Positions 1 to 64,000 of a DNA stretch of 64,000 nt are shown one piece after another. This stretch comes from an uncultured Blautia sp. GTDB lineage: Bacteria; Bacillota; Clostridia; Lachnospirales; Lachnospiraceae. The stretch covers positions 6,584 to 70,583 of the forward strand of contig UQSX01000008.1 of the NCBI GenBank assembly GCA_900543715.1, in the 5' to 3' direction. The notes under the pieces were generated by a model. It did no database searches. It was not told the origin of the DNA and worked only from the letters and a program-made list of their open reading frames with translations. Position 1 is the first letter of the stretch, and each line of letters starts with the position of its first letter. Both the position numbers and the translations under genes were made by a program.

Positions 1-1
1 A

Positions 2-1264
2 CGGAACCCCAGAGGAGCTGTCCGGGAAATTTACAACAATCTTTCTATTGTGATGGGAAATCATATGGCAAACGGAATGATCAATGCCTGTGATCTGTGC
101 GGACAGTGCAAGTCCGCCTGTCCTAATGGATTTGACTACCCGGAAGTATGCAAAATGGCCCGGAAGATCATGGTGGAGACAGAGAAAATGCCGCCTTCCG
201 CTCATGAGTTCGGACTTCTGGACCAGCAGTTCTCCTGCAATGAAGCATTTCTGGCCAGGCCTGAGCCGGGATATGAACACTGCAGATATCTGTTTTTCCC
301 CGGATGCCAGGCTTCTGCCGTGTCACCGGATACAGTAGAAGCTGCTTACAGGGATCTGTCAGGCAGACTTACCGGAGGCGTAGGCCTGCTTCTCGGCTGC
401 TGCGGGGCTCTGGCCCAATGGGCAGGAAGAGAAGATCTGGCTTCAGAGGCATTGGAAAAGATCCGCAGCGTCTGGAAAGAGATGGGAGAGCCGGAAGTGA
501 TCTGCGCCTGTCCCACCTGCATGAAGATATTAAGGGAAAGAACGGAAATTTCTGCGGTGGGAGTATGGCAGATACTCCTGGAACTGGGAACAGATCCGGT
601 GACAGATCAGACAGTGGCTATACAGGATGCCTGCGGGGCAAGAGGAGATCAGAAAATCCAGGAACAGATCCGGGATTTTGCAGGGGCTTTGGGATGTAAA
701 GTAGAAGAAGCCCCCTTTTCCAAAGATCTGTCTCCCTGCTGCGGATACGGGGGAATGGTCCGCTTTGCGAATCCCGAGATGGCAGAAAAAAAAGCTTCTT
801 TTGCAGCCGGCAGGACCTCCAGAAAGATCCTGACCTACTGCATGGCCTGCAGGGACCAGCTGACCCGGGCAGGAGCGGACTCCATACATATCCTAGAACT
901 GGCCTATGGAACCGGCGCTCCTTCGGTGCCGGATCTGTCCCGGCGTAGAGCGAACCGTCTGAAACTGAAGGAAAAACTCCAGCAAGAAATCTGGAAGGAA
1001 GAAATAAGGAGGGAAGCTATGCTGCCGGTCTTTTATGAAAATGGAGCGGAAGAAGAAATGGACAGGCGTATGATCCTGAAAAGCGACGTGGAAGCTGTAC
1101 TGAAAGATTATGAAGCCTCAGGAGAAGCGGTGGAGGACCCGGAAAAGGGCTGGCTGGCTGCTTCCGCCAGGATCGGCAATGTTACTTTCTGGGTAAAGTT
1201 TACCGAGACAGAGAAAGGATACCTGGTATATGGGGCTTACAGCCACCGGATGACTGTGGAGTAA
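2..1264 (+). CDS. Fe-S (dicluster-binding) oxidoreductase subunit, 5' end outside window
   Basis: The frame is open to the left edge, so only the last 420 residues are visible. The GTG/ATG codons at 50-55 are probably internal. The visible N-terminus has a ferredoxin-like C-x2-C-x2-C-x3-CP motif. It is followed by two HdrB/GlpC-type cysteine-rich (CCG) modules, seen as FFPGCQ, GCCGALAQW, CPTC, PCCGYGGM and CMAC. The last ~110 residues have no motif I recognise. Such domains carry 4Fe-4S clusters and pass electrons in heterodisulfide-reductase-like enzymes. From memory, the family in this neighbourhood is a pyridine nucleotide-disulfide oxidoreductase/dicluster protein (DVU_1558-like), so an FAD/NAD domain may lie upstream of the window. 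Eleven bases separate it from the next gene. The Fe-S role is firm; the partner is inferred. Confidence 0.8.
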   Translation, partial: RNPRGAVREIYNNLSIVMGNHMANGMINACDLCGQCKSACPNGFDYPEVCKMARKIMVETEKMPPSAHEFGLLDQQFSCNEAFLARPEPGYEHCRYLFFPGCQASAVSPDTVEAAYRDLSGRLTGGVGLLLGCCGALAQWAGREDLASEALEKIRSVWKEMGEPEVICACPTCMKILRERTEISAVGVWQILLELGTDPVTDQTVAIQDACGARGDQKIQEQIRDFAGALGCKVEEAPFSKDLSPCCGYGGMVRFANPEMAEKKASFAAGRTSRKILTYCMACRDQLTRAGADSIHILELAYGTGAPSVPDLSRRRANRLKLKEKLQQEIWKEEIRREAMLPVFYENGAEEEMDRRMILKSDVEAVLKDYEASGEAVEDPEKGWLAASARIGNVTFWVKFTETEKGYLVYGAYSHRMTVE

Positions 1265-1275
1265 AGGAGGCGCAG

Positions 1276-1494
1276 ATGGGAGAAAAAACTTATTATTCTA
1301 TGGATCCCATGGGAAAACTGAAGTGCCATAAATGCAAAAAAGAACTGGTCAGAGGAAGGGCGGTTTTCAGCTATCTCGGCAATGCGTTCCCGGTAGAACT
1401 GCCGGTATGTCCGGAATGCGGTTATATTTACGTACCTGAGGAGCTGGCAGTAGGCAAAGTCCTTTCTGTGGAACGCAGTCTGGAGGACAAATGA
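1276..1494 (+). CDS. Small zinc-ribbon/rubredoxin-like redox protein (DVU_1557-like)
   Basis: A 72-residue protein with two CxxC knuckles, CHKC near residue 17 and CPEC near residue 47, about 30 residues apart. This is the pattern of a zinc ribbon or a one-iron rubredoxin-like fold. An AAAGGAGG site sits just before the ATG, and the stop overlaps the next start by four bases (ATGA), so translation is coupled. Small proteins of this form recur beside molybdenum-hydroxylase accessory genes and are called redox proteins by family name only. Whether it binds zinc or iron cannot be told from the sequence. Confidence 0.75.
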   Translation: MGEKTYYSMDPMGKLKCHKCKKELVRGRAVFSYLGNAFPVELPVCPECGYIYVPEELAVGKVLSVERSLEDK

Positions 1495-2090
1495 TTGGCA
1501 GTCATCCCGGCGGGCAGGAGATGACAGCCAGACTGCTGACCCTTTCGGGACTCCGTCCTCCTGCCAGGATCCTGGAACTGGGAGCTGGAGAGGGAAAAAC
1601 AGCGGCATATCTAAGAACATTGGGATTTGAAGTAAGGGCAGTGGATCTGAAGCCATCAGGCCCGGGAGTAGAGCAGGGAGACATAAGAAGGCTGGATTTT
1701 GCCAGGGAAAGTTTTGACTGTTGCCTGGCGGAATGTACGGTCTCCGGATGCGGAGACGGAAATGCGGCCCTCAAAGAGGCATTCCGGGTACTGAAAAAAA
1801 ATGGCTGTCTGCTGATAGCCGATGTTTTTTTCAAAAAGAAAAAGGCGCCTTCCCTCTCTATGAGAGAGCCTCTGATATGGAACTGCTGGAAGGAAGCTTT
1901 TGAAAAAGCAGGATTCCAGATAGAAAAGGGGGAGGACGAAACGGAAGCATGGAAGGAATTTTTTTTGGAAAGTCTTTGGAACGGAAATGCAGAGGAAAGC
2001 TGTGTGGATTTCTTCATAGAGGCAGGAAAAGCCGGGTGCGGATACTTCCTGGCCTGTCTCAGGAAAGGAGAGAAAAATGGATTTATTTGA
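1491..2090 (+). CDS. Class I SAM-dependent methyltransferase (DVU_1556-like)
   Basis: A 199-residue protein with a Rossmann SAM-binding motif I (ILELGAGEGKTAAYL, residues ~24-38) followed by an acidic strand end (VRAVDLKP). There is a DIRRLDF segment typical of motif II and an LKKNGCLLIADVFF strand typical of the fifth strand. It lacks an N-terminal substrate domain, so the target is unknown. The ATG is preceded by GGAGG and overlaps the stop of the redox protein. The next gene starts inside its last 14 bases. Its place in a maturation cassette suggests methylation of a cofactor or a carrier-bound intermediate; this is inference. Confidence 0.82.
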   Translation: MIGSHPGGQEMTARLLTLSGLRPPARILELGAGEGKTAAYLRTLGFEVRAVDLKPSGPGVEQGDIRRLDFARESFDCCLAECTVSGCGDGNAALKEAFRVLKKNGCLLIADVFFKKKKAPSLSMREPLIWNCWKEAFEKAGFQIEKGEDETEAWKEFFLESLWNGNAEESCVDFFIEAGKAGCGYFLACLRKGEKNGFI

Positions 2091-2505
2091 GCGTATGCTG
2101 GAACTGTCAGGACAGGGATTCTACTGCGCCCAGATTTTGATGATCCTGGCGCTGGAATCGGAAGAAAGGGAGGACCCGGATCTGATACGGGCCATGAGCG
2201 GATTAAACGGAGGCCTTGGATTTTCCGGAAGAGTCTGCGGCGCTCTTACGGGAGGCTGCTGTTTCTTGGGATATTTTCTGGGAAAAGGAGAGGCGGAAGA
2301 ACTGGAGGACCCGGAGGCCCCGATCCTGATCCAAAAGCTGGCGGACTGGTTTGAAGAATGGACCAAAAGCCGGTATGGCGGCTGTACCTGCCGGGAGATC
2401 CTGGAGGGAGATCCGGGAAATAAAATGAAAAGATGCCCGGAACTTGTAGAAGAAGTATATCAGAAATGCCTGGAACTCCTTTCGGAAAAAGGAGGATTGC
2501 CATGA
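2077..2505 (+). CDS. C-GCAxxG-C-C family protein (DVU_1555-like)
   Basis: A 142-residue protein of the C_GCAxxG_C_C type. It has an early YCAQ cysteine (~residue 17), a glycine-rich GFSGRVCGALTGGCCFLG block (~residues 49-66), and later cysteines in GGCTCREI and KRCPEL. The family is redox-linked and probably binds metal or a cluster through these conserved cysteines, but its chemistry is not established. AGGAAAGGAG precedes the ATG. The start overlaps the methyltransferase by 14 bases and the stop overlaps the NTP transferase by four, so the three are very likely co-translated. Confidence 0.8.
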   Translation: MDLFERMLELSGQGFYCAQILMILALESEEREDPDLIRAMSGLNGGLGFSGRVCGALTGGCCFLGYFLGKGEAEELEDPEAPILIQKLADWFEEWTKSRYGGCTCREILEGDPGNKMKRCPELVEEVYQKCLELLSEKGGLP

Positions 2506-3581
2506 AAGGAGCAGGGCTGATCGCCGCGGCAGGAAGATCCAGACGGATGGAAGGATTTAAACCGCTGCTGGAGATAAACGGCTTTCCCATGATCGCTATG
2601 ACTGTCCAAAGTATGGAAAATGCCGGGATAAGAGATATTACGGTGGTTGTGGGATACCGGGGAGAAGAGGTAAGGAGGGCCTTGAAGGCTCTGGAGGTAA
2701 AAATCGTAGAAAATCCCTTCTGGCAGGACACGGATATGCTGGCTTCTGTGAAACTGGGACTTGAGGCTGTGGACAGGAGACAGGGCGTATTTTTTCTTCC
2801 CGGAGACATTCCTTTAACCTCTCCGGGAACTTTTCAAAAGCTGAGAGAGGGGATTTTGGCAGCAGAGCCGGAAACAGAGGCTCTGATCCCTGCTTCAGGA
2901 GGGAAGACCTTCCATCCCCCCTTTCTGTTTCCTGCAGGCTGTCAGAAAGCACTGGACTATCAGGGCAGCCGGGGACTTCAGGGAGCCTTTGGCGCCATGA
3001 AGACAAAAACAGTAGAGACAGCAGATGGAGGAGCACAGATGGACGCTGATGATCAGAAAGATCTTGCCCATATCCGGGACTATGCCAGAAAGTACAGAGG
3101 GATTTCCCCCCAGTTGTGTGAAAAACTCTATGATGAAGTGAATCTCCCGGCCCATATCCGGGCCCACTGCATGGCGGTGGGGGATCTGGCGGCCTGGATG
3201 GCCCGGCGTCTGACAGAAGCAGGTGCTTTTCTGGATATAGAGCTTTGCAGAAGCGGAGGCTGCCTTCATGATCTGCTGCGGCTGGAGCCCTTTCATGAAA
3301 AAGCGGGGAGAAAGTTTCTGGAAGAAAAGGGGTATCTGGCTCTGGCAGCAGTAACGGGAGCCCACAGAGGTTTTGAGCAGGAGCCGGATACTCTTTGCAG
3401 AGAGGATGTACTGGTGTGTCTGGCGGATAAACTGATCATGGAGAACAGGCGTGTATCTCTGGAGGAGAGATATAGGAAAGCCCTGGAGAAAAAAGAAGTA
3501 AAAAAGCGTATTTTACAGGATATTGAAATCTGCCGTCGGCTGATAAAAGAATTTGAGGTGATGACAGGTGAAAGGTTATGA
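2502..3581 (+). CDS. MobA/MocA-type NTP transferase fused to an HD domain (DVU_1551-like)
   Basis: I place the start at ATG 2502, after GGAGG and overlapping the previous stop, rather than at an in-frame ATG 69 bases upstream. The protein has 359 residues. Residues 1-~190 form a nucleotidyltransferase of the MobA/MocA/IspD fold, with the N-terminal loop AAAGRSRRM then FKPLLEINGFP and PGDIPLTSPGTF. MocA-type enzymes add CMP or GMP to molybdopterin to make the dinucleotide form used by molybdenum hydroxylases. Residues ~210-345 form an HD domain with H (IRAHC) and HD (GCLHDLLRL), likely a metal-dependent phosphohydrolase. The fusion suggests synthesis plus proofreading or removal of a nucleotide-linked cofactor (inference). 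Confidence 0.85.
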   Translation: MKGAGLIAAAGRSRRMEGFKPLLEINGFPMIAMTVQSMENAGIRDITVVVGYRGEEVRRALKALEVKIVENPFWQDTDMLASVKLGLEAVDRRQGVFFLPGDIPLTSPGTFQKLREGILAAEPETEALIPASGGKTFHPPFLFPAGCQKALDYQGSRGLQGAFGAMKTKTVETADGGAQMDADDQKDLAHIRDYARKYRGISPQLCEKLYDEVNLPAHIRAHCMAVGDLAAWMARRLTEAGAFLDIELCRSGGCLHDLLRLEPFHEKAGRKFLEEKGYLALAAVTGAHRGFEQEPDTLCREDVLVCLADKLIMENRRVSLEERYRKALEKKEVKKRILQDIEICRRLIKEFEVMTGERL

Positions 3582-4716
3582 GCAAAAAGTATATTTAAAC
3601 AATGCTGCCACCTCCTGGCCGAAACCGGACTGTGTAGCCCTGGCCGTTTCTCAGGCTCTCAGGAGCCTGCCGGGAGACGCCGGCAGAGGAGGGATCCGGG
3701 AGTTTGATGTGTTTGATCAGGTACGGAAAAAACTGTCTGCTTTGCTGGGAGTTTCCAGCCCGGAAAGGATTGCTCTGGGAAGTAATTCTACATGGGGCCT
3801 GAACCAGGCTGTTTTCGGTTTCCCTCTGGAACCGGGAGACCGGGTGCTGACTACAAAGGCAGAACACAATGCAGTACTCCGTCCTTTATATCGACTGGAA
3901 AAAGAGGGGATCCAGGTAATTTACCTGGATGTGGATAAGACTGGCCGGATAGAGCCGGAGGAGTGGAAAACAGCCGTAAGGAAATACCGGCCCAGACTGT
4001 GTGTGCTGATTCATGTTTCCAATGTGACAGGTGCTGTCAATGACGCAGAGACCCTGACGGCCATGGCAAAAGACGCCGGAGCCGCTATGCTTCTGGATAT
4101 ATCCCAGAGTCTGGGCTGGATCTCTGTTGAAATGGAAAAATGGGGAGCAGATATGGCAGCTTTTACAGGACATAAGTATCTGCTGGGGCCTCAGGGAACC
4201 GGAGGGCTTTACGTCCGGCCAGGGCTTACTTTGGATCCCTATGTACTGGGAGGCACCGGCGTAAAAAGCAATCTGAAGGAAATGCCGGAAGAAATGCCTC
4301 TCCATCTGGAGGCAGGAACCGGAAACGAGCCTTCTTACCATGGCCTTCTTGCCGCCTTGCAATGGGCAGAAGAAAATCCTTTGGACCGGGAGAAAACGGA
4401 GGAAATCCTTCGGTATCTGAAAAAGGGGCTGAGGGATCTGGGCTGCCGGGTGATCCAGCCGGAACCTCCGGTTACGCCGGTGCTTTCTTTTACAATTCCA
4501 GGCTGGCATCCGGGAGAGGTCGGAGATATTTTATCCGGCAGTTATGACATTATCTGCCGGACAGGGCTCCACTGTTCGCCCAGGATCATGGAGAACCTTG
4601 GAACGCCCCAGGGGACTATACGCCTGAGTCTGTCCCGTTTTACGAAAAGGGCGGATGCAGACCGGGTACTGGAAGCTGTGGCCGCTATGTGCGGAGACCA
4701 GATGGAAGAAACCTGA
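3568..4716 (+). CDS. Class V aminotransferase, cysteine-desulfurase-like
   Basis: A 382-residue PLP enzyme starting at a GTG that overlaps the previous gene by 14 bases. The N-terminal YLNNAATSWPKP block, the TKAEHNAVLRPL block, the FTGHKYLLGPQG lysine (Lys203, Schiff base) and the GLHCSPR loop (Cys336, candidate persulfide cysteine) match cysteine desulfurases of the SufS/CsdA kind. Because it sits inside a molybdenum hydroxylase cassette, a likely job is to supply sulfur for the terminal Mo=S ligand, as XdhC/NifS-like pairs do elsewhere. Selenium delivery is an alternative. The family call is strong; the recipient is inferred. Confidence 0.87.
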   Translation: MKGYEQKVYLNNAATSWPKPDCVALAVSQALRSLPGDAGRGGIREFDVFDQVRKKLSALLGVSSPERIALGSNSTWGLNQAVFGFPLEPGDRVLTTKAEHNAVLRPLYRLEKEGIQVIYLDVDKTGRIEPEEWKTAVRKYRPRLCVLIHVSNVTGAVNDAETLTAMAKDAGAAMLLDISQSLGWISVEMEKWGADMAAFTGHKYLLGPQGTGGLYVRPGLTLDPYVLGGTGVKSNLKEMPEEMPLHLEAGTGNEPSYHGLLAALQWAEENPLDREKTEEILRYLKKGLRDLGCRVIQPEPPVTPVLSFTIPGWHPGEVGDILSGSYDIICRTGLHCSPRIMENLGTPQGTIRLSLSRFTKRADADRVLEAVAAMCGDQMEET

Positions 4717-4738
4717 AAACGGAGGATACATTTTAAAG

Positions 4739-6358
4739 ATGGAATTTAAATGGAAAAAGACAGAAAACTGTTTTGCAGAAGCCAGAACGTATGAATATGA
4801 ACTTCCTATTACCGGAGAGGAGCTGGCTGCAAGGCTGGAGGGGTTTGAAGTAAAAGAAAACCATCGGTTCCGCCGCCCGGTTTTTTCGGCAAAGAAGGGG
4901 GCTCTGGAGGTCAAGGGAATCCTGAAGGAAAAGGTTGTGAAGATCAATTATACAGCAGAAAACTGGGAAGAGGAAAAGAACCGGATGGAGGCCTGGATGA
5001 AAAACCAGGAAATTTATATGGAGGAAAAAGGAGAGAGCATCTGCCCGGTATGCCTGAAAGTCCTGCCGGCCCAAAAAGCAGTAAGAGAAGACGGGATCTA
5101 TCTGGTAAAAGAATGTCCGGAACACGGAAGATTTGAAGCGCTGATCTGGGAAGGAACACAGGAAAGCTACCGGGACTGGGGAAAACATATCCTTCCTTCA
5201 GACAGGATTCCCGCCGCCCTTCCTGAAAAGCAGGGATGCCCTCTGGACTGCGGCCTCTGCGAAAACCATCAGCGCCGGGGCTGCTGTGTTCTGCTGGAAG
5301 TAACCGGAAGGTGTAATCTTCAGTGCCCGACCTGCTTCGCCGGATCCGGCCCGCAAGGCCGGGATGTACCATTGGAGGAACTGAAAGACCAGATGCAGTA
5401 TCTCATGGAACACGGAGGGCCTTTTAATCTTCAGATTTCCGGGGGAGAGCCTACGGTCCGGGAAGATCTGGAAGAAATCCTTCGATTTGGGAAAAAACTG
5501 GGTTTTACATTTTTTCAGCTGAACACCAACGGGATCCGTCTGGCAGAAGAACCGGGATATGCAGAGAAGCTGAAAAGAGCAGGAATTTCCTGTGTTTTCC
5601 TGCAGTTTGACGGACTGAAAGAGGCCCCATATCAGGTTTTAAGGGGCCGTCCTCTGCTGGAGATCAAAAAGAAAGCCATCGATGCCTGCGAGGCAGCGGG
5701 ACTGGGAGTCGTGCTGGTTCCGGTCATTGCTCCGGGAGTTAACGAAGACCAGGCCGGGGAAATTCTTTTTTATGCAAGAAGCCGGATGCCTGTGATAAGA
5801 GGCGTTCATTTTCAGCCAGTCAGTTATTTCGGACGCTGCAGCGAGTCAAAAGGCAGCTATCGGATAACCATACCGAAAATGCTGAGGCTTCTGGAAGAAC
5901 AGACAGGAGGCTGGATCCATGCCGGAGATTTTACCGGAGGAGGCGCCACTAATCCTTACTGTACCTTTCAGGCCAACTACCTTAGGCAGAAAGATGGTTC
6001 CATGAAACTTCTGGCTCATGGGGAGCCAAGGACTTCCGGCCTGTCGGAACAGGCCCGGGATTTTGTGGCCCGCCAGTGGAGCGGAAACTGCTGCAGGGAA
6101 GGTCTTCAGGCCGGAGATGGCTGCTGCGGGGAAGAAACGGGAAGACTGACTCTGGATACTTCTTCTCTGGACAATTTTCTGAGGGAGATCCACAGAAATA
6201 CGCTGGCGGTTTCCGGTATGCTGTTCCAGGACGCCTGGAATCTGGAACTGGACCGTTTACGCCGGTGTTATATTCTGGAATCAGACAGCCGGTATGGCAT
6301 GGTGCCTTTCTGCATTTATAATCTGACAGGATCTGACGGGAGGGCTTTGTATAGATGA
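4739..6358 (+). CDS. Radical SAM protein with N-terminal Cys-rich domain (TrsS-like)
   Basis: The start is ATG 4739 behind GGAGG; the reading frame is open further upstream but without a good site. The protein has 539 residues. Residues ~101-130 carry CPVC followed by CPEHG, a zinc-ribbon-like entry domain. A CPLDCGLC segment follows, then the radical SAM triad CNLQCPTC (Cys192, 196, 199) and ISGGEPTVREDL. The last ~110 residues are cysteine-rich (NCCREG, GDGCCGEE) and may hold an auxiliary cluster. Radical SAM enzymes cleave SAM to a 5'-deoxyadenosyl radical. I recall NCBI calling similar cassette members TrsS, some of them selenoproteins, but I have not checked this. The substrate is unknown. 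Confidence 0.83.
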   Translation: MEFKWKKTENCFAEARTYEYELPITGEELAARLEGFEVKENHRFRRPVFSAKKGALEVKGILKEKVVKINYTAENWEEEKNRMEAWMKNQEIYMEEKGESICPVCLKVLPAQKAVREDGIYLVKECPEHGRFEALIWEGTQESYRDWGKHILPSDRIPAALPEKQGCPLDCGLCENHQRRGCCVLLEVTGRCNLQCPTCFAGSGPQGRDVPLEELKDQMQYLMEHGGPFNLQISGGEPTVREDLEEILRFGKKLGFTFFQLNTNGIRLAEEPGYAEKLKRAGISCVFLQFDGLKEAPYQVLRGRPLLEIKKKAIDACEAAGLGVVLVPVIAPGVNEDQAGEILFYARSRMPVIRGVHFQPVSYFGRCSESKGSYRITIPKMLRLLEEQTGGWIHAGDFTGGGATNPYCTFQANYLRQKDGSMKLLAHGEPRTSGLSEQARDFVARQWSGNCCREGLQAGDGCCGEETGRLTLDTSSLDNFLREIHRNTLAVSGMLFQDAWNLELDRLRRCYILESDSRYGMVPFCIYNLTGSDGRALYR

Positions 6359-7563
6359 ATATAGCGAAACTGGATTCCTGGGTAAAGGAGAAGGAAGGGA
6401 TAAAAATCCTGGACCGTCAGGCGATAGAAAGCCTGCAGCTGGAAAAACTGAACCGGCTTCTGGAAAGAGAATACGCCAGGCAGGGATTTTACCGGAACCT
6501 GCCCCGGCGCCTGAATTCTCTGAAGGAACTGGAAAACCTGCCCTTTACCACAGAGCAAGACCTGAAAGAACAGGGGAATCGGATGCTTCTGGTCAGCCAG
6601 TCAAAGATCGAGAGAGTGAGAAGCTGGGAAACCTCAGGGACCACGGGACCTGCAAAAAGGATCTTCTATACCGCCAGGGACAATGACCGGACAGTATCTT
6701 TTTTTTCGGCAGGACTTTCTGAGCTGATCCATTGGGGGGAAAAGGCTGTGATCGCCATGCCTTTTACAGGAGACAGGGGACTTGGCGAACTGATACAGGA
6801 AGCTGTGGAAGGGCTGGGCGCCGTGCCTGTGCCTGCAGGAAATATGAAAAGCTTCGGGGAGATGATGGAACTTCTGGACAAAGAGAAACCGGATACGTTT
6901 ATAGGCCCTCCTGTACTACTGCTGTCTCTGCTCCGTATGAGGCCAAAGAGCAGTATCAAAAGAGGATTGGTCAGCGGAGATGCCTGTCCCCCGGGAATCA
7001 TGAAAGCAATCGAAGAGCGTCTGGGTACCAGACTGTACCCCCACTATGGGTCCAGGGAAATGGGACTTGGAGGTGCTGTCACCTGTCCGGCTTTTCAGGG
7101 TATGCACCTGCGGGAAAATGATATTATTGGGGAGATTGTAGACGAAAAGGGAAAAGCAGTACCGGAAGGAGAGTGGGGGGAGCTTACAGTGACTCTCATA
7201 GAGGCCGGGGCTATGCCTCTGATTCGCTACCGCACAGGGGACATAAGCCGCTTTTTGCCGGGAATCTGTCCCTGCGGCTGCTGTCTGCGGCGGCTGGATT
7301 CCGTCAGCAGGATTGGGGAAGGAAGAGAAATGGAAGAACTTGATGACTATATATTCCAGATCCCATGGATCGTGGATTACCGGATATCCAGGAAAGGAGA
7401 AATTCTGGAAATAGAGGGGCTGACAACGGAAAAAGGCATAGAGGAAAAAGCCGGAGGCCTGCTTCCCGGAGAGTGGAAAGGGAGAAAACTCAACTGTACC
7501 TGGAAATCTGCAGAACCAGAGGATGAGCCCTGCTACCGGGGAAAGCGCAGGATAGAGAACTAA
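6355..7563 (+). CDS. PaaK-like AMP-dependent CoA ligase (DVU_1553-like)
   Basis: A 402-residue adenylate-forming enzyme. The ETSGTTGPAK P-loop (~residues 92-101), YPHYGSREMGLGG (~residues 225-240) and LIRYRTGD mark the phenylacetate-CoA ligase (PaaK) branch of the ANL superfamily. A CPCGCC cluster after the RTGD motif (CPCG recurs in PaaK-like proteins) could bind zinc. The C-terminal subdomain is short. It overlaps the radical SAM gene by four bases. Its carboxylate substrate is unknown. An aromatic acid that feeds, or is made by, the aldehyde oxidoreductase is one idea; activation of a cofactor side chain is another. Confidence 0.82.
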   Translation: MNIAKLDSWVKEKEGIKILDRQAIESLQLEKLNRLLEREYARQGFYRNLPRRLNSLKELENLPFTTEQDLKEQGNRMLLVSQSKIERVRSWETSGTTGPAKRIFYTARDNDRTVSFFSAGLSELIHWGEKAVIAMPFTGDRGLGELIQEAVEGLGAVPVPAGNMKSFGEMMELLDKEKPDTFIGPPVLLLSLLRMRPKSSIKRGLVSGDACPPGIMKAIEERLGTRLYPHYGSREMGLGGAVTCPAFQGMHLRENDIIGEIVDEKGKAVPEGEWGELTVTLIEAGAMPLIRYRTGDISRFLPGICPCGCCLRRLDSVSRIGEGREMEELDDYIFQIPWIVDYRISRKGEILEIEGLTTEKGIEEKAGGLLPGEWKGRKLNCTWKSAEPEDEPCYRGKRRIEN

Positions 7564-7592
7564 GAGAAGGGACAGAGGCAGGGGGAACGCAG

Positions 7593-7994
7593 ATGAATGA
7601 ATTTTATTATATTGCCCGGCTGCGTATCAAGCGCAGAGAGGATAAAGGAAATGAATACTTTGGAAGGGGAGTGGCGGATCTTCTTCACGGTGTAGATCAG
7701 TTTTCCTCACTGAACCTGGCAGCCCGGCATATGGGAATGGCTTACAGCAAGGCCTGGCGGATCGTACGCCAGGCAGAAGCGGCGCTGGGCATACAGCTGC
7801 TGCATCGTATGAGAAAAAACGGTTCCACTCTTACAGCAGAAGGCCGGAAGATGCTTGAAGTTTATGAAGAGGCGGAACAGGCCGCCTGGGCAGCAGCAGA
7901 TGCAGTGATAGAACGTTATTATGGAGGAACGGGGAATGAACAGGATCAAAGAGGAACTGCTCCAGAACAGGGGAATGCTGGTGACGGACTTTGA
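7593..7994 (+). CDS. ModE-like winged-helix regulator without molybdate-binding domain
   Basis: A 133-residue protein whose middle (LNLAARHMGMAYSKAWRIV, residues ~43-61) is the helix-turn-helix of the ModE/LysR type, followed by a wing rich in basic residues (LHRMRKNGSTLT). Full ModE has C-terminal TOBE/Mop domains that bind molybdate. Here only ~30 extra residues follow, and the tail (NEQDQRGTAPEQG) looks unstructured. It must sense by other means or act with a partner. It ends 59 bases inside the next gene. Its likely target is the candidate operator before modA at 8625-8646. Confidence 0.8.
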   Translation: MNEFYYIARLRIKRREDKGNEYFGRGVADLLHGVDQFSSLNLAARHMGMAYSKAWRIVRQAEAALGIQLLHRMRKNGSTLTAEGRKMLEVYEEAEQAAWAAADAVIERYYGGTGNEQDQRGTAPEQGNAGDGL

Positions 7995-8610
7995 TAGGAC
8001 TCTGACCCTCTCTGGCAGTTCCCTTCATGGGGCGGTGCACGTACTGGGGGAAAATTCGGGACTGGCCGTAGGGCGGGACCGGCTTTTTCAGAAAATGGGA
8101 AGAGAGGTTTTGCGTGCTGCAAAGAGGGGGCAGGAGAAGGAAGCTTTGAACAAAAGGGCAGAGGACTGGTGGAAGGAACAGATGGAATTGTATGTGAGAG
8201 AGGGCATTGGCCAAGAGGTATTAAAAAAAGCGGCAGAGCTGCTGCCTCCCAGGAGGGAGGCTCTGGAACTCCTGGAGTTTTGCAGAAAGGAAACTTTGCC
8301 GGTCTGGATCGTCTCTGCAGGCTTGGGAAATGTGATCCGCTTCTGGCTGGAGGCACAGGGAATTTGGGAAACGGGGATCCAGGTGCTGGCCAATGAGCTT
8401 TATTATGCAGGGGAAAACCCTGTAGGATACGGAGAAATCCTTACTATATGGAATAAAAGAGATAAATTTTTTGCTGTAGCAGCACCAGAAGAAGAACAGA
8501 AGTTATTTTTCCTTGGAGATAAAAGAGAAGATCTGAGATGGAGAAAAAATAATGAAGAAAGTTATCTGATCCAAGAAGGAGAAATAGTTAAAATAGAGGA
8601 ATTTGCTTGA
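7936..8610 (+). CDS. HAD-superfamily phosphatase, UMPH-1/PSP-like
   Basis: I choose ATG 7936 (224 residues), with GGAGG nine bases upstream, over ATG 7921, which lacks a site. HAD motif I is VTDFDRTLTL (DxDxT nucleophile), motif II the serine of WIVSAGLGN, motif III the lysine of IWNKRDK, and motif IV LGDKREDL. The SAGLGNVI and NKRD pairing resembles pyrimidine 5'-nucleotidases of the UMPH-1 type more than phosphoserine phosphatase. The 59-base overlap with the ModE-like gene is long but has a clear ribosome site. In this context it may dephosphorylate a nucleotide or pterin intermediate; the substrate is not predictable. Confidence 0.75.
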   Translation: MNRIKEELLQNRGMLVTDFDRTLTLSGSSLHGAVHVLGENSGLAVGRDRLFQKMGREVLRAAKRGQEKEALNKRAEDWWKEQMELYVREGIGQEVLKKAAELLPPRREALELLEFCRKETLPVWIVSAGLGNVIRFWLEAQGIWETGIQVLANELYYAGENPVGYGEILTIWNKRDKFFAVAAPEEEQKLFFLGDKREDLRWRKNNEESYLIQEGEIVKIEEFA

Positions 8611-8635
8611 GAAACCCAAAAAAAATTGCTATACT
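8607..8635 (+). promoter_or_regulatory. Sigma-A promoter for the mod operon
   Basis: TTGAGA at 8607-8612 and TATACT at 8630-8635 are separated by 17 bases, close to consensus. The -35 box overlaps the stop of the HAD gene. Transcription would start near 8642, giving a leader of about 130 bases before modA. Confidence 0.6.
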
Positions 8636-8646
8636 TATTATACAAT
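8625..8646. promoter_or_regulatory. Candidate ModE-type operator overlapping the mod -10 box
   Basis: An imperfect dyad (ATTG-C-TATA ... TATA-CAAT) covers the -10 box. GCTATA and TATA half-sites resemble known ModE operators. Repression of molybdate uptake is the expected effect. The match is by eye only. Confidence 0.4.
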
Positions 8647-8774
8647 TTTCGGAGATTTGCCGAATATTTTTTGCTTGCAGGATGAGGGCCAGTATTTTTC
8701 TGATAGCTTTAGGAGCAAAGCGTGTAAATCCACGTTTTGTATATAAAATTTCTGAATAAGAAAGGAGAAAGCAA

Positions 8775-9698
8775 ATGAAAAAAAAGGTTTTAGCAGTACT
8801 GCTGGCAGGCACAATGGCATTGGCCATGGGGGCATGCGGCCAGGAAAGCGGCACAGAGACATCTGAGACCGCCGGAGGAGAAGACGCTGCAGCAGAGGAA
8901 ACAGACGCTGAAGAAACAGCTTCTGACAGCCAGGAAACGACTGAAGAAGGAGATGAGGTAGAACTGACAGTATTTGCAGCAGCCTCGCTCACAGAGACTC
9001 TTACAGAAATCAGCGAACTCTATAAAGAAGAGCAGCCCAATGTAAGCCTGGTCTTTAACTTTGACTCCTCAGGAACTTTAAAGACCCAGATCCAGGAAGG
9101 CGCTGTCTGCGATCTGTTTATTTCTGCAGGACAGACCCAGATGGATCAGATGGACAGTACAGCAGACCCGTCGGTGAACACAGAAGGGCTTGATCTGGTC
9201 CTGGAAGACTCCAGGATCGATATTTTGGAAAATAAGGTCGTGCTCTGCGTCAGCGAAAACAGCAGTGTGCCCTTAGAGACATTTGATGATATGGCGGCAG
9301 CATTGAAGGAAGGAACAATTCTTCTTGGAATGGGAAACAGCGATGTGCCGGTAGGACAGTATACCCAGAAGATCCTGGAGTATTATGGACTGAATGAAGA
9401 GGAACTGGCTGCAAATGGCCGGATCTCTTACGGCAGTAATGTAAAAGAAGTAACCACACAGGTTTCTGAAGGCACCGTGGACTGCGGCGTTATTTATTGC
9501 ACAGATGCTTACTCTGCAGGGCTTACAGCTTCTGACTATGCTACGCCGGAAATGTGCGGACAGGTGATCTATCCTGCCGCTGTTATGAAGAACAGTCAGT
9601 ATCAGGAAGAGGCTCAGGCTTTTCTGGATTTCCTTCAGACAGATCCCTGCATGGAAATCTTTGAAGAGGTTGGCTTCTCCAGGGTGACAGAAGGATGA
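8775..9698 (+). CDS. modA: Molybdate ABC transporter substrate-binding lipoprotein
   Basis: A 307-residue protein with a lipoprotein signal ending in LAMGAC (lipid-anchored Cys21), an acidic low-complexity linker (residues ~25-65, rich in Glu, Thr and Ala), then the ModA fold beginning ELTVFAAASLTETL. The FNFDSSGTLKTQI and DLFISAG segments match the oxyanion-binding loops of ModA/WtpA proteins. It captures molybdate, possibly tungstate, outside the membrane and hands it to ModB. GAAAGGAG precedes the ATG. The stop overlaps modB by four bases. Confidence 0.93.
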   Translation: MKKKVLAVLLAGTMALAMGACGQESGTETSETAGGEDAAAEETDAEETASDSQETTEEGDEVELTVFAAASLTETLTEISELYKEEQPNVSLVFNFDSSGTLKTQIQEGAVCDLFISAGQTQMDQMDSTADPSVNTEGLDLVLEDSRIDILENKVVLCVSENSSVPLETFDDMAAALKEGTILLGMGNSDVPVGQYTQKILEYYGLNEEELAANGRISYGSNVKEVTTQVSEGTVDCGVIYCTDAYSAGLTASDYATPEMCGQVIYPAAVMKNSQYQEEAQAFLDFLQTDPCMEIFEEVGFSRVTEG

Positions 9699-10369
9699 TA
9701 GATTGGTATCCTTTATGGAACTCTCTGCGGATTGCGGCCATCAGCTGTACAGTTGTATTTTTCCTGGGAATCCCTGCCGCTTACTATATAGCCAGGCTTC
9801 CCAGGGCTGTGAAAGGGATTTTAGATGTGATACTGACTCTGCCCATGGTACTTCCGCCTACGGTATGCGGCTATTTTCTGCTGATACTTCTGGGGCCTCA
9901 AAGGCCCCTGGGCAGATTTCTGGCCAATTTCGGCATACAGTTTGCCATGACCTGGTACGGAGGTATCGTAGCTTCGGCGGTAGTAGCTTTTCCGTTGATG
10001 TACCGGACAGCCAGGGGAGCCTTTGAAAGTTTTGACACTACCCTGGCATATTCCGGTCAGACCCTGGGCCTTTCCAATACCTATATTTTCTGGCGTATCC
10101 GGATGCCGGCCTGCCGTCAGGGAATCCTGGCAGGAACGGTTCTGGCTTTTGCCAGGGCTCTGGGAGAATATGGAGCCACCAGCATGCTCATCGGATATGT
10201 TCCGGGGCGGACAGCCACTATATCTACCACGGTTTATCAGCTTTGGCGGACCAATAATGAGCAGGAAGCCTTTTTCTGGGTCATGGTAAATGTAGTAATC
10301 TCAACGGTAATCCTTCTGGCGGTGAATATGCTGGAACGCCGAAACAGAAAGGCAGGTGGCAGGATATGA
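9695..10369 (+). CDS. modB: Molybdate ABC transporter permease
   Basis: A 224-residue membrane protein with about five to six hydrophobic segments. The cytoplasmic EAA loop reads ARALGEYGATSMLIG, typical of ModB/CysT permeases. TLPMVLPPTVCGYFLL and the GLSNTYIFWRIRMP coupling segment are also characteristic. It starts inside the last bases of modA and ends inside the first bases of modC, so the three form one translationally coupled unit for molybdate import. Confidence 0.93.
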   Translation: MIDWYPLWNSLRIAAISCTVVFFLGIPAAYYIARLPRAVKGILDVILTLPMVLPPTVCGYFLLILLGPQRPLGRFLANFGIQFAMTWYGGIVASAVVAFPLMYRTARGAFESFDTTLAYSGQTLGLSNTYIFWRIRMPACRQGILAGTVLAFARALGEYGATSMLIGYVPGRTATISTTVYQLWRTNNEQEAFFWVMVNVVISTVILLAVNMLERRNRKAGGRI

Positions 10370-11430
10370 GCCTTTCCGTTCATATAGAGAAAAAACTGGG
10401 CAGCTTCCGATTATCTGTGGATCTGGAACATCCGGGAGGAATCACTGGCCTTTTGGGGGCTTCCGGCTGCGGAAAGAGTATGACTTTGAAGGCCATTGCC
10501 GGCATTGAAAAGCCTGACAGAGGAAGGATTGTTTTGGATGACAGAGTGCTTTTTGACAGTGAAAAGAAAATCAATCTGAAACCTCAGGAACGAAGAGTAG
10601 GATACCTGTTCCAGAATTACGCGCTGTTTCCCAATATGACAGTGGAGAAGAATATTCTCTGCGGTTTATCCAGGGAGAAGGATAAAGGCCTTCGCAGAAA
10701 GAAAATGGAAGAAATGCTTGAGAAAATGGATCTTACAGCTCAGAGGAAGCTGTATCCGGGACAGCTCAGCGGAGGACAGCAGCAGAGGACGGCCCTGGCC
10801 CGGATCCTGGTCAGTGAGCCGGAGGTGCTTTTGCTGGATGAGCCTTTCAGCGCCTTGGATTCTTATCTGCGGGAGCTGCTGCAGATACAGGTAAAAGACA
10901 TCCTTGCAGGGTATGGAAAGGATGTGCTGCTGGTAAGCCACAGCCGGGATGAAATTTATTATCTCTGTGGCCGGACAGCAGTTATGGAAAATGGAAAAAT
11001 CCTGAAGACCGATGATACAAAAAAACTTTTTGCCGATCCGGGAAGCTGGGCAGGAGCAGAGCTGACCGGCTGCAAAAATATTGCCGAGGCCAGAAAGACC
11101 GGGGAATATGAGGTGGAAGTTCCAGATTGGGGAATCCGTCTGCGTACAGGAAAACCAGTAAAAGATAATGTGTGCGCCGTGGGCCTCCGGGCTCATTACT
11201 TTAACCCCAAAGCCAGGGAAAATATTTTTCCGGTTTCCTATTCATCGGAAAAAGAAGAACCTTTTGAAATGAGAATATTGTTCCGGTATGCAGGACAAAA
11301 AGAAGGGACGCCGGATTTGTGGTGGAGACTGCCTAAGGACAGAAATCCCAGGACCATGCCGGAGAAACTTGGTATTGCCCCCCAGAACGTCCTGCTTCTG
11401 TATCCGGAGCCACAGGAGGATGATATATGA
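10366..11430 (+). CDS. modC: Molybdate ABC transporter ATPase
   Basis: A 354-residue ABC ATPase with Walker A GASGCGKS, Q-loop LFQNYALFPN, signature LSGGQQQR, Walker B VLLLDEPFSALD and H-loop VSHSRDE. After the nucleotide-binding domain, residues ~235-354 form a regulatory tail. It is not an obvious duplicated TOBE domain, but its length fits ModC. It energises ModB. It overlaps modB and the next gene by four bases each. Confidence 0.92.
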   Translation: MSLSVHIEKKLGSFRLSVDLEHPGGITGLLGASGCGKSMTLKAIAGIEKPDRGRIVLDDRVLFDSEKKINLKPQERRVGYLFQNYALFPNMTVEKNILCGLSREKDKGLRRKKMEEMLEKMDLTAQRKLYPGQLSGGQQQRTALARILVSEPEVLLLDEPFSALDSYLRELLQIQVKDILAGYGKDVLLVSHSRDEIYYLCGRTAVMENGKILKTDDTKKLFADPGSWAGAELTGCKNIAEARKTGEYEVEVPDWGIRLRTGKPVKDNVCAVGLRAHYFNPKARENIFPVSYSSEKEEPFEMRILFRYAGQKEGTPDLWWRLPKDRNPRTMPEKLGIAPQNVLLLYPEPQEDDI

Positions 11431-12449
11431 AATTAATACGGACGGAGGATGCGGTAGGACAGGTGCTCTGCCACGATCTGACCCAGATCATTCCGGGAGT
11501 AGTGAAAGGCCCCCGGTTTCGGAAAGGGCATATTGTTGCCCGGGAAGATATTCCTGTACTTCTGAGTATGGGAAAAGACCAGCTTTATGTGTGGGAAAAG
11601 GACGATACGGTTTATCATGAAAACGAAGGGGCGGAGATTTTATGTCAGGTATGTCAGGGAGAGAATATGATTCCTTCTGAGGTGAAAGAGGGAAAAATCG
11701 AGCTGACTGCAGCCTGTGACGGATTGTTTCTGGTTGACGTAGAAAGACTGAATGCCATTAATGAGATCGACCAGGTAATGATCGCTACCAGACACAGCAA
11801 TACTCCGGTGAAAAAAGGGGATAAGCTTCTGGGAACCAGGGTAATCCCTCTGGTGATTAAAAAAGAAAAAATGGAGCTGGTCAAAAAGACTGCAGGGGAA
11901 AAACCTCTCTGCCAGCTTTTGCCTTACCGGCTGAAAAAAGCCGGGATCGTAACTACAGGAAATGAAGTGTTTTATGGAAGGATCCAGGACAAATTTACTC
12001 CTGTGGTGAGGAAAAAGCTGGAACAGTACGGAATACAGGCAGAGGAGCATATTATTGTTGGAGATGAAAAAGAGAAGATCACAGAGGCAATCCTGGAACT
12101 GAAAGTCAGAGGCTGTGAGCTTATTATAGCCACAGGAGGCATGAGTGTAGATCCCGACGACCAGACGCCGGGAGCCATAAAGGAAAGCGGCGCTCAGGTG
12201 GTCACCTATGGAGCTCCGGTACTTCCGGGAGCTATGTTCTGTCTGGCTTATTTTCCCGATGGAACTCCGGTCATGGGACTGCCAGGCTGTGTAATGTATG
12301 CGAAGACTACGATTTTTGACCTGGTCCTGCCTAAGACTGCGGCTGGAATACAGGTATCCAGAAAGGAGATTACCAGACTTGGAAACGGCGGCCTGTGCCT
12401 GGGATGTGAGGAATGCCGCTGGCCGGACTGCGGATTTGGAACGGGCTGA
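11427..12449 (+). CDS. Molybdopterin-binding protein, MoeA/MogA-type domain with Cys-rich tail
   Basis: A 340-residue protein. The C-terminal half has the MoCF_biosynth fold: GIVTTGNEV, ATGGMSVDPDDQTPGA and GLPGCVMYAK, matching the MPT-binding TGGxSxxPDD and GLPG signatures. The N-terminal half (residues 1-~170) is not a full MoeA domain I-II arrangement. The last ~20 residues contain four cysteines (CLGCEECRWPDCGFG), perhaps a zinc or Fe-S site or a molybdenum-handling tail. It follows modC with a four-base overlap and precedes moaA by 26 bases. It probably binds molybdopterin for molybdate insertion. Confidence 0.85.
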   Translation: MKLIRTEDAVGQVLCHDLTQIIPGVVKGPRFRKGHIVAREDIPVLLSMGKDQLYVWEKDDTVYHENEGAEILCQVCQGENMIPSEVKEGKIELTAACDGLFLVDVERLNAINEIDQVMIATRHSNTPVKKGDKLLGTRVIPLVIKKEKMELVKKTAGEKPLCQLLPYRLKKAGIVTTGNEVFYGRIQDKFTPVVRKKLEQYGIQAEEHIIVGDEKEKITEAILELKVRGCELIIATGGMSVDPDDQTPGAIKESGAQVVTYGAPVLPGAMFCLAYFPDGTPVMGLPGCVMYAKTTIFDLVLPKTAAGIQVSRKEITRLGNGGLCLGCEECRWPDCGFGTG

Positions 12450-12475
12450 TATCAGAAAGGAGGGAAACCGGAGAT

Positions 12476-13450
12476 ATGTTTGACAAATATGGAAGAGAAA
12501 TCGATTATATACGGATTTCAGTGACAGACCGCTGTAATCTGAGATGCCTCTATTGTATGCCAGAGGAAGGCGTGTCCATGGTTTCCCATGAAGAAATTCT
12601 CAGCTATGACGAAATCCTCACTTTGGCGGAGGTCTTTGTCAGTCTGGGAATACGGAAAATCAAACTGACCGGAGGAGAGCCCCTGGTGCGCAGGGACCTT
12701 CCCTGGCTGGTAAAAAAGTTAAAGGCAGTGCCGGGAATAGAAAAGGTTACTCTGACCACCAACGGTCTGTTTTTGAAGGAAGCTCTGGGAGAACTTGGGG
12801 AGGCAGGAATAGACGGGATCAATCTGAGCCTGGATACCCTGAATCCGGAGGTTTTTGCAGAGATTACCAGAAGAAGGGGATTAGATAAGGTTCTGGAAGG
12901 ATTTTACGAGGCGCTGAAATATCCGGAAATTCCCCTGAAGATTAACTGTGTGCCTTTGGGCAGGGAGGACCAGGGAGTTCTGGAAATAGCAGAACTGGCC
13001 AGACAATATCCTGTACATGTGCGTTATATAGAGATGATGCCTATTGGTTTGGGAAGACAGTTCAGGTCAGTGGGAGAAGAAGAGCTTCTGGAACAACTCC
13101 GGGAAAAATATGGAAATCCCAGTCCCTGTGAGGAAAAACTGGGTAATGGACCAGCCCATTACTATAGCTTTCCCGGATTTTTGGGAAAAATCGGCTTCAT
13201 CAGTGCACTGAGCCATAAATTCTGCGGAAGCTGCAACCGGGTACGGCTGACCTCTCAGGGATTTTTAAAAACCTGCCTTCAGTATGAGACTGGGGCGGAT
13301 TTAAGAAGGCTGCTGAGAGAAGGGGCCAGTCAGGAAACTCTGAAAAGGGCTGTGGAACAGGCGATCAGAGATAAGCCCCAGAGTCACAGATTCGGAGAGA
13401 AGGATACTGGGGAAGTGGAGACCCATATGATGTCCCAGATTGGCGGATAG
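12476..13450 (+). CDS. moaA: GTP 3',8-cyclase, first step of molybdopterin synthesis
   Basis: The start is ATG 12476 behind AAAGGAGGG; an in-frame ATG 63 bases upstream lies inside the previous gene. The protein has 324 residues. The radical SAM triad is CNLRCLYC (Cys20, 24, 27). The second 4Fe-4S cluster that binds GTP comes from FCGSCNR plus the cysteine of FLKTCL. The chain ends in Gly-Gly, a MoaA hallmark needed for radical transfer. MoaA turns GTP into 3',8-cyclo-GTP. MoaC, MoaD and MoaE are not in the window and must lie elsewhere. Confidence 0.95.
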   Translation: MFDKYGREIDYIRISVTDRCNLRCLYCMPEEGVSMVSHEEILSYDEILTLAEVFVSLGIRKIKLTGGEPLVRRDLPWLVKKLKAVPGIEKVTLTTNGLFLKEALGELGEAGIDGINLSLDTLNPEVFAEITRRRGLDKVLEGFYEALKYPEIPLKINCVPLGREDQGVLEIAELARQYPVHVRYIEMMPIGLGRQFRSVGEEELLEQLREKYGNPSPCEEKLGNGPAHYYSFPGFLGKIGFISALSHKFCGSCNRVRLTSQGFLKTCLQYETGADLRRLLREGASQETLKRAVEQAIRDKPQSHRFGEKDTGEVETHMMSQIGG

Positions 13451-13491
13451 CTCTTGAGGGGCAGTTTACAGTTTTTCATGGAGGTGGAAAA

Positions 13492-13923
13492 ATGGGAAAA
13501 GTCATGGCAGTCTGTATCAGTGAAAAGAAAGGTACGCAGAAGAAAAATGTCCATGAAGCTTTGTTTATAGAAGATTTTGGGCTGGAAAATGATGCTCATG
13601 CAGGTAAATGGCATCGCCAGGTAAGTCTGCTTTCCTACGAAAAGATACAGGACTTCAAGAAAAAGGGAGCCCCTGTGGAAGACGGGGCCTTCGGAGAAAA
13701 TCTCATTGTCAGCGGTATAGATTTTAAAAATCTTCCTGTAGGCACCCGCTTTCAATCCGGGGATGTGGTGCTGGAGATGACCCAGATCGGGAAGGAATGT
13801 CACAGCGGATGTGAGATATACAAGATCATGGGAGACTGCATTATGCCAAGGGAAGGCGTGTTTGCAAAGGTGCTTCATGGAGGAAGAATCCGGGAAGGAG
13901 ACGAGCTTACGGTTCTGGAATAA
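13492..13923 (+). CDS. MOSC-domain protein
   Basis: A 143-residue stand-alone MOSC domain. Typical segments are GLENDAHAGKWHRQVSLLS, GAFGENLIVSGID, VGTRFQSGDVVLEMTQIG and the conserved cysteine in KECHSGC. MOSC domains bind molybdopterin or carry persulfide sulfur, as in Moco sulfurase C-termini and YiiM/YuaD. GGAGG precedes the ATG. It is the last gene of the mod-moa operon. A role in sulfuration or protection of the cofactor is likely but not shown. Confidence 0.9.
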   Translation: MGKVMAVCISEKKGTQKKNVHEALFIEDFGLENDAHAGKWHRQVSLLSYEKIQDFKKKGAPVEDGAFGENLIVSGIDFKNLPVGTRFQSGDVVLEMTQIGKECHSGCEIYKIMGDCIMPREGVFAKVLHGGRIREGDELTVLE

Positions 13924-13933
13924 AGGAACAATT

Positions 13934-13994
13934 ATAAAACTCCTAAATATAAGGGCAAAAACAAAGAAAAACCCCTTATATTTAGGAGTTTTAT
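13934..13994. terminator. Perfect 22-bp inverted repeat, likely terminator of the mod-moa operon
   Basis: Arms 13934-13955 and 13973-13994 are exact complements around a 17-base A-rich loop. The right arm ends in TTTTAT, so it can terminate the upstream operon. The arms are longer and more perfect than most terminators in the window. The next promoter begins two bases later. Confidence 0.65.
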
Positions 13995-13995
13995 C

Positions 13996-14024
13996 TTGAC
14001 AATAATCCGAAATCGTAATATACT
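13996..14024 (+). promoter_or_regulatory. Consensus sigma-A promoter of the MarR-exporter operon
   Basis: TTGACA at 13996-14001 and TATACT at 14019-14024 with a 17-base spacer: a near-perfect sigma-A promoter, as expected for one held down by a repressor. Confidence 0.85.
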
Positions 14025-14046
14025 CTCTGCAATCCGATTTCGGATT
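14004..14046. promoter_or_regulatory. Two MarR operator sites
   Basis: AATCCGAAATCG at 14004-14015 lies in the promoter spacer. AATCCGATTTCGGATT at 14031-14046 is a nearly perfect palindrome just past the -10 box. The first matches the inner part of the second on the opposite strand. This placement would let the downstream MarR protein block polymerase. Confidence 0.7.
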
Positions 14047-14122
14047 ATTTTTGCGGGCAACAAAGTAAAGGGACATGCCCGTATCGGGGCTTTTGATTTT
14101 TTGAGGATAAGGAGGAGGATAC

Positions 14123-14566
14123 TTGGAGACAGGAACAGAGAAACGATATCAGGAATTTATCAGCGCCTCTAAGGAAATAGATGATGTATACCACATGCTG
14201 GCTCTGAAGTTTGGACTTTCCGACAGCGCCATGTGGATACTGTGTACTATGAGGGAGGCAAAAAGGGAACTGACCCAGTCGGAAATTGCCCAGGAGATGT
14301 CCATGAGCCGGCAGACGGTAAATTCTGCCATCAAAAACCTGGAAAAACAGGGATATCTGCGTTTAGAAGCGGTTTCCGGGGACAGAAGAAACAAGATCCT
14401 TTCTTTTACAGAAGAAGGAGAAATTTTTGTAAAAAGGACAGTGGACCGGGTGCTGAGCTTGGAACACCAGGTTTTCGAAAATCTGGAAGTGGAGGAACAG
14501 GAAAAGATTACGCAGATCCTCCGAAAATATACCAGATTTATGAAGGAAGGGGCAGAAAAAATCTGA
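14123..14566 (+). CDS. MarR-family transcriptional regulator
   Basis: A 147-residue winged-helix regulator. It starts at TTG 14123 behind GGAGGAGG; no ATG fits. LTQSEIAQEMSMSRQTVNSA is the recognition region and SGDRRNKILSFT the wing, as in MarR proteins. It stands 36 bases before two ABC exporter genes and behind a promoter with two matching palindromes. It most likely represses its own operon and is released by a small ligand or drug, as for many MarR-exporter pairs. Confidence 0.9.
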   Translation: METGTEKRYQEFISASKEIDDVYHMLALKFGLSDSAMWILCTMREAKRELTQSEIAQEMSMSRQTVNSAIKNLEKQGYLRLEAVSGDRRNKILSFTEEGEIFVKRTVDRVLSLEHQVFENLEVEEQEKITQILRKYTRFMKEGAEKI

Positions 14567-14602
14567 CAATTACCGAAAAGAATGACATGACAGGAGGATT
14601 TT

Positions 14603-16327
14603 ATGAAGACGGTACTGCGGTTTATGAAACCGTATAAAGGATTGTGTTTTTTTACACTGCTGGTAACCATACTGGACGTGGCAGGAGGACTCCTGATACC
14701 CAGACTGACAGCAGATATGGTAAATATGGGAGTGGCAGGAGGCGACTTAGGCTATATGCTGGAAAAAGGCGGTCAGATGATCCTGATCGCTTTTCTTGCC
14801 GGTGCCGGGGCTCTGGCAGGCAGTTACCTCTGCGCAGATCTTTCAGCAAAGATTGGCCGGGACATGAGAAATGCGGTGTATGACAAATCTCTGGAATTTT
14901 CAGGAGAGGATTTTCAGAGATTTGGAACAGGGTCTATGATCACCAGGACCTTAAATGATATCAATGTGATCCAGCAGGCGGTAGTCTGGTGTATCCAGAT
15001 GGTGATACCGGTTCCGGTGGTATGTATCATGGGAACCTCTATGGCCTTTGCCATAGACAGCCAAATGGGGATGCTGCTTATTGGCGTGACAGTTCTTATT
15101 ATTGTGCTGGCCCTGTTTGTCACCCGGAAAGCGGCGGAAATTTTTGACCGGCTGCAGCGATTTCTGGACAGGATGAATGTAGTCCTGCGGGAAAACATTA
15201 CAGGGGTCCGGGTAATCAGAGCCTTCCACAAGGAGAAAAGAGAAGAGGGCAGGATGCGGAAAACTTTCGAGGATTATGCAGAGTCTTCCATTCAGGCCAA
15301 CCGGCTTTTTGCCGGATTGGATGTAGCGGCTTTCACGGTGATCAACCTGTGCATTGTTCTGATCCTGTGGCTTGGGGGAAACCGGATCGGACAAGGCTTT
15401 ATGCAGGTCGGAGATATTACGGCGCTGACGGAATATGCCATTTTGATCCTGTTTTATATCATCATGGCCCAGATGGTAATCATACTTTTACCCAGGGCGA
15501 GAGTCTGTATCCGCCGTATGGAGGAAGTTTTAAGGACAGAACCAGAGATACAGGATCCAAAGGACTGCATCAGCGGAACCTGGGAAAATACACAGGAAGT
15601 GCTTCGGTTTGAAGACGTAAATTTCCGGTTTTCTGATGCAGAAGAAAATACTCTGAAAAATATCAGTTTTTCCTGCAGAAGAGGGGAGACCACAGCTATT
15701 ATCGGAAGTACAGGCAGCGGAAAATCTACCATAGCCAGACTGATCCTGAGATTTCATGATGTCAGCCAGGGAAGGATCCTCCTTAAAGGACAGGACATCC
15801 GCAGCCTTCCTCAGAAAGAACTGAGGCAGGAGATCTCCTATGTGCCTCAGAAAACATGGCTTTTTTCAGGAACTATCGGGGAAAATCTGGCTCAGGGGAA
15901 AGAAAACGCCGGAAAAGAAGAAATGCTCCATGCACTGGAGACTGCTCAGGCGGACTTTGTTAAAAATCTGCCACAGGGCCTGGAAACAAAAGTTGCCCAG
16001 GGAGGAACGAATTTCTCAGGAGGGCAGAAACAGAGACTGTGTATTGCCAGAGCATTGATGAAAGACAGTGACCTCTATATTTTTGACGACAGCTTTTCAG
16101 CTTTGGATTTTAAGACAGATAAGGCTCTGAGAGATGCTCTGAAGGAAGAGACAAAGGAAACGGCAGTGGTGATCATTGCCCAGAGGATCAGCACGATTTT
16201 ACATGCCAGTCAGATCGTTGTCCTGGATGAAGGTGAGATCGCAGGTGTGGGAACTCATGAATATCTGATGGAAAACTGTGCTGTTTACAGGGATATTGCC
16301 AGGTCTCAGATGAAAGGAGGAGAGTAG
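14603..16327 (+). CDS. Heterodimeric ABC exporter half, degenerate-site subunit
   Basis: A 574-residue type IV ABC exporter half: six predicted membrane segments (residues ~15-300) then an ATPase. Walker A is GSTGSGKST and the signature FSGGQKQR is canonical. The Walker B end is YIFDDSF, with Asp in place of the catalytic Glu, and the switch reads IAQRIST with Gln in place of His. These are the marks of the non-hydrolysing site in heterodimers such as BmrCD or TM287/288. The next gene carries the complementary changes. The likely role is drug or metabolite efflux. Confidence 0.92.
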   Translation: MKTVLRFMKPYKGLCFFTLLVTILDVAGGLLIPRLTADMVNMGVAGGDLGYMLEKGGQMILIAFLAGAGALAGSYLCADLSAKIGRDMRNAVYDKSLEFSGEDFQRFGTGSMITRTLNDINVIQQAVVWCIQMVIPVPVVCIMGTSMAFAIDSQMGMLLIGVTVLIIVLALFVTRKAAEIFDRLQRFLDRMNVVLRENITGVRVIRAFHKEKREEGRMRKTFEDYAESSIQANRLFAGLDVAAFTVINLCIVLILWLGGNRIGQGFMQVGDITALTEYAILILFYIIMAQMVIILLPRARVCIRRMEEVLRTEPEIQDPKDCISGTWENTQEVLRFEDVNFRFSDAEENTLKNISFSCRRGETTAIIGSTGSGKSTIARLILRFHDVSQGRILLKGQDIRSLPQKELRQEISYVPQKTWLFSGTIGENLAQGKENAGKEEMLHALETAQADFVKNLPQGLETKVAQGGTNFSGGQKQRLCIARALMKDSDLYIFDDSFSALDFKTDKALRDALKEETKETAVVIIAQRISTILHASQIVVLDEGEIAGVGTHEYLMENCAVYRDIARSQMKGGE

Positions 16328-16329
16328 GC

Positions 16330-18141
16330 ATGGAAGAAAATAATCAGGCTTTATTTGAAGAAGAATTTGAAATGCCCAGCCGTCCTCTGGAGACTTTAAA
16401 GAGGATGTGGAATTCGGTGGAAGAGCAGCATGGCCGGCTGCTGGTGGTTTTTGTATCTGTGATCTTCTATACCCTTCTTTCTATTTTAGCTCCTGTATAC
16501 AGCGCAGGAATCATCGATCTGCTCTGGGAAAAGATACAGGAAGCCTTAAGAGGAGGGCAGGCTTTTTCGGTGACCTGGGAGTCGGGAGGAAAAGAAATCT
16601 GTATTCTTCTGGCCATATATGCGGCTACTTCACTATTTTATGGCCTGCAGAATTTTCTCATGGCCAGTTTTGCGGAGCGTCTCAGCCTGAAGCTGAGAAC
16701 AGATATCAGCCGGAAACTGGACCGGCTTCCTCTTTCCTACTTTGACGGACATCAGCCGGGAGAAATCATGAGCCGGGCAGTAAACGACCTGGACAAAAAT
16801 GCAGAGGCTCTCCAGACGGGACTTTTGAAACTGTTTTCCGCAGTGGGACTTGTGGTGGGTTCTCTGATCATGATGTTCCGCTTTCATGTGGGACTGACCA
16901 TGATCTTTCTGGTATTTATGGCCTTTTCTCTTTTTTCTACCAAGCTTTTTTCCGCCAAGACGCTGGAGTTTGCCTCCAGGCGGCAGCAGTGTGTCAGCCA
17001 GGTTACCAGACAGGTGGAAGAGGCATACAGCGGAAGAAATATTATTAAGGCATTTACACAGGAAGAAAACAGCTCCCGGGACATGCACCGGGTCAATGAA
17101 GAGCTGGCCCAGGCCTCTAAATGGGCAGATTTTGTGACCAACGCCATTAACCCGACTATCCGGTTTATCAATCGTCTGGGGCAGGTGGGCATTGCCGTGT
17201 TTGCAGGGAAGCTTCTGTTGGACGGCGCTCTTACTGTAGGACGGTTCCAGGCCTTTTTCCAGTATGTATATCAGGCAGGAGAGCCCTTGACAGAAGGGGC
17301 TTACATGATAAATTCCATGCAGTCTGCACTGACCTGTGTGGAGCGGGTTTACCAGCTTTTAGATGAGGAAGAAATATCTCCGGAACCGGAAAATCCGGAA
17401 ATGGTAGAGAAAGCCAGAGGTTTTGTAGAATTTGAAAATGTACGTTTTGGCTATTCTCCGGAAAAAATTCTTATGGAAAATATCAGCTTCCAGGCAAAAC
17501 CGGGACAAAAGATCGCAGTGGTAGGAAGCACCGGAGCAGGAAAGACGACTCTGATCAACCTTCTTATGCGGTTTTATGAGGTAAACGGAGGCAGGATCCT
17601 TCTGGAAGGAGTGGATGCCAGAAATCTCACAAGAGGAAACCTGAGAGAAAATTTTGGCATGGTCCTTCAGGATACCTGGCTGTTTCAGGGAACCATTGCG
17701 GAGAATATCGCTTACGGAAAACCAGAGGCTACCAGAGAAGAGATCATTGCCGCAGCTAAAGCAGCCAGAGTGGATTTCTTTGTTAGAACGCTGCCTAAGG
17801 GCTATGATACAGTACTGCAGAATGAGGCAGAAAATATTTCCGTGGGTCAGAGGCAGCTGTTGACCATAGCGAGAGTCTTTCTCTGCAATCCGCCCATCCT
17901 TATACTGGACGAGGCTACTTCCAGTGTGGATACCCGGACAGAGATGGAAATCGGAAAGGCTATGCACAGCCTGATGAAAAACCGGACCAGCTTTGTGATT
18001 GCCCACCGGCTTTCCACCATTGTGGATGCGGATATGATTCTGTTCATGGAGAATGGAAACATTATTGAGCAGGGACGGCACAGAGAGCTCCTGGAAAAGG
18101 GAGGGGCTTACGCCCAGCTTTATAACAGCCAGTTTGCGTAA
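16330..18141 (+). CDS. Heterodimeric ABC exporter half, catalytic-site subunit
   Basis: A 603-residue partner starting two bases after the previous stop, with a GGAGG-like site inside that gene's end. An acidic N-terminal stretch of ~25 residues precedes the membrane domain. Walker A is GSTGAGKTT, Walker B LILDEATSSVD with the catalytic Glu, and the switch His is present (IAHRLST). Its signature is ISVGQRQ rather than LSGGQ, so it completes the degenerate site with its partner's Walker motifs. The pair therefore has one working and one inactive ATP site. Confidence 0.92.
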   Translation: MEENNQALFEEEFEMPSRPLETLKRMWNSVEEQHGRLLVVFVSVIFYTLLSILAPVYSAGIIDLLWEKIQEALRGGQAFSVTWESGGKEICILLAIYAATSLFYGLQNFLMASFAERLSLKLRTDISRKLDRLPLSYFDGHQPGEIMSRAVNDLDKNAEALQTGLLKLFSAVGLVVGSLIMMFRFHVGLTMIFLVFMAFSLFSTKLFSAKTLEFASRRQQCVSQVTRQVEEAYSGRNIIKAFTQEENSSRDMHRVNEELAQASKWADFVTNAINPTIRFINRLGQVGIAVFAGKLLLDGALTVGRFQAFFQYVYQAGEPLTEGAYMINSMQSALTCVERVYQLLDEEEISPEPENPEMVEKARGFVEFENVRFGYSPEKILMENISFQAKPGQKIAVVGSTGAGKTTLINLLMRFYEVNGGRILLEGVDARNLTRGNLRENFGMVLQDTWLFQGTIAENIAYGKPEATREEIIAAAKAARVDFFVRTLPKGYDTVLQNEAENISVGQRQLLTIARVFLCNPPILILDEATSSVDTRTEMEIGKAMHSLMKNRTSFVIAHRLSTIVDADMILFMENGNIIEQGRHRELLEKGGAYAQLYNSQFA

Positions 18142-18258
18142 TGAAAATTTGTCTCCAGACTTGCATAGTGGTGAGTGAACCATATCACAAGTAAGTGCGG
18201 TTTTTTCGATTTGGGTATGATATGGCGTGAAGTAATGAATCACGAAGAGAATCTGAAA

Positions 18259-18290
18259 GGGAGCGGACGGATGATGTTCTGCTCTCTTTT
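18259..18290 (+). terminator. Rho-independent terminator after the ABC exporter
   Basis: A nine-pair stem (18259-18267 with 18278-18286, two wobble pairs) is followed by TTTT. It lies 118 bases after the exporter stop. Confidence 0.6.
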
Positions 18291-18381
18291 CGTATGAGTG
18301 AAAAATAGAATGGCAGGGAAATATTTAGGGGTTATAATGGACTAAATAGCTTGGCAACTTGGAATTTGGGGAGGTATGTAT

Positions 18382-18657
18382 ATGGTTAGAGAAGTGGAAG
18401 AAAATGAATTAAATGAGCTATTAAAATTATATTTGCATGAGGACTCTTTGCCAGAAATGACAGAACATTTAAAAGATACATGGACTTCTATCGTGAAAGA
18501 ATTGCTTGATTTATTAAAACCGCACTTAGATACGTTATGGGGAACTATATCACAAATAAGGGGGGACTTGAATGATGAAAAAGATGTTAATTATAACCGG
18601 GCTTTTGACGGTATTGCTCATAGGCTGTGGAAAAACTCACATTACCAAAACATATGA
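18382..18657 (+). pseudogene. Possible N-terminal remnant of a GNAT acetyltransferase
   Basis: GGGGAGG precedes ATG 18382. The first ~37 residues (REVEENELNELLKLYLHEDS, then EMTEHLKDTW) read like the start of GNAT N-acetyltransferases from clostridia, apparently missing a few residues. After residue ~40 the similarity stops, no acetyl-CoA motif (Q/RxxGxG/A) follows, and the frame runs 86 bases into the next gene. I read it as a decayed or recombined fragment. It could instead be a short unrelated gene. Confidence 0.35.
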
Positions 18658-18910
18658 GAAATCAGAGAGTGATGGAATCCTAGCCACATATTATGAAATG
18701 AATGATGGGACATGGCAGTGTGATGACAGAACATATCAATTTAGACTGGAGTTAACGGGGAGAATGCCTAATGCTGAATCAGATAGTTATTATGTCGTTC
18801 TTACGGACAATGAGAATTTAACTTTTGAAGATGTATCAAAAAGTCTGTATAGTAGTTTACTCGAGGAGAGTAAGATAATGGAAGGTTCTATTATTGTAGA
18901 AATGCAATAA
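18572..18910 (+). CDS. Small secreted lipoprotein
   Basis: A 112-residue protein (ATGATG at 18572/18575) with a lysine-rich start, a hydrophobic stretch and lipobox LLIGC (Cys19). The mature part has TWQCDDRTYQFRLELTGRMP and ends in a short acidic region. I have a faint memory of similar short lipoproteins in clostridia, but no function is known. GGGGGAC precedes the start. It sits in a lower-GC patch than its neighbours, with the GNAT remnant upstream, so the patch may be acquired or decaying. Confidence 0.65.
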   Translation: MMKKMLIITGLLTVLLIGCGKTHITKTYEKSESDGILATYYEMNDGTWQCDDRTYQFRLELTGRMPNAESDSYYVVLTDNENLTFEDVSKSLYSSLLEESKIMEGSIIVEMQ

Positions 18911-19071
18911 CTTCCCATTATTTAGTAAGTTAAAGGAAACGAGAAACCCTAATTTATAAGGAGTAAAAAAGTATACGATTTTATGACATTAAATGCCGAA
19001 ATATATTGTACTTGGGAAAAAACAGTTCTATAATGAGATGAAAATATTATCTCAGATAGGAGAACCCAAAG

Positions 19072-19207
19072 ATGAAAGAAGAAGCAAGAGTATATTTGGA
19101 TACGGAATCCAAATACGGAAGTGGACTTGGCTTGAAGAACTCAGAGACAGTTCTTCCCTCAGAAGGCTTAGAGAAAAAAGCCGGAAAAGGAGGGAAGACA
19201 CATGGAT
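19072..19207 (+). CDS. Possible 45-residue small protein or leader before folE
   Basis: An ATG at 19072 has AGGAG about nine bases upstream and reads 45 codons, starting [13 protein letters not shown] and ending in a basic [11 protein letters not shown] tail. The stop lies six bases inside folE, so it could couple translation to folE. Upstream in the same frame a stop at 19057-19059 closes it. I do not recognise it. A competing frame (18993-19232) is very basic and less convincing. Treat as tentative. Confidence 0.3.
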
Positions 19208-19759
19208 AAGGAAAAAATACAAGAGGGAGTAAGGCTTATCCTGGAGGGTATCGGAGAAGACATACATAGAGAAGGGCTTGTGGAGACCCCGGACCGTATT
19301 GCCAGAATGTATGAAGAACTGGCAGCAGGATATACAGATGACGCAGCAGTACATTTAAAGAAAAGGTTCCATGTAGACAATAATGACATGGTCATGGAAA
19401 AAGATATTCACTTTTATTCTTTTTGTGAGCACCATATGCTGCCTTTTTACGGAACAGCGGCAGTTGCCTACATTCCTGACGGGGAAGTGGTGGGATTGAG
19501 CAAAATTGCCCGTACCTTAGAGGTTTTTGCAAAGCGGTTTCAATTACAGGAACGTTTGACTGCACAGATTGCCGATGTATTTATGGAAGAATTAAAGCCC
19601 CATGGCGTTATGGTACTGATCGAAGCAGAGCATATGTGCATGACTATGCGTGGAATTAAAAAGCCTGGGACTAAAACAGTCACTGTGGTCACAAGGGGTG
19701 TTTTCAATGAAGATGAGAAACTCCAGAACCAATTCTATCGTATGCTGGAACGGAGATAA
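19202..19759 (+). CDS. folE: GTP cyclohydrolase I
   Basis: A 185-residue enzyme that makes 7,8-dihydroneopterin triphosphate from GTP, the first folate step. Diagnostic parts are the RIARMYEEL helix, the [14 protein letters not shown] zinc site (Cys, His), [22 protein letters not shown], and the third zinc ligand Cys in [10 protein letters not shown]. The full length matches the bacterial family. AAAAGGAGG precedes the ATG. It begins a four-gene folate operon. Confidence 0.96.
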
Positions 19760-19760
19760 T

Positions 19761-20243
19761 ATGGAAAGAGCAAACAGAATATGCGGACATCCTGTGTGGA
19801 GATGGCATATGGAACGGCTGGCAGAATATGAGAAAGACCGGATATTCTGCAGACATGGAGTGGAACATCTGCTGGACGTGGCCAGAATTGCTTACATAGA
19901 GAATCTGGAAGACAACAGAGGCATCTCCAAAGAAATCATTTATGGGGCGGCCCTTCTTCATGATATCGGGAGATATCTCCAATACACAGAAGGAATCCCT
20001 CATGAGAAAGCAGGAGAAGAGCTTGCCCTGGAAATCCTGAAGGACAGTGGATTTTCCAGAGAAGAGCAGGAAGAAATCCTGGAAGCTGTTTCACGGCACA
20101 GAGATAAGGACACGAAAGACAGCAGCCAGCTTGCCGGGCTGATCTACCGGGCGGATAAGCAGTCCAGGATCTGCTGTTTCTGCAGTGCAGAGCCGGAATG
20201 TAACTGGAGTGAAGAAAAGAAAAACAGGCAGATCCGTGTATGA
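19761..20243 (+). CDS. HD-domain phosphohydrolase in the folate operon
   Basis: The start is ATG 19761, one base after folE. The protein has 160 residues. The first His is in RHGVEHLLDVARIA, the HD pair in ALLHDIGRYLQY, then an H in SRHRDKD and an Asp in YRADKQSR, so the full metal-binding HD set is present. A cysteine run (CCFCSAEPEC) near the end is unusual and matches clostridial HD proteins found beside fol genes. The DHNTP pyrophosphohydrolase step has no other candidate here, so it may fill that gap (inference). Confidence 0.85.
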   Translation: MERANRICGHPVWRWHMERLAEYEKDRIFCRHGVEHLLDVARIAYIENLEDNRGISKEIIYGAALLHDIGRYLQYTEGIPHEKAGEELALEILKDSGFSREEQEEILEAVSRHRDKDTKDSSQLAGLIYRADKQSRICCFCSAEPECNWSEEKKNRQIRV

Positions 20244-20262
20244 GGAGATAAGGAGAGACATC

Positions 20263-21072
20263 ATGAAAATTGGAAACCGATATTTTGATACAGAACATGA
20301 ATGTTATATTATGGGTATCTTAAACGTTACCCCGGATTCTTTTTCCGACGGCGGACAGTGGAATGACATAGATAAGGCCAGAAAACATGTGGCAGATATG
20401 ATTGAAGAGGGAGCGGCTATCATCGACGTAGGAGGAGAATCTACCCGTCCGGGCCATACCCAGATCACTATTGAAGAAGAAATCCAAAGGGTGGTTCCTG
20501 TTATCCGGATGATAAAGGAAAATTTTGACATTCCGGTATCTATTGACAGTTATAAAAGCGACGTTGTGGAAGCTGCTTTAAAGGCCGGAGCAGATATGGT
20601 AAACGATATCTGGGGATTTAAATATGACAGAAGAGTGGCTGAGCTGACAGCACAATTTCAGGTTCCATGCTGCCTGATGCATAATCGGGATAATACAGAT
20701 TATAAAGATTTTCTGACAGAAATGTGCCAGGAGCTGAGGGAATCTGTGGAAATCGCAAAGGCAGCAGGGGTTTCTGATGAAAACATTATCCTGGACCCGG
20801 GAGTGGGATTTGGAAAGACCTATGAACAGAACCTCCAGGCTATAAATCGTCTGGAGCTCCTGAAGGAAATCGGATATCCTGTGCTGCTGGCAACCTCAAG
20901 AAAGTCCGTGATCGGACGGGCCCTGGACCTGCCATCGGACCAGAGAGTTGAGGGGACAGTGGTAACAACGGTAATGGGCGTGGAAAAGGGAGCTTCTTTT
21001 GTCCGTGTCCATGATGTAAAGGAAAACAAAAGAGCGATACAGATGACCCAGGCTATTCTGAGGGAGCAGTAG
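20263..21072 (+). CDS. folP: Dihydropteroate synthase
   Basis: The start is ATG 20263 behind AAGGAGAG; an in-frame upstream ATG lies inside the HD gene. The protein has 269 residues. GILNVTPDSFSDGG is the classic DHPS signature, with GGESTRPGH, DSYKSDVVEAAL, NDIWGF, LDPGVGFGKT and TSRKSVIG loops that bind the pterin and sulfonamides. It joins p-aminobenzoate to dihydropterin pyrophosphate. It is followed three bases later by the folB-folK fusion. Confidence 0.96.
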   Translation: MKIGNRYFDTEHECYIMGILNVTPDSFSDGGQWNDIDKARKHVADMIEEGAAIIDVGGESTRPGHTQITIEEEIQRVVPVIRMIKENFDIPVSIDSYKSDVVEAALKAGADMVNDIWGFKYDRRVAELTAQFQVPCCLMHNRDNTDYKDFLTEMCQELRESVEIAKAAGVSDENIILDPGVGFGKTYEQNLQAINRLELLKEIGYPVLLATSRKSVIGRALDLPSDQRVEGTVVTTVMGVEKGASFVRVHDVKENKRAIQMTQAILREQ

Positions 21073-21075
21073 AAA

Positions 21076-21894
21076 ATGAAATACGATGAAATACATATAG
21101 AAAATCTGGAATTTTATGCCAGGCACGGAGTTTTTCCAGAAGAGACGAAACTGGGACAGAAATTTATGATTTCTCTGGTCATGTATACCAATACCCGGGG
21201 GGCTGGGAAAAAGGACGATCTGGAGCTGTCTGTAGATTACGGCGCAGTCAGCCATTTTATTACAGAGTATATGCAGAAAAATACTTTTAAGCTTATCGAG
21301 GCGGCGGCAGAAAACCTTGCCCGGGAGCTGCTGCTTCGGTATCCTCTGCTGGAAGGGGTGGAGCTGGAGCTGAAAAAACCCTGGGCTCCTGTGGGGCTGC
21401 CTCTGGAATATGTATCCGTAAAAATCAGCAGATTCTGGCACAAAGCATATCTGGGCCTTGGCTCAAATATGGGAGATAAGAAGGGCTATCTGGACTATGC
21501 AGTGAAAAGGCTGAATGAAGAAAAAGACTGCAAGGTGGAAAAAGTATCCGATTATCTGGTGACAGAGCCTTACGGAGGAGTAGAACAGGATGATTTCCTG
21601 AATGCCTGCCTCCTTCTGAAAACCCTTCTTTCTCCGGAGGAGCTTTTAGAAAAGCTTCATGAGATTGAGAAAGAGGCACACCGGGAGCGGATCATCCGCT
21701 GGGGACCGAGAACCTTAGACCTGGACATTTTATTATACGATGACCTGGTTATGGAAAATGATGAACTTATCATTCCTCATGTAGAAATGCATATGAGAGA
21801 TTTTGTATTGAAGCCGTTAAGTGAAATTGCCCCCAATGTGCGGCATCCTATTTACAAAAAAACAATTTCCCAGCTTCTGAAGGAACTGGGGTAA
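21076..21894 (+). CDS. folBK: Dihydroneopterin aldolase / HPPK fusion
   Basis: A 272-residue bifunctional enzyme. Residues 1-~117 are FolB (dihydroneopterin aldolase), with EFYARHGVFPEE and a C-terminal VSVKISRF. Residues ~119-272 are FolK (hydroxymethylpterin pyrophosphokinase), beginning AYLGLGSNMGDKKGYL and containing EKEAHRERIIRWGPRTLDLD with the Asp pair that binds magnesium. It covers the two steps before FolP. Fusions of this sort are common in Firmicutes. No FolC or p-aminobenzoate genes are visible nearby. Confidence 0.95.
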   Translation: MKYDEIHIENLEFYARHGVFPEETKLGQKFMISLVMYTNTRGAGKKDDLELSVDYGAVSHFITEYMQKNTFKLIEAAAENLARELLLRYPLLEGVELELKKPWAPVGLPLEYVSVKISRFWHKAYLGLGSNMGDKKGYLDYAVKRLNEEKDCKVEKVSDYLVTEPYGGVEQDDFLNACLLLKTLLSPEELLEKLHEIEKEAHRERIIRWGPRTLDLDILLYDDLVMENDELIIPHVEMHMRDFVLKPLSEIAPNVRHPIYKKTISQLLKELG

Positions 21895-21911
21895 CACTCG
21901 GAGTAAAATAT

Positions 21912-21953
21912 AAGTCCAGGACAGACTGCTTTTTCAACGCCTGTCCCGGACTT
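21912..21953. terminator. Bidirectional terminator between folBK and the DUF4179 gene
   Basis: Thirteen-base arms (21912-21924, 21941-21953) with one mismatch, T-rich on the plus side. They serve two convergent genes. Confidence 0.7.
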
Positions 21954-21971
21954 GTATTGTTTATCTTATAG

Positions 21972-23015
21972 TTATTTAAGCTGAATGGTAAAGGCCTCTC
22001 CCACCGGCTGATAATCATTGCTCATCTTTCCGCTGGTCTCCGGGAATTTTACGGCATATGGGGTCAGAGTCAGGCTTTCCGCCTGGTCGTTTACATAGCC
22101 GTTGTCTATGGTGCTGACTTCCATACGGCCCTGGCCGTCATGGATGGAACGGGTGATAAATTCCACCGGATTCCCCAGATTGTCTTCTCCTTTCAGGATA
22201 ACGTCATAGACTACCTTTTCAGGAGAAAGGGTGAAGAAGATTTTCTGGCCTACTTCGCTGGTGGTGTATTTTTCCAGAGATAATGTGGTGCCATCAGGCA
22301 GGGTGATGACTTCGTCCAAAGGAATGGTTACGGTATCGGCAAGAAGTTCTGCTCCTGAGGAGGTAAAGGCTATGGTGCCGATTTCTTTGCCGGCTACTGA
22401 ATAGCGGATTTCCATATCCACAGTGCCGCTGGTATCAACATCGGGAAGGTCGATTTCCATAGTAGATACCAGGTTATAGTCATCCGCCTGTTCAATGCCG
22501 CCGCCGGCACCGCTGGAAGCCATTTTACCGTTGATAAATACCATGGCATCGGCGGTATACTTCATTTGTTTCTCTACAGTGTCCATCTTTTCGGAAGTGG
22601 TCAGCGTATCGGTAATGTACATCATATTTTCATCCAGTATCACTTCGTTTAAAGTTACGGTGAATCCGTCCTTGGATACGGACTCCCCTACTACTGTGGT
22701 GTAAGGGGACAGATCTGCGGAAATCCCCAGGAGCTGTCCCAGATTATAGGTGACAGATTTTACTGCGGCATAGGCTGTGATTCTGACCGACGGAAGGGAA
22801 CCGGCACCGATAAGGACAACTGCGGCGGCAGCGGCGGCTGCATATTTTCTCCAGCGGTGTTTTCCAGTGGTTTTTCTGTCTGAGTAAGAGGAGATCCGCT
22901 TCTTATCAAAAGTTTTTTTCCAGTTTTTTACGTCTTCTTGGGTTGCCTGAGCAGCTGGGTAGGACTCCGGGCTGCTGTCAATATCGTTTAATAAATCGTA
23001 GATAGATTCTTTCAT
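21972..23015 (-). CDS. DUF4179-type membrane protein, probable anti-sigma factor
   Basis: A 347-residue protein starting three bases after the sigma gene. The first ~55 residues are charged and cytoplasmic, with a basic RWRKYA stop, then one membrane segment (AAAAAAAVVLIGAGSL, ~residues 58-75). The rest is extracytoplasmic, with a DUF4179-like pattern (TAYAAVKSV, GESVSKDGFTVTLNEV, YMITDTL-like strand). Single-pass proteins of this family follow ECF sigma genes in Firmicutes and probably hold the sigma factor at the membrane. Sensing is inferred; no zinc-binding anti-sigma motif is visible. Confidence 0.8.
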   Translation of the reverse strand: MKESIYDLLNDIDSSPESYPAAQATQEDVKNWKKTFDKKRISSYSDRKTTGKHRWRKYAAAAAAAVVLIGAGSLPSVRITAYAAVKSVTYNLGQLLGISADLSPYTTVVGESVSKDGFTVTLNEVILDENMMYITDTLTTSEKMDTVEKQMKYTADAMVFINGKMASSGAGGGIEQADDYNLVSTMEIDLPDVDTSGTVDMEIRYSVAGKEIGTIAFTSSGAELLADTVTIPLDEVITLPDGTTLSLEKYTTSEVGQKIFFTLSPEKVVYDVILKGEDNLGNPVEFITRSIHDGQGRMEVSTIDNGYVNDQAESLTLTPYAVKFPETSGKMSNDYQPVGEAFTIQLK

Positions 23016-23018
23016 AGG

Positions 23019-23582
23019 TCAGTCTCCTTTCTGGACTCTTCCGGGAAATAATTTTCGGATTTTTCGCTTTCCACGGGACAGATGGTTGTAGATCATTGGC
23101 CTGGACATACCTGTGTCCCGGCTGATTTCTTCCATATCCTGTTCTTCTACATAAAGGCGGAGAAATAAGTCTTTATCCTGGGGCTTCAGGCAGTCCAGCA
23201 TCTGCTGGGTCTCCCGGGAAATCTCTTCTTCAATAGCCTGAAGGGCCGTATCCTCCTGGGCAGCTGTGGCAGGCAGCTTTTCCTCCCAGCTATGTTCCAT
23301 AAGATGGTGGGAATACCTTCTCAGACAGTCCAGAGCTTTCAGTCTGGCTACCCCTGCGATCCAGTTGGCGAAAGGGTTTTTCTCTGGTCTGTAGGAAGTG
23401 ATGTTTTCCCAGACTGCGAAGAACACTTCGTTGATACAGTCTTCCTCATATTGGGTCAGGCTGCCGATATGCCGGTGTATCACAGAACGGACCAGGCCGC
23501 CGTAGTGGAGCATACAGTACTCCAGGGCTTTTTCATTCCCAAGACTTATCTCCTTTATAAAATTTTGTTCCGTTATTTTCAT
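23019..23582 (-). CDS. ECF-type RNA polymerase sigma factor
   Basis: A 187-residue sigma-70 family member. Region 2 covers residues ~10-75 (LVRSVIHRHIG, INEVFFAVWENITSYRPEKNPFANWIAGVARLKALDCLRR). Region 4 covers ~125-180, with LYVEEQDMEEISRDTGMSRP as helix-turn-helix and a basic SRGKRKIRKLF end. It should direct polymerase to a small regulon, probably including its own operon. A leader hairpin (CCGGCA/TGCCGG) and a possible ECF-like AAC element lie upstream on the minus strand, but the promoter is not clear. Confidence 0.9.
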   Translation of the reverse strand: MKITEQNFIKEISLGNEKALEYCMLHYGGLVRSVIHRHIGSLTQYEEDCINEVFFAVWENITSYRPEKNPFANWIAGVARLKALDCLRRYSHHLMEHSWEEKLPATAAQEDTALQAIEEEISRETQQMLDCLKPQDKDLFLRLYVEEQDMEEISRDTGMSRPMIYNHLSRGKRKIRKLFPGRVQKGD

Positions 23583-23779
23583 AAACTCTCCTTCTGGCTT
23601 AAGTATGCATACAAGATCCGGCAGAATGGTTTGCCGGCGCCATATGAAAATAGTATAGCGTAAAACACATCTGATGGTTATACCTTATATTCGTAAAAAA
23701 AGAGGGAAATCTATCCGTTTTCAACAGAAAATAGAAAAAATAATTAATTTCAGGCCAGAAAAGCCGGATCTTGCCAGGA

Positions 23780-23887
23780 ACGGTTACAAAAGTGAAAATG
23801 GGAGATGCAACCGTACCATTGAGTCCGAGAGTACGGTTACATAAGAGAAATTGGCAGACATGACCGTACCAGGGCAGAAGTACGGTT
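23780..23887. repeat. Degenerate tandem repeat with ACGGTTAC / ACCGTACC motifs
   Basis: The 326-base gap between the sigma gene and thiW contains about 2.2 copies of a ~50-base unit starting at 23780, 23833 and 23882. Each copy opens with ACGGTTA and has ACCGTACC ~30 bases on. The motifs also pair as hairpins (23809-23816 with 23831-23838; 23863-23869 with 23880-23886). No ORF is convincing here. The rest of the gap holds only the leader of the sigma operon. Confidence 0.6.
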
Positions 23888-23908
23888 ATGGGAGAACAGG
23901 CCCATGGT

Positions 23909-24433
23909 TTAAAGGCCTTTTTTCGGCTTTGCGAGTCTTTCCAGATAGGTATCCAGAACTTTGGTACGTTTCAGAGCAGTTACAAGTACCAGGGCAATGA
24001 GAGTTCCTCCAAAGCTGGACACAAAGAAGGGAAGAACAAAAGCAAACACAGCACAGGAGTCTCCCATAAGGAGTACAGCTATTGGATAGCTTAAAATTCC
24101 GCCGATGACAGAAGTGCCAAAGAGTTCTCCCAGGTATGCCATGGGAAGTTTCCGAGTATAGTGGTAGAGGAGGCCGCAGAGCAGGGCGCCGCACATGGAA
24201 CCAGGAAATGCCAGAAGAGTTCCGGTTCCCATGAGATTTCTCAGAAGACTTGTGATAAAAGCCATTCCCACAGCATACCAGGGACCTAAGAAGACTCCGC
24301 CCAGTATATTGATGAAATGCTGGACTGGGGCACACCTGGAAGCTCCTACAGGAATGGACAGAGGGGAGCATACAATTCCCACCGCAACAAGGATGCCTGC
24401 CAGGGCAAGCTTGCGGACATTTACACTTTTCAT
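23909..24433 (-). CDS. thiW: ECF transporter S component, thiazole/thiamine-precursor type
   Basis: I choose ATG 24433 (174 residues); an in-frame TTG nine bases upstream has no properly spaced site. The protein has about five membrane segments. IVCSPLSIPVGASRCAPVQH, FLGPWYAVGMAFITSLLRN and LLAFPGSMCGALLCGLLY are highly typical of ThiW, the S component thought to bring in the thiazole part of thiamine with the shared ECF module. ECF ATPases and T protein are not in the window. No TPP riboswitch is visible, and the apparent leader (~35 bases) is too short for one. Confidence 0.88.
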   Translation of the reverse strand: MKSVNVRKLALAGILVAVGIVCSPLSIPVGASRCAPVQHFINILGGVFLGPWYAVGMAFITSLLRNLMGTGTLLAFPGSMCGALLCGLLYHYTRKLPMAYLGELFGTSVIGGILSYPIAVLLMGDSCAVFAFVLPFFVSSFGGTLIALVLVTALKRTKVLDTYLERLAKPKKGL

Positions 24434-24474
24434 ATTGATCAAAACCTTTCATTAAAAAAATTTCTCCAGGCCTT

Positions 24475-24503
24475 ATTGTATCACAGAGCAAAGAAAATTT
24501 GAA
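24475..24503 (-). promoter_or_regulatory. Promoter of thiW
   Basis: On the minus strand, TTCAAA (24503-24498) and TACAAT (24480-24475) are 17 bases apart. The predicted transcript starts only about 35 bases before the ATG. Confidence 0.5.
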
Positions 24504-24615
24504 AAAAATCTGTGGGCTTTTTTATCTGGTACTCCAGGTCCCGGCTTTCAAAAACAACCTTAAAATAAGAATTCCTGCCCGGGCTAAGTCAGCTATGACC
24601 ACCGGGTTTTTCCAA

Positions 24616-24664
24616 CATATTATGAGATTGAGGGCAAAACTAGCTGCTCTCTTATCATAATATG
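24616..24664 (+). promoter_or_regulatory. Stem-loop directly abutting the VWA gene's ribosome site
   Basis: Perfect ten-base arms 24616-24625 and 24655-24664 enclose a second stem (GAGGGC with GCTCTC). The GGAGG site begins at the next base, 24665. There is no T-run, so a translational or mRNA-stability role is more likely than termination. Confidence 0.5.
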
Positions 24665-24675
24665 GAGGTAATGTT

Positions 24676-26058
24676 ATGGGCATAACAAATGCGAATAAAG
24701 AAATAGATGTTTCCAAAATAGACTGCGATGGAATCGTGAAAGTAACTCTGGGGCTCTCTGCAGCACCGGATATTTCTTCCAATCCCACAGACATTGTTCT
24801 GGTGCTGGACCGTTCCGGGAGCATGACGGGAAGTCCCCTTGCCAATATGAAAGAAGGGGCAAAGACTTTTATAGATATTATTGATGAGTCTACGGACAGC
24901 TCCCAGGATGGAAATATCGGCTCCGGGAGCCATATCGGTATTGTAAGCTTTGCCAGCGTTGCCGTGGCTGACACGGGGCTTATTACTTCAACAGAGGATT
25001 TAAAAAATGCTGTGGACGGACTTATTGCCGGGGGAGCAACCAACCATGCAGACGCTTTTTCCAAGGCTATCCAGCTTTTCGATCCCGCCTCCTCCAATGC
25101 CAGGGTGATCATTATGTTTACAGATGGAAAAACCACAGCCGGAGCTCCTCCAGCCCCTGTGGCGGCAGAAGCCAGGGATGCAGGAATCGTCATCTACTGT
25201 ATCGGACTTCTGGGGGACGATGGAATAGACGTGGAAGTGCTTAACGACTGGGCCACAGACCCGGATGCATCTCATGTGGCGGTGACTCCGGATGAGGAAG
25301 AACTGGAGGATTTATTTGCAGATTTAGCGGCTGACATTTCAAAACCCGGGGCCCTTGATATTGTTATTGACGAGGAAGTGAACCCAGATTTCAGCATCGT
25401 GAGCATCAATCCTCCCAGCAAAGGTACCGCTGAGATGGTAAATTCCACCACACTTCAGTGGAAAATTTCTGAACTGGGGGTTTCCGGAAATGAGGGAGCT
25501 TCCCTGGAGTTCTTTATTAAGCATATAGGCCAGACCTCGGGGAAAAAACTTGTGAATGCCTCTATTACCTATTCCGATAAAGATGGAAATAAGGTGATTT
25601 TCCCGGAACCTTATGTGACTGTAGACTGCGAGAAGCCGGTGACCCCGGAGAAATGCCCACGTCCCATAGACTTTAAAGTGGAAGGATGTAAGGACTTTGC
25701 TGTGATAGATCTGGGGGATGTATATCTGGAATCCCAGGGAAGGATACTGGAACTTAACCTCACCATTAAGAATGTGTGCCCGGATAAAAGAGTGGCTCTG
25801 GGGATTATCCTTACAGAAGTTGACTGCTATGGAAAGGAGTACCAGAGAGGCCTGAAAACCATGACAATTCCTGCCCACCACTATCCTGGATGCCGGGATA
25901 TTCAGGTAAAATGCGTTAAATTTGTGGTTCCGGATGACATAAATGTATGCGGAGGAACTCCAGGGACAATGTGCGAAGAAAGAAAATTTAAGGCTCAGGT
26001 AATCGCGAATGCCATTGATACAGACTTCAGATGCTGTGAGTCTGCGGCTAATATCTAA
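24676..26058 (+). CDS. VWA-domain protein with Cys-rich C-terminal half, no signal peptide
   Basis: A 460-residue protein. Residues ~36-215 are a von Willebrand A domain with a full MIDAS: DRSGSM (Asp45), the Thr in GATNHADA and FTDGK. Residues ~225-310 look like a beta-sandwich (DUF11/CARDB-like strands). The last ~150 residues hold around ten cysteines (EKCPRP, EGCKDF, NVCPDK, PGCRDIQVKC, FRCCES). No signal peptide or membrane segment is seen despite an adhesin-like make-up. A spore-coat or cytosolic metal-dependent assembly role is possible; the function is unknown. It is a single gene with its own terminator. Confidence 0.75.
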   Translation: MGITNANKEIDVSKIDCDGIVKVTLGLSAAPDISSNPTDIVLVLDRSGSMTGSPLANMKEGAKTFIDIIDESTDSSQDGNIGSGSHIGIVSFASVAVADTGLITSTEDLKNAVDGLIAGGATNHADAFSKAIQLFDPASSNARVIIMFTDGKTTAGAPPAPVAAEARDAGIVIYCIGLLGDDGIDVEVLNDWATDPDASHVAVTPDEEELEDLFADLAADISKPGALDIVIDEEVNPDFSIVSINPPSKGTAEMVNSTTLQWKISELGVSGNEGASLEFFIKHIGQTSGKKLVNASITYSDKDGNKVIFPEPYVTVDCEKPVTPEKCPRPIDFKVEGCKDFAVIDLGDVYLESQGRILELNLTIKNVCPDKRVALGIILTEVDCYGKEYQRGLKTMTIPAHHYPGCRDIQVKCVKFVVPDDINVCGGTPGTMCEERKFKAQVIANAIDTDFRCCESAANI

Positions 26059-26072
26059 GATTGGATAAAGAG

Positions 26073-26109
26073 GGGGTATCCCAGGTCAGAAATGATTTGG
26101 GGTACCCCT
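26073..26109 (+). terminator. Long GAAA-loop hairpin after the VWA gene
   Basis: A stem of about 15 pairs with one bulge and a GAAA tetraloop starts 15 bases after the stop. There is no strong T-run, so termination is probable rather than certain. Confidence 0.5.
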
Positions 26110-26137
26110 GAGAAATTTCTGGAAAGTCTGAGCAAAA

Positions 26138-26174
26138 TGTAATAATTGACATTACAATAGCTGCCAGTTAAAAT
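26138..26174 (+). promoter_or_regulatory. Promoter with overlapping Rrf2 operator
   Basis: TTGACA (26146-26151), 17 bases, TAAAAT (26169-26174). A dyad TGTAAT-N7-ATTACA (26138-26143, 26151-26156) straddles the -35 box. Its position suggests repression by the Rrf2 protein encoded 25 bases downstream. Confidence 0.75.
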
Positions 26175-26198
26175 AAAATACAAAGAAAGGAGACGCCC

Positions 26199-26627
26199 AT
26201 GCAGATTTCAAGCAGATTTACAATTGCCATACATATGCTTACTTGTATGGAAAATTTTAAGGATGAATATAAGATAACCAGTGATTTCCTGGCTTCCAGC
26301 ATTAATGTGAACCCTGTGATCATCCGCAGGATCTTGTCACAGCTGAAGGAGAAAGGACTCATTGAAGTAAAAAGAGGAACCGGAGGTGCCGCTGTGGCAA
26401 AGCCTCTGGAAGAGATTACTTTTCTGGATGTATATCAGGCAGTAGAATGCATAGAGGAAAATACGCTGTTCCATTTTCATGAAAATCCTAATATGAACTG
26501 TCCTGTGGGAAAGAATATCCATAACATCCTGGATGATAAGCTGCTCAGAGTCCAGGAAGCTATGGAAAAAGAGCTGAAGGCTATTACTCTGGCAGATGTA
26601 ATGAAAGACCTGAATAAATATGTATAA
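26199..26627 (+). CDS. Rrf2-family transcriptional regulator
   Basis: A 142-residue regulator beginning MQISSRFTIAIHML, with the Rrf2 winged helix (ITSDFLASSINVNPVIIRRI) and glycine-rich wing (VKRGTGGAAVAKP). Iron-sulfur members such as IscR or NsrR use three cysteines in the C-terminal half. Here only one (NMNCPVG) is present there, so cluster binding is unlikely and it resembles YwnA/YwgB-type proteins. It most likely binds the TGTAAT-N7-ATTACA dyad in its own promoter. Any other target is unknown. Confidence 0.88.
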   Translation: MQISSRFTIAIHMLTCMENFKDEYKITSDFLASSINVNPVIIRRILSQLKEKGLIEVKRGTGGAAVAKPLEEITFLDVYQAVECIEENTLFHFHENPNMNCPVGKNIHNILDDKLLRVQEAMEKELKAITLADVMKDLNKYV

Positions 26628-26715
26628 TTAACAATTCAGAAACAAAAGTTAAACATTACAGCAACAGAAAGAAGTTATCCTGTTTGTCAGAGACAGAGAA
26701 AAGGAGGAAAAGAAG

Positions 26716-27387
26716 ATGGTACACATCCTCGTGGTGGAAGATGATGAGAAACTGAACCGGATTGTCTGTACTTATCTGAATGACAGTGGTTTTCAGGCGA
26801 AGGGCTGTCTGAATGCCAGGGAGGCTTATGATGAAATGTACAATCAGCTTTACGACCTGATCATTTCAGACATTATGATGCCGGAAATTGATGGATTCGA
26901 ATTTGCCCGGACGGTGCGGAAGGTGAACCAGAGAATCCCCATTCTCTTCATGTCTGCCAAGGATGATCTTCCTTCCAAGCAGAAAGGATTCCAGTTGGGA
27001 ATCGACGATTATATGGTAAAACCTGTGGAACTGGATGAACTTGTCCTTCGGGTACGAGCCCTTCTGCGCCGGGCCAATATCGAGCTGGAGCGAAAGATTA
27101 CAGTAGGAAACCTGGTTCTGGATGCCGATGGAATGAGCGCAGAGGTAGATGGAGAGGAAATCAGCCTGACTACCAGAGAATTTAATATTATATATAAGCT
27201 TCTTTCTTATCCCAAAAAGACTTTTTCCAGAGCTCAGCTAATGGACGAATTCTGGGACCTGGACAGCGACACCAGCCTTAGGGCGGTGGATGTATATATG
27301 ACAAAACTGAGGAATAAACTGTCTGGCTGTGATGGATTTAAACTGGTGACGGTGCGGGGACTGGGATATAAGGCGGTGCCTCAATGA
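26716..27387 (+). CDS. OmpR-family response regulator
   Basis: A 223-residue protein: receiver domain (residues 1-~115) with the acidic pair EDDE, phospho-acceptor Asp in LIISDIMMPEIDG, Lys in DYMVKPVEL, then a winged-helix DNA-binding domain (ISLTTREFNIIYKLLSYP, VRGLGYKAV). GGAGG lies nine bases upstream of ATG 26716. Its stop overlaps the histidine kinase by four bases, a fixed pair. The signal and regulon are unknown. Confidence 0.93.
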   Translation: MVHILVVEDDEKLNRIVCTYLNDSGFQAKGCLNAREAYDEMYNQLYDLIISDIMMPEIDGFEFARTVRKVNQRIPILFMSAKDDLPSKQKGFQLGIDDYMVKPVELDELVLRVRALLRRANIELERKITVGNLVLDADGMSAEVDGEEISLTTREFNIIYKLLSYPKKTFSRAQLMDEFWDLDSDTSLRAVDVYMTKLRNKLSGCDGFKLVTVRGLGYKAVPQ

Positions 27388-28478
27388 CCAGGAAAGATAA
27401 AACCGGGAAGCGGATTATTAAGGACAGCCTTTTTCCAGTTTCTCTTTTTGCTATTTATCTGGGAGTCCTGCTTCTGATGTCCGGGATCCATCAGGGACTG
27501 GTAGTGCTTATGAACGCTCTTGCATTGAACAGCTTCATTCAGACCCTTATTCCTACCATATACTGGAGTGCCGTGGCAGTAGGCCTGACTTTCTTTACAA
27601 GGAAGAAAATAAAGGATACTTACGAGGCCCCTCTTCACAGGCTGGCAGAAGCTACCGAGCAGGTAGCCGGAGGGGATTTTTCTGTATATGTTCCCACAAT
27701 TCACACCTCTGACAAACTGGATTATCTGGACGTGATGATTTTGGACTTCAACAAGATGGTGGAAGAACTGGGAAGCGTAGAGACCTTGAAGACAGATTTT
27801 GTTTCTAGTGTTTCTCATGAGATGAAGACCCCTATTGCCATTATCAAAAACTATGCGGAACTTCTTCAGATGAAAAACGTAAGTGAGGAAGAAAAGCTGG
27901 AGTATGCAGAAAATATTCGGGAGGCCGCAGGAAAGCTGTCTGAACTGATCAGTAATATCCTGAAGCTGAACAAGCTGGAGAACCAGCGGATCGACCCGGA
28001 AATCGAAAGCTATGACCTATGCGGTCAGCTGGAAGAATGTATCCTGCAGTACGAAGAACTATGGGATGAAAAGGAACTGGAGCTGGAAGTAAATATAGAG
28101 GAAGGGGCTGTAATACAGGCAGACCCAAGTCTTATGGAACTGGTGTGGAATAACCTGATTTCCAATGCCATTAAGTTTACGGAACCGGGAGGAAAAGTAA
28201 CCATACGTCAGACCAGAACCAGTGATCATGTGGAGGTGTCTGTCTCAGACACTGGCTGCGGCATGAGCAGAGAAAGCGTCCGGCATATATTTGACAAATT
28301 TTACCAGGGAGATACTTCCCATTCAAAAGAAGGAAACGGACTGGGCCTGGCTCTGGTAAGGCGAATCCTGGACTTGATGAATGGAGAGATCCAGGTAATC
28401 AGTGAAAAGGGAAAAGGAAGTACCTTTACAGTAAAGCTTCCCAGACAGAAGGAAGGAAAAGAGGCCATTGGAGGTTGA
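27384..28478 (+). CDS. Sensor histidine kinase
   Basis: A 364-residue membrane kinase. Two membrane segments (residues ~17-35 and ~50-70) flank a very short outside loop, so it may sense within the membrane. A HAMP-like linker (APLHRLAEATEQVAGGDFSV), the phospho-His in SSVSHEMKTPIA, and ATP-binding N (NNLISNAIKF), G1 (DTGCGM), F and G2 (GNGLGLALVRR) boxes follow. This short-loop architecture occurs in envelope-stress or antibiotic-sensing kinases, but no transporter follows here. Confidence 0.92.
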   Translation: MTRKDKTGKRIIKDSLFPVSLFAIYLGVLLLMSGIHQGLVVLMNALALNSFIQTLIPTIYWSAVAVGLTFFTRKKIKDTYEAPLHRLAEATEQVAGGDFSVYVPTIHTSDKLDYLDVMILDFNKMVEELGSVETLKTDFVSSVSHEMKTPIAIIKNYAELLQMKNVSEEEKLEYAENIREAAGKLSELISNILKLNKLENQRIDPEIESYDLCGQLEECILQYEELWDEKELELEVNIEEGAVIQADPSLMELVWNNLISNAIKFTEPGGKVTIRQTRTSDHVEVSVSDTGCGMSRESVRHIFDKFYQGDTSHSKEGNGLGLALVRRILDLMNGEIQVISEKGKGSTFTVKLPRQKEGKEAIGG

Positions 28479-28481
28479 TAA

Positions 28482-29054
28482 ATGTTGGAGAATGGGAGTA
28501 GAAAACATAGGGACTTTATAGGATATGAATATAAAGAGGTATCAGCGGAGCCAGGGCAGATTTCTTTTCTTATAGATGGATATGAAAATTTCGGCTGGGA
28601 AGTGGATGAGAATATAGTGCAGTATGGCAGTGACAGATTCTCAGAGAAAACAAGGGCTTCCCACCACAGAAAAATAATGCTGCGATTGAAACGAAACCGG
28701 AAGATCGTCAATAAAATGGAGCTTACAAGACTTCAGAGAAACTTTGAGGCCTGTGTAGCAGAAATCAAGAACCTGGAGAAAGAAAAGACTTCCCGTCCTG
28801 GGATACAGGCACTGTCTGTGGGAATCATAGGAACTGCCTTTATGGCCGGCTCCACTTTTGCCGTAACAGCAGATCCTCCTCTGATACTGTTATGCATTAT
28901 TTTGGCTGTTCCGGGATTTCTGGGCTGGATATTTCCCTTTTTTTTGTATAAATGGGGAGTCAGAAAACAGACAGAAAAAATGAATCCTCTCATAGAAGCG
29001 AAATATGATGAGATTTATGAAATCTGTGAAAAAGGGAATAAGCTGCTGAATTAA
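28482..29054 (+). CDS. Two-TM membrane protein of unknown function
   Basis: A 190-residue protein starting three bases after the kinase stop, so probably in the same operon. Residues 1-~65 are soluble and polar, ~75-110 are charged and likely coiled (KIVNKMELTRLQRNFEACVAEIK is split here as KIVNKMEL and RNFEACVAEI), then two membrane helices (~118-137, ~145-165) and a charged tail. I do not recognise the family. As the third member of a two-component operon it could be a signalling partner or a target. Confidence 0.65.
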   Translation: MLENGSRKHRDFIGYEYKEVSAEPGQISFLIDGYENFGWEVDENIVQYGSDRFSEKTRASHHRKIMLRLKRNRKIVNKMELTRLQRNFEACVAEIKNLEKEKTSRPGIQALSVGIIGTAFMAGSTFAVTADPPLILLCIILAVPGFLGWIFPFFLYKWGVRKQTEKMNPLIEAKYDEIYEICEKGNKLLN

Positions 29055-29081
29055 AAGAAATATAAAAACATGAATAGCGGT

Positions 29082-29144
29082 AAGCCGTCTCTTTTCGATG
29101 GAATTAGAAGATTTACATAAAGTCTGCGGAAAGAGGCGGCTTTT
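29082..29144 (+). terminator. Terminator of the two-component operon
   Basis: A 13-pair stem (AAGCCG...CGGCTT ends) with a ~37-base loop, followed by TTTT at 29141-29144. Confidence 0.65.
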
Positions 29145-29221
29145 GTGTATACAAATAAAAGCCGGTAAGTTATAATGAAAAAAACAAGTTGGTTTATATT
29201 CTACTGCTCGGGGAGGAGACA

Positions 29222-30250
29222 ATGGGGGAGAAAAGACTGAAGGCGGGAAAAATTTTACTGCTGTCTGTAAAAATCGCAATAGGAGCCAGTCTGGCTATTT
29301 ATATAGCAGAATACCTTCAGCTGGAGTATGCTGCTTCTGCGGGGATCATTACCCTTCTGTCTGTTTTGACCACAAAGTGGGGAACACTGAAACTTTCTCT
29401 TCTGCGTATTCTTACATTTCTCATAACTGCAGCAGGATGCTGGCTGATTCTTCAGTACGTCCGGGGAGACTGGATAGGATTTGGAATTTTTCTTTTTTTC
29501 ATGGTAGGGCTTTGTGAACTGACTGGTCTTAGAAATACCCTTTCGGTAAACGCAGTTATTGCTACCCATATTCTGGCGGCCCAGGATTTCTCGGTGGACT
29601 TTTTACTCAATGAATTTTTCCTGGTGCTGATTGGAGTTGGCCTGGCTTTCGTCCTGAATCTTTTCAACGGGAATAGGGCTCACAAAAAAATGCTTATAAA
29701 AAATATGCGCTATACGGAGCAGCAGCTTCAGATGATCCTGGAAAGACTGGCGGGCTACCTGAGGAGAGAGGAAACTGTGGGAAGCATATGGGCGGATATT
29801 ATCCGTTTGGAGGATAAACTGAAATTTTTTATTGAACAGGCTTATGAGTATCAGAACAACACCTGGCATTTTCATCCAGCTTATTACATTGATTACTTTG
29901 AGATGAGAGAAAAACAGTATGGGATTTTGCATAATCTCCACTATGAGATTAAAAAGATAAGAAATATGCCGGAACAGGCGGAAGTAGTAGCAGAATACAT
30001 CCTTTACATGAAGGAACACGTAACAGAAATGAATAATCCAAAAGTTCAGCTGGAACGCCTCCACCAGGTTCTGGCAGATATGGAAAAGACTCCTTTGCCT
30101 GAAAACTGGGAGGAATTTGAAGGAAAAGCAAAGGTATATCATATTATGATGGATTTGGAAGAATTTCTGATATATAAGAAAAGATTTGTAGAATCACTTG
30201 ATGAGAAGAAATTGAGGATTTACTGGAATAAAGAAAACGCAGGGAGTTAA
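29222..30250 (+). CDS. Aromatic acid exporter (ArAE/FUSC-like) family membrane protein
   Basis: The start is ATG 29222 behind GGGGAGGA; an ATG 33 bases earlier lacks a site. The protein has 342 residues. Residues ~1-150 hold about six short membrane segments, with a repeated ASLAIYIAEYL and a GNRAHKKM exit. The remaining ~190 residues are cytoplasmic and helical, matching the ArAE_1 plus C-terminal domain arrangement (YgaE/DUF939-like). Such proteins are tied to export of aromatic acids or fusaric-acid-like compounds, but direct evidence is scarce. A TATAAT box lies near 29171. Confidence 0.78.
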   Translation: MGEKRLKAGKILLLSVKIAIGASLAIYIAEYLQLEYAASAGIITLLSVLTTKWGTLKLSLLRILTFLITAAGCWLILQYVRGDWIGFGIFLFFMVGLCELTGLRNTLSVNAVIATHILAAQDFSVDFLLNEFFLVLIGVGLAFVLNLFNGNRAHKKMLIKNMRYTEQQLQMILERLAGYLRREETVGSIWADIIRLEDKLKFFIEQAYEYQNNTWHFHPAYYIDYFEMREKQYGILHNLHYEIKKIRNMPEQAEVVAEYILYMKEHVTEMNNPKVQLERLHQVLADMEKTPLPENWEEFEGKAKVYHIMMDLEEFLIYKKRFVESLDEKKLRIYWNKENAGS

Positions 30251-30273
30251 ACCTGCGTTTTCTTTATTCCAGT
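30222..30273. terminator. Bidirectional terminator built from the 3' ends of two convergent genes
   Basis: Perfect 22-base arms (30222-30243, 30252-30273) around an eight-base loop. The left arm and loop encode the last codons of the exporter-like gene. The right arm holds the last codons and stop of the flavodoxin on the other strand. Poly-T stretches within each arm serve each direction. Confidence 0.75.
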
Positions 30274-30740
30274 GTATTTACCCAAGCTGCCAGAGCCTCT
30301 TTCGTTGGGGCGCCGTTGAGAAGCTTTCCTGGCTTCCAGTTTATAGATGGATATTGCTGACGGAGTTTTTTCTCGCAATTTTCGACACCGCTGCTGCCGG
30401 AAGTAGCGAAAGGAATTACAGTTTTTCCGGCAAAGTCATAGGACTCTAAGAATGTATTAATGATAGTAGGGGCTACATACCACCATACGGGAAAACCAAG
30501 GAAGATCACGTCATAACTGCCGGCATCCATATCCTCTTTCATGATCTCCGGGCGAGAAGAAGGATCGTTTATCTCCAAAGAGCTGCGGCTTTTTTTATTC
30601 ATCCAGTCCAGATCTGCAGCAGTATAGGGAATAGCTGGCTGGATTTTATACAGATCAGCCTCTGCGGCCTGAGCCAGATTTTTTGCTACAGCTTCCGTTA
30701 CGCCGCTTGCAGAAAAATACGCTACTAATTTTTTACTCAT
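30264..30740 (-). CDS. Flavodoxin-family protein
   Basis: A 158-residue FMN protein. [17 protein letters not shown] is the phosphate-binding loop, [16 protein letters not shown] the first isoalloxazine loop, and [15 protein letters not shown] the later loop. This is the flavodoxin_4/NAD(P)H-dependent oxidoreductase-like branch rather than classical electron-carrier flavodoxin. GGAGG precedes the ATG. The gene is alone, convergent with the exporter-like gene, and its stop lies within the shared terminator stem. Confidence 0.9.
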
Positions 30741-30991
30741 GTCTGTTCCTCCAATCTTATATTTTGTCTTTTTCTTTCTATTATAGGAGCAGGAAGGGGA
30801 AAAGTCTAATGCTTATATGGTATTGAAGAAAATGCCTTTCACGTACAGAAATCCTTTTTGGAGAAATTCTGTTGAGACATTTCTATATTTGTTTCGAAAT
30901 CTTATATTCTTTAGTTAAACAAGTGATACACTGCCGGGCCTCTTTGTATTATACTGTAAGCAGAGAACAATCCAATAGGAGGAAATGGACC

Positions 30992-33900
30992 ATGGGTGCA
31001 TTTGATTATCAGAAAGTAAAAGATCCGCGTTATTTTCAGGAAGGAAGAATGGAAGCTCATTCCGACCATCCGTATTATGCATCAGCAGAGGATGCAGGAG
31101 AAAAAGTATGTGTATTTACTGAAAGCCTGAATGGCTTGTGGAAGTTTCACTATGCCAGAAATTATAATTCTGCCATACAGGGATTTGAGACGGAAGAATA
31201 TAACTGCAGGAACTGGGAGGATATCCGGGTGCCGGCTCACATTCAGATGGAAGGCTACGATGTGCCTCAGTACGCTAACACCCAGTATCCCTGGGAAGGA
31301 CATGAAGAGATTCAGCCAGGTGAGATCCCGGAAAACTTTAATCCGGTGGCCAGTTATGTGAAATATTTTGAAGTTCCGGAACATATGAAGGACAGAAGGC
31401 TTTTTATCTCCTTTCAGGGTGCGGAAAGCGGTCTGGCTCTCTGGCTGAACGGACATTTTGTGGGATACAGTGAGGACACCTTTACTCCGTCAGAATTTGA
31501 ACTGACAGAATATGTAAAGGAAGGAGAAAACAAGCTGGCAGCCCAGGTGTTTAAATGGACTTCCAGCAGCTGGTGCGAGGACCAGGATTTTTACAGATTT
31601 TCCGGAATTTACAGAGATGTATATCTGTACACGGTTCCCGATGTACATATCAGAGACCTGAGAATCCGGGCCATACCTGACGAGACATTGACCAGAGGCA
31701 CTCTGGAAATCCGCACAGAAGCCTGGGGACAGGGAAAAGCCCTGGTCTGCCTGTCCAAAAACGGCAGGACCTTTGAAGGAGAGTATGATCTGGACAAGGG
31801 CGGACTTACTATGGAGATCGAAAATCCAGCGCTGTGGAGCGCAGAAGAGCCTCAGCTTTATGATCTGACTATCCAGATATATGACCAGGATGGAAACCTT
31901 CAGGAATATATCCCGGAACGGGTGGGATTCCGCAGATTTGAAATAAAAGACCATGTCATGACTCTGAATGGAAAACGTATTGTATTCAAGGGTGTGAACC
32001 GCCATGAATTCAGTTCTGTTTCCGGGCGCCATGTGTCCGAAGAAGAACTTATCAAAGACCTGAAGACCATGAAGCAAAATAATATCAATGCCATCCGCAC
32101 CTGTCATTATCCAGATGCGTCTCCACTGTATCGTCTCTGCGATGAGTACGGACTGTATCTTATCGATGAGACGAACCTGGAATCCCATGGTTCCTGGGAT
32201 ACTGTGGAAGAGACAGGTGATATTTCAGGAGTAGTTCCCTGTGACAGACCGGAATGGCTGGATATGATGCTGGACCGCGCCAACTCCATGTATCAGAGAG
32301 ATAAGAACCATCCGGCTGTTTTGATCTGGTCCTGCGGCAATGAATCTTTCGGAGGAAAGGATATCTTTGAAATGTCCCAGTTTTTCAGAAAAGAGGATCC
32401 TACCCGTCTGGTTCATTACGAAGGAGTATTCCATGACCGGAGATACAATGATACCAGCGATATCGAAAGCCAGATGTATACTTCAGTGGAGAACATTAAG
32501 AAATTCTTAGAGAAAGACAGGAGCAAGCCTTTTATCTGCTGTGAATATACCCATGCTATGGGAAACTCCTGCGGAGCTATGTACAAGTATACAGATCTTA
32601 CAGATACTGAGCCTTTATATCAGGGGGGATTTATCTGGGATTATATTGATCAGACTCTGTATAAAAAAGACAGATACGGAAAAGAATTTCAGGCCTACGG
32701 AGGAGACTTTGGCGAACGTCCCACAGACTATGAGTTCAGCGCCAACGGTATTGCTCATGGGGGCGAGAGAAATCCTTCGCCTAAGATGCAGGAAGTAAAA
32801 TTCAATTATCAGAATATTACCGCTCAGGTGGGAGCTGAAGAGGTTAAGGTTATCAACAAGAATCTTTTTGTAAACACCAATACCTTTAACTGCGTTGTAA
32901 CTGTAGAAAGAGATGGAAAGATTATCCGCAGAGCAGGACTTGAGACGGATGTTGAACCCTTATCTGAAAAGACCTATGCCCTCCCTGTTCCTCAGGAGAC
33001 CAGACCAGGGGAGTATGCGGTCACTGTGGCTTTCCTTTTGAAGGAAGACAAAGTATGGGCAGCCGCAGGTCATGAAGTAGCTTTTGGTCAGTATGTCTAC
33101 AGTGTCCAGACAGAGAAAAAGAAATCTGCCAAAAAGATTGAAGTCATCAGAAGCACTCATAATATCGGTGTTAAAGGAGAGAACTTTGAGGTGATCTTTT
33201 CCGGTCTTAATGGAGGACTGGCCTCCTATAAATATGGAGGAAAGGAAATGATCGAGGCAATTCCAAAGCCGAATTTCTGGAGAGCTCCTACGGACAATGA
33301 CAACGGCAACTTTATGCCTGCAAGATATGGACAGTGGAAGATTGCCAGCCTCTATGCCACCCATAAAGACTACCGGGAAAACACCTATGCGAAGATCATA
33401 AAACCTGAACTGGAGGTTAAGGAGAATACTGCAAAGGTTACTTTTACATACCTTCTTCCTACAAGGCCTGTATCTCAGTGCCAGCTTTCCTATGAGGTAG
33501 ACGGAGAAGGAAAAGTGACAGCCGTCCTTTCCTATGATCCGGTGAAAGAACTGGGAGATATGCCGGAATTTGGCGTAATGTTCAAGCTGAATGCAGACTA
33601 TGACCATCTGGAATGGTACGGACTGGGACCGGCTGAGACCTATGCAGACAGGCAGAAAGGGGCAAAGCTGGGAATTTACAGAAACCTGGTAAAAGACAAT
33701 ATGGCCGCTTATGTAGTGCCTCAGGAGTGCGGAGCCAAGGCCGGCGTCCGGTATGCGAAAGTAACAGACCGGAAAGGTAGAGGAATGCTTTTTGAAATGG
33801 ATGAGAAGAGCGGTCCCATGATGTTTTCCGCTCTGCCTTATACGCCTCATGAGATGGAAAATGCCAGACATCCTTATGAACTGCCGGAGGTACATTATAC

Positions 33901-34030
33901 AGTAGTACGGGCAGCTCTGGGACAGATGGGTATTGCCGGAGATGACAGCTGGGGAAGCCCCACACATCCGGAATTTCTATTAAATGCAGAAGGAAAAATG
34001 GAGTTCGCTTTCTCCTTTAAAGGCATTTAA
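30992..34030 (+). CDS. lacZ: Beta-galactosidase, GH2 LacZ type
   Basis: The start is ATG 30992 behind AGGAGG; the frame is open 120 bases further up without a site. The 1012 residues are close to E. coli LacZ (1023). Domain order: sugar-binding jelly roll (1-~210), immunoglobulin-like (~210-320), TIM barrel (~320-615) with RTCHYP, acid/base Glu451 (SCGNESFGG) and nucleophile Glu518 (CCEYTHAMGN), a second Ig-like domain, and Bgal_small_N (LNGGLASYKYG, FWRAPTDND). No signal peptide, so intracellular hydrolysis of imported beta-galactosides. No lactose transporter or repressor is adjacent. Confidence 0.96.
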   Translation: MGAFDYQKVKDPRYFQEGRMEAHSDHPYYASAEDAGEKVCVFTESLNGLWKFHYARNYNSAIQGFETEEYNCRNWEDIRVPAHIQMEGYDVPQYANTQYPWEGHEEIQPGEIPENFNPVASYVKYFEVPEHMKDRRLFISFQGAESGLALWLNGHFVGYSEDTFTPSEFELTEYVKEGENKLAAQVFKWTSSSWCEDQDFYRFSGIYRDVYLYTVPDVHIRDLRIRAIPDETLTRGTLEIRTEAWGQGKALVCLSKNGRTFEGEYDLDKGGLTMEIENPALWSAEEPQLYDLTIQIYDQDGNLQEYIPERVGFRRFEIKDHVMTLNGKRIVFKGVNRHEFSSVSGRHVSEEELIKDLKTMKQNNINAIRTCHYPDASPLYRLCDEYGLYLIDETNLESHGSWDTVEETGDISGVVPCDRPEWLDMMLDRANSMYQRDKNHPAVLIWSCGNESFGGKDIFEMSQFFRKEDPTRLVHYEGVFHDRRYNDTSDIESQMYTSVENIKKFLEKDRSKPFICCEYTHAMGNSCGAMYKYTDLTDTEPLYQGGFIWDYIDQTLYKKDRYGKEFQAYGGDFGERPTDYEFSANGIAHGGERNPSPKMQEVKFNYQNITAQVGAEEVKVINKNLFVNTNTFNCVVTVERDGKIIRRAGLETDVEPLSEKTYALPVPQETRPGEYAVTVAFLLKEDKVWAAAGHEVAFGQYVYSVQTEKKKSAKKIEVIRSTHNIGVKGENFEVIFSGLNGGLASYKYGGKEMIEAIPKPNFWRAPTDNDNGNFMPARYGQWKIASLYATHKDYRENTYAKIIKPELEVKENTAKVTFTYLLPTRPVSQCQLSYEVDGEGKVTAVLSYDPVKELGDMPEFGVMFKLNADYDHLEWYGLGPAETYADRQKGAKLGIYRNLVKDNMAAYVVPQECGAKAGVRYAKVTDRKGRGMLFEMDEKSGPMMFSALPYTPHEMENARHPYELPEVHYTVVRAALGQMGIAGDDSWGSPTHPEFLLNAEGKMEFAFSFKGI

Positions 34031-34210
34031 GCTTCTTTGAGCCTATGGTCTCAAAGCCATGCTCGACAAATTCGCATAAAATGTATAAATATTCCTGACA
34101 TATGTTTAACGCAGCAGTTCCACTCTTGTGTTTTTTAAATTTTTGTGCTAAATTGATACTCTACCTTGTACACGAAGTATATAGTATATAAGATCAAAAA
34201 GGAGATTAAT

Positions 34211-35116
34211 ATGACAGAACTGATTTGGCATACCCTTATGCATGCTGTAAGCGATACACTGCGTCTGGTGCCCTTTCTGTTTCTTACGTACCTGGTGATG
34301 GAGTATCTGGAGCACAAAACCCAGGAGACCACTCAGCAGATGATACGCAGAGCAGGAAAGCTGGGCCCTCTTATCGGAGGAATCGCCGGAGTATTTCCGC
34401 AGTGTGGCTTTTCTGCTGCCGCTTCCAGTTTTTACGCGGGAGGAGTAATCTCAGTGGGAACTCTTATGGCGGTTTTTCTTTCCACATCTGATGAGATGCT
34501 GCCGATTTTTATTTCAGAGGCTGTGGAAATTCCTGTGATTTTAAAGATACTGGGAGTGAAGATACTTATTGGAGCTGTGTCAGGCTTTGTCCTGGATATC
34601 CTCTGGAGAGCAGGAAGCAGGAAACGGAAAGAATATCATGAGCACAAACATATTCACAGGGAACATCATGAGAAAGATATACATGATCTCTGTGAACATG
34701 AACACTGCCACTGTGAAGAAGGCAGTATTCTGAAATCGGCCATAATCCATTCCCTTCAGATCACCCTCTTTATCTTTCTGGTAACCCTGGTTATCGGATT
34801 TCTGGTGGAAGTCCTGGGTGAGGACCAGATTGGAGCAATCATCAGCAGCCAGCCTGTACTGGGCGTTCTGCTGGCAGGACTGGTAGGAATGATCCCCAAT
34901 TGTGCAGGTTCTGTGATCATTACCCAGATGTATCTGGGAGGGATCCTGGGAACCGGGCAGATGATGGCAGGTCTTCTGGCAGGAGCCGGAGTAGGGATCC
35001 TGGTGCTGTGCCGTACCAACCGGGGAGCAAAAGAAAACCTGGGAATCATCGGTCTGCTTTATGGCATCAGCGTATTCTGGGGAATCTTGTTTGAAATTCT
35101 CGGCATTGCTTTTTAA
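34211..35116 (+). CDS. Putative heavy-metal (arsenic/manganese-type) permease
   Basis: The start is ATG 34211 after AAGGAG; an upstream in-frame ATG has no site. The protein has 301 residues, with about eight membrane helices in two related halves. Each half has a PxCG/PNCxGS motif (FPQCGFSAAASSF and IPNCAGSVIIT), the pattern of the ArsP_2 / putative manganese transporter family. The central loop (~residues 140-180) is rich in histidine and acidic residues (HEHKHIHREHHE), suited to binding divalent metal. I expect metal efflux; the ion is not settled. Confidence 0.8.
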   Translation: MTELIWHTLMHAVSDTLRLVPFLFLTYLVMEYLEHKTQETTQQMIRRAGKLGPLIGGIAGVFPQCGFSAAASSFYAGGVISVGTLMAVFLSTSDEMLPIFISEAVEIPVILKILGVKILIGAVSGFVLDILWRAGSRKRKEYHEHKHIHREHHEKDIHDLCEHEHCHCEEGSILKSAIIHSLQITLFIFLVTLVIGFLVEVLGEDQIGAIISSQPVLGVLLAGLVGMIPNCAGSVIITQMYLGGILGTGQMMAGLLAGAGVGILVLCRTNRGAKENLGIIGLLYGISVFWGILFEILGIAF

Positions 35117-35131
35117 AATCGGAGGGAAACT

Positions 35132-36125
35132 ATGAATGTCTATGACCTTCACTGCGATACCATCAGCGCTATCTGGGAAGGCAGGAAAGAGGGAAAGGAT
35201 CTTTTCCTTTCTGCCAGCGGCCTTCAGGTAGACCTGGAGAAAATGAAAAAGGGAGATTACCAGCTTCAGACCTTTGCTATTTTTCTGGACAAAGATAATA
35301 CAGAGGACTGTTTTGCAGCGGCAAAAGAAATGGCAGAGCTGTTTAAAAAAAGAACTGGAAAAAAACCGGGATAAGATCACTCAGGTTTATTCCTATGCAG
35401 ATATCCAAAAGAATAGGGGAGAGGGCAGGATATCAGCTCTCCTTTCTCTGGAGGAAGGCGCCATTTTTGAAAAATCTTCCCGGCATTTACAGTGGCTCTA
35501 TGACCAGGGGGCTAGGATCGCTACTTTAACCTGGAATCATGAAAATGATCTGGCATATCCCAATCGCCAGGGGAACCCTTTTAAAGACCATCCCTGGAGC
35601 TGGGGGGAGGAGCGGGGACTGAAAGAAAAAGGGATCCGGGCTCTGGAACAGATGGAAAGTCTGGGAATGATCCCGGATGTTTCCCATTTGTCCGACGGAG
35701 GATTCTGGGATGTGGCGAAATATTATAAAAAGCCATTTTTAGCCACCCATTCCAATGCCAGAGGAGCTGCTCCAGAAGCTGCCAGAAATCTCACAGATGC
35801 TATGATCCGTGTTTTGGCAGAGCGGGGAGGGATTCTGGGACTGAATTACTGTGTCAGCTTTGTGCGTAACGGCTGGAAGCCTGGTCAGCCAGGGGCTTCC
35901 ATGGAAGAGCTGATCCGGCAGATCCGGTACATTGTGAATGTTGGCGGGGAGGAGTGCCTGGGCCTTGGCTCTGACTTTGACGGAATAGAAGAGGCCCCGG
36001 AGATGGAAAACGCCGGAGGAATGGAAAAACTTGCAGAAGCTATGGAAAAGGCAGGAATTTCTCATAGTCTGACAGAAAAAATTTTTTGGAAAAATGCGGA
36101 CAGGTTTTTGCGGGAGAACCTTTAA
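35132..36125 (+). pseudogene. Membrane-dipeptidase-type (M19) peptidase interrupted by a +1 frameshift
   Basis: The first part (35132-35374) begins MNVYDLHCDTI, with the HxD metal ligands, and the second carries SLEEGAIF, ATHSNARG and GSDFDG, so together they make a full renal-dipeptidase-like zinc enzyme of ~330 residues. The frame changes at a run of seven A (35345-35351). With six A the text reads on as FKKELEKNRDKIT, and a second A7 run follows at 35359-35365. The cause could be a real mutation, slippage that restores the protein, or a sequencing error. The role would be hydrolysis of dipeptides, perhaps with D-residues. Confidence 0.75.
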
Positions 36126-36128
36126 AAA

Positions 36129-36172
36129 TACGCCGGGATATGAAGAGCAGAGAGCTCACATATTCCGGCGTA
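36129..36172. terminator. Bidirectional terminator
   Basis: Fourteen-base arms (36129-36142, 36159-36172) with one wobble pair, A-rich on the left and followed by TAAAATTT on the right. They separate the convergent dipeptidase and aldolase-type genes. Confidence 0.7.
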
Positions 36173-36176
36173 AAAT

Positions 36177-37217
36177 TTACCGATACTTAATAACCATATC
36201 CCTAAAGCTTTCTACAAAATCAGATACCGCTTCTTCATTGGTAACCCAGGAAGTGCAGAATCGAAGACAGGTATGGTCCGGATCCGGCTTGCACTGGAAA
36301 GTGGTCAGATACTTACTGTTGATTTCCTCAGCCAGTTCATTGGGGAAAATGGGAAAAATCTGATTGGTAGGAGCATCGCACAGCAAGGGGATTCCCGTTT
36401 CCGCAAAGACTTCCTTGATGGGCTCCATGCGCCGGATACTTTCCTTTCCCAATTCTATGTAAAGATTATCTTTGAACAATTCTTCAAACTGAACGCCGAT
36501 CATCCATCCTTTCGCCATAATAGCTCCCCGCTGCTTCATGTTAAAACGGAAATGATCCTTAAATTTTTCCCGTATAAGGACCAGAGCCTCTCCAAACATG
36601 GCTCCTGACTTGGTACCGCCGATATAAAAGGCATCACATAATTTAGGCAGGTCCGGGAAGGTCAGATGAGAGACCTCTTCTGCTGCCAGTGCGGCAGCCA
36701 GACGGGCTCCGTCCATATACAGATACAGATGATGGCGCTGACAGAATCCGTAGAGAACTTCCAGCTCCTCTTTTGTATATACGGTGCCGATTTCTGTAGG
36801 ATTTGATATATAAACCAGCCTGGGCTCTACCCAGTGCTCATTTTCATGAAGGTCCAGAACCGGACGGATCAGGTCGGGGGTCAATTTGCCGTCTTCTGTG
36901 GAAATAGAGAAGACTTTGTGTCCGGTAGCTTCGATAGCGCCTGTTTCATGGGTGTTGATGTGCCCTGTCTGAGCGCTGATCACTGCCTCATAAGGCTTTA
37001 ATACATGAGAAATAAAAGTGAGATTCGTCAGAGTCCCGCCTGAGATAAAGTGGATATCTGCGCTGTAATCTTCCAATGCCTCTTGAATCAGTTCCCGGGC
37101 AGCATTGGAATGTTCATCCAGTCCGTAAGAGTTATTTTGGTGATAGTTAATGGTTTCCAGGGCCCTGAGAATATTCGGATGGGCGCCTTCGCTGTAGTCG
37201 TTCTGAAAACTATACAT
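36177..37217 (-). CDS. Threonine-aldolase-type PLP lyase
   Basis: A 346-residue beta-eliminating lyase/low-specificity L-threonine aldolase family protein. Recognisable parts are the N-terminal FQNDYSEGAHPNIL, GLDEHSNAARELI, SAQTGHINTHETGA, ISNPTEIGTVY, YMDGARLAAAL (Asp-Gly-Ala-Arg near the cofactor) and the PLP lysine in IGGTKSGAMFGEA. It would cleave beta-hydroxy amino acids to glycine plus aldehyde, although members of this subgroup are not all tested. It is transcribed divergently from the DapF-like gene. Confidence 0.88.
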   Translation of the reverse strand: MYSFQNDYSEGAHPNILRALETINYHQNNSYGLDEHSNAARELIQEALEDYSADIHFISGGTLTNLTFISHVLKPYEAVISAQTGHINTHETGAIEATGHKVFSISTEDGKLTPDLIRPVLDLHENEHWVEPRLVYISNPTEIGTVYTKEELEVLYGFCQRHHLYLYMDGARLAAALAAEEVSHLTFPDLPKLCDAFYIGGTKSGAMFGEALVLIREKFKDHFRFNMKQRGAIMAKGWMIGVQFEELFKDNLYIELGKESIRRMEPIKEVFAETGIPLLCDAPTNQIFPIFPNELAEEINSKYLTTFQCKPDPDHTCLRFCTSWVTNEEAVSDFVESFRDMVIKYR

Positions 37218-37419
37218 GAGTATACCTCTCTTCCTGTGTGAAAATTCCGGAAACTACTTCCGGATAGCCCAAAAGACAAGCTGTAGATACATTTTAACAT
37301 AAAAAATCTTTTCTGCACAGAGGAAATTCTCTCCTTTGGAAACCTTCAATCCTGTATTTGACAGTCCCAGGCTCAGTGTATAAAATAACTATATCAGATA
37401 TTAAAGAAAGGAATCATCT

Positions 37420-38262
37420 ATGGAATTTTATAAATATCACAGTCTGGGAAACGATTATCTGGTATATGATATCCGGAAAAATCAGGAGGAGCTGGACCAG
37501 GAAAAAATCGTCCGGGTTTGCAGCCGGAACTTTGGTATCGGGTCTGACGGTATTGTGGCAGGTCCCTATGAAAAAGACGGGAATATGTATGTGCGGGTTT
37601 TTAATCCGGACGGCACAGAGGCGGAGCAGGGAGGAAATGCCCTGAGGATCTTTGCCCATTATCTGAAAGCTATTGGAGATATACAGAAAGAATCTTTTGA
37701 ATTATACACCAAGAGCGGGATTTCCCAGATCAGATATCTGAACAGAGAGGGAAACCGGATCCAGATGACCATGGGAAAACTCCGCTTTTCCAGCAAAGCC
37801 CTGGGACTTTCAGGCCCCGACAGAGAGGCAGTCCATGAATTTTTTAATTTCGGAGGGGAAGAATATGACTGTACCTGTGTTTCCGCAGGAAATCCTCACT
37901 GTGTCATTGTGCTGGAAGATACGGACAGAGAGACCGTATGCCGGATAGGAAAATATTCTGAAAGGGCAGAATGTTTTCCTGAGGGAATCAATACCGAAAT
38001 CGTGAAGATATTAGATAAAAATAATATTGAAATTGAAATCTTTGAACGAGGAGTAGGCTATACCCTGGCCTCTGCTACCGGCGCCTGTGCTGCAGCGGGA
38101 GCGGCATATAAGCGGGGGCTCATTGATTCTGACGTTATGGTCCACATGCCGGGAGGAAAACTCTGGACTCAGATTGACGAAGACTGGGAAGTAAAGATGA
38201 TCGGAAGCGTAAAGCGGATATGTAAAATCCAGCTGTTTGAGGACTTTTTTCAGGGAATCTAA
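37420..38262 (+). CDS. DapF-like epimerase paralogue lacking the first catalytic cysteine
   Basis: A 280-residue protein of the diaminopimelate epimerase fold, with KYHSLGNDYLVYD at the start, PDGTEAEQGGNALRIF in the middle and ERGVGYTLASATGACAAAG near the end. DapF uses two cysteines. The second is present (Cys223 in TGAC), but the first, normally in EMCGNGxRC, is Gln70 here, and the ACGTGAC context is changed to ASATGAC. A two-base racemase is therefore unlikely. It may bind a different substrate or work as an isomerase or dehydratase, as proline-racemase relatives do. AAAGGAA precedes the ATG. Confidence 0.85.
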   Translation: MEFYKYHSLGNDYLVYDIRKNQEELDQEKIVRVCSRNFGIGSDGIVAGPYEKDGNMYVRVFNPDGTEAEQGGNALRIFAHYLKAIGDIQKESFELYTKSGISQIRYLNREGNRIQMTMGKLRFSSKALGLSGPDREAVHEFFNFGGEEYDCTCVSAGNPHCVIVLEDTDRETVCRIGKYSERAECFPEGINTEIVKILDKNNIEIEIFERGVGYTLASATGACAAAGAAYKRGLIDSDVMVHMPGGKLWTQIDEDWEVKMIGSVKRICKIQLFEDFFQGI

Positions 38263-38274
38263 GTTGTTGGGGAC

Positions 38275-38302
38275 TTGTTTTTTGAAAAAGATGTGATATA
38301 CT
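38275..38302 (+). promoter_or_regulatory. Promoter of the CobW pair
   Basis: TTGTTT (38275-38280) and an extended -10 TGATATACT ending at 38302 with a 16-base spacer. It gives a leader of ~125 bases. Confidence 0.6.
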
Positions 38303-38310
38303 AGCCACAG

Positions 38311-38394
38311 CGGGATGGTTTTAGAAACCACCGAAGAACATTGAAGTATACAGCAGTAAGGGGCGGGAGCAGTACTTTCGTCCCCTTTTCCCAT
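38311..38394 (+). promoter_or_regulatory. Structured leader with terminator-like hairpin before the CobW genes
   Basis: The leader holds a hairpin GG-A-TGGTTT/AAACCA-CC (about 38313-38332) and then a second AAGGGG/CCCCTT stem followed by TTTT ending near 38391. The gene starts 40 bases later. This is the layout of an attenuator. I could not match it to a named riboswitch. Confidence 0.4.
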
Positions 38395-38434
38395 GTATAA
38401 ACTGCACATATCATAGCAGAAAGGAGATTTCACA

Positions 38435-39568
38435 ATGACAAAAATTGATATTTTTTCTGGATTTCTGGGAGCCGGAAAGACCACACTGATCCAGAAGCTT
38501 TTAAAAGAAGCTTATAAAGGAGAGCAGGTTGTACTGATTGAAAATGAATTTGGAGAAATCGGCATTGACGGCGGATTTTTGAAAGAAGCAGGCATTGAGA
38601 TACGGGAAATGAATTCCGGTTGTATCTGCTGCTCTCTGGTAGGAGACTTTGGAGAAGCTTTAAAGGAAGTAATCGGAAAATACAGTCCGGACAGGATTAT
38701 CATTGAACCTTCAGGAGTAGGGAAACTTTCCGATGTGATCAAAGCCGTTCAGAAGATTGAAGATTCAGTTGACATAAAGTTAAACAGCTTTACCACTTTG
38801 GTAGATGTGACAAAATGCAAAATGTATATGAAAAATTTCGGAGAATTTTTCAGTAATCAGATTGAATATGCAGGAACCATTATCCTTAGCCGTACAGACA
38901 CAGAAAAGGCAACTCAGGAGAAAGTAGAGGCGGCAGTAGAGCTGATACGTTCCTTAAACAAGACTGCAGCTGTGATCACTACACCTATAGCACAGCTTTC
39001 AGGAGAAAAGATACTGAACACTATGGAGCATAATACTTCCCTGGAAAAAGAGCTGATGGAAGAAGAAACCTGCCCGGTATGCGGCGGCCATCACCATCAT
39101 CACGACCATGAAGGCTGCGACCATGACCATGAAGAATGTGACCACCACCATCATCATGACCATGAGGAATGTGACCACGATCATCACCACCATGACCATG
39201 AAGAATGCGGCCATGAACACCATCATGATCATGAAGAATGCGGCCACGAGCATCATCACGGCCATGACCATCATCATGGACATCACCATGCAGATGAAGT
39301 CTTTACAAGCTGGGGCAAAGAGACTGTAAAGGCTTATTCTCAGGAGGAAATCCAGAAGATTCTGGATACTCTGTCTGAGGATGGATCTTATGGAATGGTG
39401 CTGAGAGCCAAAGGTATGGTAGAAGGCAAAGACGGACAGTGGATTTATTTCGATATGGTTCCCGGTGAGGCGGATATCCGTCAGGGCGCTCCAGATTATA
39501 CAGGAAGGCTTTGCGTCATTGGTTCCAAGCTTGCAGAGGATAAACTGGCCGAGCTCTTTGGCGTATAA
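38435..39568 (+). CDS. CobW/COG0523 GTPase with long His-rich metal-binding insert
   Basis: A 377-residue G3E GTPase. Walker A is GFLGAGKTT, the metal motif is CICC (SGCICCSLVG), and the switch and base-specificity loops are IIIEPSGVG and SRTD. Residues ~218-286 are an extreme His/Asp/Glu/Cys repeat built from DHEEC(D/G)H(E/D)HHH units. It ends with the CobW C-terminal domain (GMVLRAKGMVEGKDGQWIYFDMVPG). COG0523 proteins use GTP to deliver metals, most often zinc. The His-rich part may store or sense the metal. AAAGGAG precedes the ATG. Confidence 0.93.
   Translation: MTKIDIFSGFLGAGKTTLIQKLLKEAYKGEQVVLIENEFGEIGIDGGFLKEAGIEIREMNSGCICCSLVGDFGEALKEVIGKYSPDRIIIEPSGVGKLSDVIKAVQKIEDSVDIKLNSFTTLVDVTKCKMYMKNFGEFFSNQIEYAGTIILSRTDTEKATQEKVEAAVELIRSLNKTAAVITTPIAQLSGEKILNTMEHNTSLEKELMEEETCPVCGGHHHHHDHEGCDHDHEECDHHHHHDHEECDHDHHHHDHEECGHEHHHDHEECGHEHHHGHDHHHGHHHADEVFTSWGKETVKAYSQEEIQKILDTLSEDGSYGMVLRAKGMVEGKDGQWIYFDMVPGEADIRQGAPDYTGRLCVIGSKLAEDKLAELFGV
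39088..39294 (+). repeat. In-frame His-rich codon repeat
   Basis: Repeated CATGACCATGAAGAATG-like units encode DHEEC plus His runs. This is a coding micro-repeat that could vary in length between strains. Confidence 0.8.
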
Positions 39569-39595
39569 TAATTATAGAAGGGATTGGACAAAGAT

Positions 39596-40549
39596 ATGGA
39601 AGAAGAAATCAGAGTTCCCATATATTTTATGGCAGGATTCCTGGAAAGCGGCAAGAGTACCTTCCTGGATTTTACGATTGATCAGGATTATTTTCAGATA
39701 GATGGTCCCACGCTTCTTATCCTCTGCGAAGAGGGAGAGGTGGAATTTGACCCTAAAAAATTGAAGAAAAGCAGGACCAGCGTAGAAGTCATCGATAAAT
39801 TTGAAGACCTGACGCCAGAGCGTCTGGTGGCTTATGACGCCTTCTATCGGCCAGAAAGGGTCATCATTGAATACAACGGTATGTGGCAGGTAAGCAAGTT
39901 TGAAGAGATGCAGCTTCCAAAGGACTGGGGCCTTGTACAGCAGATCGTTACTGTAGATGCCAGTACCTTCCAGATTTACATGAATAACATGAAGTCTCTG
40001 TTTGTAGAAATGGTAAGAGGAGCAGATATGGTTCTCTTTAACCGCTGTACAAAGGACATGCCCTTGGCTTCTTTCAGAAGAAGCGTGAAGGTAGTGAATC
40101 AGTCTGCCGAAATTATTTTTGAGGATGATGAAGGCGAGATTGAAGATATTTTCGCTGAGAAAATGCCTTTTGATGTGGAAGCAGATGTCATTGACATTAT
40201 GGATGAAGACTATGGCATCTGGTTTATTGACGCCATGGACCATCCGGAGACTTATGAAGGTAAAAAAGTATCCTTTACTGCCATGGTGCTGAAATCCAGA
40301 GAACTGCCAAAAAATGTTTTTGTGCCAGGAAGGATGGCCATGACCTGCTGTGCAGATGACACCAGCTTTATTGGATATATCTGCAGAACACCAGAGGCAA
40401 AAAACCTGAAGACAGGAAAATGGGTGAAGCTGGTAGCTGAGGTAGGATATGAATATGTAGAGTCTTATCATAAGGAAGGACCGGTGCTTACTGCCATTTC
40501 TCTGGAGCCTGCAGAACCTCTGGCTCAGGAGCTGGTATATTTTAATTAA
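39596..40549 (+). CDS. CobW-like GTPase fused to a YcgQ/TIGR03943-like domain
   Basis: I choose ATG 39596 (317 residues); an in-frame TTG 12 bases earlier sits on its ribosome site. The N-terminal ~190 residues are a CobW-type domain with Walker A GFLESGKST, but the CxCC metal motif is replaced by LCEEGEVEF. The last ~100 residues (KVSFTAMVLKSRELP, VPGRMAMTCCADDTSFIGYIC, GKWVKLVAEVGYE) match the C-terminal part of the YcgQ/DUF1980 family, which works with YcgR permeases. It begins 27 bases after the first GTPase. Metal homeostasis, probably zinc, is inferred. Confidence 0.82.
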   Translation: MEEEIRVPIYFMAGFLESGKSTFLDFTIDQDYFQIDGPTLLILCEEGEVEFDPKKLKKSRTSVEVIDKFEDLTPERLVAYDAFYRPERVIIEYNGMWQVSKFEEMQLPKDWGLVQQIVTVDASTFQIYMNNMKSLFVEMVRGADMVLFNRCTKDMPLASFRRSVKVVNQSAEIIFEDDEGEIEDIFAEKMPFDVEADVIDIMDEDYGIWFIDAMDHPETYEGKKVSFTAMVLKSRELPKNVFVPGRMAMTCCADDTSFIGYICRTPEAKNLKTGKWVKLVAEVGYEYVESYHKEGPVLTAISLEPAEPLAQELVYFN

Positions 40550-40559
40550 GGAGAATCAT

Positions 40560-41177
40560 ATGTTTTTGATAGCAGGCCTTGGAAACCCAGGGAGACAGTA
40601 TGAAAAGACCAGACATAATATGGGATTTGACACCATAGATGAATTAATTGAACGTCACAGGATTCCTCAGGGAGGGATTGCCCATAAGGCTATGTACGGC
40701 AAGGGAATTATCAACGGAGAAAAGGTGATTCTGGCAAAGCCCCTTACCTACATGAATTTAAGCGGAGACTCCCTCAGGGAATTCGTAAACTATTATAAAC
40801 TGGACCCGGAATCAGAGATGATAGTTATTTATGACGATATCGATCTGGAGCCGGGGCAGATACGTATCCGCAAAAAAGGCAGTGCCGGAGGCCATAATGG
40901 GATCAAGAGCATTATCGCCCAGCTTGGCACTCAGAACTTTTACCGGGTGAAAGTCGGCGTGGGAGCAAAACCTAAGGGATGGGACCTAGCGGATTATGTA
41001 CTGGGCCGTTTTTCACCTCAGGAAAGAGAATTGGTGGATCAGGCCATTATACAGGCAGCAGAGGCGGTGGAGATGATTCTTTCCCAAGGGATAGAAGCGG
41101 CTATGAACCACTATAACGGAGCTGCCAAAAAGAAAAAAGCAAAAACCCAGGAAGAGGCGGAAAGCCCGCAGGAGTAG
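40560..41177 (+). CDS. pth: Peptidyl-tRNA hydrolase
   Basis: A 205-residue enzyme that frees stalled peptidyl-tRNA. LIAGLGNPGRQYEKTRHNMG carries the catalytic His, KPLTYMNLSG the tRNA-binding Asn, IYDDIDLEPG the Asp, and GGHNGIKSI the later loop. It ends with a lysine-rich tail (KKKKAKTQ) beyond the usual ~190 residues. AAGGAG precedes ATG 40560. It sits three bases before mfd, a pairing common in Firmicutes. Confidence 0.96.
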   Translation: MFLIAGLGNPGRQYEKTRHNMGFDTIDELIERHRIPQGGIAHKAMYGKGIINGEKVILAKPLTYMNLSGDSLREFVNYYKLDPESEMIVIYDDIDLEPGQIRIRKKGSAGGHNGIKSIIAQLGTQNFYRVKVGVGAKPKGWDLADYVLGRFSPQERELVDQAIIQAAEAVEMILSQGIEAAMNHYNGAAKKKKAKTQEEAESPQE

Positions 41178-41180
41178 ATT

Positions 41181-44100
41181 ATGCAGGTATTTATGCAGCC
41201 ATTGGAAAATTTAACAGAGTACCAGGAGATACGGTCAAGACTTCCGAAAAACCGGGGAGTCCTTCAGCTCTCCGGCTGTGTGGAATCACAGAAAGCCCAT
41301 ATGATGTATGGGCTTTTTCGCGGTATGCAGAAAGATGCTAAAAGAGAAAATATGAATTGTCTCATCATAGCGGAGAACGATCTGAAAGCCAGGGAAATCT
41401 ACGAAGATTACCGGATGTATGACCAGGAGGTTTACCTCTATCCGGCCAAGGACCTGATCTTCTTTCAGGCCGATGTACATGGAAATCTGCTGACAAGAGA
41501 CCGGATGAAGGCGGTGGCTGCCCTTTTGGAGAAGAAAGGGGTTACTGTGATCACCAGTATAGGCGGCTGCATGGACTACCTTCTTCCTCTGGAGGTTATA
41601 AAGGACCATACCCTTGTGTTTAAAAGCGACAGTCCAGTAGAACTGGGGAAACTGAGAAAACAGCTTCTGGGTATGGGATATGAGGGAAACGCCCAGGCAG
41701 AGGCTCCGGGACAGTTTTCTGTCAGAGGCGGCATCATAGATATTTTTCCTCTGACTCTGGATAATCCGGTGCGGATCGAGTTGTGGGGAGATGAGATTGA
41801 TTCTATACGAAGTTTCGACCCGGAAAGCCAGCGTTCTATAGAAAATCTGGAAGAAGTTACTATTTACCCGGCAGCAGAGATGGTCCTGGACCAGGAGGTC
41901 CTGGAAAAAGGTCTGAAGGCCATCGAAAAAGAGAAAAAAGCCATGGTAAAAAAATTCCGAGATGATTTTCTGACCGAAGAAGGGGCCAGGCTTACCCGGA
42001 TGGTAGAAGAGGCTGTGGATAGCCTGAAAGAGTATCAGGACTTTTCAGCAGCAGAACATTTTGTACGGTATTTTTATAAGAATGCGGTAACTTTTCTGGA
42101 TTATTTTCCCACAGAAGATACTCTGGTATTTCTGGATGAGAGCAATCGACTGACGGAACAGGGGAATGCCATTGAAACAGAATTTCGGGAGAGCATGGAG
42201 CATCGGCTGGAGAAAGGATACCTTCTGGCCGGACAGACAGATCTGCTCATGCCCTGCCGCCAGGTGATCCAGAACATAAATAAGAAAAACTGCGTATCTT
42301 TGTGTACCATGGAACAGCAGAGAGGAGACTGGGATATCCGGGAGCAGTTTTATACTACAGTAAAATCTGTCAGTCCCTACAACAACAGCTTCGAGCTGCT
42401 GGTTAAGGACATGGAATACTTTAAGAAAAATGGATATCAGGTTTTACTTCTTTCCCCTTCACGTACCAGAGCTGCCAGACTGGCAAAGGACTTAAGCCAG
42501 GAAGGACTGAACAGCTTTTACACAGAAGATATGGACCGGACCATTGCTCCGGGAGAAATTATGACAGCTTTTGGCCACGCCAGGAGAGGCTTTGAGTATC
42601 CTCTCATCAAGTTTGTGCTGATAACGGAAACAGATATCTTCGGACAGGAAAAGAAGAAAAAGAGGAAGAAGACAGAATACAGCGGCAAACGTATCCAGAA
42701 TTTCAGCGAGCTGAGCGTTGGTGATTATGTGGTCCATGAAAATCATGGACTGGGAATCTATAGAGGAATTGAGAAGATTGATGTAGACCGGGTAGCTAAG
42801 GACTACATTAAGATTGAGTATGGAGATAACAGTACCCTGTATATCCTTCCCAATCAGCTGGACCTGCTTCAGAAATATGCAGGAGCTGACGCTAAAGCCC
42901 CTAAGCTGAATAAGCTGGGAACCCAGGACTGGAATAAGACAAAGACAAAGGTAAAAGGCGCAGTCAAGAATATCGCCAAAGATCTGGTGGCCCTTTACGC
43001 TGCAAGGCAGGCCCAGTCCGGCTATCAGTATGGAAAAGATACCGTATGGCAGAGGGAATTTGAGGAAATGTTTCCTTTTGAGGAGACAGAAGACCAGCTG
43101 GCAGCCATAGAGGCCACCAAGGGAGATATGGAGAGCACTAAGATCATGGACCGTCTGATCTGCGGAGACGTGGGATACGGCAAGACGGAGATTGCCATCC
43201 GGGCTGCCTTTAAGGCGGTTCAGGAAAGCAAACAGGTGGTATATCTGGTGCCCACTACCATTCTAGCCCAGCAGCATTATAATACATTTGTCCAGAGAAT
43301 GAAGGACTTCCCTGTGCGGATTGACCTTCTGTGCAGGTTCCGTACTCCGGCAGAACAGAAGAAGACCATTGAAGACCTTAAGAAAGGCCTGGTGGATATT
43401 GTCATAGGCACCCATCGTGTCCTTTCCAAAGATATAAAGTATAAAGATCTGGGACTTCTGATCATTGACGAGGAGCAGCGTTTTGGGGTTACCCATAAAG
43501 AAAAGATTAAAAAACTAAAGGAAAATGTAGACGTTCTCACACTGACTGCCACACCTATTCCCAGAACCCTTCACATGGGCCTGATCGGTATCCGGGACAT
43601 GAGCGTACTGGAAGAAGCACCTATGGATAGAATGCCTATCCAGACATTTGTTATGGAATACAATGAAGAACTGGTCCGGGAGGCGATAACCAGGGAGCTG
43701 GCCAGAGGCGGTCAGGTGTATTATGTATACAATCGGGTGAATGACATTGACGAGATCGCCAACCGGGTGGCAAAACTGGTACCGGAGGCTAATGTGGCCT
43801 TTGCCCATGGGCAGATGCGGGAGCACCAGCTGGAGAAGATCATGTATGGCTTTATTAACGGGGATATTGACGTACTGGTATCCACTACTATTATTGAGAC
43901 AGGGCTGGATATTTCCAATGCCAATACCATGATTGTCCACGATGCAGACCAGATGGGACTTTCTCAGCTTTACCAGCTTCGTGGCCGTGTGGGCCGCTCT
44001 AACAGAACAGCCTATGCCTTCCTTATGTACCGCAGAAATAAAATGCTCAAAGAAGTTGCAGAGAAAAGGCTCCATGCTATTCGGGAATTTACAGATCTGG

Positions 44101-44729
44101 GCAGCGGATTTAAGATTGCCATGCGGGACCTGGAAATCCGTGGAGCGGGAAATCTTCTGGGTGCTGAGCAGCATGGCCATATGCAGGCAGTGGGTTATGA
44201 CCTGTACTGTAAAATGCTGGACGAGGCAGTGAAAGAGGCAAAAGGCATTAAACAACAGGAAGACTTTGAGACTGCCATTGATCTGGAACTGAACGCCTTT
44301 ATCCCGCCGAAATATATTCCCAATGAATATCAGAAGCTGGATGTATATAAACGTATTGCAGCTATTGAGTCGCAGGAAGAGTATGAAGATATGCAGGAAG
44401 AACTTATGGACCGGTTCGGAGAGCCTCCTAAAGCAGTGGAGAATCTTCTGGCAATAGCAGCCCTTAAGGCTCTTGCCCATAAGGTTTATATTACAGAAAT
44501 CAAGCAGACAGGAAAAGACGTAAAAATTATAATGTTTAAACGGGCAAAACTGGACCCGGCAGGATTTCCTGGAATCTTGGAAAAATATAAGAATAATCTG
44601 AAGATGCATTTGGAAGAGCCGCCTTATTTCCAGGTTTCCCTTAAAGGAAGAAAACCAAAAGAAACCCTGGATGTGCTGGTGTTTCTGAAAAGTATCCTAA
44701 CAGATTTTCTTCCATTGGCGGAGGAATAA
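41181..44729 (+). CDS. mfd: Transcription-repair coupling factor
   Basis: An 1182-residue ATP-dependent translocase that removes stalled RNA polymerase and recruits UvrA. Order: UvrB-like region (1-~340), a middle domain, the polymerase-interacting domain (SVGDYVVHENHGLGIYRGIE, ~510-570), two RecA-like motor lobes with Walker A GDVGYGKTE (~661) and DEEQ (LLIIDEEQRFG), VSTTIIETGLDISNANT, QLRGRVGRS, and the C-terminal TRCF domain (FIPPKYIPNEYQK). Length and order match the family. GGAG precedes the ATG. Confidence 0.97.
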   Translation: MQVFMQPLENLTEYQEIRSRLPKNRGVLQLSGCVESQKAHMMYGLFRGMQKDAKRENMNCLIIAENDLKAREIYEDYRMYDQEVYLYPAKDLIFFQADVHGNLLTRDRMKAVAALLEKKGVTVITSIGGCMDYLLPLEVIKDHTLVFKSDSPVELGKLRKQLLGMGYEGNAQAEAPGQFSVRGGIIDIFPLTLDNPVRIELWGDEIDSIRSFDPESQRSIENLEEVTIYPAAEMVLDQEVLEKGLKAIEKEKKAMVKKFRDDFLTEEGARLTRMVEEAVDSLKEYQDFSAAEHFVRYFYKNAVTFLDYFPTEDTLVFLDESNRLTEQGNAIETEFRESMEHRLEKGYLLAGQTDLLMPCRQVIQNINKKNCVSLCTMEQQRGDWDIREQFYTTVKSVSPYNNSFELLVKDMEYFKKNGYQVLLLSPSRTRAARLAKDLSQEGLNSFYTEDMDRTIAPGEIMTAFGHARRGFEYPLIKFVLITETDIFGQEKKKKRKKTEYSGKRIQNFSELSVGDYVVHENHGLGIYRGIEKIDVDRVAKDYIKIEYGDNSTLYILPNQLDLLQKYAGADAKAPKLNKLGTQDWNKTKTKVKGAVKNIAKDLVALYAARQAQSGYQYGKDTVWQREFEEMFPFEETEDQLAAIEATKGDMESTKIMDRLICGDVGYGKTEIAIRAAFKAVQESKQVVYLVPTTILAQQHYNTFVQRMKDFPVRIDLLCRFRTPAEQKKTIEDLKKGLVDIVIGTHRVLSKDIKYKDLGLLIIDEEQRFGVTHKEKIKKLKENVDVLTLTATPIPRTLHMGLIGIRDMSVLEEAPMDRMPIQTFVMEYNEELVREAITRELARGGQVYYVYNRVNDIDEIANRVAKLVPEANVAFAHGQMREHQLEKIMYGFINGDIDVLVSTTIIETGLDISNANTMIVHDADQMGLSQLYQLRGRVGRSNRTAYAFLMYRRNKMLKEVAEKRLHAIREFTDLGSGFKIAMRDLEIRGAGNLLGAEQHGHMQAVGYDLYCKMLDEAVKEAKGIKQQEDFETAIDLELNAFIPPKYIPNEYQKLDVYKRIAAIESQEEYEDMQEELMDRFGEPPKAVENLLAIAALKALAHKVYITEIKQTGKDVKIIMFKRAKLDPAGFPGILEKYKNNLKMHLEEPPYFQVSLKGRKPKETLDVLVFLKSILTDFLPLAEE

Positions 44730-44770
44730 GGCTTTCACAGTATGTTCACATTCTTCGGGGAAAATGGCTC

Positions 44771-44799
44771 TTGCCCCGGAGAATAAAAGCGTCTATAAT
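44771..44799 (+). promoter_or_regulatory. Promoter of the PrsA-like lipoprotein gene
   Basis: TTGCCC (44771-44776), 17 bases, TATAAT (44794-44799), 38 bases before the ATG at 44837. Confidence 0.6.
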
Positions 44800-44836
44800 G
44801 GGAAAAGGACATTTTTTGTAACTACAGGAGGAGATT

Positions 44837-46063
44837 ATGAATAAAGCAGCTAAGAAAATAACAGGTGTTCTTCTGGCGGGAGCATTGGGAGCAGCGGCTC
44901 TGGCAGGATGTAATACTCCTATGGATGGGACCCAGCCTCTCCTTACTTCCGGGGAAGATACCATAACTGTAGGAACCGGAAACCTGATGCTGAGGATGAA
45001 TCAGGCGACTATGCTATCTTATTATTCTATGATGGGAGGCAGCACCACTGGAATCTGGTCTCAGGATTCAGGAGAAGGAGAGACCTACGGAGATACGACC
45101 AAGGCAAATGTGCTGGATGAACTGGAGAACATGCTGGTCCAGAAACAGCATGCAGCAGATTATGATGTGTCCATTTCAGAGGAAGAGCAGAGTAAGATTG
45201 AAGAGGCGGCCAAGGCCTTTATGGATGCCAATACAGAAGAAACCATCCAGACTTTATCAGTTACTCAGTCAGATGTGGAGACACTTCTGGAGCTTTATAC
45301 CTATCAGACAAAGATGTATGACCCGATGGTAGCAGATGTAGATACAAATGTAGAAGATTCTGAGGCTGCCCAGAGCAGGATTACTTACTGCAGGATTGAT
45401 ATCAGCGATACCCAGAATGACGACGGAACTACAACACCTCTTACAGACGAAGAAAAACAGGCCAAGAAAGACCAGGCCCAGGCTATCCTGGATCAGCTTC
45501 AGGCCTCTGCAGATCCGGCCAGTGCAGATATGGACGCTATTGCCAAAGGTGTCAGCGAGGACCTTAATGCAGTAGACAATACTTTCGGTGATGATGACAC
45601 GCTTCTGGATGATAAACTGAAAGAAGCAGCAAAAACCCTTCAGGACGGACAGGTTTATGGTGAGGTAGTGGAAGGAGAGAACGCATATTTCGTAGTAAGA
45701 ATGGACAGCGTTCTGGACAGAGAGGCTACAGACCAGGAGAAAGAATCTATTGTATCTGAAAGACAGCAGGAAGCATATAATGACCTTCTGGACCAGTGGA
45801 AAGAAGAAACAGATATAACTGTTAATAACGACCAGTGGGAGAAAGTCACGCTTACAGATACAGAGCAGTATACCATTAAACAGCCTGAGACAGAAGAAAG
45901 TACAGAAGACAGTACCTCTGATACCACAGAGAGTACAGGCGATACTGAGGCCGCAGAGGATACAACAGGTGAGACAGAAGAAGCTGCATCTGAAGAGAGC
46001 CAGACAGAAGGCTCCACAGATACGCAGACAGAGGACGGAAGTTCAGAAGAAGCGGCAGAATAA
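44837..46063 (+). CDS. PrsA/SurA-like foldase lipoprotein
   Basis: A 408-residue lipoprotein with lipobox ALAGC (Cys25). Residues ~45-190 are the helical SurA-N-like chaperone region. Residues ~190-320 contain a parvulin-like peptidyl-prolyl isomerase stretch (AKGVSEDLNA, GQVYGEVVEGENAYFVVRMDSVLD). The last ~65 residues are almost only Glu, Thr, Ser, Asp and Ala, a wall-spanning or disordered tail. It would help fold exported proteins outside the membrane. Isomerase active-site residues are not clearly kept, so it may act only as a chaperone. Confidence 0.8.
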   Translation: MNKAAKKITGVLLAGALGAAALAGCNTPMDGTQPLLTSGEDTITVGTGNLMLRMNQATMLSYYSMMGGSTTGIWSQDSGEGETYGDTTKANVLDELENMLVQKQHAADYDVSISEEEQSKIEEAAKAFMDANTEETIQTLSVTQSDVETLLELYTYQTKMYDPMVADVDTNVEDSEAAQSRITYCRIDISDTQNDDGTTTPLTDEEKQAKKDQAQAILDQLQASADPASADMDAIAKGVSEDLNAVDNTFGDDDTLLDDKLKEAAKTLQDGQVYGEVVEGENAYFVVRMDSVLDREATDQEKESIVSERQQEAYNDLLDQWKEETDITVNNDQWEKVTLTDTEQYTIKQPETEESTEDSTSDTTESTGDTEAAEDTTGETEEAASEESQTEGSTDTQTEDGSSEEAAE

Positions 46064-46075
46064 CCAAAAAAACAG

Positions 46076-46119
46076 CCCCCTGTGTAAAAGAGATAGAGGC
46101 TTTTACACAGGGGGTTTTT
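46076..46119 (+). terminator. Strong Rho-independent terminator
   Basis: Perfect 15-base arms (46076-46090, 46100-46114), a nine-base loop and T5. It can serve both the lipoprotein gene and the convergent MATE gene. Confidence 0.9.
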
Positions 46120-46127
46120 CAGCAGTT

Positions 46128-47492
46128 TTATATACGGTTACGAGATTTTTCAAAGGCATGGATCCAGTCTGACTTCAGAAAATAGATGAAAAATACAATA
46201 GAACTTAAAGTCCAGGTCAAAGGATAAGCCCAGAAGATCACCCTTATATCGGGAATCAGCTTTACGGTGATCGTTATGTAAGTTACCCGGATGATGCACC
46301 AGCATGCCAGCATGACCAGCATCGGCACGGTGGACTTTCCTGCACCCCGTAAAATTCCGGCCATACAGTGGGAAAAGGCAAGGAGAAAATAAAATAAGGT
46401 GACTACACGGGCCTGAGCTGTGCCATAGGAAATTACTTCCGGAGTGCTGCTGAAGGCAGAAATCAGCACAGGGGCCAGTCCATAAATCACCAGGCCAATA
46501 AGTTCCGCAAGGGTAATAGAACAGACAACCCCAAAGACAGCACCTTTTTTGGCCCGCTGGTATTCCTTTGCTCCTAAATTCTGGCTGATAAAAGTGGTAA
46601 GGGCCAGGGCAAAGCAGGTGATAGGAAGAAATCCGAAGCCTTCTACTTTAGAGTAGGAACCACAGCCGGCTACAGCCATTTCTCCGAACTTGTTAATGTT
46701 GGACTGGACCACAACATTTGCCAGAGAAATAATAGAGTTCTGCAGTCCTGCCGGAAGGCCGTTTGCGATGATCTGCCGCAGGACCAGAAAATCCAGACGG
46801 ATTTTGGAAAGGCGTACCCGATATTCTTCAGGACTTCTCATAAGCTGCCACAGACAGAGAAAAGCACTGATAAACTGGGAGATAATGGTGGCCAGAGCTG
46901 CAGAGCCTACTCCCAGGTGAAAGACGCCTACAAAAAGCAGGTCCAGCACAATGTTCACTATAGAGGAAATTACCAGGTAGATCAGAGGATGACGGCTGTC
47001 TCCTACAGACTGGAGGATTCCCACCATAAAGTTATACATGACGAAAGCCAGGGAACCGCTGAAGTAGATCCGGAAGTAGGTAATAGAATTGGGGAGGACT
47101 TCTGAAGGCGTACCCATAAGGACTAAAATCTGAGGCGCCGCCAGAACGCCTACAACAGTGAGAAGAATTCCGGAAATAAGCCCCAGAGCCATAATGGTAT
47201 GGATGGCTCTCTGGACAATATGAAATTTCTTGGCGCCGTAATACTTGGCTACCACTACGCCTGCACCGATAGCAAGACCGTTAAAAAATCCCACCATGAG
47301 AAAGATCAGATTTCCTGAGGAGCTTACCGCAGCCAAAGCGGTGCTGCCCAGGAATCTTCCCACAATGAGAGAATCCGCTGTATTATAAAGCTGCTGGAAG
47401 AGATTGCCGAAGAAAAGCGGTATGGCAAAAAAAACGATCCTTTTCCAGATAGGACCAGTGGTCATAGAAACTGCTGAAGAATTACTGCTCAT
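46128..47492 (-). CDS. MATE-family efflux transporter
   Basis: A 454-residue antiporter with 12 predicted membrane helices in two bundles. FAIPLFFGNLFQQLYNTADSL is split here as FAIPLFFGNLF and QQLYNTADS, followed by IVGRFLG in helix 1-2 and GLPAGLQNSIISLAN opening the second half. These are DinF/NorM-like MATE features. It exports cationic drugs or metabolites using sodium or proton gradients. The gene has its own promoter on the minus strand. Confidence 0.93.
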   Translation of the reverse strand: MSSNSSAVSMTTGPIWKRIVFFAIPLFFGNLFQQLYNTADSLIVGRFLGSTALAAVSSSGNLIFLMVGFFNGLAIGAGVVVAKYYGAKKFHIVQRAIHTIMALGLISGILLTVVGVLAAPQILVLMGTPSEVLPNSITYFRIYFSGSLAFVMYNFMVGILQSVGDSRHPLIYLVISSIVNIVLDLLFVGVFHLGVGSAALATIISQFISAFLCLWQLMRSPEEYRVRLSKIRLDFLVLRQIIANGLPAGLQNSIISLANVVVQSNINKFGEMAVAGCGSYSKVEGFGFLPITCFALALTTFISQNLGAKEYQRAKKGAVFGVVCSITLAELIGLVIYGLAPVLISAFSSTPEVISYGTAQARVVTLFYFLLAFSHCMAGILRGAGKSTVPMLVMLACWCIIRVTYITITVKLIPDIRVIFWAYPLTWTLSSIVFFIYFLKSDWIHAFEKSRNRI

Positions 47493-47536
47493 GATATTGT
47501 ATGTCCCCCTTCTGTCTTAATAGTTCAGCTATGCAT

Positions 47537-47565
47537 AGTATAGTTCTGCACAAGAAAAAAAGCAA
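47537..47565 (-). promoter_or_regulatory. Promoter of the MATE gene
   Basis: On the minus strand, TTGCTT (47565-47560), 17 bases, TATACT (47542-47537). Confidence 0.65.
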
Positions 47566-47694
47566 TCCAAAGTCACAGAATCTTGCCCCTATCCCGACGG
47601 GAGGAGTATAATATTATAAATGTTTTGAGGATTGCGGGAGCACATAGTGCGGAGCAATCAGGTATCATAATATTAAGAAAAGAAGGTTATATTC

Positions 47695-50600
47695 ATGTAT
47701 ATATCAGATTTACATATCCACTCCAGGTTTTCCAGGGCTACCAGCAAGGAAGGGGACCCGGAACATCTGGAACTCTGGGCCAGGAAAAAGGGAATCCATC
47801 TGGTGGGAACGGGAGATTTTACACACCCTCAGTGGAGAGAAGAGCTTAAAGAAAAACTGGAACCTGAAGGAAACGGTGTGTACAGGCTGAAAAAGGAATA
47901 TCAGATTCAGGACGGCATGACGCCGGATAATATAGAACCGCGATTTGTGGTAACCGGGGAAATCAGTTCCATTTATAAGAAGAATGACAAGACTCGGAAG
48001 GTACATAACCTTCTGATACTTCCTGGCCTGGAAGAAGCAGACCGCCTCTCTGCCAGGCTGGAGGAAATTGGAAACATTCATTCTGACGGACGGCCTATTC
48101 TGGGCCTTGACTGTCGGGATCTTTTAGAGATTATGCTGGAGACAGCAGAGACGGGAATCTTCGTTCCAGCCCACATATGGACGCCTCATTTCGCTATGTT
48201 TGGGGCTTTCTCCGGATTTGATACCGTGGAGGAGTGCTTTGAAGACCTGACCCCTTATATTCATGCAGTGGAGACCGGTCTTTCTTCAGATCCGTCTATG
48301 AACTGGAGAGTTTCTGCTCTGGACAGATACCAGCTGATATCCAATTCAGACGCCCACTCTCCGGGAAAACTGGGAAGAGAGGCCAATCTGATGGATACGG
48401 AGCTTTCTTACGAAGGCCTTTGGAAGGCCATTCAGACAGGAGAAGGTCTGGAGGGAACCATTGAGTTTTTCCCGGAAGAAGGAAAATATCATTATGACGG
48501 CCACAGAAAATGCCATCTCTGCCTTTCTCCTGCCCAGACTAAGGAATATCAGGGACGCTGCCCGGTATGCGGGAGAAAACTGACGATCGGTGTGGAACAC
48601 CGGGTAGAAGAGCTGGCAGACCGCCCGGAAGGTTTTATCAGGGAAAACGCCAGAACCTTTGAATCCCTTATGCCCCTTCCGGAGCTGATCGCTCAGGCCA
48701 CAGGCCACTCTGCAGCAAGTGCCAAGACAGAGAGACTCTATGGAGAAATGCTGAAGGCCCTGGGGACAGAATTTGAGATCCTGCGGAAGGTACCGGTGGA
48801 AGATATCCAGAAACAGGCAGGATATTTTATAGGAGAAGGGATCCGGAGACTTCGTGAAGGCAAGGTGGAACGTCATCCTGGGTTTGACGGAGAATACGGG
48901 ACCATTAAGCTTTTCCGGGGAAGTGAACTGGAAGATACTCAGGGGCAGATAAGCCTTTTCGATGGATTTGGACTTGAAGGATTCTCTCAGACAGAAGGAG
49001 TGCAGGAGGAGAATAAGGCATCTTTTCAGGCTGAGCCGGGGCACAATACAGTGGGAGCAGAATCTGACCAAGGCTCTTCAGGGGAGGATGAAGCCGGAGA
49101 GACTGGGAAGGGTACAGAAGTCCTTCCTGCATTAAATGAGCGGCAGCAGGAGGCAGTGGAAAGTATCCATCCGGTTACAGCAGTCATTGCAGGTCCGGGT
49201 ACAGGGAAGACCAAGACTCTGATAGAGAAAATCCTTTACCTCATAGAGAGAAGAAGAGTAAAACCCTCGGAGATCACAGCAGTGACCTTTACAAATAAAG
49301 CTGCCCAGGAGATGAGGGAGCGTCTGGAGCGGGAACTGGGAAATAAAAGAGCCCTGAAACAGATCCAGATCGGCACCTTTCATTCTATCTGCCTGGATAT
49401 ACTCAGAGAACAGGGGAAAGATTTTACCCTTGCAGATGAGATCCAGGTAAAGGAACTGGCCCAGGAGACCATAGATACCTGGAATATGAAGATATCTGTA
49501 AGAGACTTTCTTTCTGAAATCTCCCTGTATAAGTCTGCGCCGGGAGAAAGAAAGTTCCCTGACCAGGTTTGGGAAGAAGCCTTTAACTATTATCAGAAAC
49601 TCTTAAAAGACGGAAAACTGGCAGACTTTGATGACCTGCTTTTAAGAGCTTTGAGTCTGGCCCGGCTTTCTGAGAATCAGGAATATAAGAAAAGATTTAC
49701 ATACCTTCTGGTAGATGAATTTCAGGACGTGAACCCTGTCCAGTACAGACTCATGCTGGAATGGGCAAAAGCAGGCAGGGAGCTTTTTGTAATCGGTGAT
49801 CCTGATCAGGCTATTTACGGATTCCGTGGTTCAGATTCCCGGTGCTTTACCCGTCTTGGAGAAGACAGACCCGATACCAGAACGATTTACCTGGAAGAAA
49901 ACTATCGGTCCGTTTCTTCAGTGGTGGATGCGGCTATGGCAGTGATTTCCAAAAATCCGGGGGAGGCAAGACATCTGAGAGCCTGCAGGGGAGATGGGGA
50001 AAAACTTCGGGTAGTAGAGACTGCCTCGGACCTTTCTGAGGGAATTTTTGTAGCCAAAGAAATCAACCGCCAGACCGGCGGTCTGGACATGCTGGACGTT
50101 CAGACTGGACTTCAGGCAGAGGCGGAACGGAGACAGAGAAGCTTTTCCGACATTGCCGTTCTGTGCAGGACCCACCGGCAGTTCCGGATCCTGGAAAAAT
50201 GTCTGTCTCAGGAGGGGATTCCCTATGTGACTGTGGGAAGAGGAGACTTTCTGCTGGATCCTGCAGTGAGAGGAACCGTCAGTTTCTTCAAAAGCCTTGA
50301 GGAAGATGATCCTCAGACAAAAGGACTTGCCTTAAAACTTCTCTGGGGATTATCCGATACAGAGGTGGCGGACAGTGTGTATCAGGAGGCAAAGAAAAAA
50401 TATCTGCCCCAGATGAAGAAATATAAACCGGAAAAGATCCTGAAATCCTGGCAGGAGGACATGAACTTTAAGAAAAATGCTGCTGTGACCAGACTTTATC
50501 AGACGGCCCTTCAATATTCCACTATGGAAGAATTCCTCCGTGACCTGTCTCTGGGTGAGGAAGGAGATCTTGTCCGCCGGCCGCAGAAAAGCTACAGTGC

Positions 50601-50913
50601 CGGGGCTGTCACCCTTATGACCCTTCACGGCTCCAAAGGACTGGAATTTCCCCTTGTATTTCTCTGCGGAGCACAGGAAGGGATCCTCCCTCTGGAAAAG
50701 GCAGATTACCCCACAGATCTCGAGGAAGAGAGAAGACTTTTCTTCGTAGGCATGACAAGAGCCAGGGATCAGTTGATCCTCACCTACGTAAAGGAACCGT
50801 CCCCTTTTCTGGAAGATATGCCGGAAGGAGCTGTTTTAAGGGAAAGAGCTGGAAAACAGAAAGAGGAAAAGGAAGGAGAGCAGATGAGCCTGTTCGATTT
50901 TCTGAAGGAATAA
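47695..50913 (+). CDS. EndoQ-like PHP nuclease fused to a UvrD/Rep helicase
   Basis: A 1072-residue fusion. Residues 1-~400 match endonuclease Q/TIGR00375 proteins: a PHP-type metal site (SDLHIHSRFSRA, GTGDFTHP, SNSDAHSP) and a zinc ribbon (CHLC, CPVCG). Residues ~480-1050 are a UvrD-type SF1 helicase: IAGPGTGKTKT, VTFTNKAAQEM, DEFQDVNPVQ, GDPDQAIYGFRG, LEENYRS, TLHGSKGLEF and VGMTRARDQL. QISLF (418-422) in the linker and QMSLF (1063-1067) at the C-terminus match beta-clamp-binding pentapeptides. It probably cuts DNA at deaminated bases and unwinds from the nick. Confidence 0.92.
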   Translation: MYISDLHIHSRFSRATSKEGDPEHLELWARKKGIHLVGTGDFTHPQWREELKEKLEPEGNGVYRLKKEYQIQDGMTPDNIEPRFVVTGEISSIYKKNDKTRKVHNLLILPGLEEADRLSARLEEIGNIHSDGRPILGLDCRDLLEIMLETAETGIFVPAHIWTPHFAMFGAFSGFDTVEECFEDLTPYIHAVETGLSSDPSMNWRVSALDRYQLISNSDAHSPGKLGREANLMDTELSYEGLWKAIQTGEGLEGTIEFFPEEGKYHYDGHRKCHLCLSPAQTKEYQGRCPVCGRKLTIGVEHRVEELADRPEGFIRENARTFESLMPLPELIAQATGHSAASAKTERLYGEMLKALGTEFEILRKVPVEDIQKQAGYFIGEGIRRLREGKVERHPGFDGEYGTIKLFRGSELEDTQGQISLFDGFGLEGFSQTEGVQEENKASFQAEPGHNTVGAESDQGSSGEDEAGETGKGTEVLPALNERQQEAVESIHPVTAVIAGPGTGKTKTLIEKILYLIERRRVKPSEITAVTFTNKAAQEMRERLERELGNKRALKQIQIGTFHSICLDILREQGKDFTLADEIQVKELAQETIDTWNMKISVRDFLSEISLYKSAPGERKFPDQVWEEAFNYYQKLLKDGKLADFDDLLLRALSLARLSENQEYKKRFTYLLVDEFQDVNPVQYRLMLEWAKAGRELFVIGDPDQAIYGFRGSDSRCFTRLGEDRPDTRTIYLEENYRSVSSVVDAAMAVISKNPGEARHLRACRGDGEKLRVVETASDLSEGIFVAKEINRQTGGLDMLDVQTGLQAEAERRQRSFSDIAVLCRTHRQFRILEKCLSQEGIPYVTVGRGDFLLDPAVRGTVSFFKSLEEDDPQTKGLALKLLWGLSDTEVADSVYQEAKKKYLPQMKKYKPEKILKSWQEDMNFKKNAAVTRLYQTALQYSTMEEFLRDLSLGEEGDLVRRPQKSYSAGAVTLMTLHGSKGLEFPLVFLCGAQEGILPLEKADYPTDLEEERRLFFVGMTRARDQLILTYVKEPSPFLEDMPEGAVLRERAGKQKEEKEGEQMSLFDFLKE

Positions 50914-50946
50914 GTCAAAACCCCGATTAAGCATATGGGGCATCAA

Positions 50947-50988
50947 GCCAGCAGCGATGCAAGCATGCACGCTTGGCTCGCTGCTGGC
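50947..50988. repeat. Palindromic element CCAGCAGCGA...TCGCTGCTGG
   Basis: Eleven-base arms (50947-50957, 50978-50988) with an inner GCAAGC/GCTTGG stem form a compact hairpin without a T-run. The sequence looks like dispersed palindromes I recall from Lachnospiraceae intergenic regions. Confidence 0.45.
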
Positions 50989-51011
50989 GGAAATAAAGGA
51001 TTATAAACATA

Positions 51012-51082
51012 AAAGGCTGTCCCATTAAGTCAGAGTCCGGAATACTTACTTCCTGTGACCCAGGCTTAATGGGGCAGCCTTT
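51012..51082. terminator. Terminator between the helicase and TSCPD genes
   Basis: Eighteen-base arms (51012-51029, 51065-51082) with one mismatch and T/A runs at both ends, for convergent genes. Confidence 0.7.
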
Positions 51083-51160
51083 CATCTTGTGAATCTGACG
51101 GAGTATGGCAGGTGAACCTGATATACGGACTTCTGCGCCAAGACCGGAGCAACTACTGGA

Positions 51161-51406
51161 TTACTGCTCTGCCTTTGCCAGTTCTAAAGCTTTGGCAAGC
51201 TGATCCGGACAGGAAGTGCCTCTTCCACCGCAGTCAGTGCCCTTTAATCTGGCGATTACATCATCAATTTTCATTCCCTGGACCAGGCTGGCAATGCCTT
51301 TTGTATTGCCGTTGCAGCCTCCGTTGAATTTTACAGATTTTATTGTATCGCCGTCCAGTTCAATATCGATGCTCCGGGAACAGACGCCTTTTGTTTTATA
51401 AACCAT
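51161..51406 (-). CDS. TSCPD-domain protein
   Basis: An 81-residue protein that is almost all TSCPD domain: GVCSRSIDIELDGDTIKSV, FNGGCNGNTKGIASL and the name-giving GTSCPDQLAKAL. The domain also occurs at the C-terminus of adenosylcobalamin ribonucleotide reductases (NrdJ), where the cysteines may bind metal. Stand-alone copies (TIGR03905-like) have no known function. AAGGAGG precedes the ATG. It is a monocistronic gene. Confidence 0.9.
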   Translation of the reverse strand: MVYKTKGVCSRSIDIELDGDTIKSVKFNGGCNGNTKGIASLVQGMKIDDVIARLKGTDCGGRGTSCPDQLAKALELAKAEQ

Positions 51407-51579
51407 GTTTGATTCCTCCTTACGATCGTTTTTTTGACTAAGTCATTATAGCATGTAGGGAAAGAAAAGTAAAACGCCTGTAGAAAAACCAGGGGAAAAA
51501 GAGTAAAATAGGTTACAGTTCACATATCGCCGCGAATGGGCGGCAGCTCATAAAGAAAAGCAGGAAAGAGGTATATTAA

Positions 51580-52281
51580 ATGAAAGTTATAGGAATTATC
51601 GGAGCCATGGAAGAAGAAGTGGCTATGTTAAAGGAAAAAATGACTGAGGTAACAGTTAAGGAAAAAGCCGGAATGGAATTTTTTCATGGACAGTTAAAAG
51701 GCCATGAGGCTGTAGTGGTACGCTCAGGTATCGGAAAAGTAAACGCAGGAATCTGCACCCAGATCCTGGTGGACGACTTCCATGCAGAGGCTGTGATCAA
51801 TACAGGGATCGCAGGCTCTCTTAAAGCGGAGATCAATATCGGAGATATTGTACTGTCCACAGACACCATGCAGCATGATGTGGATGCCAGAGAGTTCGGC
51901 TATCCGGCAGGTCAGATTCCCAGGATGGATACCCTGGCTTTCCCGGCAGATGAAGATCTGCGGAATCTGGCTGCTAAAGTCTGCGCCCAGGTAAATCCGG
52001 AGATTGGCGTCTGGGAAGGACGGGTAGTCAGTGGAGATCAGTTTATTGCTGACAAAAAGAAAAAGGAAGAGATCATTTCTATTACCGGGGGAAGCTGTAC
52101 GGAGATGGAAGGTGCAGCTATCGGACAGGCCGCCTATCTGAACCATATCCCCTATCTGGTGATCCGGGCTATCTCTGACAAAGCCGATGACAGTGCCCAG
52201 ATGGACTATCCAACCTTTGAAAAACAGGCCATTCTCCACAGTGTCCGCCTGGTAGAGAATATGATGGGCCTGCTGGATTAA
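51580..52281 (+). CDS. mtnN: 5'-methylthioadenosine/S-adenosylhomocysteine nucleosidase
   Basis: A 233-residue enzyme that removes adenine from methylthioadenosine, S-adenosylhomocysteine and 5'-deoxyadenosine. IGAMEEEVAMLKEKM holds the first Glu, VVRSGIGKVNAG the phosphate-side loop, INTGIAGSL, GDQFIADKKK, CTEMEGAAIGQAA the ribose-binding Glu, and IRAISDKADDSA the catalytic Asp. Removal of 5'-deoxyadenosine matters for radical SAM enzymes such as the two in region 1. GAGG precedes the ATG. Confidence 0.96.
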   Translation: MKVIGIIGAMEEEVAMLKEKMTEVTVKEKAGMEFFHGQLKGHEAVVVRSGIGKVNAGICTQILVDDFHAEAVINTGIAGSLKAEINIGDIVLSTDTMQHDVDAREFGYPAGQIPRMDTLAFPADEDLRNLAAKVCAQVNPEIGVWEGRVVSGDQFIADKKKKEEIISITGGSCTEMEGAAIGQAAYLNHIPYLVIRAISDKADDSAQMDYPTFEKQAILHSVRLVENMMGLLD

Positions 52282-52306
52282 GAGAGAATTTGTCGAGCGA
52301 TTTTTG

Positions 52307-52335
52307 TTTTCAAAAGGAACCAGGCGCTATATAAT
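52307..52335 (+). promoter_or_regulatory. Promoter before the 52447 membrane protein gene
   Basis: TTTTCA (52307-52312), 17 bases, TATAAT (52330-52335). It leaves a leader of ~105 bases rich in GGCC/CAGGGGG, with no identified element. Confidence 0.55.
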
Positions 52336-52446
52336 GAAACCAAAGGATTCCCCCTACAGCCGGCCAGGGGGACAGGCCTAAAAAGAGCGGACAGAAGCAG
52401 GACGTGGACATGCCTGTCAGTCTTCCGCCGAAATCAAGGAGGAATT

Positions 52447-53196
52447 ATGGAGCGCCTTATTTTTTACTGGGGTGCCTGCCTTATGGGACTTTTTTGTCTT
52501 ATAAGTATGCTGGCAGTTTATAACAGCAACAAAAGAGTATTGAAGGATCTGAAACAGCCAGGAGAGGAAAAAGACAAGTGGCTGATGGCTTTTATGCTGG
52601 AACACCAGAAACTTCTGAAAGAAAACACCAGAATACACAACCCTTCGGTTTATGTAGTAAAGAGAATGAGAGGACGAAAGATAGGACCCTGGAGCATCCG
52701 CCAGATGAAGAATATATCCTGGGGAACTTTCATCCTCTCTTTTTTATTTGCCGGACTTCAGATCCTGTACGCCTGGCCGCCTCAGACAGGTCTGATCACT
52801 ATCTCATTTTTGGGGCGGGAGACCACAGTGTTTACCTTTTCCATGGTGGCAGGAATCTGTACGGAGGTCTTTCTCCTGGCCCTGCGGATGGTAATGGGCA
52901 TAGGATATCAGGAAGATGTAATAGAAACCAGCCTATTGGACTATGTAGAGAACCGGTGGCGGGAGCCGGCAAAGATCATTCCCCTGGAAAATGCCAGAAG
53001 CTCCAATGCCCGGGTGCAGAAAAAGAAAGAAAAGGAAAAGGATACACAAGCATCCAGAGACAGCCGTGACAAGGCTGCCAGACAGATGGAACAGGGAATC
53101 CTGGAGGCGGCGGCTACAGACAGCAGATATAGTCATCTGCTGAATAAAGAGGAGGAAGCAATCGTAAAGGATGTAATTAAAGAATTTCTAACTTGA
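52447..53196 (+). CDS. Membrane protein of unknown function with charged C-terminal tail
   Basis: A 249-residue protein. One hydrophobic segment is at residues ~6-26, two more at ~95-112 and ~125-150, joined by basic loops (KRMRGRKIGPWS). After residue ~165 it is polar and highly charged (QKKKEKEKDTQASRDSRDKAA), probably cytoplasmic and helical. AAGGAGG precedes the ATG. I do not recognise the family. It lies between mtnN and pgi and has its own promoter. Confidence 0.65.
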   Translation: MERLIFYWGACLMGLFCLISMLAVYNSNKRVLKDLKQPGEEKDKWLMAFMLEHQKLLKENTRIHNPSVYVVKRMRGRKIGPWSIRQMKNISWGTFILSFLFAGLQILYAWPPQTGLITISFLGRETTVFTFSMVAGICTEVFLLALRMVMGIGYQEDVIETSLLDYVENRWREPAKIIPLENARSSNARVQKKKEKEKDTQASRDSRDKAARQMEQGILEAAATDSRYSHLLNKEEEAIVKDVIKEFLT

Positions 53197-53257
53197 TAAA
53201 CAGAAAGGGATTTGCTAAACTTAAAGCAGAAATAATTTCGCAAAGGAGAAGATGAAA

Positions 53258-54607
53258 ATGGGAAATAAAGTGACATTTGACTACTCTAAGGCAGCAAACG
53301 TTGTCCGCGAAGAAGAAGTAGCGGCAATGAAAAAGATGACAGAAACAGCAAAAGAAGTCCTGGTGACAAAGACAGGACTGGGAAATGATTTCCTGGGCTG
53401 GATCGACCTTCCTGTGGACTATGACAAAGAAGAGTTTGACAGGATCAAAAAGGCTGCAAAGAAAATCCAGGAAGATTCTGAGGTACTTCTTGTTATCGGA
53501 ATCGGCGGTTCCTACCTGGGTGCCAGAGCAGCTATTGACTTTCTGAATCATCCTTTCTACAACAATTTGAGTAAAGAGGACAGGAAGACTCCGGAAATCT
53601 ATTATGTAGGAAATAATATCAGCGGTGCATATGTGAAAGGCCTGGCTGAGGTAGTCGGGGACAGAGACTTTTCCATTAACGTTATCTCCAAATCCGGTAC
53701 TACTACAGAACCTGCGATCGCATTCCGTTTCTTTAAAGAAATGATGGAAAATAAATATGGCAAAGAAGAAGCGGCTAAAAGAATCTATGCCACTACTGAC
53801 AAGGCAAAGGGCGCTTTAAAGACCCTGGCCAACGAAGAAGGATATGAGACCTTCGTAGTGCCTGATGATGTAGGCGGCCGTTTCTCTGTGCTTACCGCAG
53901 TAGGACTTCTTCCTATCGCTGTAAGCGGTGTTTCTATAGACAAGCTTATGGAAGGCGCTGCTTCAGGAAGAGAGCTGGCTTTAAATACCCCATATGAGGA
54001 AAATGACGCTATGCTCTACGCAGCAGTCCGGAATATCCTTCATAAAAAAGGCAAATCTGTGGAGATCCTGGCTGATTATGAGCCTACCCTTCACTATGTG
54101 GCTGAGTGGTGGAAACAGCTTTATGGAGAAAGCGAAGGAAAAGACCAGAAAGGCATTTATCCTGCTTCAGTAGATTTTACCACGGACCTTCATTCTCTGG
54201 GACAGTTTATCCAGGACGGATCTAGGATCATGTTCGAAACAGTTCTGGCTGTGGAAGAGCCTAAGGAGGACGTAGTGATCAAAGAAGAAGCCAGCGATCT
54301 GGACGGCTTGAACTACCTGGCAGGAAAGGGCATGGATTTTGTAAATAAGAGTGCCATGAACGGAACGATTCTGGCTCATACAGATGGAAACACACCAAAT
54401 CTTATGGTGAAGATCCCGAAACAGGACGAGTTCTATCTGGGACAGCTTTTCTATTTCTTTGAGTTTGCCTGCGGCCTCAGCGGCTACATTACAGGAGTGA
54501 ACCCATTTAACCAGCCTGGAGTAGAAAGCTATAAAAAGAACATGTTCGCATTGCTGGGAAAACCAGGATATGAGGACAGAAGAGAAGAGTTATTAAAGAG
54601 ATTATAA
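53258..54607 (+). CDS. pgi: Glucose-6-phosphate isomerase
   Basis: I choose ATG 53258 (449 residues), nine bases after AGGAG; ATG 53252 is too close. [14 protein letters not shown] and [16 protein letters not shown] bind the sugar phosphate, and [17 protein letters not shown] is the PGI signature. [14 protein letters not shown] carries the catalytic Glu, and [16 protein letters not shown] the C-terminal lysine. The short ~450-residue form is the one typical of Firmicutes. It interconverts glucose-6-phosphate and fructose-6-phosphate. Confidence 0.97.
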
Positions 54608-54685
54608 TTTTCAGACATAGGCCATAGCTGGCATGCAGGCATGGGGAGTGTCATCTTCCCCGGCCTGTGTATTCATAAAATAAAA

Positions 54686-54749
54686 ATACGGGGCTGCAGT
54701 GCAAAGGAAAATCTGCTGTGATTTTATCCTTTGTACAGCGGCCCCGTAT
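54686..54749. terminator. Terminator between pgi and the HPr-like gene
   Basis: Long arms (ATACGGGGC...GCCCCGTAT ends) of ~22 bases with three mismatches. A-rich on one side and T-rich on the other, so active in both directions. Confidence 0.75.
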
Positions 54750-54802
54750 CTTTATTACCCAGGAAACATCCTTTCCTGAAGACATCATCTATGAGGTGAA
54801 AC

Positions 54803-55057
54803 TCAGCGGCACAGTAAAAAAGCTTCTACAGCCTTTACAGCGTCATCTTCATCCTCTCCCTGGGCAGTAACTTTTACAGAAACTCCTTTTGAGAGATCAA
54901 AAGCCATAACGCCCATGATACTTTTGGCATTTACCTGTTTGTTTCCACATGATAATTCAACCTTGCTCTGAAACTGACAGGCAGTACGAACCAATTCAGA
55001 GAATGGATGCTGACAGGCTTTTTCTAAGTCAGATATAGTGATCGTGATTTCTCTCAT
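54803..55057 (-). CDS. HPr-family protein lacking the His15 phosphorylation site (Crh-like)
   Basis: An 84-residue HPr fold. Aligning the LVRTA helix to HPr places Cys15-Gln16-His17-Pro18 where HPr has His15-Ala-Arg17-Pro18, so the PEP-dependent phosphate acceptor is missing. The regulatory serine is kept exactly (Ser46 in AKSIMGVM). This is the pattern of Crh, the Bacillus HPr paralogue with Gln at 15 that acts with CcpA after Ser46 phosphorylation. A sugar-transport role is unlikely; a catabolite-repression co-factor role is likely. AAGGAGG precedes the ATG. Confidence 0.85.
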   Translation of the reverse strand: MREITITISDLEKACQHPFSELVRTACQFQSKVELSCGNKQVNAKSIMGVMAFDLSKGVSVKVTAQGEDEDDAVKAVEAFLLCR

Positions 55058-55234
55058 CTGTTGTCCCTCCTTCTGCTGGCTGCATAAAAATACATTTTTC
55101 CAGTATTATATAGCAAACATACCAATGTTTCAAGAAAAAAACTTATTCTGTGTCCGTATTTTACGGATATGGATTATTATAATTTGTCTTTTCCATGGAT
55201 AAAATATCTCTGTGTAGATTTAAAGGAGGAAGAC

Positions 55235-55603
55235 ATGAGTATTGACTACAAATCGATTGGCAAACGGATTAAAGCTGCACGTATACGCTTAGATATGACC
55301 CAGGAACGTCTGGCAGAACAGGTAAATCTTTCTCCCAGTCATCTCAGCAACATTGAGACCGGTACAACGAAAGTAAGTCTGTCTACCATTGTGAAACTGG
55401 CAAATGCGCTTCATGTATCAGTGGACGGATTGCTGGCGGACAGTGTTGTACAGTCTAAGGCTGTATTTGAACAGGATATTCAGACAATTCTCAGCGACTG
55501 TGATGACTATGAGATCAGAGTGATCGCAGATATTGCGGCTGCCACAAAAAAGACGCTCCGAAAAGAAGCAGAACTAAAGAAGACGTGGAAAAAGCCGGGA
55601 TAA
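55235..55603 (+). CDS. XRE-family helix-turn-helix regulator
   Basis: The start is ATG 55235 behind AAAGGAGG; an in-frame ATG 66 bases upstream has no site. The protein has 122 residues. Residues ~5-65 are a Cro/CI helix-turn-helix (IGKRIKAARIRLDMTQERLA, LSPSHLSNIETGTTKVSL). The rest is a short helical tail ending KKTWKKPG. Such small regulators occur widely in Lachnospiraceae. No operator or partner gene is obvious, and the gene stands alone, divergent from the HPr-like gene. Confidence 0.88.
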   Translation: MSIDYKSIGKRIKAARIRLDMTQERLAEQVNLSPSHLSNIETGTTKVSLSTIVKLANALHVSVDGLLADSVVQSKAVFEQDIQTILSDCDDYEIRVIADIAAATKKTLRKEAELKKTWKKPG

Positions 55604-55639
55604 TTCCATACGTGGGGTATTCCCCGGCCGTATTTCCTC

Positions 55640-55906
55640 TCAGTCTTCTTCTATGATCTGCAACTGAAAATAATCAAAATCCAGTATTTCTATAAAATTA
55701 TCCTGAGAAAATCTCACCTTGGAAAATCTCTGGAAGTCCTTGATATTGGCGTCCAGCCAGATAGGGGCAGCCAGATCGAATTCGTGACACAGCGTATCCA
55801 GGGCATGAAAAACTTTCTTTGTCCTGCTGTCTTTGGAATCATCACAGACTACCATGCTTTTCAGGATATGTGTATCTTTATAAATACTTCCCATTATACG
55901 AAACAT
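55640..55906 (-). CDS. Conserved small protein of unknown function
   Basis: An 88-residue acidic protein beginning MFRIMGSIYKDTHILKS, with SRTKKVFHALDTLCHEFDL and WLDANIKDFQRFSKVRFSQ and ending LDFDYFQLQIIEED. The GKI-like start and FIEILDFDYF end recall a widespread Lachnospiraceae protein of unknown function (from memory). It has no motif, signal or membrane segment. AAAGGAAA precedes the ATG. It is convergent with the XRE gene. Confidence 0.65.
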   Translation of the reverse strand: MFRIMGSIYKDTHILKSMVVCDDSKDSRTKKVFHALDTLCHEFDLAAPIWLDANIKDFQRFSKVRFSQDNFIEILDFDYFQLQIIEED

Positions 55907-56193
55907 AGCATTTCCTTTCTGAAGAACTTTTATCCTTTACTCTTCGGCTACATTATAGAAAATCAAAAAGCAGCTGTAAAGTCTCTTTCGCCTTTTTGCA
56001 GCCGATTGTGCAGTTTGCTTACAGAAATTATGAAAAACTGTCAAAATGACAGGAAGGCGAAGGTTTTTGTTTATGCTTACTAAGAGTCCTGACAATCTTT
56101 GTGGAATTGAACTATGGAAAAAAAGGGCGGATAGGGGTATACTGAGAACAGTTCAGAAGCAGGACATATAACTATTTTAGGAGGAAATGAAAA

Positions 56194-57306
56194 ATGGCAA
56201 GTTTATCATTGCAGCATATTAACAAAACTTACCCAAACGGATTTGAAGCAGTTAAAGATTTTAACCTTGAAATCGCAGATAAAGAATTTATCATCTTCGT
56301 AGGACCTTCAGGATGTGGTAAATCCACAACCCTTCGTATGATTGCCGGACTGGAAGAAATCTCTGGCGGTACATTAAAGATTGGTGATAAAGTAGTAAAT
56401 GATGTAGAGCCAAAAGACAGAGATATCGCAATGGTATTCCAGAACTACGCTCTGTATCCTCATATGACAGTTTATGATAACATGGCATTTGGTCTGAAAC
56501 TGAGAAAAGTTCCTAAAGATCAGATCGACAAAATGGTTAAAGAAGCAGCTAAGATCCTTGACCTGGAGAAACTGTTAGACCGTAAACCGAAAGCTCTTTC
56601 CGGTGGTCAGAGACAGCGTGTTGCTATGGGACGTGCTATCGTGCGTGAGCCTAAAGTATTCCTTATGGACGAGCCTCTGTCAAACCTGGATGCAAAACTT
56701 CGTGTTCAGATGCGTACTGAGATCTCAAAACTTCATGAGAGACTGGGCGCTACCATCATCTACGTAACCCATGACCAGACAGAAGCTATGACTCTTGGTA
56801 CAAGAATCGTAGTTATGAAAGACGGTGTTGTTCAGCAGGTTGATACACCTCAGACATTATACAATGCTCCTTGCAATCTGTTCGTTGCAGGTTTCATCGG
56901 ATCTCCTCAGATGAACTTCTTAGATGCAACTGTTCATGTAAAAGGCGATGATGTTCAGCTTCAGATCGGCAAGACAATCCTTCATGTTCCGGCTTCCAAG
57001 AAGAAAGCTCTTGTTGACGGCGGATATGATGGAAAGACCGTTGTTATGGGTATTCGTCCAGAGCATGTATACGATGATGAAGCTCGTATCCAGGCATTCC
57101 CGAACAGCGTAATCGAAGGAAAGATCACTGTTTACGAATTACTTGGTGCTGAAGTTTATCTGTATTTTGATACAGAAGGATTCTCCATGACAGCAAGGGT
57201 TAATCCTCGTACAACAGCAAGATCCGGTGATACAGTTAAATTCGCTCTGGATATGGAAAAGATTCACATCTTCGATAAAGAAACAGAGCAGGTTATCACA
57301 AACTAA
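56194..57306 (+). CDS. msmK: Sugar ABC transporter ATPase, MsmK/MalK type
   Basis: A 370-residue ATPase. Walker A GPSGCGKST, Q-loop FQNYALYPHM, signature LSGGQRQR, Walker B VFLMDEPLSNLD, H-loop YVTHDQTEA, then two OB-like regulatory segments (residues ~240-370, with GIRPEHV) as in MalK, where sugar phosphorylation signals bind. No permease or binding protein is adjacent, so it probably serves several carbohydrate importers, as MsmK does in streptococci. AGGAGG precedes the ATG. The repetitive codon choice (GTT, GCT, AAA) suggests high expression. Confidence 0.93.
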   Translation: MASLSLQHINKTYPNGFEAVKDFNLEIADKEFIIFVGPSGCGKSTTLRMIAGLEEISGGTLKIGDKVVNDVEPKDRDIAMVFQNYALYPHMTVYDNMAFGLKLRKVPKDQIDKMVKEAAKILDLEKLLDRKPKALSGGQRQRVAMGRAIVREPKVFLMDEPLSNLDAKLRVQMRTEISKLHERLGATIIYVTHDQTEAMTLGTRIVVMKDGVVQQVDTPQTLYNAPCNLFVAGFIGSPQMNFLDATVHVKGDDVQLQIGKTILHVPASKKKALVDGGYDGKTVVMGIRPEHVYDDEARIQAFPNSVIEGKITVYELLGAEVYLYFDTEGFSMTARVNPRTTARSGDTVKFALDMEKIHIFDKETEQVITN

Positions 57307-57351
57307 ATTCGAATATGGAAATCAACGGAGAATGTCCGTTGTTGCCAATAA

Positions 57352-57392
57352 AAGAAAAAGACAGGATGCTTATGCATACCTGTCTTTTTCTT
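57352..57392. terminator. Terminator between msmK and the AraC gene
   Basis: Perfect 14-base arms (57352-57365, 57379-57392) made of AAGAAAAAGACAGG and its complement, with T-runs in both directions. Confidence 0.85.
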
Positions 57393-57420
57393 ATGAAAAA
57401 ATGGGATTTTGGTTCGCTGT

Positions 57421-58293
57421 TCATTCGTCCAGAAGAAGAGAGTTGGGGAGAGTGGGATTGAAATTTTTACCCATACTTTTTACGGAGTGGGAGGCCAGCA
57501 CATAGTTTTTCGGAAGATCTCTGGGGGAAAATCCTGTAAATTCCCGGAATACCCGATTAAAATGCCGGATTGTATCAAATCCGCAGCAGGAAGCGATATC
57601 AGTAATAGAAAGATGCCGGTCATTGTGGTTCAATAAATGTATGGCTTTTTCCAGTCGGATGATATTCAGATACTGGGAAAAGGTCATGCCGGAAACAGTC
57701 TTAAAAAACCGTGAAAAATAAGGCTTGGACAGCCCCATAAAGGCAGCGGCGTCCTCAAAGGTGATGTAACTGCACTTTTCTGAGATTTCCCCCAGAAGGT
57801 TCTTGTAGTTTTCCATTGTACTGCTGTCACGGCTTTGGCTGCGGCGGATCAGAGGTTCGCCCCGGAAGATCTCCAGCATGAGCATAGTAAGAAGACTCCG
57901 GACCTTCAGATCAAAATATTGGTCCTGACGGGAAAGTTCCTTTTTTATCTCTTTATAGTAGTCTTTGATAAAGGGACTGGGAGTAAGGTGGGGGACCTGG
58001 GGCCTTTGGCCCGGGGCGATCTCTTCCAGGATCCTTGCGTCAAACATAATGATTTCCGTAATACTGGACGGGCTCCCTTTTATGTAGTGGATCTCTTTGC
58101 TGTCGATAAAAAAGCCATCTCCTTCTTTCAGATTATGGACGGCATTGTTCAGGGAAACCGTGACCTGATCTTTTTCTATATATAAAAGCTCACATTCCAT
58201 ATGCCAGTGGGGAAGGTTGTGGAGATTTTCATATCTTCCTGCCCAGACACTGCCTCTTCCTTTATGTTCCCGATGTTCAAAGTTAGCCAGCAT
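57421..58293 (-). CDS. AraC-family regulator, divergent from araA
   Basis: A 290-residue regulator with an N-terminal cupin (NLHNLPHWHMECELLYIEKD, residues ~20-100) that likely binds sugar, and a C-terminal double helix-turn-helix (residues ~165-265: FEDAAAFMGLSKPYFSRFFK, ITDIASCCGFDTIRHFNRVF with the AraC signature FREFTGFSP). It faces araA across a 205-base gap and probably activates it in the presence of a pentose. A tail after residue ~270 is extra. Confidence 0.9.
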   Translation of the reverse strand: MLANFEHREHKGRGSVWAGRYENLHNLPHWHMECELLYIEKDQVTVSLNNAVHNLKEGDGFFIDSKEIHYIKGSPSSITEIIMFDARILEEIAPGQRPQVPHLTPSPFIKDYYKEIKKELSRQDQYFDLKVRSLLTMLMLEIFRGEPLIRRSQSRDSSTMENYKNLLGEISEKCSYITFEDAAAFMGLSKPYFSRFFKTVSGMTFSQYLNIIRLEKAIHLLNHNDRHLSITDIASCCGFDTIRHFNRVFREFTGFSPRDLPKNYVLASHSVKSMGKNFNPTLPNSLLLDE

Positions 58294-58498
58294 TGAAATT
58301 CACCTGCCTTTTATTTCCCCGGGTAGAAGGACGGACAGCCCATCTTGGCCTTCAGGGATAATTATAGTATCTACTCTAACAAAAAAGATAATAAATGTCC
58401 ATAAAGAAGTAATAGATTTCTTTTCTTTTTTCCTGTGGGGTCTATACTGAAATTATAGAAAAGCACGTTTTGATTTTATAAAAATGGGAGGTAATATT

Positions 58499-60004
58499 AT
58501 GTTGAAAATGAAAGCGTACAAATTCTGGTTCTGTACAGGATCACAGGACTTATACGGACAGGAGTGTCTGGATCATGTGGCAGAACATTCCAAGATTATT
58601 GTGGACAGCCTGAATAAATCAGGGGTGCTGCCTTTTGAGGTAGTCTGGAAACCTACTCTGCTGACAAATGCTATGATCCGTCAGACGTTCAATGAAGCTA
58701 ATGCAGATGAGGACTGTGCGGGAGTGATTACCTGGATGCACACTTTCTCTCCGGCAAAATCCTGGATCCTGGGACTTCAGGAGTTCAGAAAACCGCTGCT
58801 TCACCTTCACACCCAGTTTAACAGAGAGATTCCTTACGACACTATCGATATGGACTTCATGAATGAAAATCAGGCTGCTCATGGAGACAGAGAGTATGGA
58901 CATATTGTCAGCCGTATGGGAATCGAGAGAAAAGTTATCGTAGGATTCTGGGATGATAAAGCAGTTCAGGAAAGAATCGCTTCCTGGATGAGAACCGCTA
59001 TTGGCGTGATCGAGAGCAGCCACATCCGTGTTATGAGAGTTGCGGATAATATGAGAAATGTAGCCGTTACCGAAGGTGATAAGGTAGAAGCTCAGATCAA
59101 ATTTGGCTGGGAAGTTGATGCCTATCCTGTTAATGAGATCGCAGAGGCTGTGGAAGCGGTATCTAAGGCAGACACAGATGCTCTGGTGGAGGAATATTAC
59201 AGCAAATATGATATCCTGCTGGAAGGAAGAGATCCGGAAGAATTCAAGAGACACGTTGCCGTTCAGGCACAGATCGAGCTGGGATTTGAACGTTTCCTGG
59301 AAGAAAAGAATTATCAGGCTATCGTAACCCATTTTGGAGATCTGGGCAGCTTAAAACAGCTTCCTGGACTGGCTATCCAGAGACTTATGGAAAAAGGCTA
59401 TGGCTTCGGGGGAGAAGGAGACTGGAAGACAGCAGCTATGGTCCGCCTGATGAAGATTATGACACAGGGGAAAAAGGATGCAAAAGGAACTTCTTTCATG
59501 GAAGATTATACCTATAATCTGGTTCCGGGAAAAGAAGGTATTTTGGAAGCTCATATGCTGGAAGTCTGCCCGACTATTGCAGACGGTCCTATCAGCATTA
59601 AGTGTCAGCCTCTTTCTATGGGAGACAGAGAAGACCCTGCAAGACTGGTGTTCACCTCTAAAACAGGCAAGGCTGTTGCAACTTCCCTGATCGATTTAGG
59701 TGACCGGTTCCGCCTGATTATTAATGATGTAGAGTGTAAGAAAGTAGAAAAGCCAATGCCGAAACTGCCTGTGGCAACGGCTTACTGGACTCCTGAGCCA
59801 AATCTTCAGACAGGAGCAGAAGCCTGGATTCTGGCAGGCGGTGCTCATCACACAGCTTTCAGCTATGACCTGACAGCAGAGCAGATGGGAGACTGGGCTG
59901 CTGCAATGGGCATTGAAGCAGTATATATTGACAAAGATACCAATATCAGAAACTTTAAGAATGAACTGCGCTGGAATGCAGCTGCTTTCAGACTTCACAT
60001 TTAA
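58499..60004 (+). CDS. araA: L-arabinose isomerase
   Basis: The start is ATG 58499 behind GGGAGG. The 501 residues match AraA. Characteristic segments are KFWFCTGSQDLYG at the start, WMHTFSPAKSWILGL, LHLHTQFNREIPYD, GFGGEGDWKTAAMVRLMK (Glu in the metal site), SFMEDYTYNL (second Glu) and AGGAHHTAFS. It turns L-arabinose into L-ribulose using manganese. araB and araD are not adjacent, so the pathway is split or the product feeds another route. A TATACT box at 58443-58448 lies in the araC-araA gap. Confidence 0.96.
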   Translation: MLKMKAYKFWFCTGSQDLYGQECLDHVAEHSKIIVDSLNKSGVLPFEVVWKPTLLTNAMIRQTFNEANADEDCAGVITWMHTFSPAKSWILGLQEFRKPLLHLHTQFNREIPYDTIDMDFMNENQAAHGDREYGHIVSRMGIERKVIVGFWDDKAVQERIASWMRTAIGVIESSHIRVMRVADNMRNVAVTEGDKVEAQIKFGWEVDAYPVNEIAEAVEAVSKADTDALVEEYYSKYDILLEGRDPEEFKRHVAVQAQIELGFERFLEEKNYQAIVTHFGDLGSLKQLPGLAIQRLMEKGYGFGGEGDWKTAAMVRLMKIMTQGKKDAKGTSFMEDYTYNLVPGKEGILEAHMLEVCPTIADGPISIKCQPLSMGDREDPARLVFTSKTGKAVATSLIDLGDRFRLIINDVECKKVEKPMPKLPVATAYWTPEPNLQTGAEAWILAGGAHHTAFSYDLTAEQMGDWAAAMGIEAVYIDKDTNIRNFKNELRWNAAAFRLHI

Positions 60005-60124
60005 AGAAATATTCAGGCCTGGAAACCTGAGATTTTTCTCTTTGGTTTTGTTGCGAATTCAAAAAAAATACGGTATTATAATATGTAAAAAGATTCGTGA
60101 GAAGCCAATTAAAGGAGAAAAGAT

Positions 60125-61210
60125 ATGATTTCAAGCCAAATTATACAGAAAACATTAGACGAATTACGGACGATCACCAGAATAGATCTGTGTGTGCTGG
60201 ATGTGGACGGAAAGGTCAACTCATCTACATTCCCTGTGGAAAATGAAGACTTTGGAGACGTCAGAGCTTTTGCAGATTCCATGGCAGACAGCCAGGTGAT
60301 GAGAGGCTATCATTTCTTTAAGATTTATGATAATCAGACGGTAGAGTATGTTTTGATCGCAAAGGGCAGCAATGAAGACGCCTATATGATCGGCAGAGTT
60401 GCAGTAGCTGAGATCCAGAATTTGATCGTGGCATATAAGGAACGGTTTGATAAGTCCAATTTTATCCAGAATCTTATACTGGATAATCTGCTTTTAGTAG
60501 ATGTTTATAATCGGGCAAAGAAACTGCATATTGCTGTAGAAGCGAAGAGAGTTGTACTTCTGATAGAGACAAAAAATGAGAAGGACCAGGATTCTATAGA
60601 AATCCTGAAGAATCTTTTCGTGTCAAGGACCAATGATTTTATTACGGCTATTGATGAGAAAAATATCATTATTGTACGGAGTCTGGAAGAAAACGATGGA
60701 TATGAAGAAATCGATAAGATCGCCAAGACCATTGTGGATATGCTTAATGCAGAAGCTATGTCTCAGGTACGTGTATCTTATGGGAATATCATTCATGAGA
60801 TCAAAGATGTGTCCAGATCTTACAAAGAGGCCAAGATGGCTATGGACGTAGGTAAGATCTTCTATGTGGACAAGACTATTGTGGGCTATAATAATCTGGG
60901 AATCGGACGCCTGATCTATCAGCTCCCCATGCCTCTGTGTGAAATGTTTATGAAGGAGGTATTTGGAGGAAAGCTGCCGGATACCCTTGATGACGAAACG
61001 CTGAACACTATCAATAAGTTCTTTGACAACAGCCTGAATATTTCAGAGACCTCCAGACAGCTGTTTCTGCACAGAAACACGCTGGTCTACAGACTGGAGA
61101 AAATCCAGAAAAGTACGGGACTGGATATCCGTGTTTTTGATGACGCCCTCACATTTAAGATTGCCTTAATGGTATCCAGTTATATGGAATTTATGAAAAA
61201 CCAAGACTGA
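60125..61210 (+). CDS. CdaR/PucR-type transcriptional regulator
   Basis: A 361-residue regulator. Residues ~1-130 resemble the sugar-diacid recognition domain of CdaR (SQIIQKTLDELRTITRIDLCV), a central GGDEF-like fold spans ~140-270 (SRSYKEAKMAMDVG), and the C-terminal PucR-type helix-turn-helix is NISETSRQLFLHRNTLVYRL (~305-325). CdaR activates glucarate/glycerate genes, so a carboxylic-acid ligand is possible. It sits directly before the hydratase gene and may control it. AAAGGAG precedes the ATG. Confidence 0.88.
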   Translation: MISSQIIQKTLDELRTITRIDLCVLDVDGKVNSSTFPVENEDFGDVRAFADSMADSQVMRGYHFFKIYDNQTVEYVLIAKGSNEDAYMIGRVAVAEIQNLIVAYKERFDKSNFIQNLILDNLLLVDVYNRAKKLHIAVEAKRVVLLIETKNEKDQDSIEILKNLFVSRTNDFITAIDEKNIIIVRSLEENDGYEEIDKIAKTIVDMLNAEAMSQVRVSYGNIIHEIKDVSRSYKEAKMAMDVGKIFYVDKTIVGYNNLGIGRLIYQLPMPLCEMFMKEVFGGKLPDTLDDETLNTINKFFDNSLNISETSRQLFLHRNTLVYRLEKIQKSTGLDIRVFDDALTFKIALMVSSYMEFMKNQD

Positions 61211-61217
61211 TTTTAAA

Positions 61218-61263
61218 AATATCCTGCTGCGGCCAGATATAATGCCGCAGCAGGATATTTTTT
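61218..61263 (+). terminator. Terminator of the CdaR-type gene
   Basis: Perfect 16-base arms (61218-61233, 61244-61259) with a ten-base loop, and T-run to 61263. Confidence 0.9.
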
Positions 61264-61271
61264 CTACCATA

Positions 61272-61284
61272 GGAAACGGTTTCC
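61272..61284. promoter_or_regulatory. Candidate cre (CcpA/LacI-type) site
   Basis: GGAAACGGTTTCC is a near-palindrome with a central CG, like catabolite-responsive elements. It lies ~110 bases upstream of the hydratase promoter. Confidence 0.45.
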
Positions 61285-61298
61285 CAATGAAATAAAAA

Positions 61299-61325
61299 AT
61301 GCTCCGTGAGAATTGTACGGAGCAT
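61299..61325 (-). terminator. Minus-strand terminator-like hairpin
   Basis: Perfect nine-base arms (61299-61307, 61317-61325). Only on the minus strand is it followed by T6. No minus-strand gene is known to its right, so it may end an antisense or small RNA. Confidence 0.5.
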
Positions 61326-61351
61326 GGCAAAGGTTTGAAATAATTGTATTA

Positions 61352-61361
61352 TTGTATACAA
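61352..61361. promoter_or_regulatory. Palindrome TTGTATACAA before the hydratase promoter
   Basis: A perfect ten-base palindrome of the kind bound by GntR-type regulators, ~25 bases upstream of the -35 box. An ATAA-N5-TTAT dyad overlaps its left side. Confidence 0.35.
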
Positions 61362-61383
61362 ACAATTTATTATGGTAAATTGC

Positions 61384-61412
61384 TTGCTTTTTAAATCAAT
61401 AGAATCTATAAT
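61384..61412 (+). promoter_or_regulatory. Promoter of the hydratase gene
   Basis: TTGCTT (61384-61389), 17 bases, TATAAT (61407-61412), 33 bases before ATG 61446. Confidence 0.75.
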
Positions 61413-61445
61413 AATAAAAAACCTTTGAAATTGGAGGAAAATATC

Positions 61446-63740
61446 ATGATAAATTTATATGACGGCGGTGCATGGCTGATCGACGGAAAAGAAGTTCTGC
61501 CGGACGGCCCTCAGGCCGGAGAGATTATTCAGAATAAATATGGTAAAGCGGCTCCGGATAAAAAGGAAGCGGCCAAGAATACCATTGCCTATTCTATTTT
61601 AAAAGACCATAACACCTCGCGGAATATGGAGGACCTGAGGATCAAATTCGATAAGCTGACCTCCCATGATATTACTTTTGTGGGAATCATTCAGACAGCC
61701 AGAGCTTCAGGACTGGAAAAATTTCCAATCCCCTATGTGCTGACCAATTGCCACAACTCTCTCTGTGCGGTAGGAGGTACTATCAACGAGGATGACCATA
61801 TGTTTGGACTAACATGTGCAAAGCGCTACGGCGGAGTCTATGTACCTCCCCATCAGGCAGTGATCCATCAGTTTGCAAGAGAGATGCTGGCAGAAGGAGG
61901 AAAAATGATCCTTGGTTCTGACAGCCATACCCGTTATGGTGCTCTTGGAACCATGGCTATGGGTGAGGGAGGCCCGGAACTGGTAAAACAGCTTCTGGGA
62001 AGAACCTATGATATTAAATGTCCTCAGGTGGTAGGTATTTATCTTACAGGCAAACCGGTTCCCGGCGTAGGGCCTCAGGATGTGGCTCTTGCCATTATCG
62101 GGGCAGTCTTCGCAAATGGTTATGTGAAGAATAAAGTAATGGAATTTGTGGGTCCGGGCGTGGAAAATTTAAGTGCTGATTTCAGGATCGGCGTAGATGT
62201 CATGACCACAGAGACCACCTGTCTTTCTTCTATTTGGAAGACAGATTCGGAGATTAAAAACTTCTATGATATCCATGGAAGAGGCCAGGATTACAAAGAG
62301 CTGAATCCGGGACCAGTGACCTACTATGATGGCCTTGTGCATGTGGAGCTGGATAAGATCCGCCCGATGATCGCAATGCCGTTCCACCCCAGCAATACCT
62401 ACACCATAGAAGAATTAAATGCAAATCTCATGGATATTTTGGATGATGTAGAGAAAAAAGCCCAGATCAGTCTGGACGGCAAAATCCCATATACTTTGAA
62501 AGATAAAGTACGGGACGGCAAACTGTATGTAGAACAAGGAATTATTGCTGGCTGTGCCGGCGGCGGATTTGAAAATATCTGTGACGCCGCAGATATTCTG
62601 AGAGGTGCCAGCATTGGGGCCGATGCGTTTACTTTAAGTGTGTATCCGGCCAGTACACCGATTTATATGGAACTGGCTAAGAATGGCGTCCTGGCTGATC
62701 TGCTCCAGACGGGAGCTGTAGTGAAGACTGCGTTCTGTGGTCCATGTTTCGGAGCCGGAGATACTCCTGCCAATAATGCACTGAGTATCCGACACTCTAC
62801 CAGAAACTTCCCTAACAGAGAAGGCTCCAAGATCCAGAATGGACAGATTTCTTCTGTGGCGCTTATGGATGCCCGTTCTATTGCAGCAACAGCAGCAAAT
62901 AAAGGACAGCTTACACCTGCTACAGAATTTGCGGGAGAATACAGACATCCTCAGTACTTCTTTGATAAAACCATCTATGAAAACAGAGTTTTTGACAGTA
63001 AAGGAAAGGCAGATCCTACAGTAGAGATCCAGTTTGGACCAAATATCAAGGACTGGCCGGAAATGCCGGGGCTGACAGAAAACCTTGTATTAAAAGTTGT
63101 TTCCGAGATCCATGATCCCGTAACAACTACAGATGAACTGATTCCTTCAGGAGAGACTTCTTCTTACCGTTCAAATCCTTTGAAGCTGGCTGAGTTTGCT
63201 CTTTCTAGAAAAGATCCGGATTATGTGGGGCTTGCCAAAGAGGTCCAGAAGGCGGAAAAGGCCAGAGAGGAAGGCGAGTGTCCTGTAAGCGCTCTGACTG
63301 AGCTTAAGCCTGTGTGGGATAAGATTAAAGAAAGTTATCCCGATATGAACCAGAATAATACAGGTGTGGGCAGCACCGTCTTTGCAGTAAAGCCGGGAGA
63401 CGGGTCAGCCAGAGAGCAGGCTGCCTCCTGCCAGAAGGTACTTGGCGGCTGGGCAAATATTGCCAATGAATATGCCACAAAACGGTATCGCTCAAATCTG
63501 ATCAACTGGGGTATGCTTCCATTTCTGATTCCGGAAGGGGATCTTCCATTTAAGAAAGGAGATTATCTCTATATTCCGGATATCCGCAGAGCAGTGGAGG
63601 AAGGAAGAAAAGAAATTAAAGCCTATACTGTAGGAGAAACTTTGACAGAGTTTACTCTGGGGCTGGGAGACATGACAGAGGATGAAAGAGAGATTATTCT
63701 GGAAGGCTGCCTGATTAATTATTATAGATCCGGAAAATAA
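61446..63740 (+). CDS. Aconitase-family hydratase (YbhJ-like)
   Basis: The start is ATG 61446 behind GGAGG; an in-frame ATG seven codons earlier lies before the ribosome site. The protein has 764 residues. Cluster cysteines are in IIAGCAGGG and [11 protein letters not shown] (CxxC), and the C-terminal swivel domain is at ~640-764 ([20 protein letters not shown]). [21 protein letters not shown] is typical of the aconitase superfamily. Length and sequence style fit the YbhJ-type hydratases rather than AcnA/AcnB, so citrate-isocitrate conversion is not assured. Regulation is likely by the upstream CdaR-type protein and carbon catabolite control. Confidence 0.88.
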
Positions 63741-63788
63741 TTTGTGCGCACTTTGGACAGGCGTACGGGTTTATAGAGGAAAACAGGA

Positions 63789-63857
63789 ATAAGGTTATGC
63801 CGCATAAAGTAATGGCGAGAGATATTTCTACCGGCTTTGTGCGGCGTTTTACCTTAT
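63789..63857 (+). terminator. Terminator after the hydratase gene
   Basis: A long stem (AAGGT-ATGCCGCATAAAG with CTTTGTGCGGC-ACCTT) starts 48 bases after the stop. Confidence 0.65.
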
Positions 63858-64000
63858 GGGAAAAGTCCGGTACAGTTAAGAATGAAAGCTATGTTGTCGA
63901 AATATTGAATTTTTGAAATGTTATAATTGTATATAAAATTTTAAAATATGTAATTAATTTACAGCATAAATTAATAAGAAAAAATAAAATAAAAAAAATA
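63858..64000 (+). other. AT-rich region at the right edge with a possible promoter
   Basis: The last ~140 bases are very AT-rich and hold no gene. An extended -10 (TGTTATAAT, ending 63927) suggests a promoter for a gene beyond the window. Confidence 0.35.

Follow-up and report, generated by a model that had tools for sequence, protein, structure and literature searches.

A conserved radical SAM gene cassette beside a Mop aldehyde oxidoreductase in Blautia, with a possible sulfur relay into the Tes relative TrsS

Gene content of the cassette and its surroundings

The window, a stretch of 64,000 nucleotides from an uncultured Blautia sp., opens with eight plus-strand genes (2-7563) that overlap or are almost contiguous, the junctions from gene 1 to gene 8 measuring +11, -4, -14, -4, -14, +22 and -4 bases. 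This agrees with the compact order and spacing described by a first-pass annotation of the same DNA. Genes were named after the nearest profile family, with scores in bits compared to the curated NCBIfam cut-offs. Gene 1 (2..1264) encodes a dicluster/CCG-domain protein (NF045663) whose 5' part lies beyond the window edge, and sequence preceding the window start was taken from L036, a contig 97% identical to the window. The cut copy scored 498 bits and the full L036 copy 727 bits (cut-off 530). The full-length counterpart is a dicluster/CCG protein of 740 aa and not a hydroxylase Fe-S subunit.

Gene 2 (1276..1494) encodes a DVU_1557-family zinc-ribbon redox protein (NF045645, 91 bits, cut-off 60; PF24292) and gene 3 (1491..2090) a SAM methyltransferase with an N-terminal HPGG motif. 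The nearest family of the latter, NF045667 (DVU_1556), was matched at 128.1 bits, below the cut-off of 155, but lay far ahead of other families and its operon position matches too. A C-GCAxxG-C-C protein (2077..2505; NF045669, 168 bits, cut-off 103; PF09719) is followed by a MocA-like NTP transferase with an HD domain (2502..3581; nearest NF045665 (DVU_1551), 283.3 bits, below the cut-off of 315) and a cysteine-desulfurase-like PLP enzyme (3568..4716; nearest TIGR01977 (EF2568), 307.3 bits, below the cut-off of 377). The radical SAM protein TrsS, of the Tes type (4739..6358; NF045646, 553.8 bits, cut-off 490), most likely starts at 4739, 22 bases past the desulfurase end, and carries an N-terminal domain of ~95 aa, here termed Ndom (4739..5026), with a single invariant cysteine, Cys11. 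The last gene (6355..7563) encodes a PaaK-like adenylating ligase (NF045666 (DVU_1553), 339.4 bits, cut-off 300) whose adenylation motifs look intact and whose relatives are PaaK-type.

As the first-pass annotation had stated, a ModE-like regulator and molybdenum genes come next, all on the plus strand. A short gene for a ModE/LysR-type HTH regulator (7593..7994; PF00126; TIGR00637 at 32.6 bits, below the cut-off of 98.5) overlaps a HAD-type phosphatase gene (7936..8610) by 59 bases. Further downstream lie modA, modB and a probable modC (8775..11430), the first two above cut-off and modC below it and named from its place and partial fit, and then a moeA-like gene, moaA (359 bits, cut-off 284) and a MOSC-type gene (11427..13923). 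The moeA-like gene had no NCBIfam match at 1e-20 and was named by eye.

The same order was found again in dozens of loci, which places the arrangement beyond chance: Mop, dicluster protein, zinc ribbon, methyltransferase, C-GCAxxG protein, (NTP transferase), (desulfurase), TrsS and ligase. Gut Lachnospiraceae and Oscillospiraceae account for many of the loci found. The parallel drawn earlier with Desulfovibrio DVU_1551-1558 also stands, since DVU_1551-DVU_1559 of D. vulgaris shares the families NF045645, NF045646, NF045663 and NF045665-NF045669; five of the NCBIfam models matched here bear the names DVU_1551, 1553, 1555, 1556 and 1557, and the sixth is TrsS. Published tables enter DVU_1559 as an aldehyde oxidoreductase (PMC10920352); for DVU1558 the entry reads cysteine-rich/iron-sulfur protein (PMC3114432). 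Compared by families and published tables, the window would differ from the D. vulgaris locus in its extra cysteine desulfurase and its TrsS-fused Ndom.

Linkage to the aldehyde oxidoreductase Mop

A gene for Mop, an aldehyde oxidoreductase of 915 aa, precedes gene 1 in L036 (1195-3942), just outside the window. Its product scored 1563.3 bits against NF045668 (cut-off 1100), aligned over its full length to the Desulfovibrio crystal structures PDB 1dgj and 1sij, and matched the D. gigas enzyme over the whole length with 1216 bits. Glu869, the catalytic residue of the D. gigas enzyme, and the residues that line its substrate pocket are identical in the alignment, in which positions were counted by hand. 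D. gigas Mop provided the first crystal structure of the xanthine-oxidase family (PMC10223205).

Co-occurrence was analysed in 249 genomes, 15 TrsS-positive and 234 others, at a Mop cut-off of 1100 bits. Mop was over cut-off in 14 of the 15 TrsS-positive genomes, the fifteenth holding a copy cut short where a contig begins (Fisher p = 4e-19 for TrsS and Mop across the 249 genomes, relatedness ignored). The ligase was present in 13/15 of the TrsS-positive genomes and in 0/234 of the others. The first-pass annotation had suggested comparing neighbourhoods for a constant linkage to a molybdenum hydroxylase, and such linkage is supported: of the 57 loci that extend 9.3 kb or more upstream of TrsS, four (L059, L065, L069, L082) have no Mop nearby. 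At L107, L114 and L115 the end of Mop falls at the locus edge.

Genome-wide, six loci without a neighbouring Mop were checked, the above four together with L084 and L099. A full Mop over cut-off was found elsewhere in the L059 and L082 genomes, and a Mop at 1099.7 bits, against the cut-off of 1100, in the L069 genome. The L065 and L099 genomes held Mop fragments only, two of the three starting at most 9 bases from a contig start. No Mop match over cut-off was found in the L084 genome, a MAG; TrsS stands alone there, and a full cassette that lacks a molybdenum enzyme, the case that would have spoken against the link, was not found. Conversely, Mop does not depend on TrsS for its presence in a genome: G191 has three Mop genes that exceed the cut-off, whereas none of its genes exceeds that for TrsS.

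Other molybdenum functions lie close by. A Moco riboswitch stands ahead of the moeA-like gene, Mop and cassette in 5 of the 33 sources scanned, and XdhC_C was found in 14/15 TrsS-positive genomes, at most ~2.2 kb from a cassette gene in ten. The molybdenum link of the cassette is real, and the cassette very probably makes up the downstream portion of an operon dedicated to Mop.

TrsS, a Tes relative, and its desulfurase-Ndom companion

The core of TrsS is homologous to the tetraether lipid synthase Tes (GDGT-MAS; MJ0619, PDB 7tol). Its profile matched PDB 7tol with 417.6 bits, and the predicted TrsS structure (pLDDT 87, pTM 0.89) superposed on 7tol in Foldseek with TM 0.80 and an rmsd of 6.8 Å over 486 columns, the next family being MoaA (TM 0.41-0.43). 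The metal ligands of Tes have been described (PMC9433317), and TrsS has the same pattern: a rubredoxin-like CX2C...CX2H, an N-terminal CX3CX2C with His, the radical SAM CX3CX2C, and C-terminal Cys with the labile Met. The residues C15/C18/C39/H42, C80/C84/C87/H90, C105/C109/C112 and C321/C423/C438 are kept in 60/60 rows, and M407, which aligns with the labile Met439 of Tes, in 60/60 rows and in 19/20 of a more diverse set. These ligands predict one rubredoxin-like and three [4Fe-4S] sites, matching the four metal sites of Tes, and C321 would be a cluster ligand.

TrsS nevertheless falls below the Tes family cut-off (NF045702; 319.2 against 450 bits), and Tes chain residues 338-445 have no alignment to it. 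Tyr459, conserved across 1,000 archaeal Tes homologues, is also replaced: at the equivalent site, as read from the TrsS-Tes profile alignment, 60 rows hold Glu (57) or Val (3) and the 20 diverse rows Val (12), Glu (6), Ile (1) or Phe (1), with no Tyr. The Tes variants Y459F and Y459L remain active, so this residue distinguishes families, not mechanisms. Tes uses its cluster to form a thiolated substrate and makes carbon-carbon bonds via carbon-sulfur intermediates (PMC9433317). Whether TrsS likewise performs cluster-sulfur radical chemistry we regard as evenly balanced. TrsS with radical SAM also appears in a selenoprotein table that gives no function for it in the part available (PMC13188914). 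At L131, a TrsS-like protein lies between two molybdopterin-oxidoreductase-like genes, whose family was assigned by eye.

The desulfurase has the PLP-binding lysine (Lys203) in 29/29 rows and the catalytic cysteine (Cys336) in all 26 rows with a letter at this position, three rows being gapped. Across 85 loci, a desulfurase immediately upstream of TrsS and Ndom were both present in 20, both absent in 65 and mixed in none. All four independent pairs changed jointly (p = 0.125, from four pairs only). Ndom is fused to TrsS in five loci and the window, and is a separate gene in 20; it occurred in one of the 249 genomes, a TrsS-positive one. Comparison of its fold turned up no confident hit among sulfur carriers or any other proteins. 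Ndom is a new domain of ~95 aa with one invariant cysteine that goes with the desulfurase. A cassette-type desulfurase without Ndom (467 bits) was found at L142, on another contig of genome G091, where its neighbours are a ligase and a Mop relative, and three more distant desulfurase-like genes without Ndom (311-324 bits) occur elsewhere in L051, L071 and L090.

Proposed working of the operon and alternatives

We give a probability of about 45% to the explanation that best covers these data as a whole, a dedicated Mop operon composed of redox, cofactor and radical-SAM groups with a sulfur relay. In the redox group, electrons from the aldehyde-oxidising site would pass through Mop itself, the dicluster protein and the zinc-ribbon protein, a route that stands in for the FAD subunit missing from Mop. 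In the cofactor group, the MocA-like/HD protein, judged by its family, would make and insert MCD together with XdhC and a moeA-like gene, both encoded close to numerous copies. The radical-SAM group, TrsS with the HPGG methyltransferase and the adenylating ligase, would build or alter a small organic molecule, something that Mop works with or on and not its pterin ring. TrsS retains the ligands of the Tes site that bonds the substrate radical to a sulfur of the C-terminal [4Fe-4S] cluster.

In the version of the window, the cysteine desulfurase may hand sulfur to Cys11 of the fused Ndom, and Ndom may supply it to TrsS, either as the donor for a C-S bond or for rebuilding of the C-terminal cluster. 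We propose a relay into TrsS because Tes makes carbon-sulfur intermediates; it remains tentative, at slightly less than an even chance. D. gigas Mop carries no sulfido group on Mo and does not require Mo=S, which leaves the desulfurase free for a different role. As 65 of the 85 loci have neither desulfurase nor Ndom beside TrsS, a dedicated relay would not be universally needed. Biotin and lipoyl synthases are radical SAM enzymes whose Fe-S clusters are sacrificed. They belong to other families (both are also mentioned in PMC9433317), and TrsS, through a putative sulfur insertion, would share with them the use of cluster sulfide to build a C-S bond and the need for sulfur resupply.

Alternatively, the genes may form a metabolic pathway instead of a maturation system: Mop would oxidise an aldehyde, the ligase would convert the resulting acid to its CoA ester or an acyl-adenylate, and upstream of these steps TrsS and the methyltransferase would act on the same substrate. 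The intact-looking ligase with its PaaK-type relatives fits this, as do the matching pocket residues of Mop and the pairs of a TrsS-like protein and an HPGG methyltransferase that exist apart from the remaining cassette genes, found in 6/7 plasmid loci. However, among the neighbour clusters identified no recurrent transporter or extra enzyme names a substrate, and the MocA-like and XdhC neighbours suggest cofactor work; we consider such a pathway doubtful.

The first-pass annotation suggested a modified molybdopterin or cofactor side chain; on this view TrsS, the methyltransferase and the ligase would act on the pterin. The close Mop linkage, the MocA-like NTP transferase within the operon, the Moco riboswitch ahead of some copies and the setting of L131 agree with a modified MCD. 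The idea is nevertheless unsupported, because the D. gigas cofactor, in the account of its 1.28 Å structure (PMC10223205), is plain MCD, D. gigas being compared by its enzyme alone, and because TrsS groups with Tes and not with pterin enzymes. MJ0619, since shown to be a tetraether lipid synthase (PMC9433317), is the origin of the 'HMPTM' zinc-ribbon label that TrsS bears, and the free-standing TrsS-like/methyltransferase pairs also speak against it. We judge it unlikely, and the earlier interpretation is overall partly supported.

The desulfurase, Ndom and the NTP transferase might instead be devoted to a labile Mo ligand, sulfur or selenium, with TrsS separate. Se-dependent molybdenum hydroxylase genes (YqeB, YqeC, YgfJ; Haft and Self 2008) likewise combine a hydroxylase with a MocA-like protein, and a TIGR01977-type enzyme is met in either setting. 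In PMC2276186, YgfJ-type (MocA-like) proteins are proposed as accessories of these hydroxylases, and EF_2568, the namesake of TIGR01977, is among the top matches to the selD profile. SelD was over cut-off in 15/15 TrsS-positive genomes against 168/249 overall (p = 0.0022), but SelB was over cut-off in 14/15, so SelD may simply track the use of selenocysteine; G001, the one genome without SelB over cut-off, carries YqeB elsewhere. YqeB (TIGR03309) was over cut-off in 8/15 TrsS-positive genomes against 67/234 others (p = 0.077); seven of these eight have it on a different contig, and in the remaining one it is 0.69 Mb off. Many cassettes have XdhC, a chaperone of sulfuration/insertion, close by, and Mo sulfuration may therefore still matter. 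The cassette also differs from the Se-dependent set in its hydroxylase family and in containing TrsS, ligase and HPGG methyltransferase. With no YqeB beside the cassette, an Ndom fused to TrsS and a D. gigas Mop free of a sulfido ligand, this explanation is improbable.

Taking the Mop operon with a sulfur relay to its full extent, Mop-type enzymes might need or act with an undescribed sulfur-containing molecule, made by the Tes-class TrsS with sulfur from its C-terminal cluster; in the lineage of the window this cluster would be recharged by the desulfurase via Ndom as a new single-cysteine carrier. We think this unlikely to hold in full; if true, such a molecule would have escaped notice although the Desulfovibrio enzyme has been studied for decades. 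The Mop operon holds several conserved genes without an assigned role, and if the cassette product is needed by Mop, the usual account of Mop is incomplete. The pairing of desulfurase, Ndom and TrsS offers a concrete and cheap way to probe what TrsS does, and a relative of Tes that in bacteria draws on a dedicated sulfur donor would extend the reactions known for the Tes class.

Cassette order and its link to Mop

The cassette occupies positions 2-7563 of the window, and its eight genes, all on the + strand, are joined by junctions of +11, -4, -14, -4, -14, +22 (the widest) and -4 bases, as expected from the compact eight-gene cassette described in the first-pass annotation. HMM searches assigned the first gene to a dicluster/CCG protein (2-1264, the 3' part of a gene that starts beyond the window edge). 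The other seven were assigned, in order, to a zinc ribbon of the DVU_1557 type, a methyltransferase, a C-GCAxxG-C-C protein, an NTP transferase that is MocA-like and carries an HD domain, an enzyme resembling cysteine desulfurases, TrsS (a radical SAM protein) and a ligase of the PaaK type. Three of the eight (methyltransferase, NTP transferase and desulfurase) scored below the curated cut-off of the nearest NCBIfam family; the dicluster protein scored below its own only as the cut copy of the window. Directly 3' of the cassette come two genes, one for a short HTH protein and one for a HAD phosphatase, and then a group made up of modA, modB, modC (probable), a gene resembling moeA (assigned by eye), moaA and a gene of the MOSC type.

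The region upstream was read from a closely related contig (L036), which is 97% identical to the window over 16.4 kb and whose first 5 kb precede it. The host belongs to the Lachnospiraceae, close to Candidatus Blautia pullistercoris (L046, 99.5% over 5.5 kb) and Blautia sp. An81 (L037). L036 carries the full dicluster gene (740 aa, L036:4043-6265, with window 2-1264 as its 3' part) and, 5' of the window start, the gene for Mop, a molybdopterin aldehyde oxidoreductase of 915 aa (NF045668, 1563 bits). The solved structures closest to this Mop are the Desulfovibrio enzymes 1dgj (1234 bits) and 1sij (1216 bits), both matched over the full length. With alignment positions counted by hand, Glu869, catalytic in the D. 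gigas enzyme, is identical in the L036 protein, as are six residues of the substrate pocket of D. gigas Mop (Phe425, Phe494, Leu497, Arg533, Tyr535 and Leu626). In the dicluster protein, a flavin/NAD domain gave a Pfam match in L116 and L114 and none in L036, L060 or L112, and may thus be degenerate in some lineages.

To follow this gene order, we compared at least 80 named loci (from Bacillota-rich matches) and 18 stretches from genomes of the phylum, all selected for a TrsS or TrsS-like gene, using profiles made from window and L036 proteins. One order recurred with few changes: Mop, dicluster protein, zinc ribbon, methyltransferase, C-GCAxxG protein, (NTP transferase), (desulfurase and Ndom, a domain of ~95 aa), TrsS and ligase. 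Among the matches listed, 57 loci extend 9.3 kb or more upstream; 50 of these have Mop within 9.5 kb, and 53 have the dicluster gene. The end of a Mop gene sits at the locus edge in three (L107, L114, L115) of the seven loci without a counted Mop. The ligase lies 3' of TrsS in 81/88 loci, again among the matches listed.

Across 249 genomes of the phylum, TrsS, Mop and the ligase were over cut-off in 15, 17 and 13 genomes, respectively. Fourteen of the 15 TrsS genomes also had Mop over cut-off; in the 15th (G072), Mop is truncated where a contig starts. Three genomes (G069, G079, G191) had Mop over cut-off and no TrsS over cut-off: the TrsS of G069 scored 469.5 bits and lies at the start of a contig, G079 has a relative that scored 332 bits, and G191 has no close relative. 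Both associations were highly significant by Fisher's test when relatedness is ignored (p = 4e-19 for the TrsS-Mop pair, p = 6e-20 for the TrsS-ligase pair). The molybdenum link put forward in the first-pass annotation was borne out by the neighbourhood comparison, and the evidence for it is strong.

G191 (L137-L139), a genome with no TrsS over cut-off, carries three Mop genes on short contigs, two of the genes adjoining a dicluster gene. A conserved protein of 80-91 aa with a VTVEVKDEKTG pattern was observed in 24 loci, directly 5' of Mop on either strand in L058, L060 and L112; its copy at L058:3341-3598 had no Pfam or NCBIfam match. A scan of 33 sources (the window and 32 loci) placed a Moco riboswitch directly before the moeA-like gene, Mop and the cassette in five (L116, L117, L119, L120, L125). 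No riboswitch was found in the window or L036; in place of the 5' Moco RNA of those five loci, a ModE-type gene lies 3' of the cassette in the window species.

TrsS and the tetraether lipid synthase

TrsS (NF045646) matched the tetraether lipid synthase Tes (MJ0619, PDB 7tol) across the core with a profile score of 417.6 bits. An AlphaFold model of the TrsS core (pLDDT 87, pTM 0.89) aligned to 7tol with a TM score of 0.80 (rmsd 6.8, E 1.5e-41); MoaA came second among families, at 0.41-0.43. The Cys/His pattern known from Tes (available text of PMC9433317) was present in 60/60 TrsS rows, as was Met407, aligned with the labile Met439 of Tes and kept in 19/20 rows of a more diverse set. In contrast, at the position of Tes Tyr459 the 60 rows have Glu (57) or Val (3), the 20 diverse rows have Val (12), Glu (6), Ile (1) or Phe (1), and Tes chain residues 338-445 have no alignment to TrsS. 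Together, these results make TrsS a Tes-type enzyme, though the cut-off test places it outside Tes proper. In Tes itself, the available text of PMC9433317 describes a radical stored as a C-S bond on the C-terminal cluster and a thiolated lipid recovered after acid treatment under limiting SAM.

Related strains vary in length at window 6120-6137, within a Cys-rich, low-confidence linker of TrsS, and the L037 protein exceeds its L036 counterpart by 21 residues. At L131:5383-12647, a TrsS-like protein that scores 395 bits, under the cut-off, is encoded between two large putative DMSO-reductase-type molybdopterin oxidoreductases, with MoeA-, MobA- and MoaA-like genes nearby (all families by eye). 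A DUF5714 protein (L128:15019-15753), a relative of the double selenoprotein MbdU (113.6 bits, cut-off 600), belongs to a cluster found in 9 loci and adjoins TrsS in L128 and the ligase in L058.

The HPGG motif of the methyltransferase is well kept over 77 rows (H in 67, P in 77, the two G in 74 and 77). Seven plasmid loci were retained from 184 records, where one place covers at least 80% of the query, and in six of these (L134, L135, L136, L147, L148, L149) a TrsS-like radical SAM gene is followed by an HPGG methyltransferase gene. Five of these pairs are haloarchaeal and one is from Mycolicibacterium; the radical SAM gene is interrupted in L149. The plasmid radical SAM proteins are TrsS-like by identity (31-34% to TrsS). 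The other cassette genes were not found in the plasmid stretches at ORF lengths down to 40 aa; the one exception, in the seventh locus, was a weak match of desulfurase type (E 7e-4). This pairing apart from the remaining cassette genes suggests that the two proteins have a chemistry of their own. Several plasmid pairs lie near redoxin, DUF547, DUF3179, TauE/SafE or DsrE genes. The cassette ligase has intact-looking adenylation motifs, and its structural relatives are PaaK-type.

Ndom and the cysteine desulfurase

The window TrsS has ~90 extra N-terminal residues, which constitute Ndom. Among the matches listed, Ndom has a small gene to itself in 20 loci and is fused to TrsS in five (L036, L037, L039, L040, L046). 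Its presence followed that of a desulfurase directly 5' of TrsS: among the listed matches with at least 1.6 kb upstream (85 loci), 20 had both, 65 had neither and none had one alone. The wider pairing is broken in G091, which lacks Ndom yet has, on another contig (L142), a cassette-type desulfurase (467 bits) adjoining a ligase and a Mop relative; in three loci (L051, L071, L090), more divergent desulfurases (311-324 bits) lie at other places in the stretch, also without Ndom. In a tree of 95 TrsS proteins, 4/4 independent pairs on well-supported branches switch both traits together (p = 0.125, too few for significance).

Ndom has seven invariant positions in 19 sequences, Cys11 being the one invariant cysteine. 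No Pfam or NCBIfam match was obtained for Ndom of the window protein or the separate L114 copy, nor any confident structural relative for its predicted fold, and among the 249 genomes it was found in one (G001), which has TrsS. In the desulfurase, both the PLP lysine and the catalytic cysteine are conserved. We infer, at slightly less than even odds, a relay in which the desulfurase would load sulfur onto Ndom and the loaded Ndom would serve TrsS. The desulfurase could instead act in sulfuration of molybdenum, XdhC lying within ~2.2 kb of a cassette gene in 10/15 TrsS genomes, but this reading has less appeal, since the enzyme of D. gigas requires no sulfido ligand, according to the accessible portion of PMC10223205.

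Cofactor, selenium and pterin readings

The modified molybdopterin proposed at first lacks support, and the crystal structure of a close relative (D. gigas, compared by Mop alone), with its ordinary MCD cofactor, would weigh against it. The known selenium-dependent hydroxylase system was rejected on linkage to YqeB, a marker of these hydroxylases in the part of PMC2276186 available: YqeB was over cut-off in 8/15 TrsS genomes versus 67/234 others (p = 0.077) and never near the cassette, which by this test is not that system. SelD was over cut-off in 15/15 TrsS genomes and 168/249 overall (p = 0.0022); this enrichment may reflect selenocysteine use, since SelB was over cut-off in 14/15, the exception being G001, the nearest relative. 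G001, with SelD and YqeB over cut-off and SelB not, resembles the orphan SelD of Haft and Self. A role for TrsS as a pterin methylase, taken from the Pfam name HMPTM zinc ribbon, was dropped because the source of that name, MJ0619, was shown to be a lipid synthase (PMC9433317, available text), and the name is thus no evidence for pterin chemistry, which for TrsS stays conceivable but unsupported.

The open-access literature searched gave no mention of DVU_1551, 1553, 1555, 1556, 1557 or diclust_near_Sec and, as far as its accessible text shows, no function for the cassette genes is in print; the set DVU1552, 1554, 1558, 1559 and 1560 turned up in tables, and TrsS was named together with radical SAM. 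The locus is best read as an operon of Mop and a radical SAM module of the Tes type, which in the window's lineage would have a dedicated sulfur supply.
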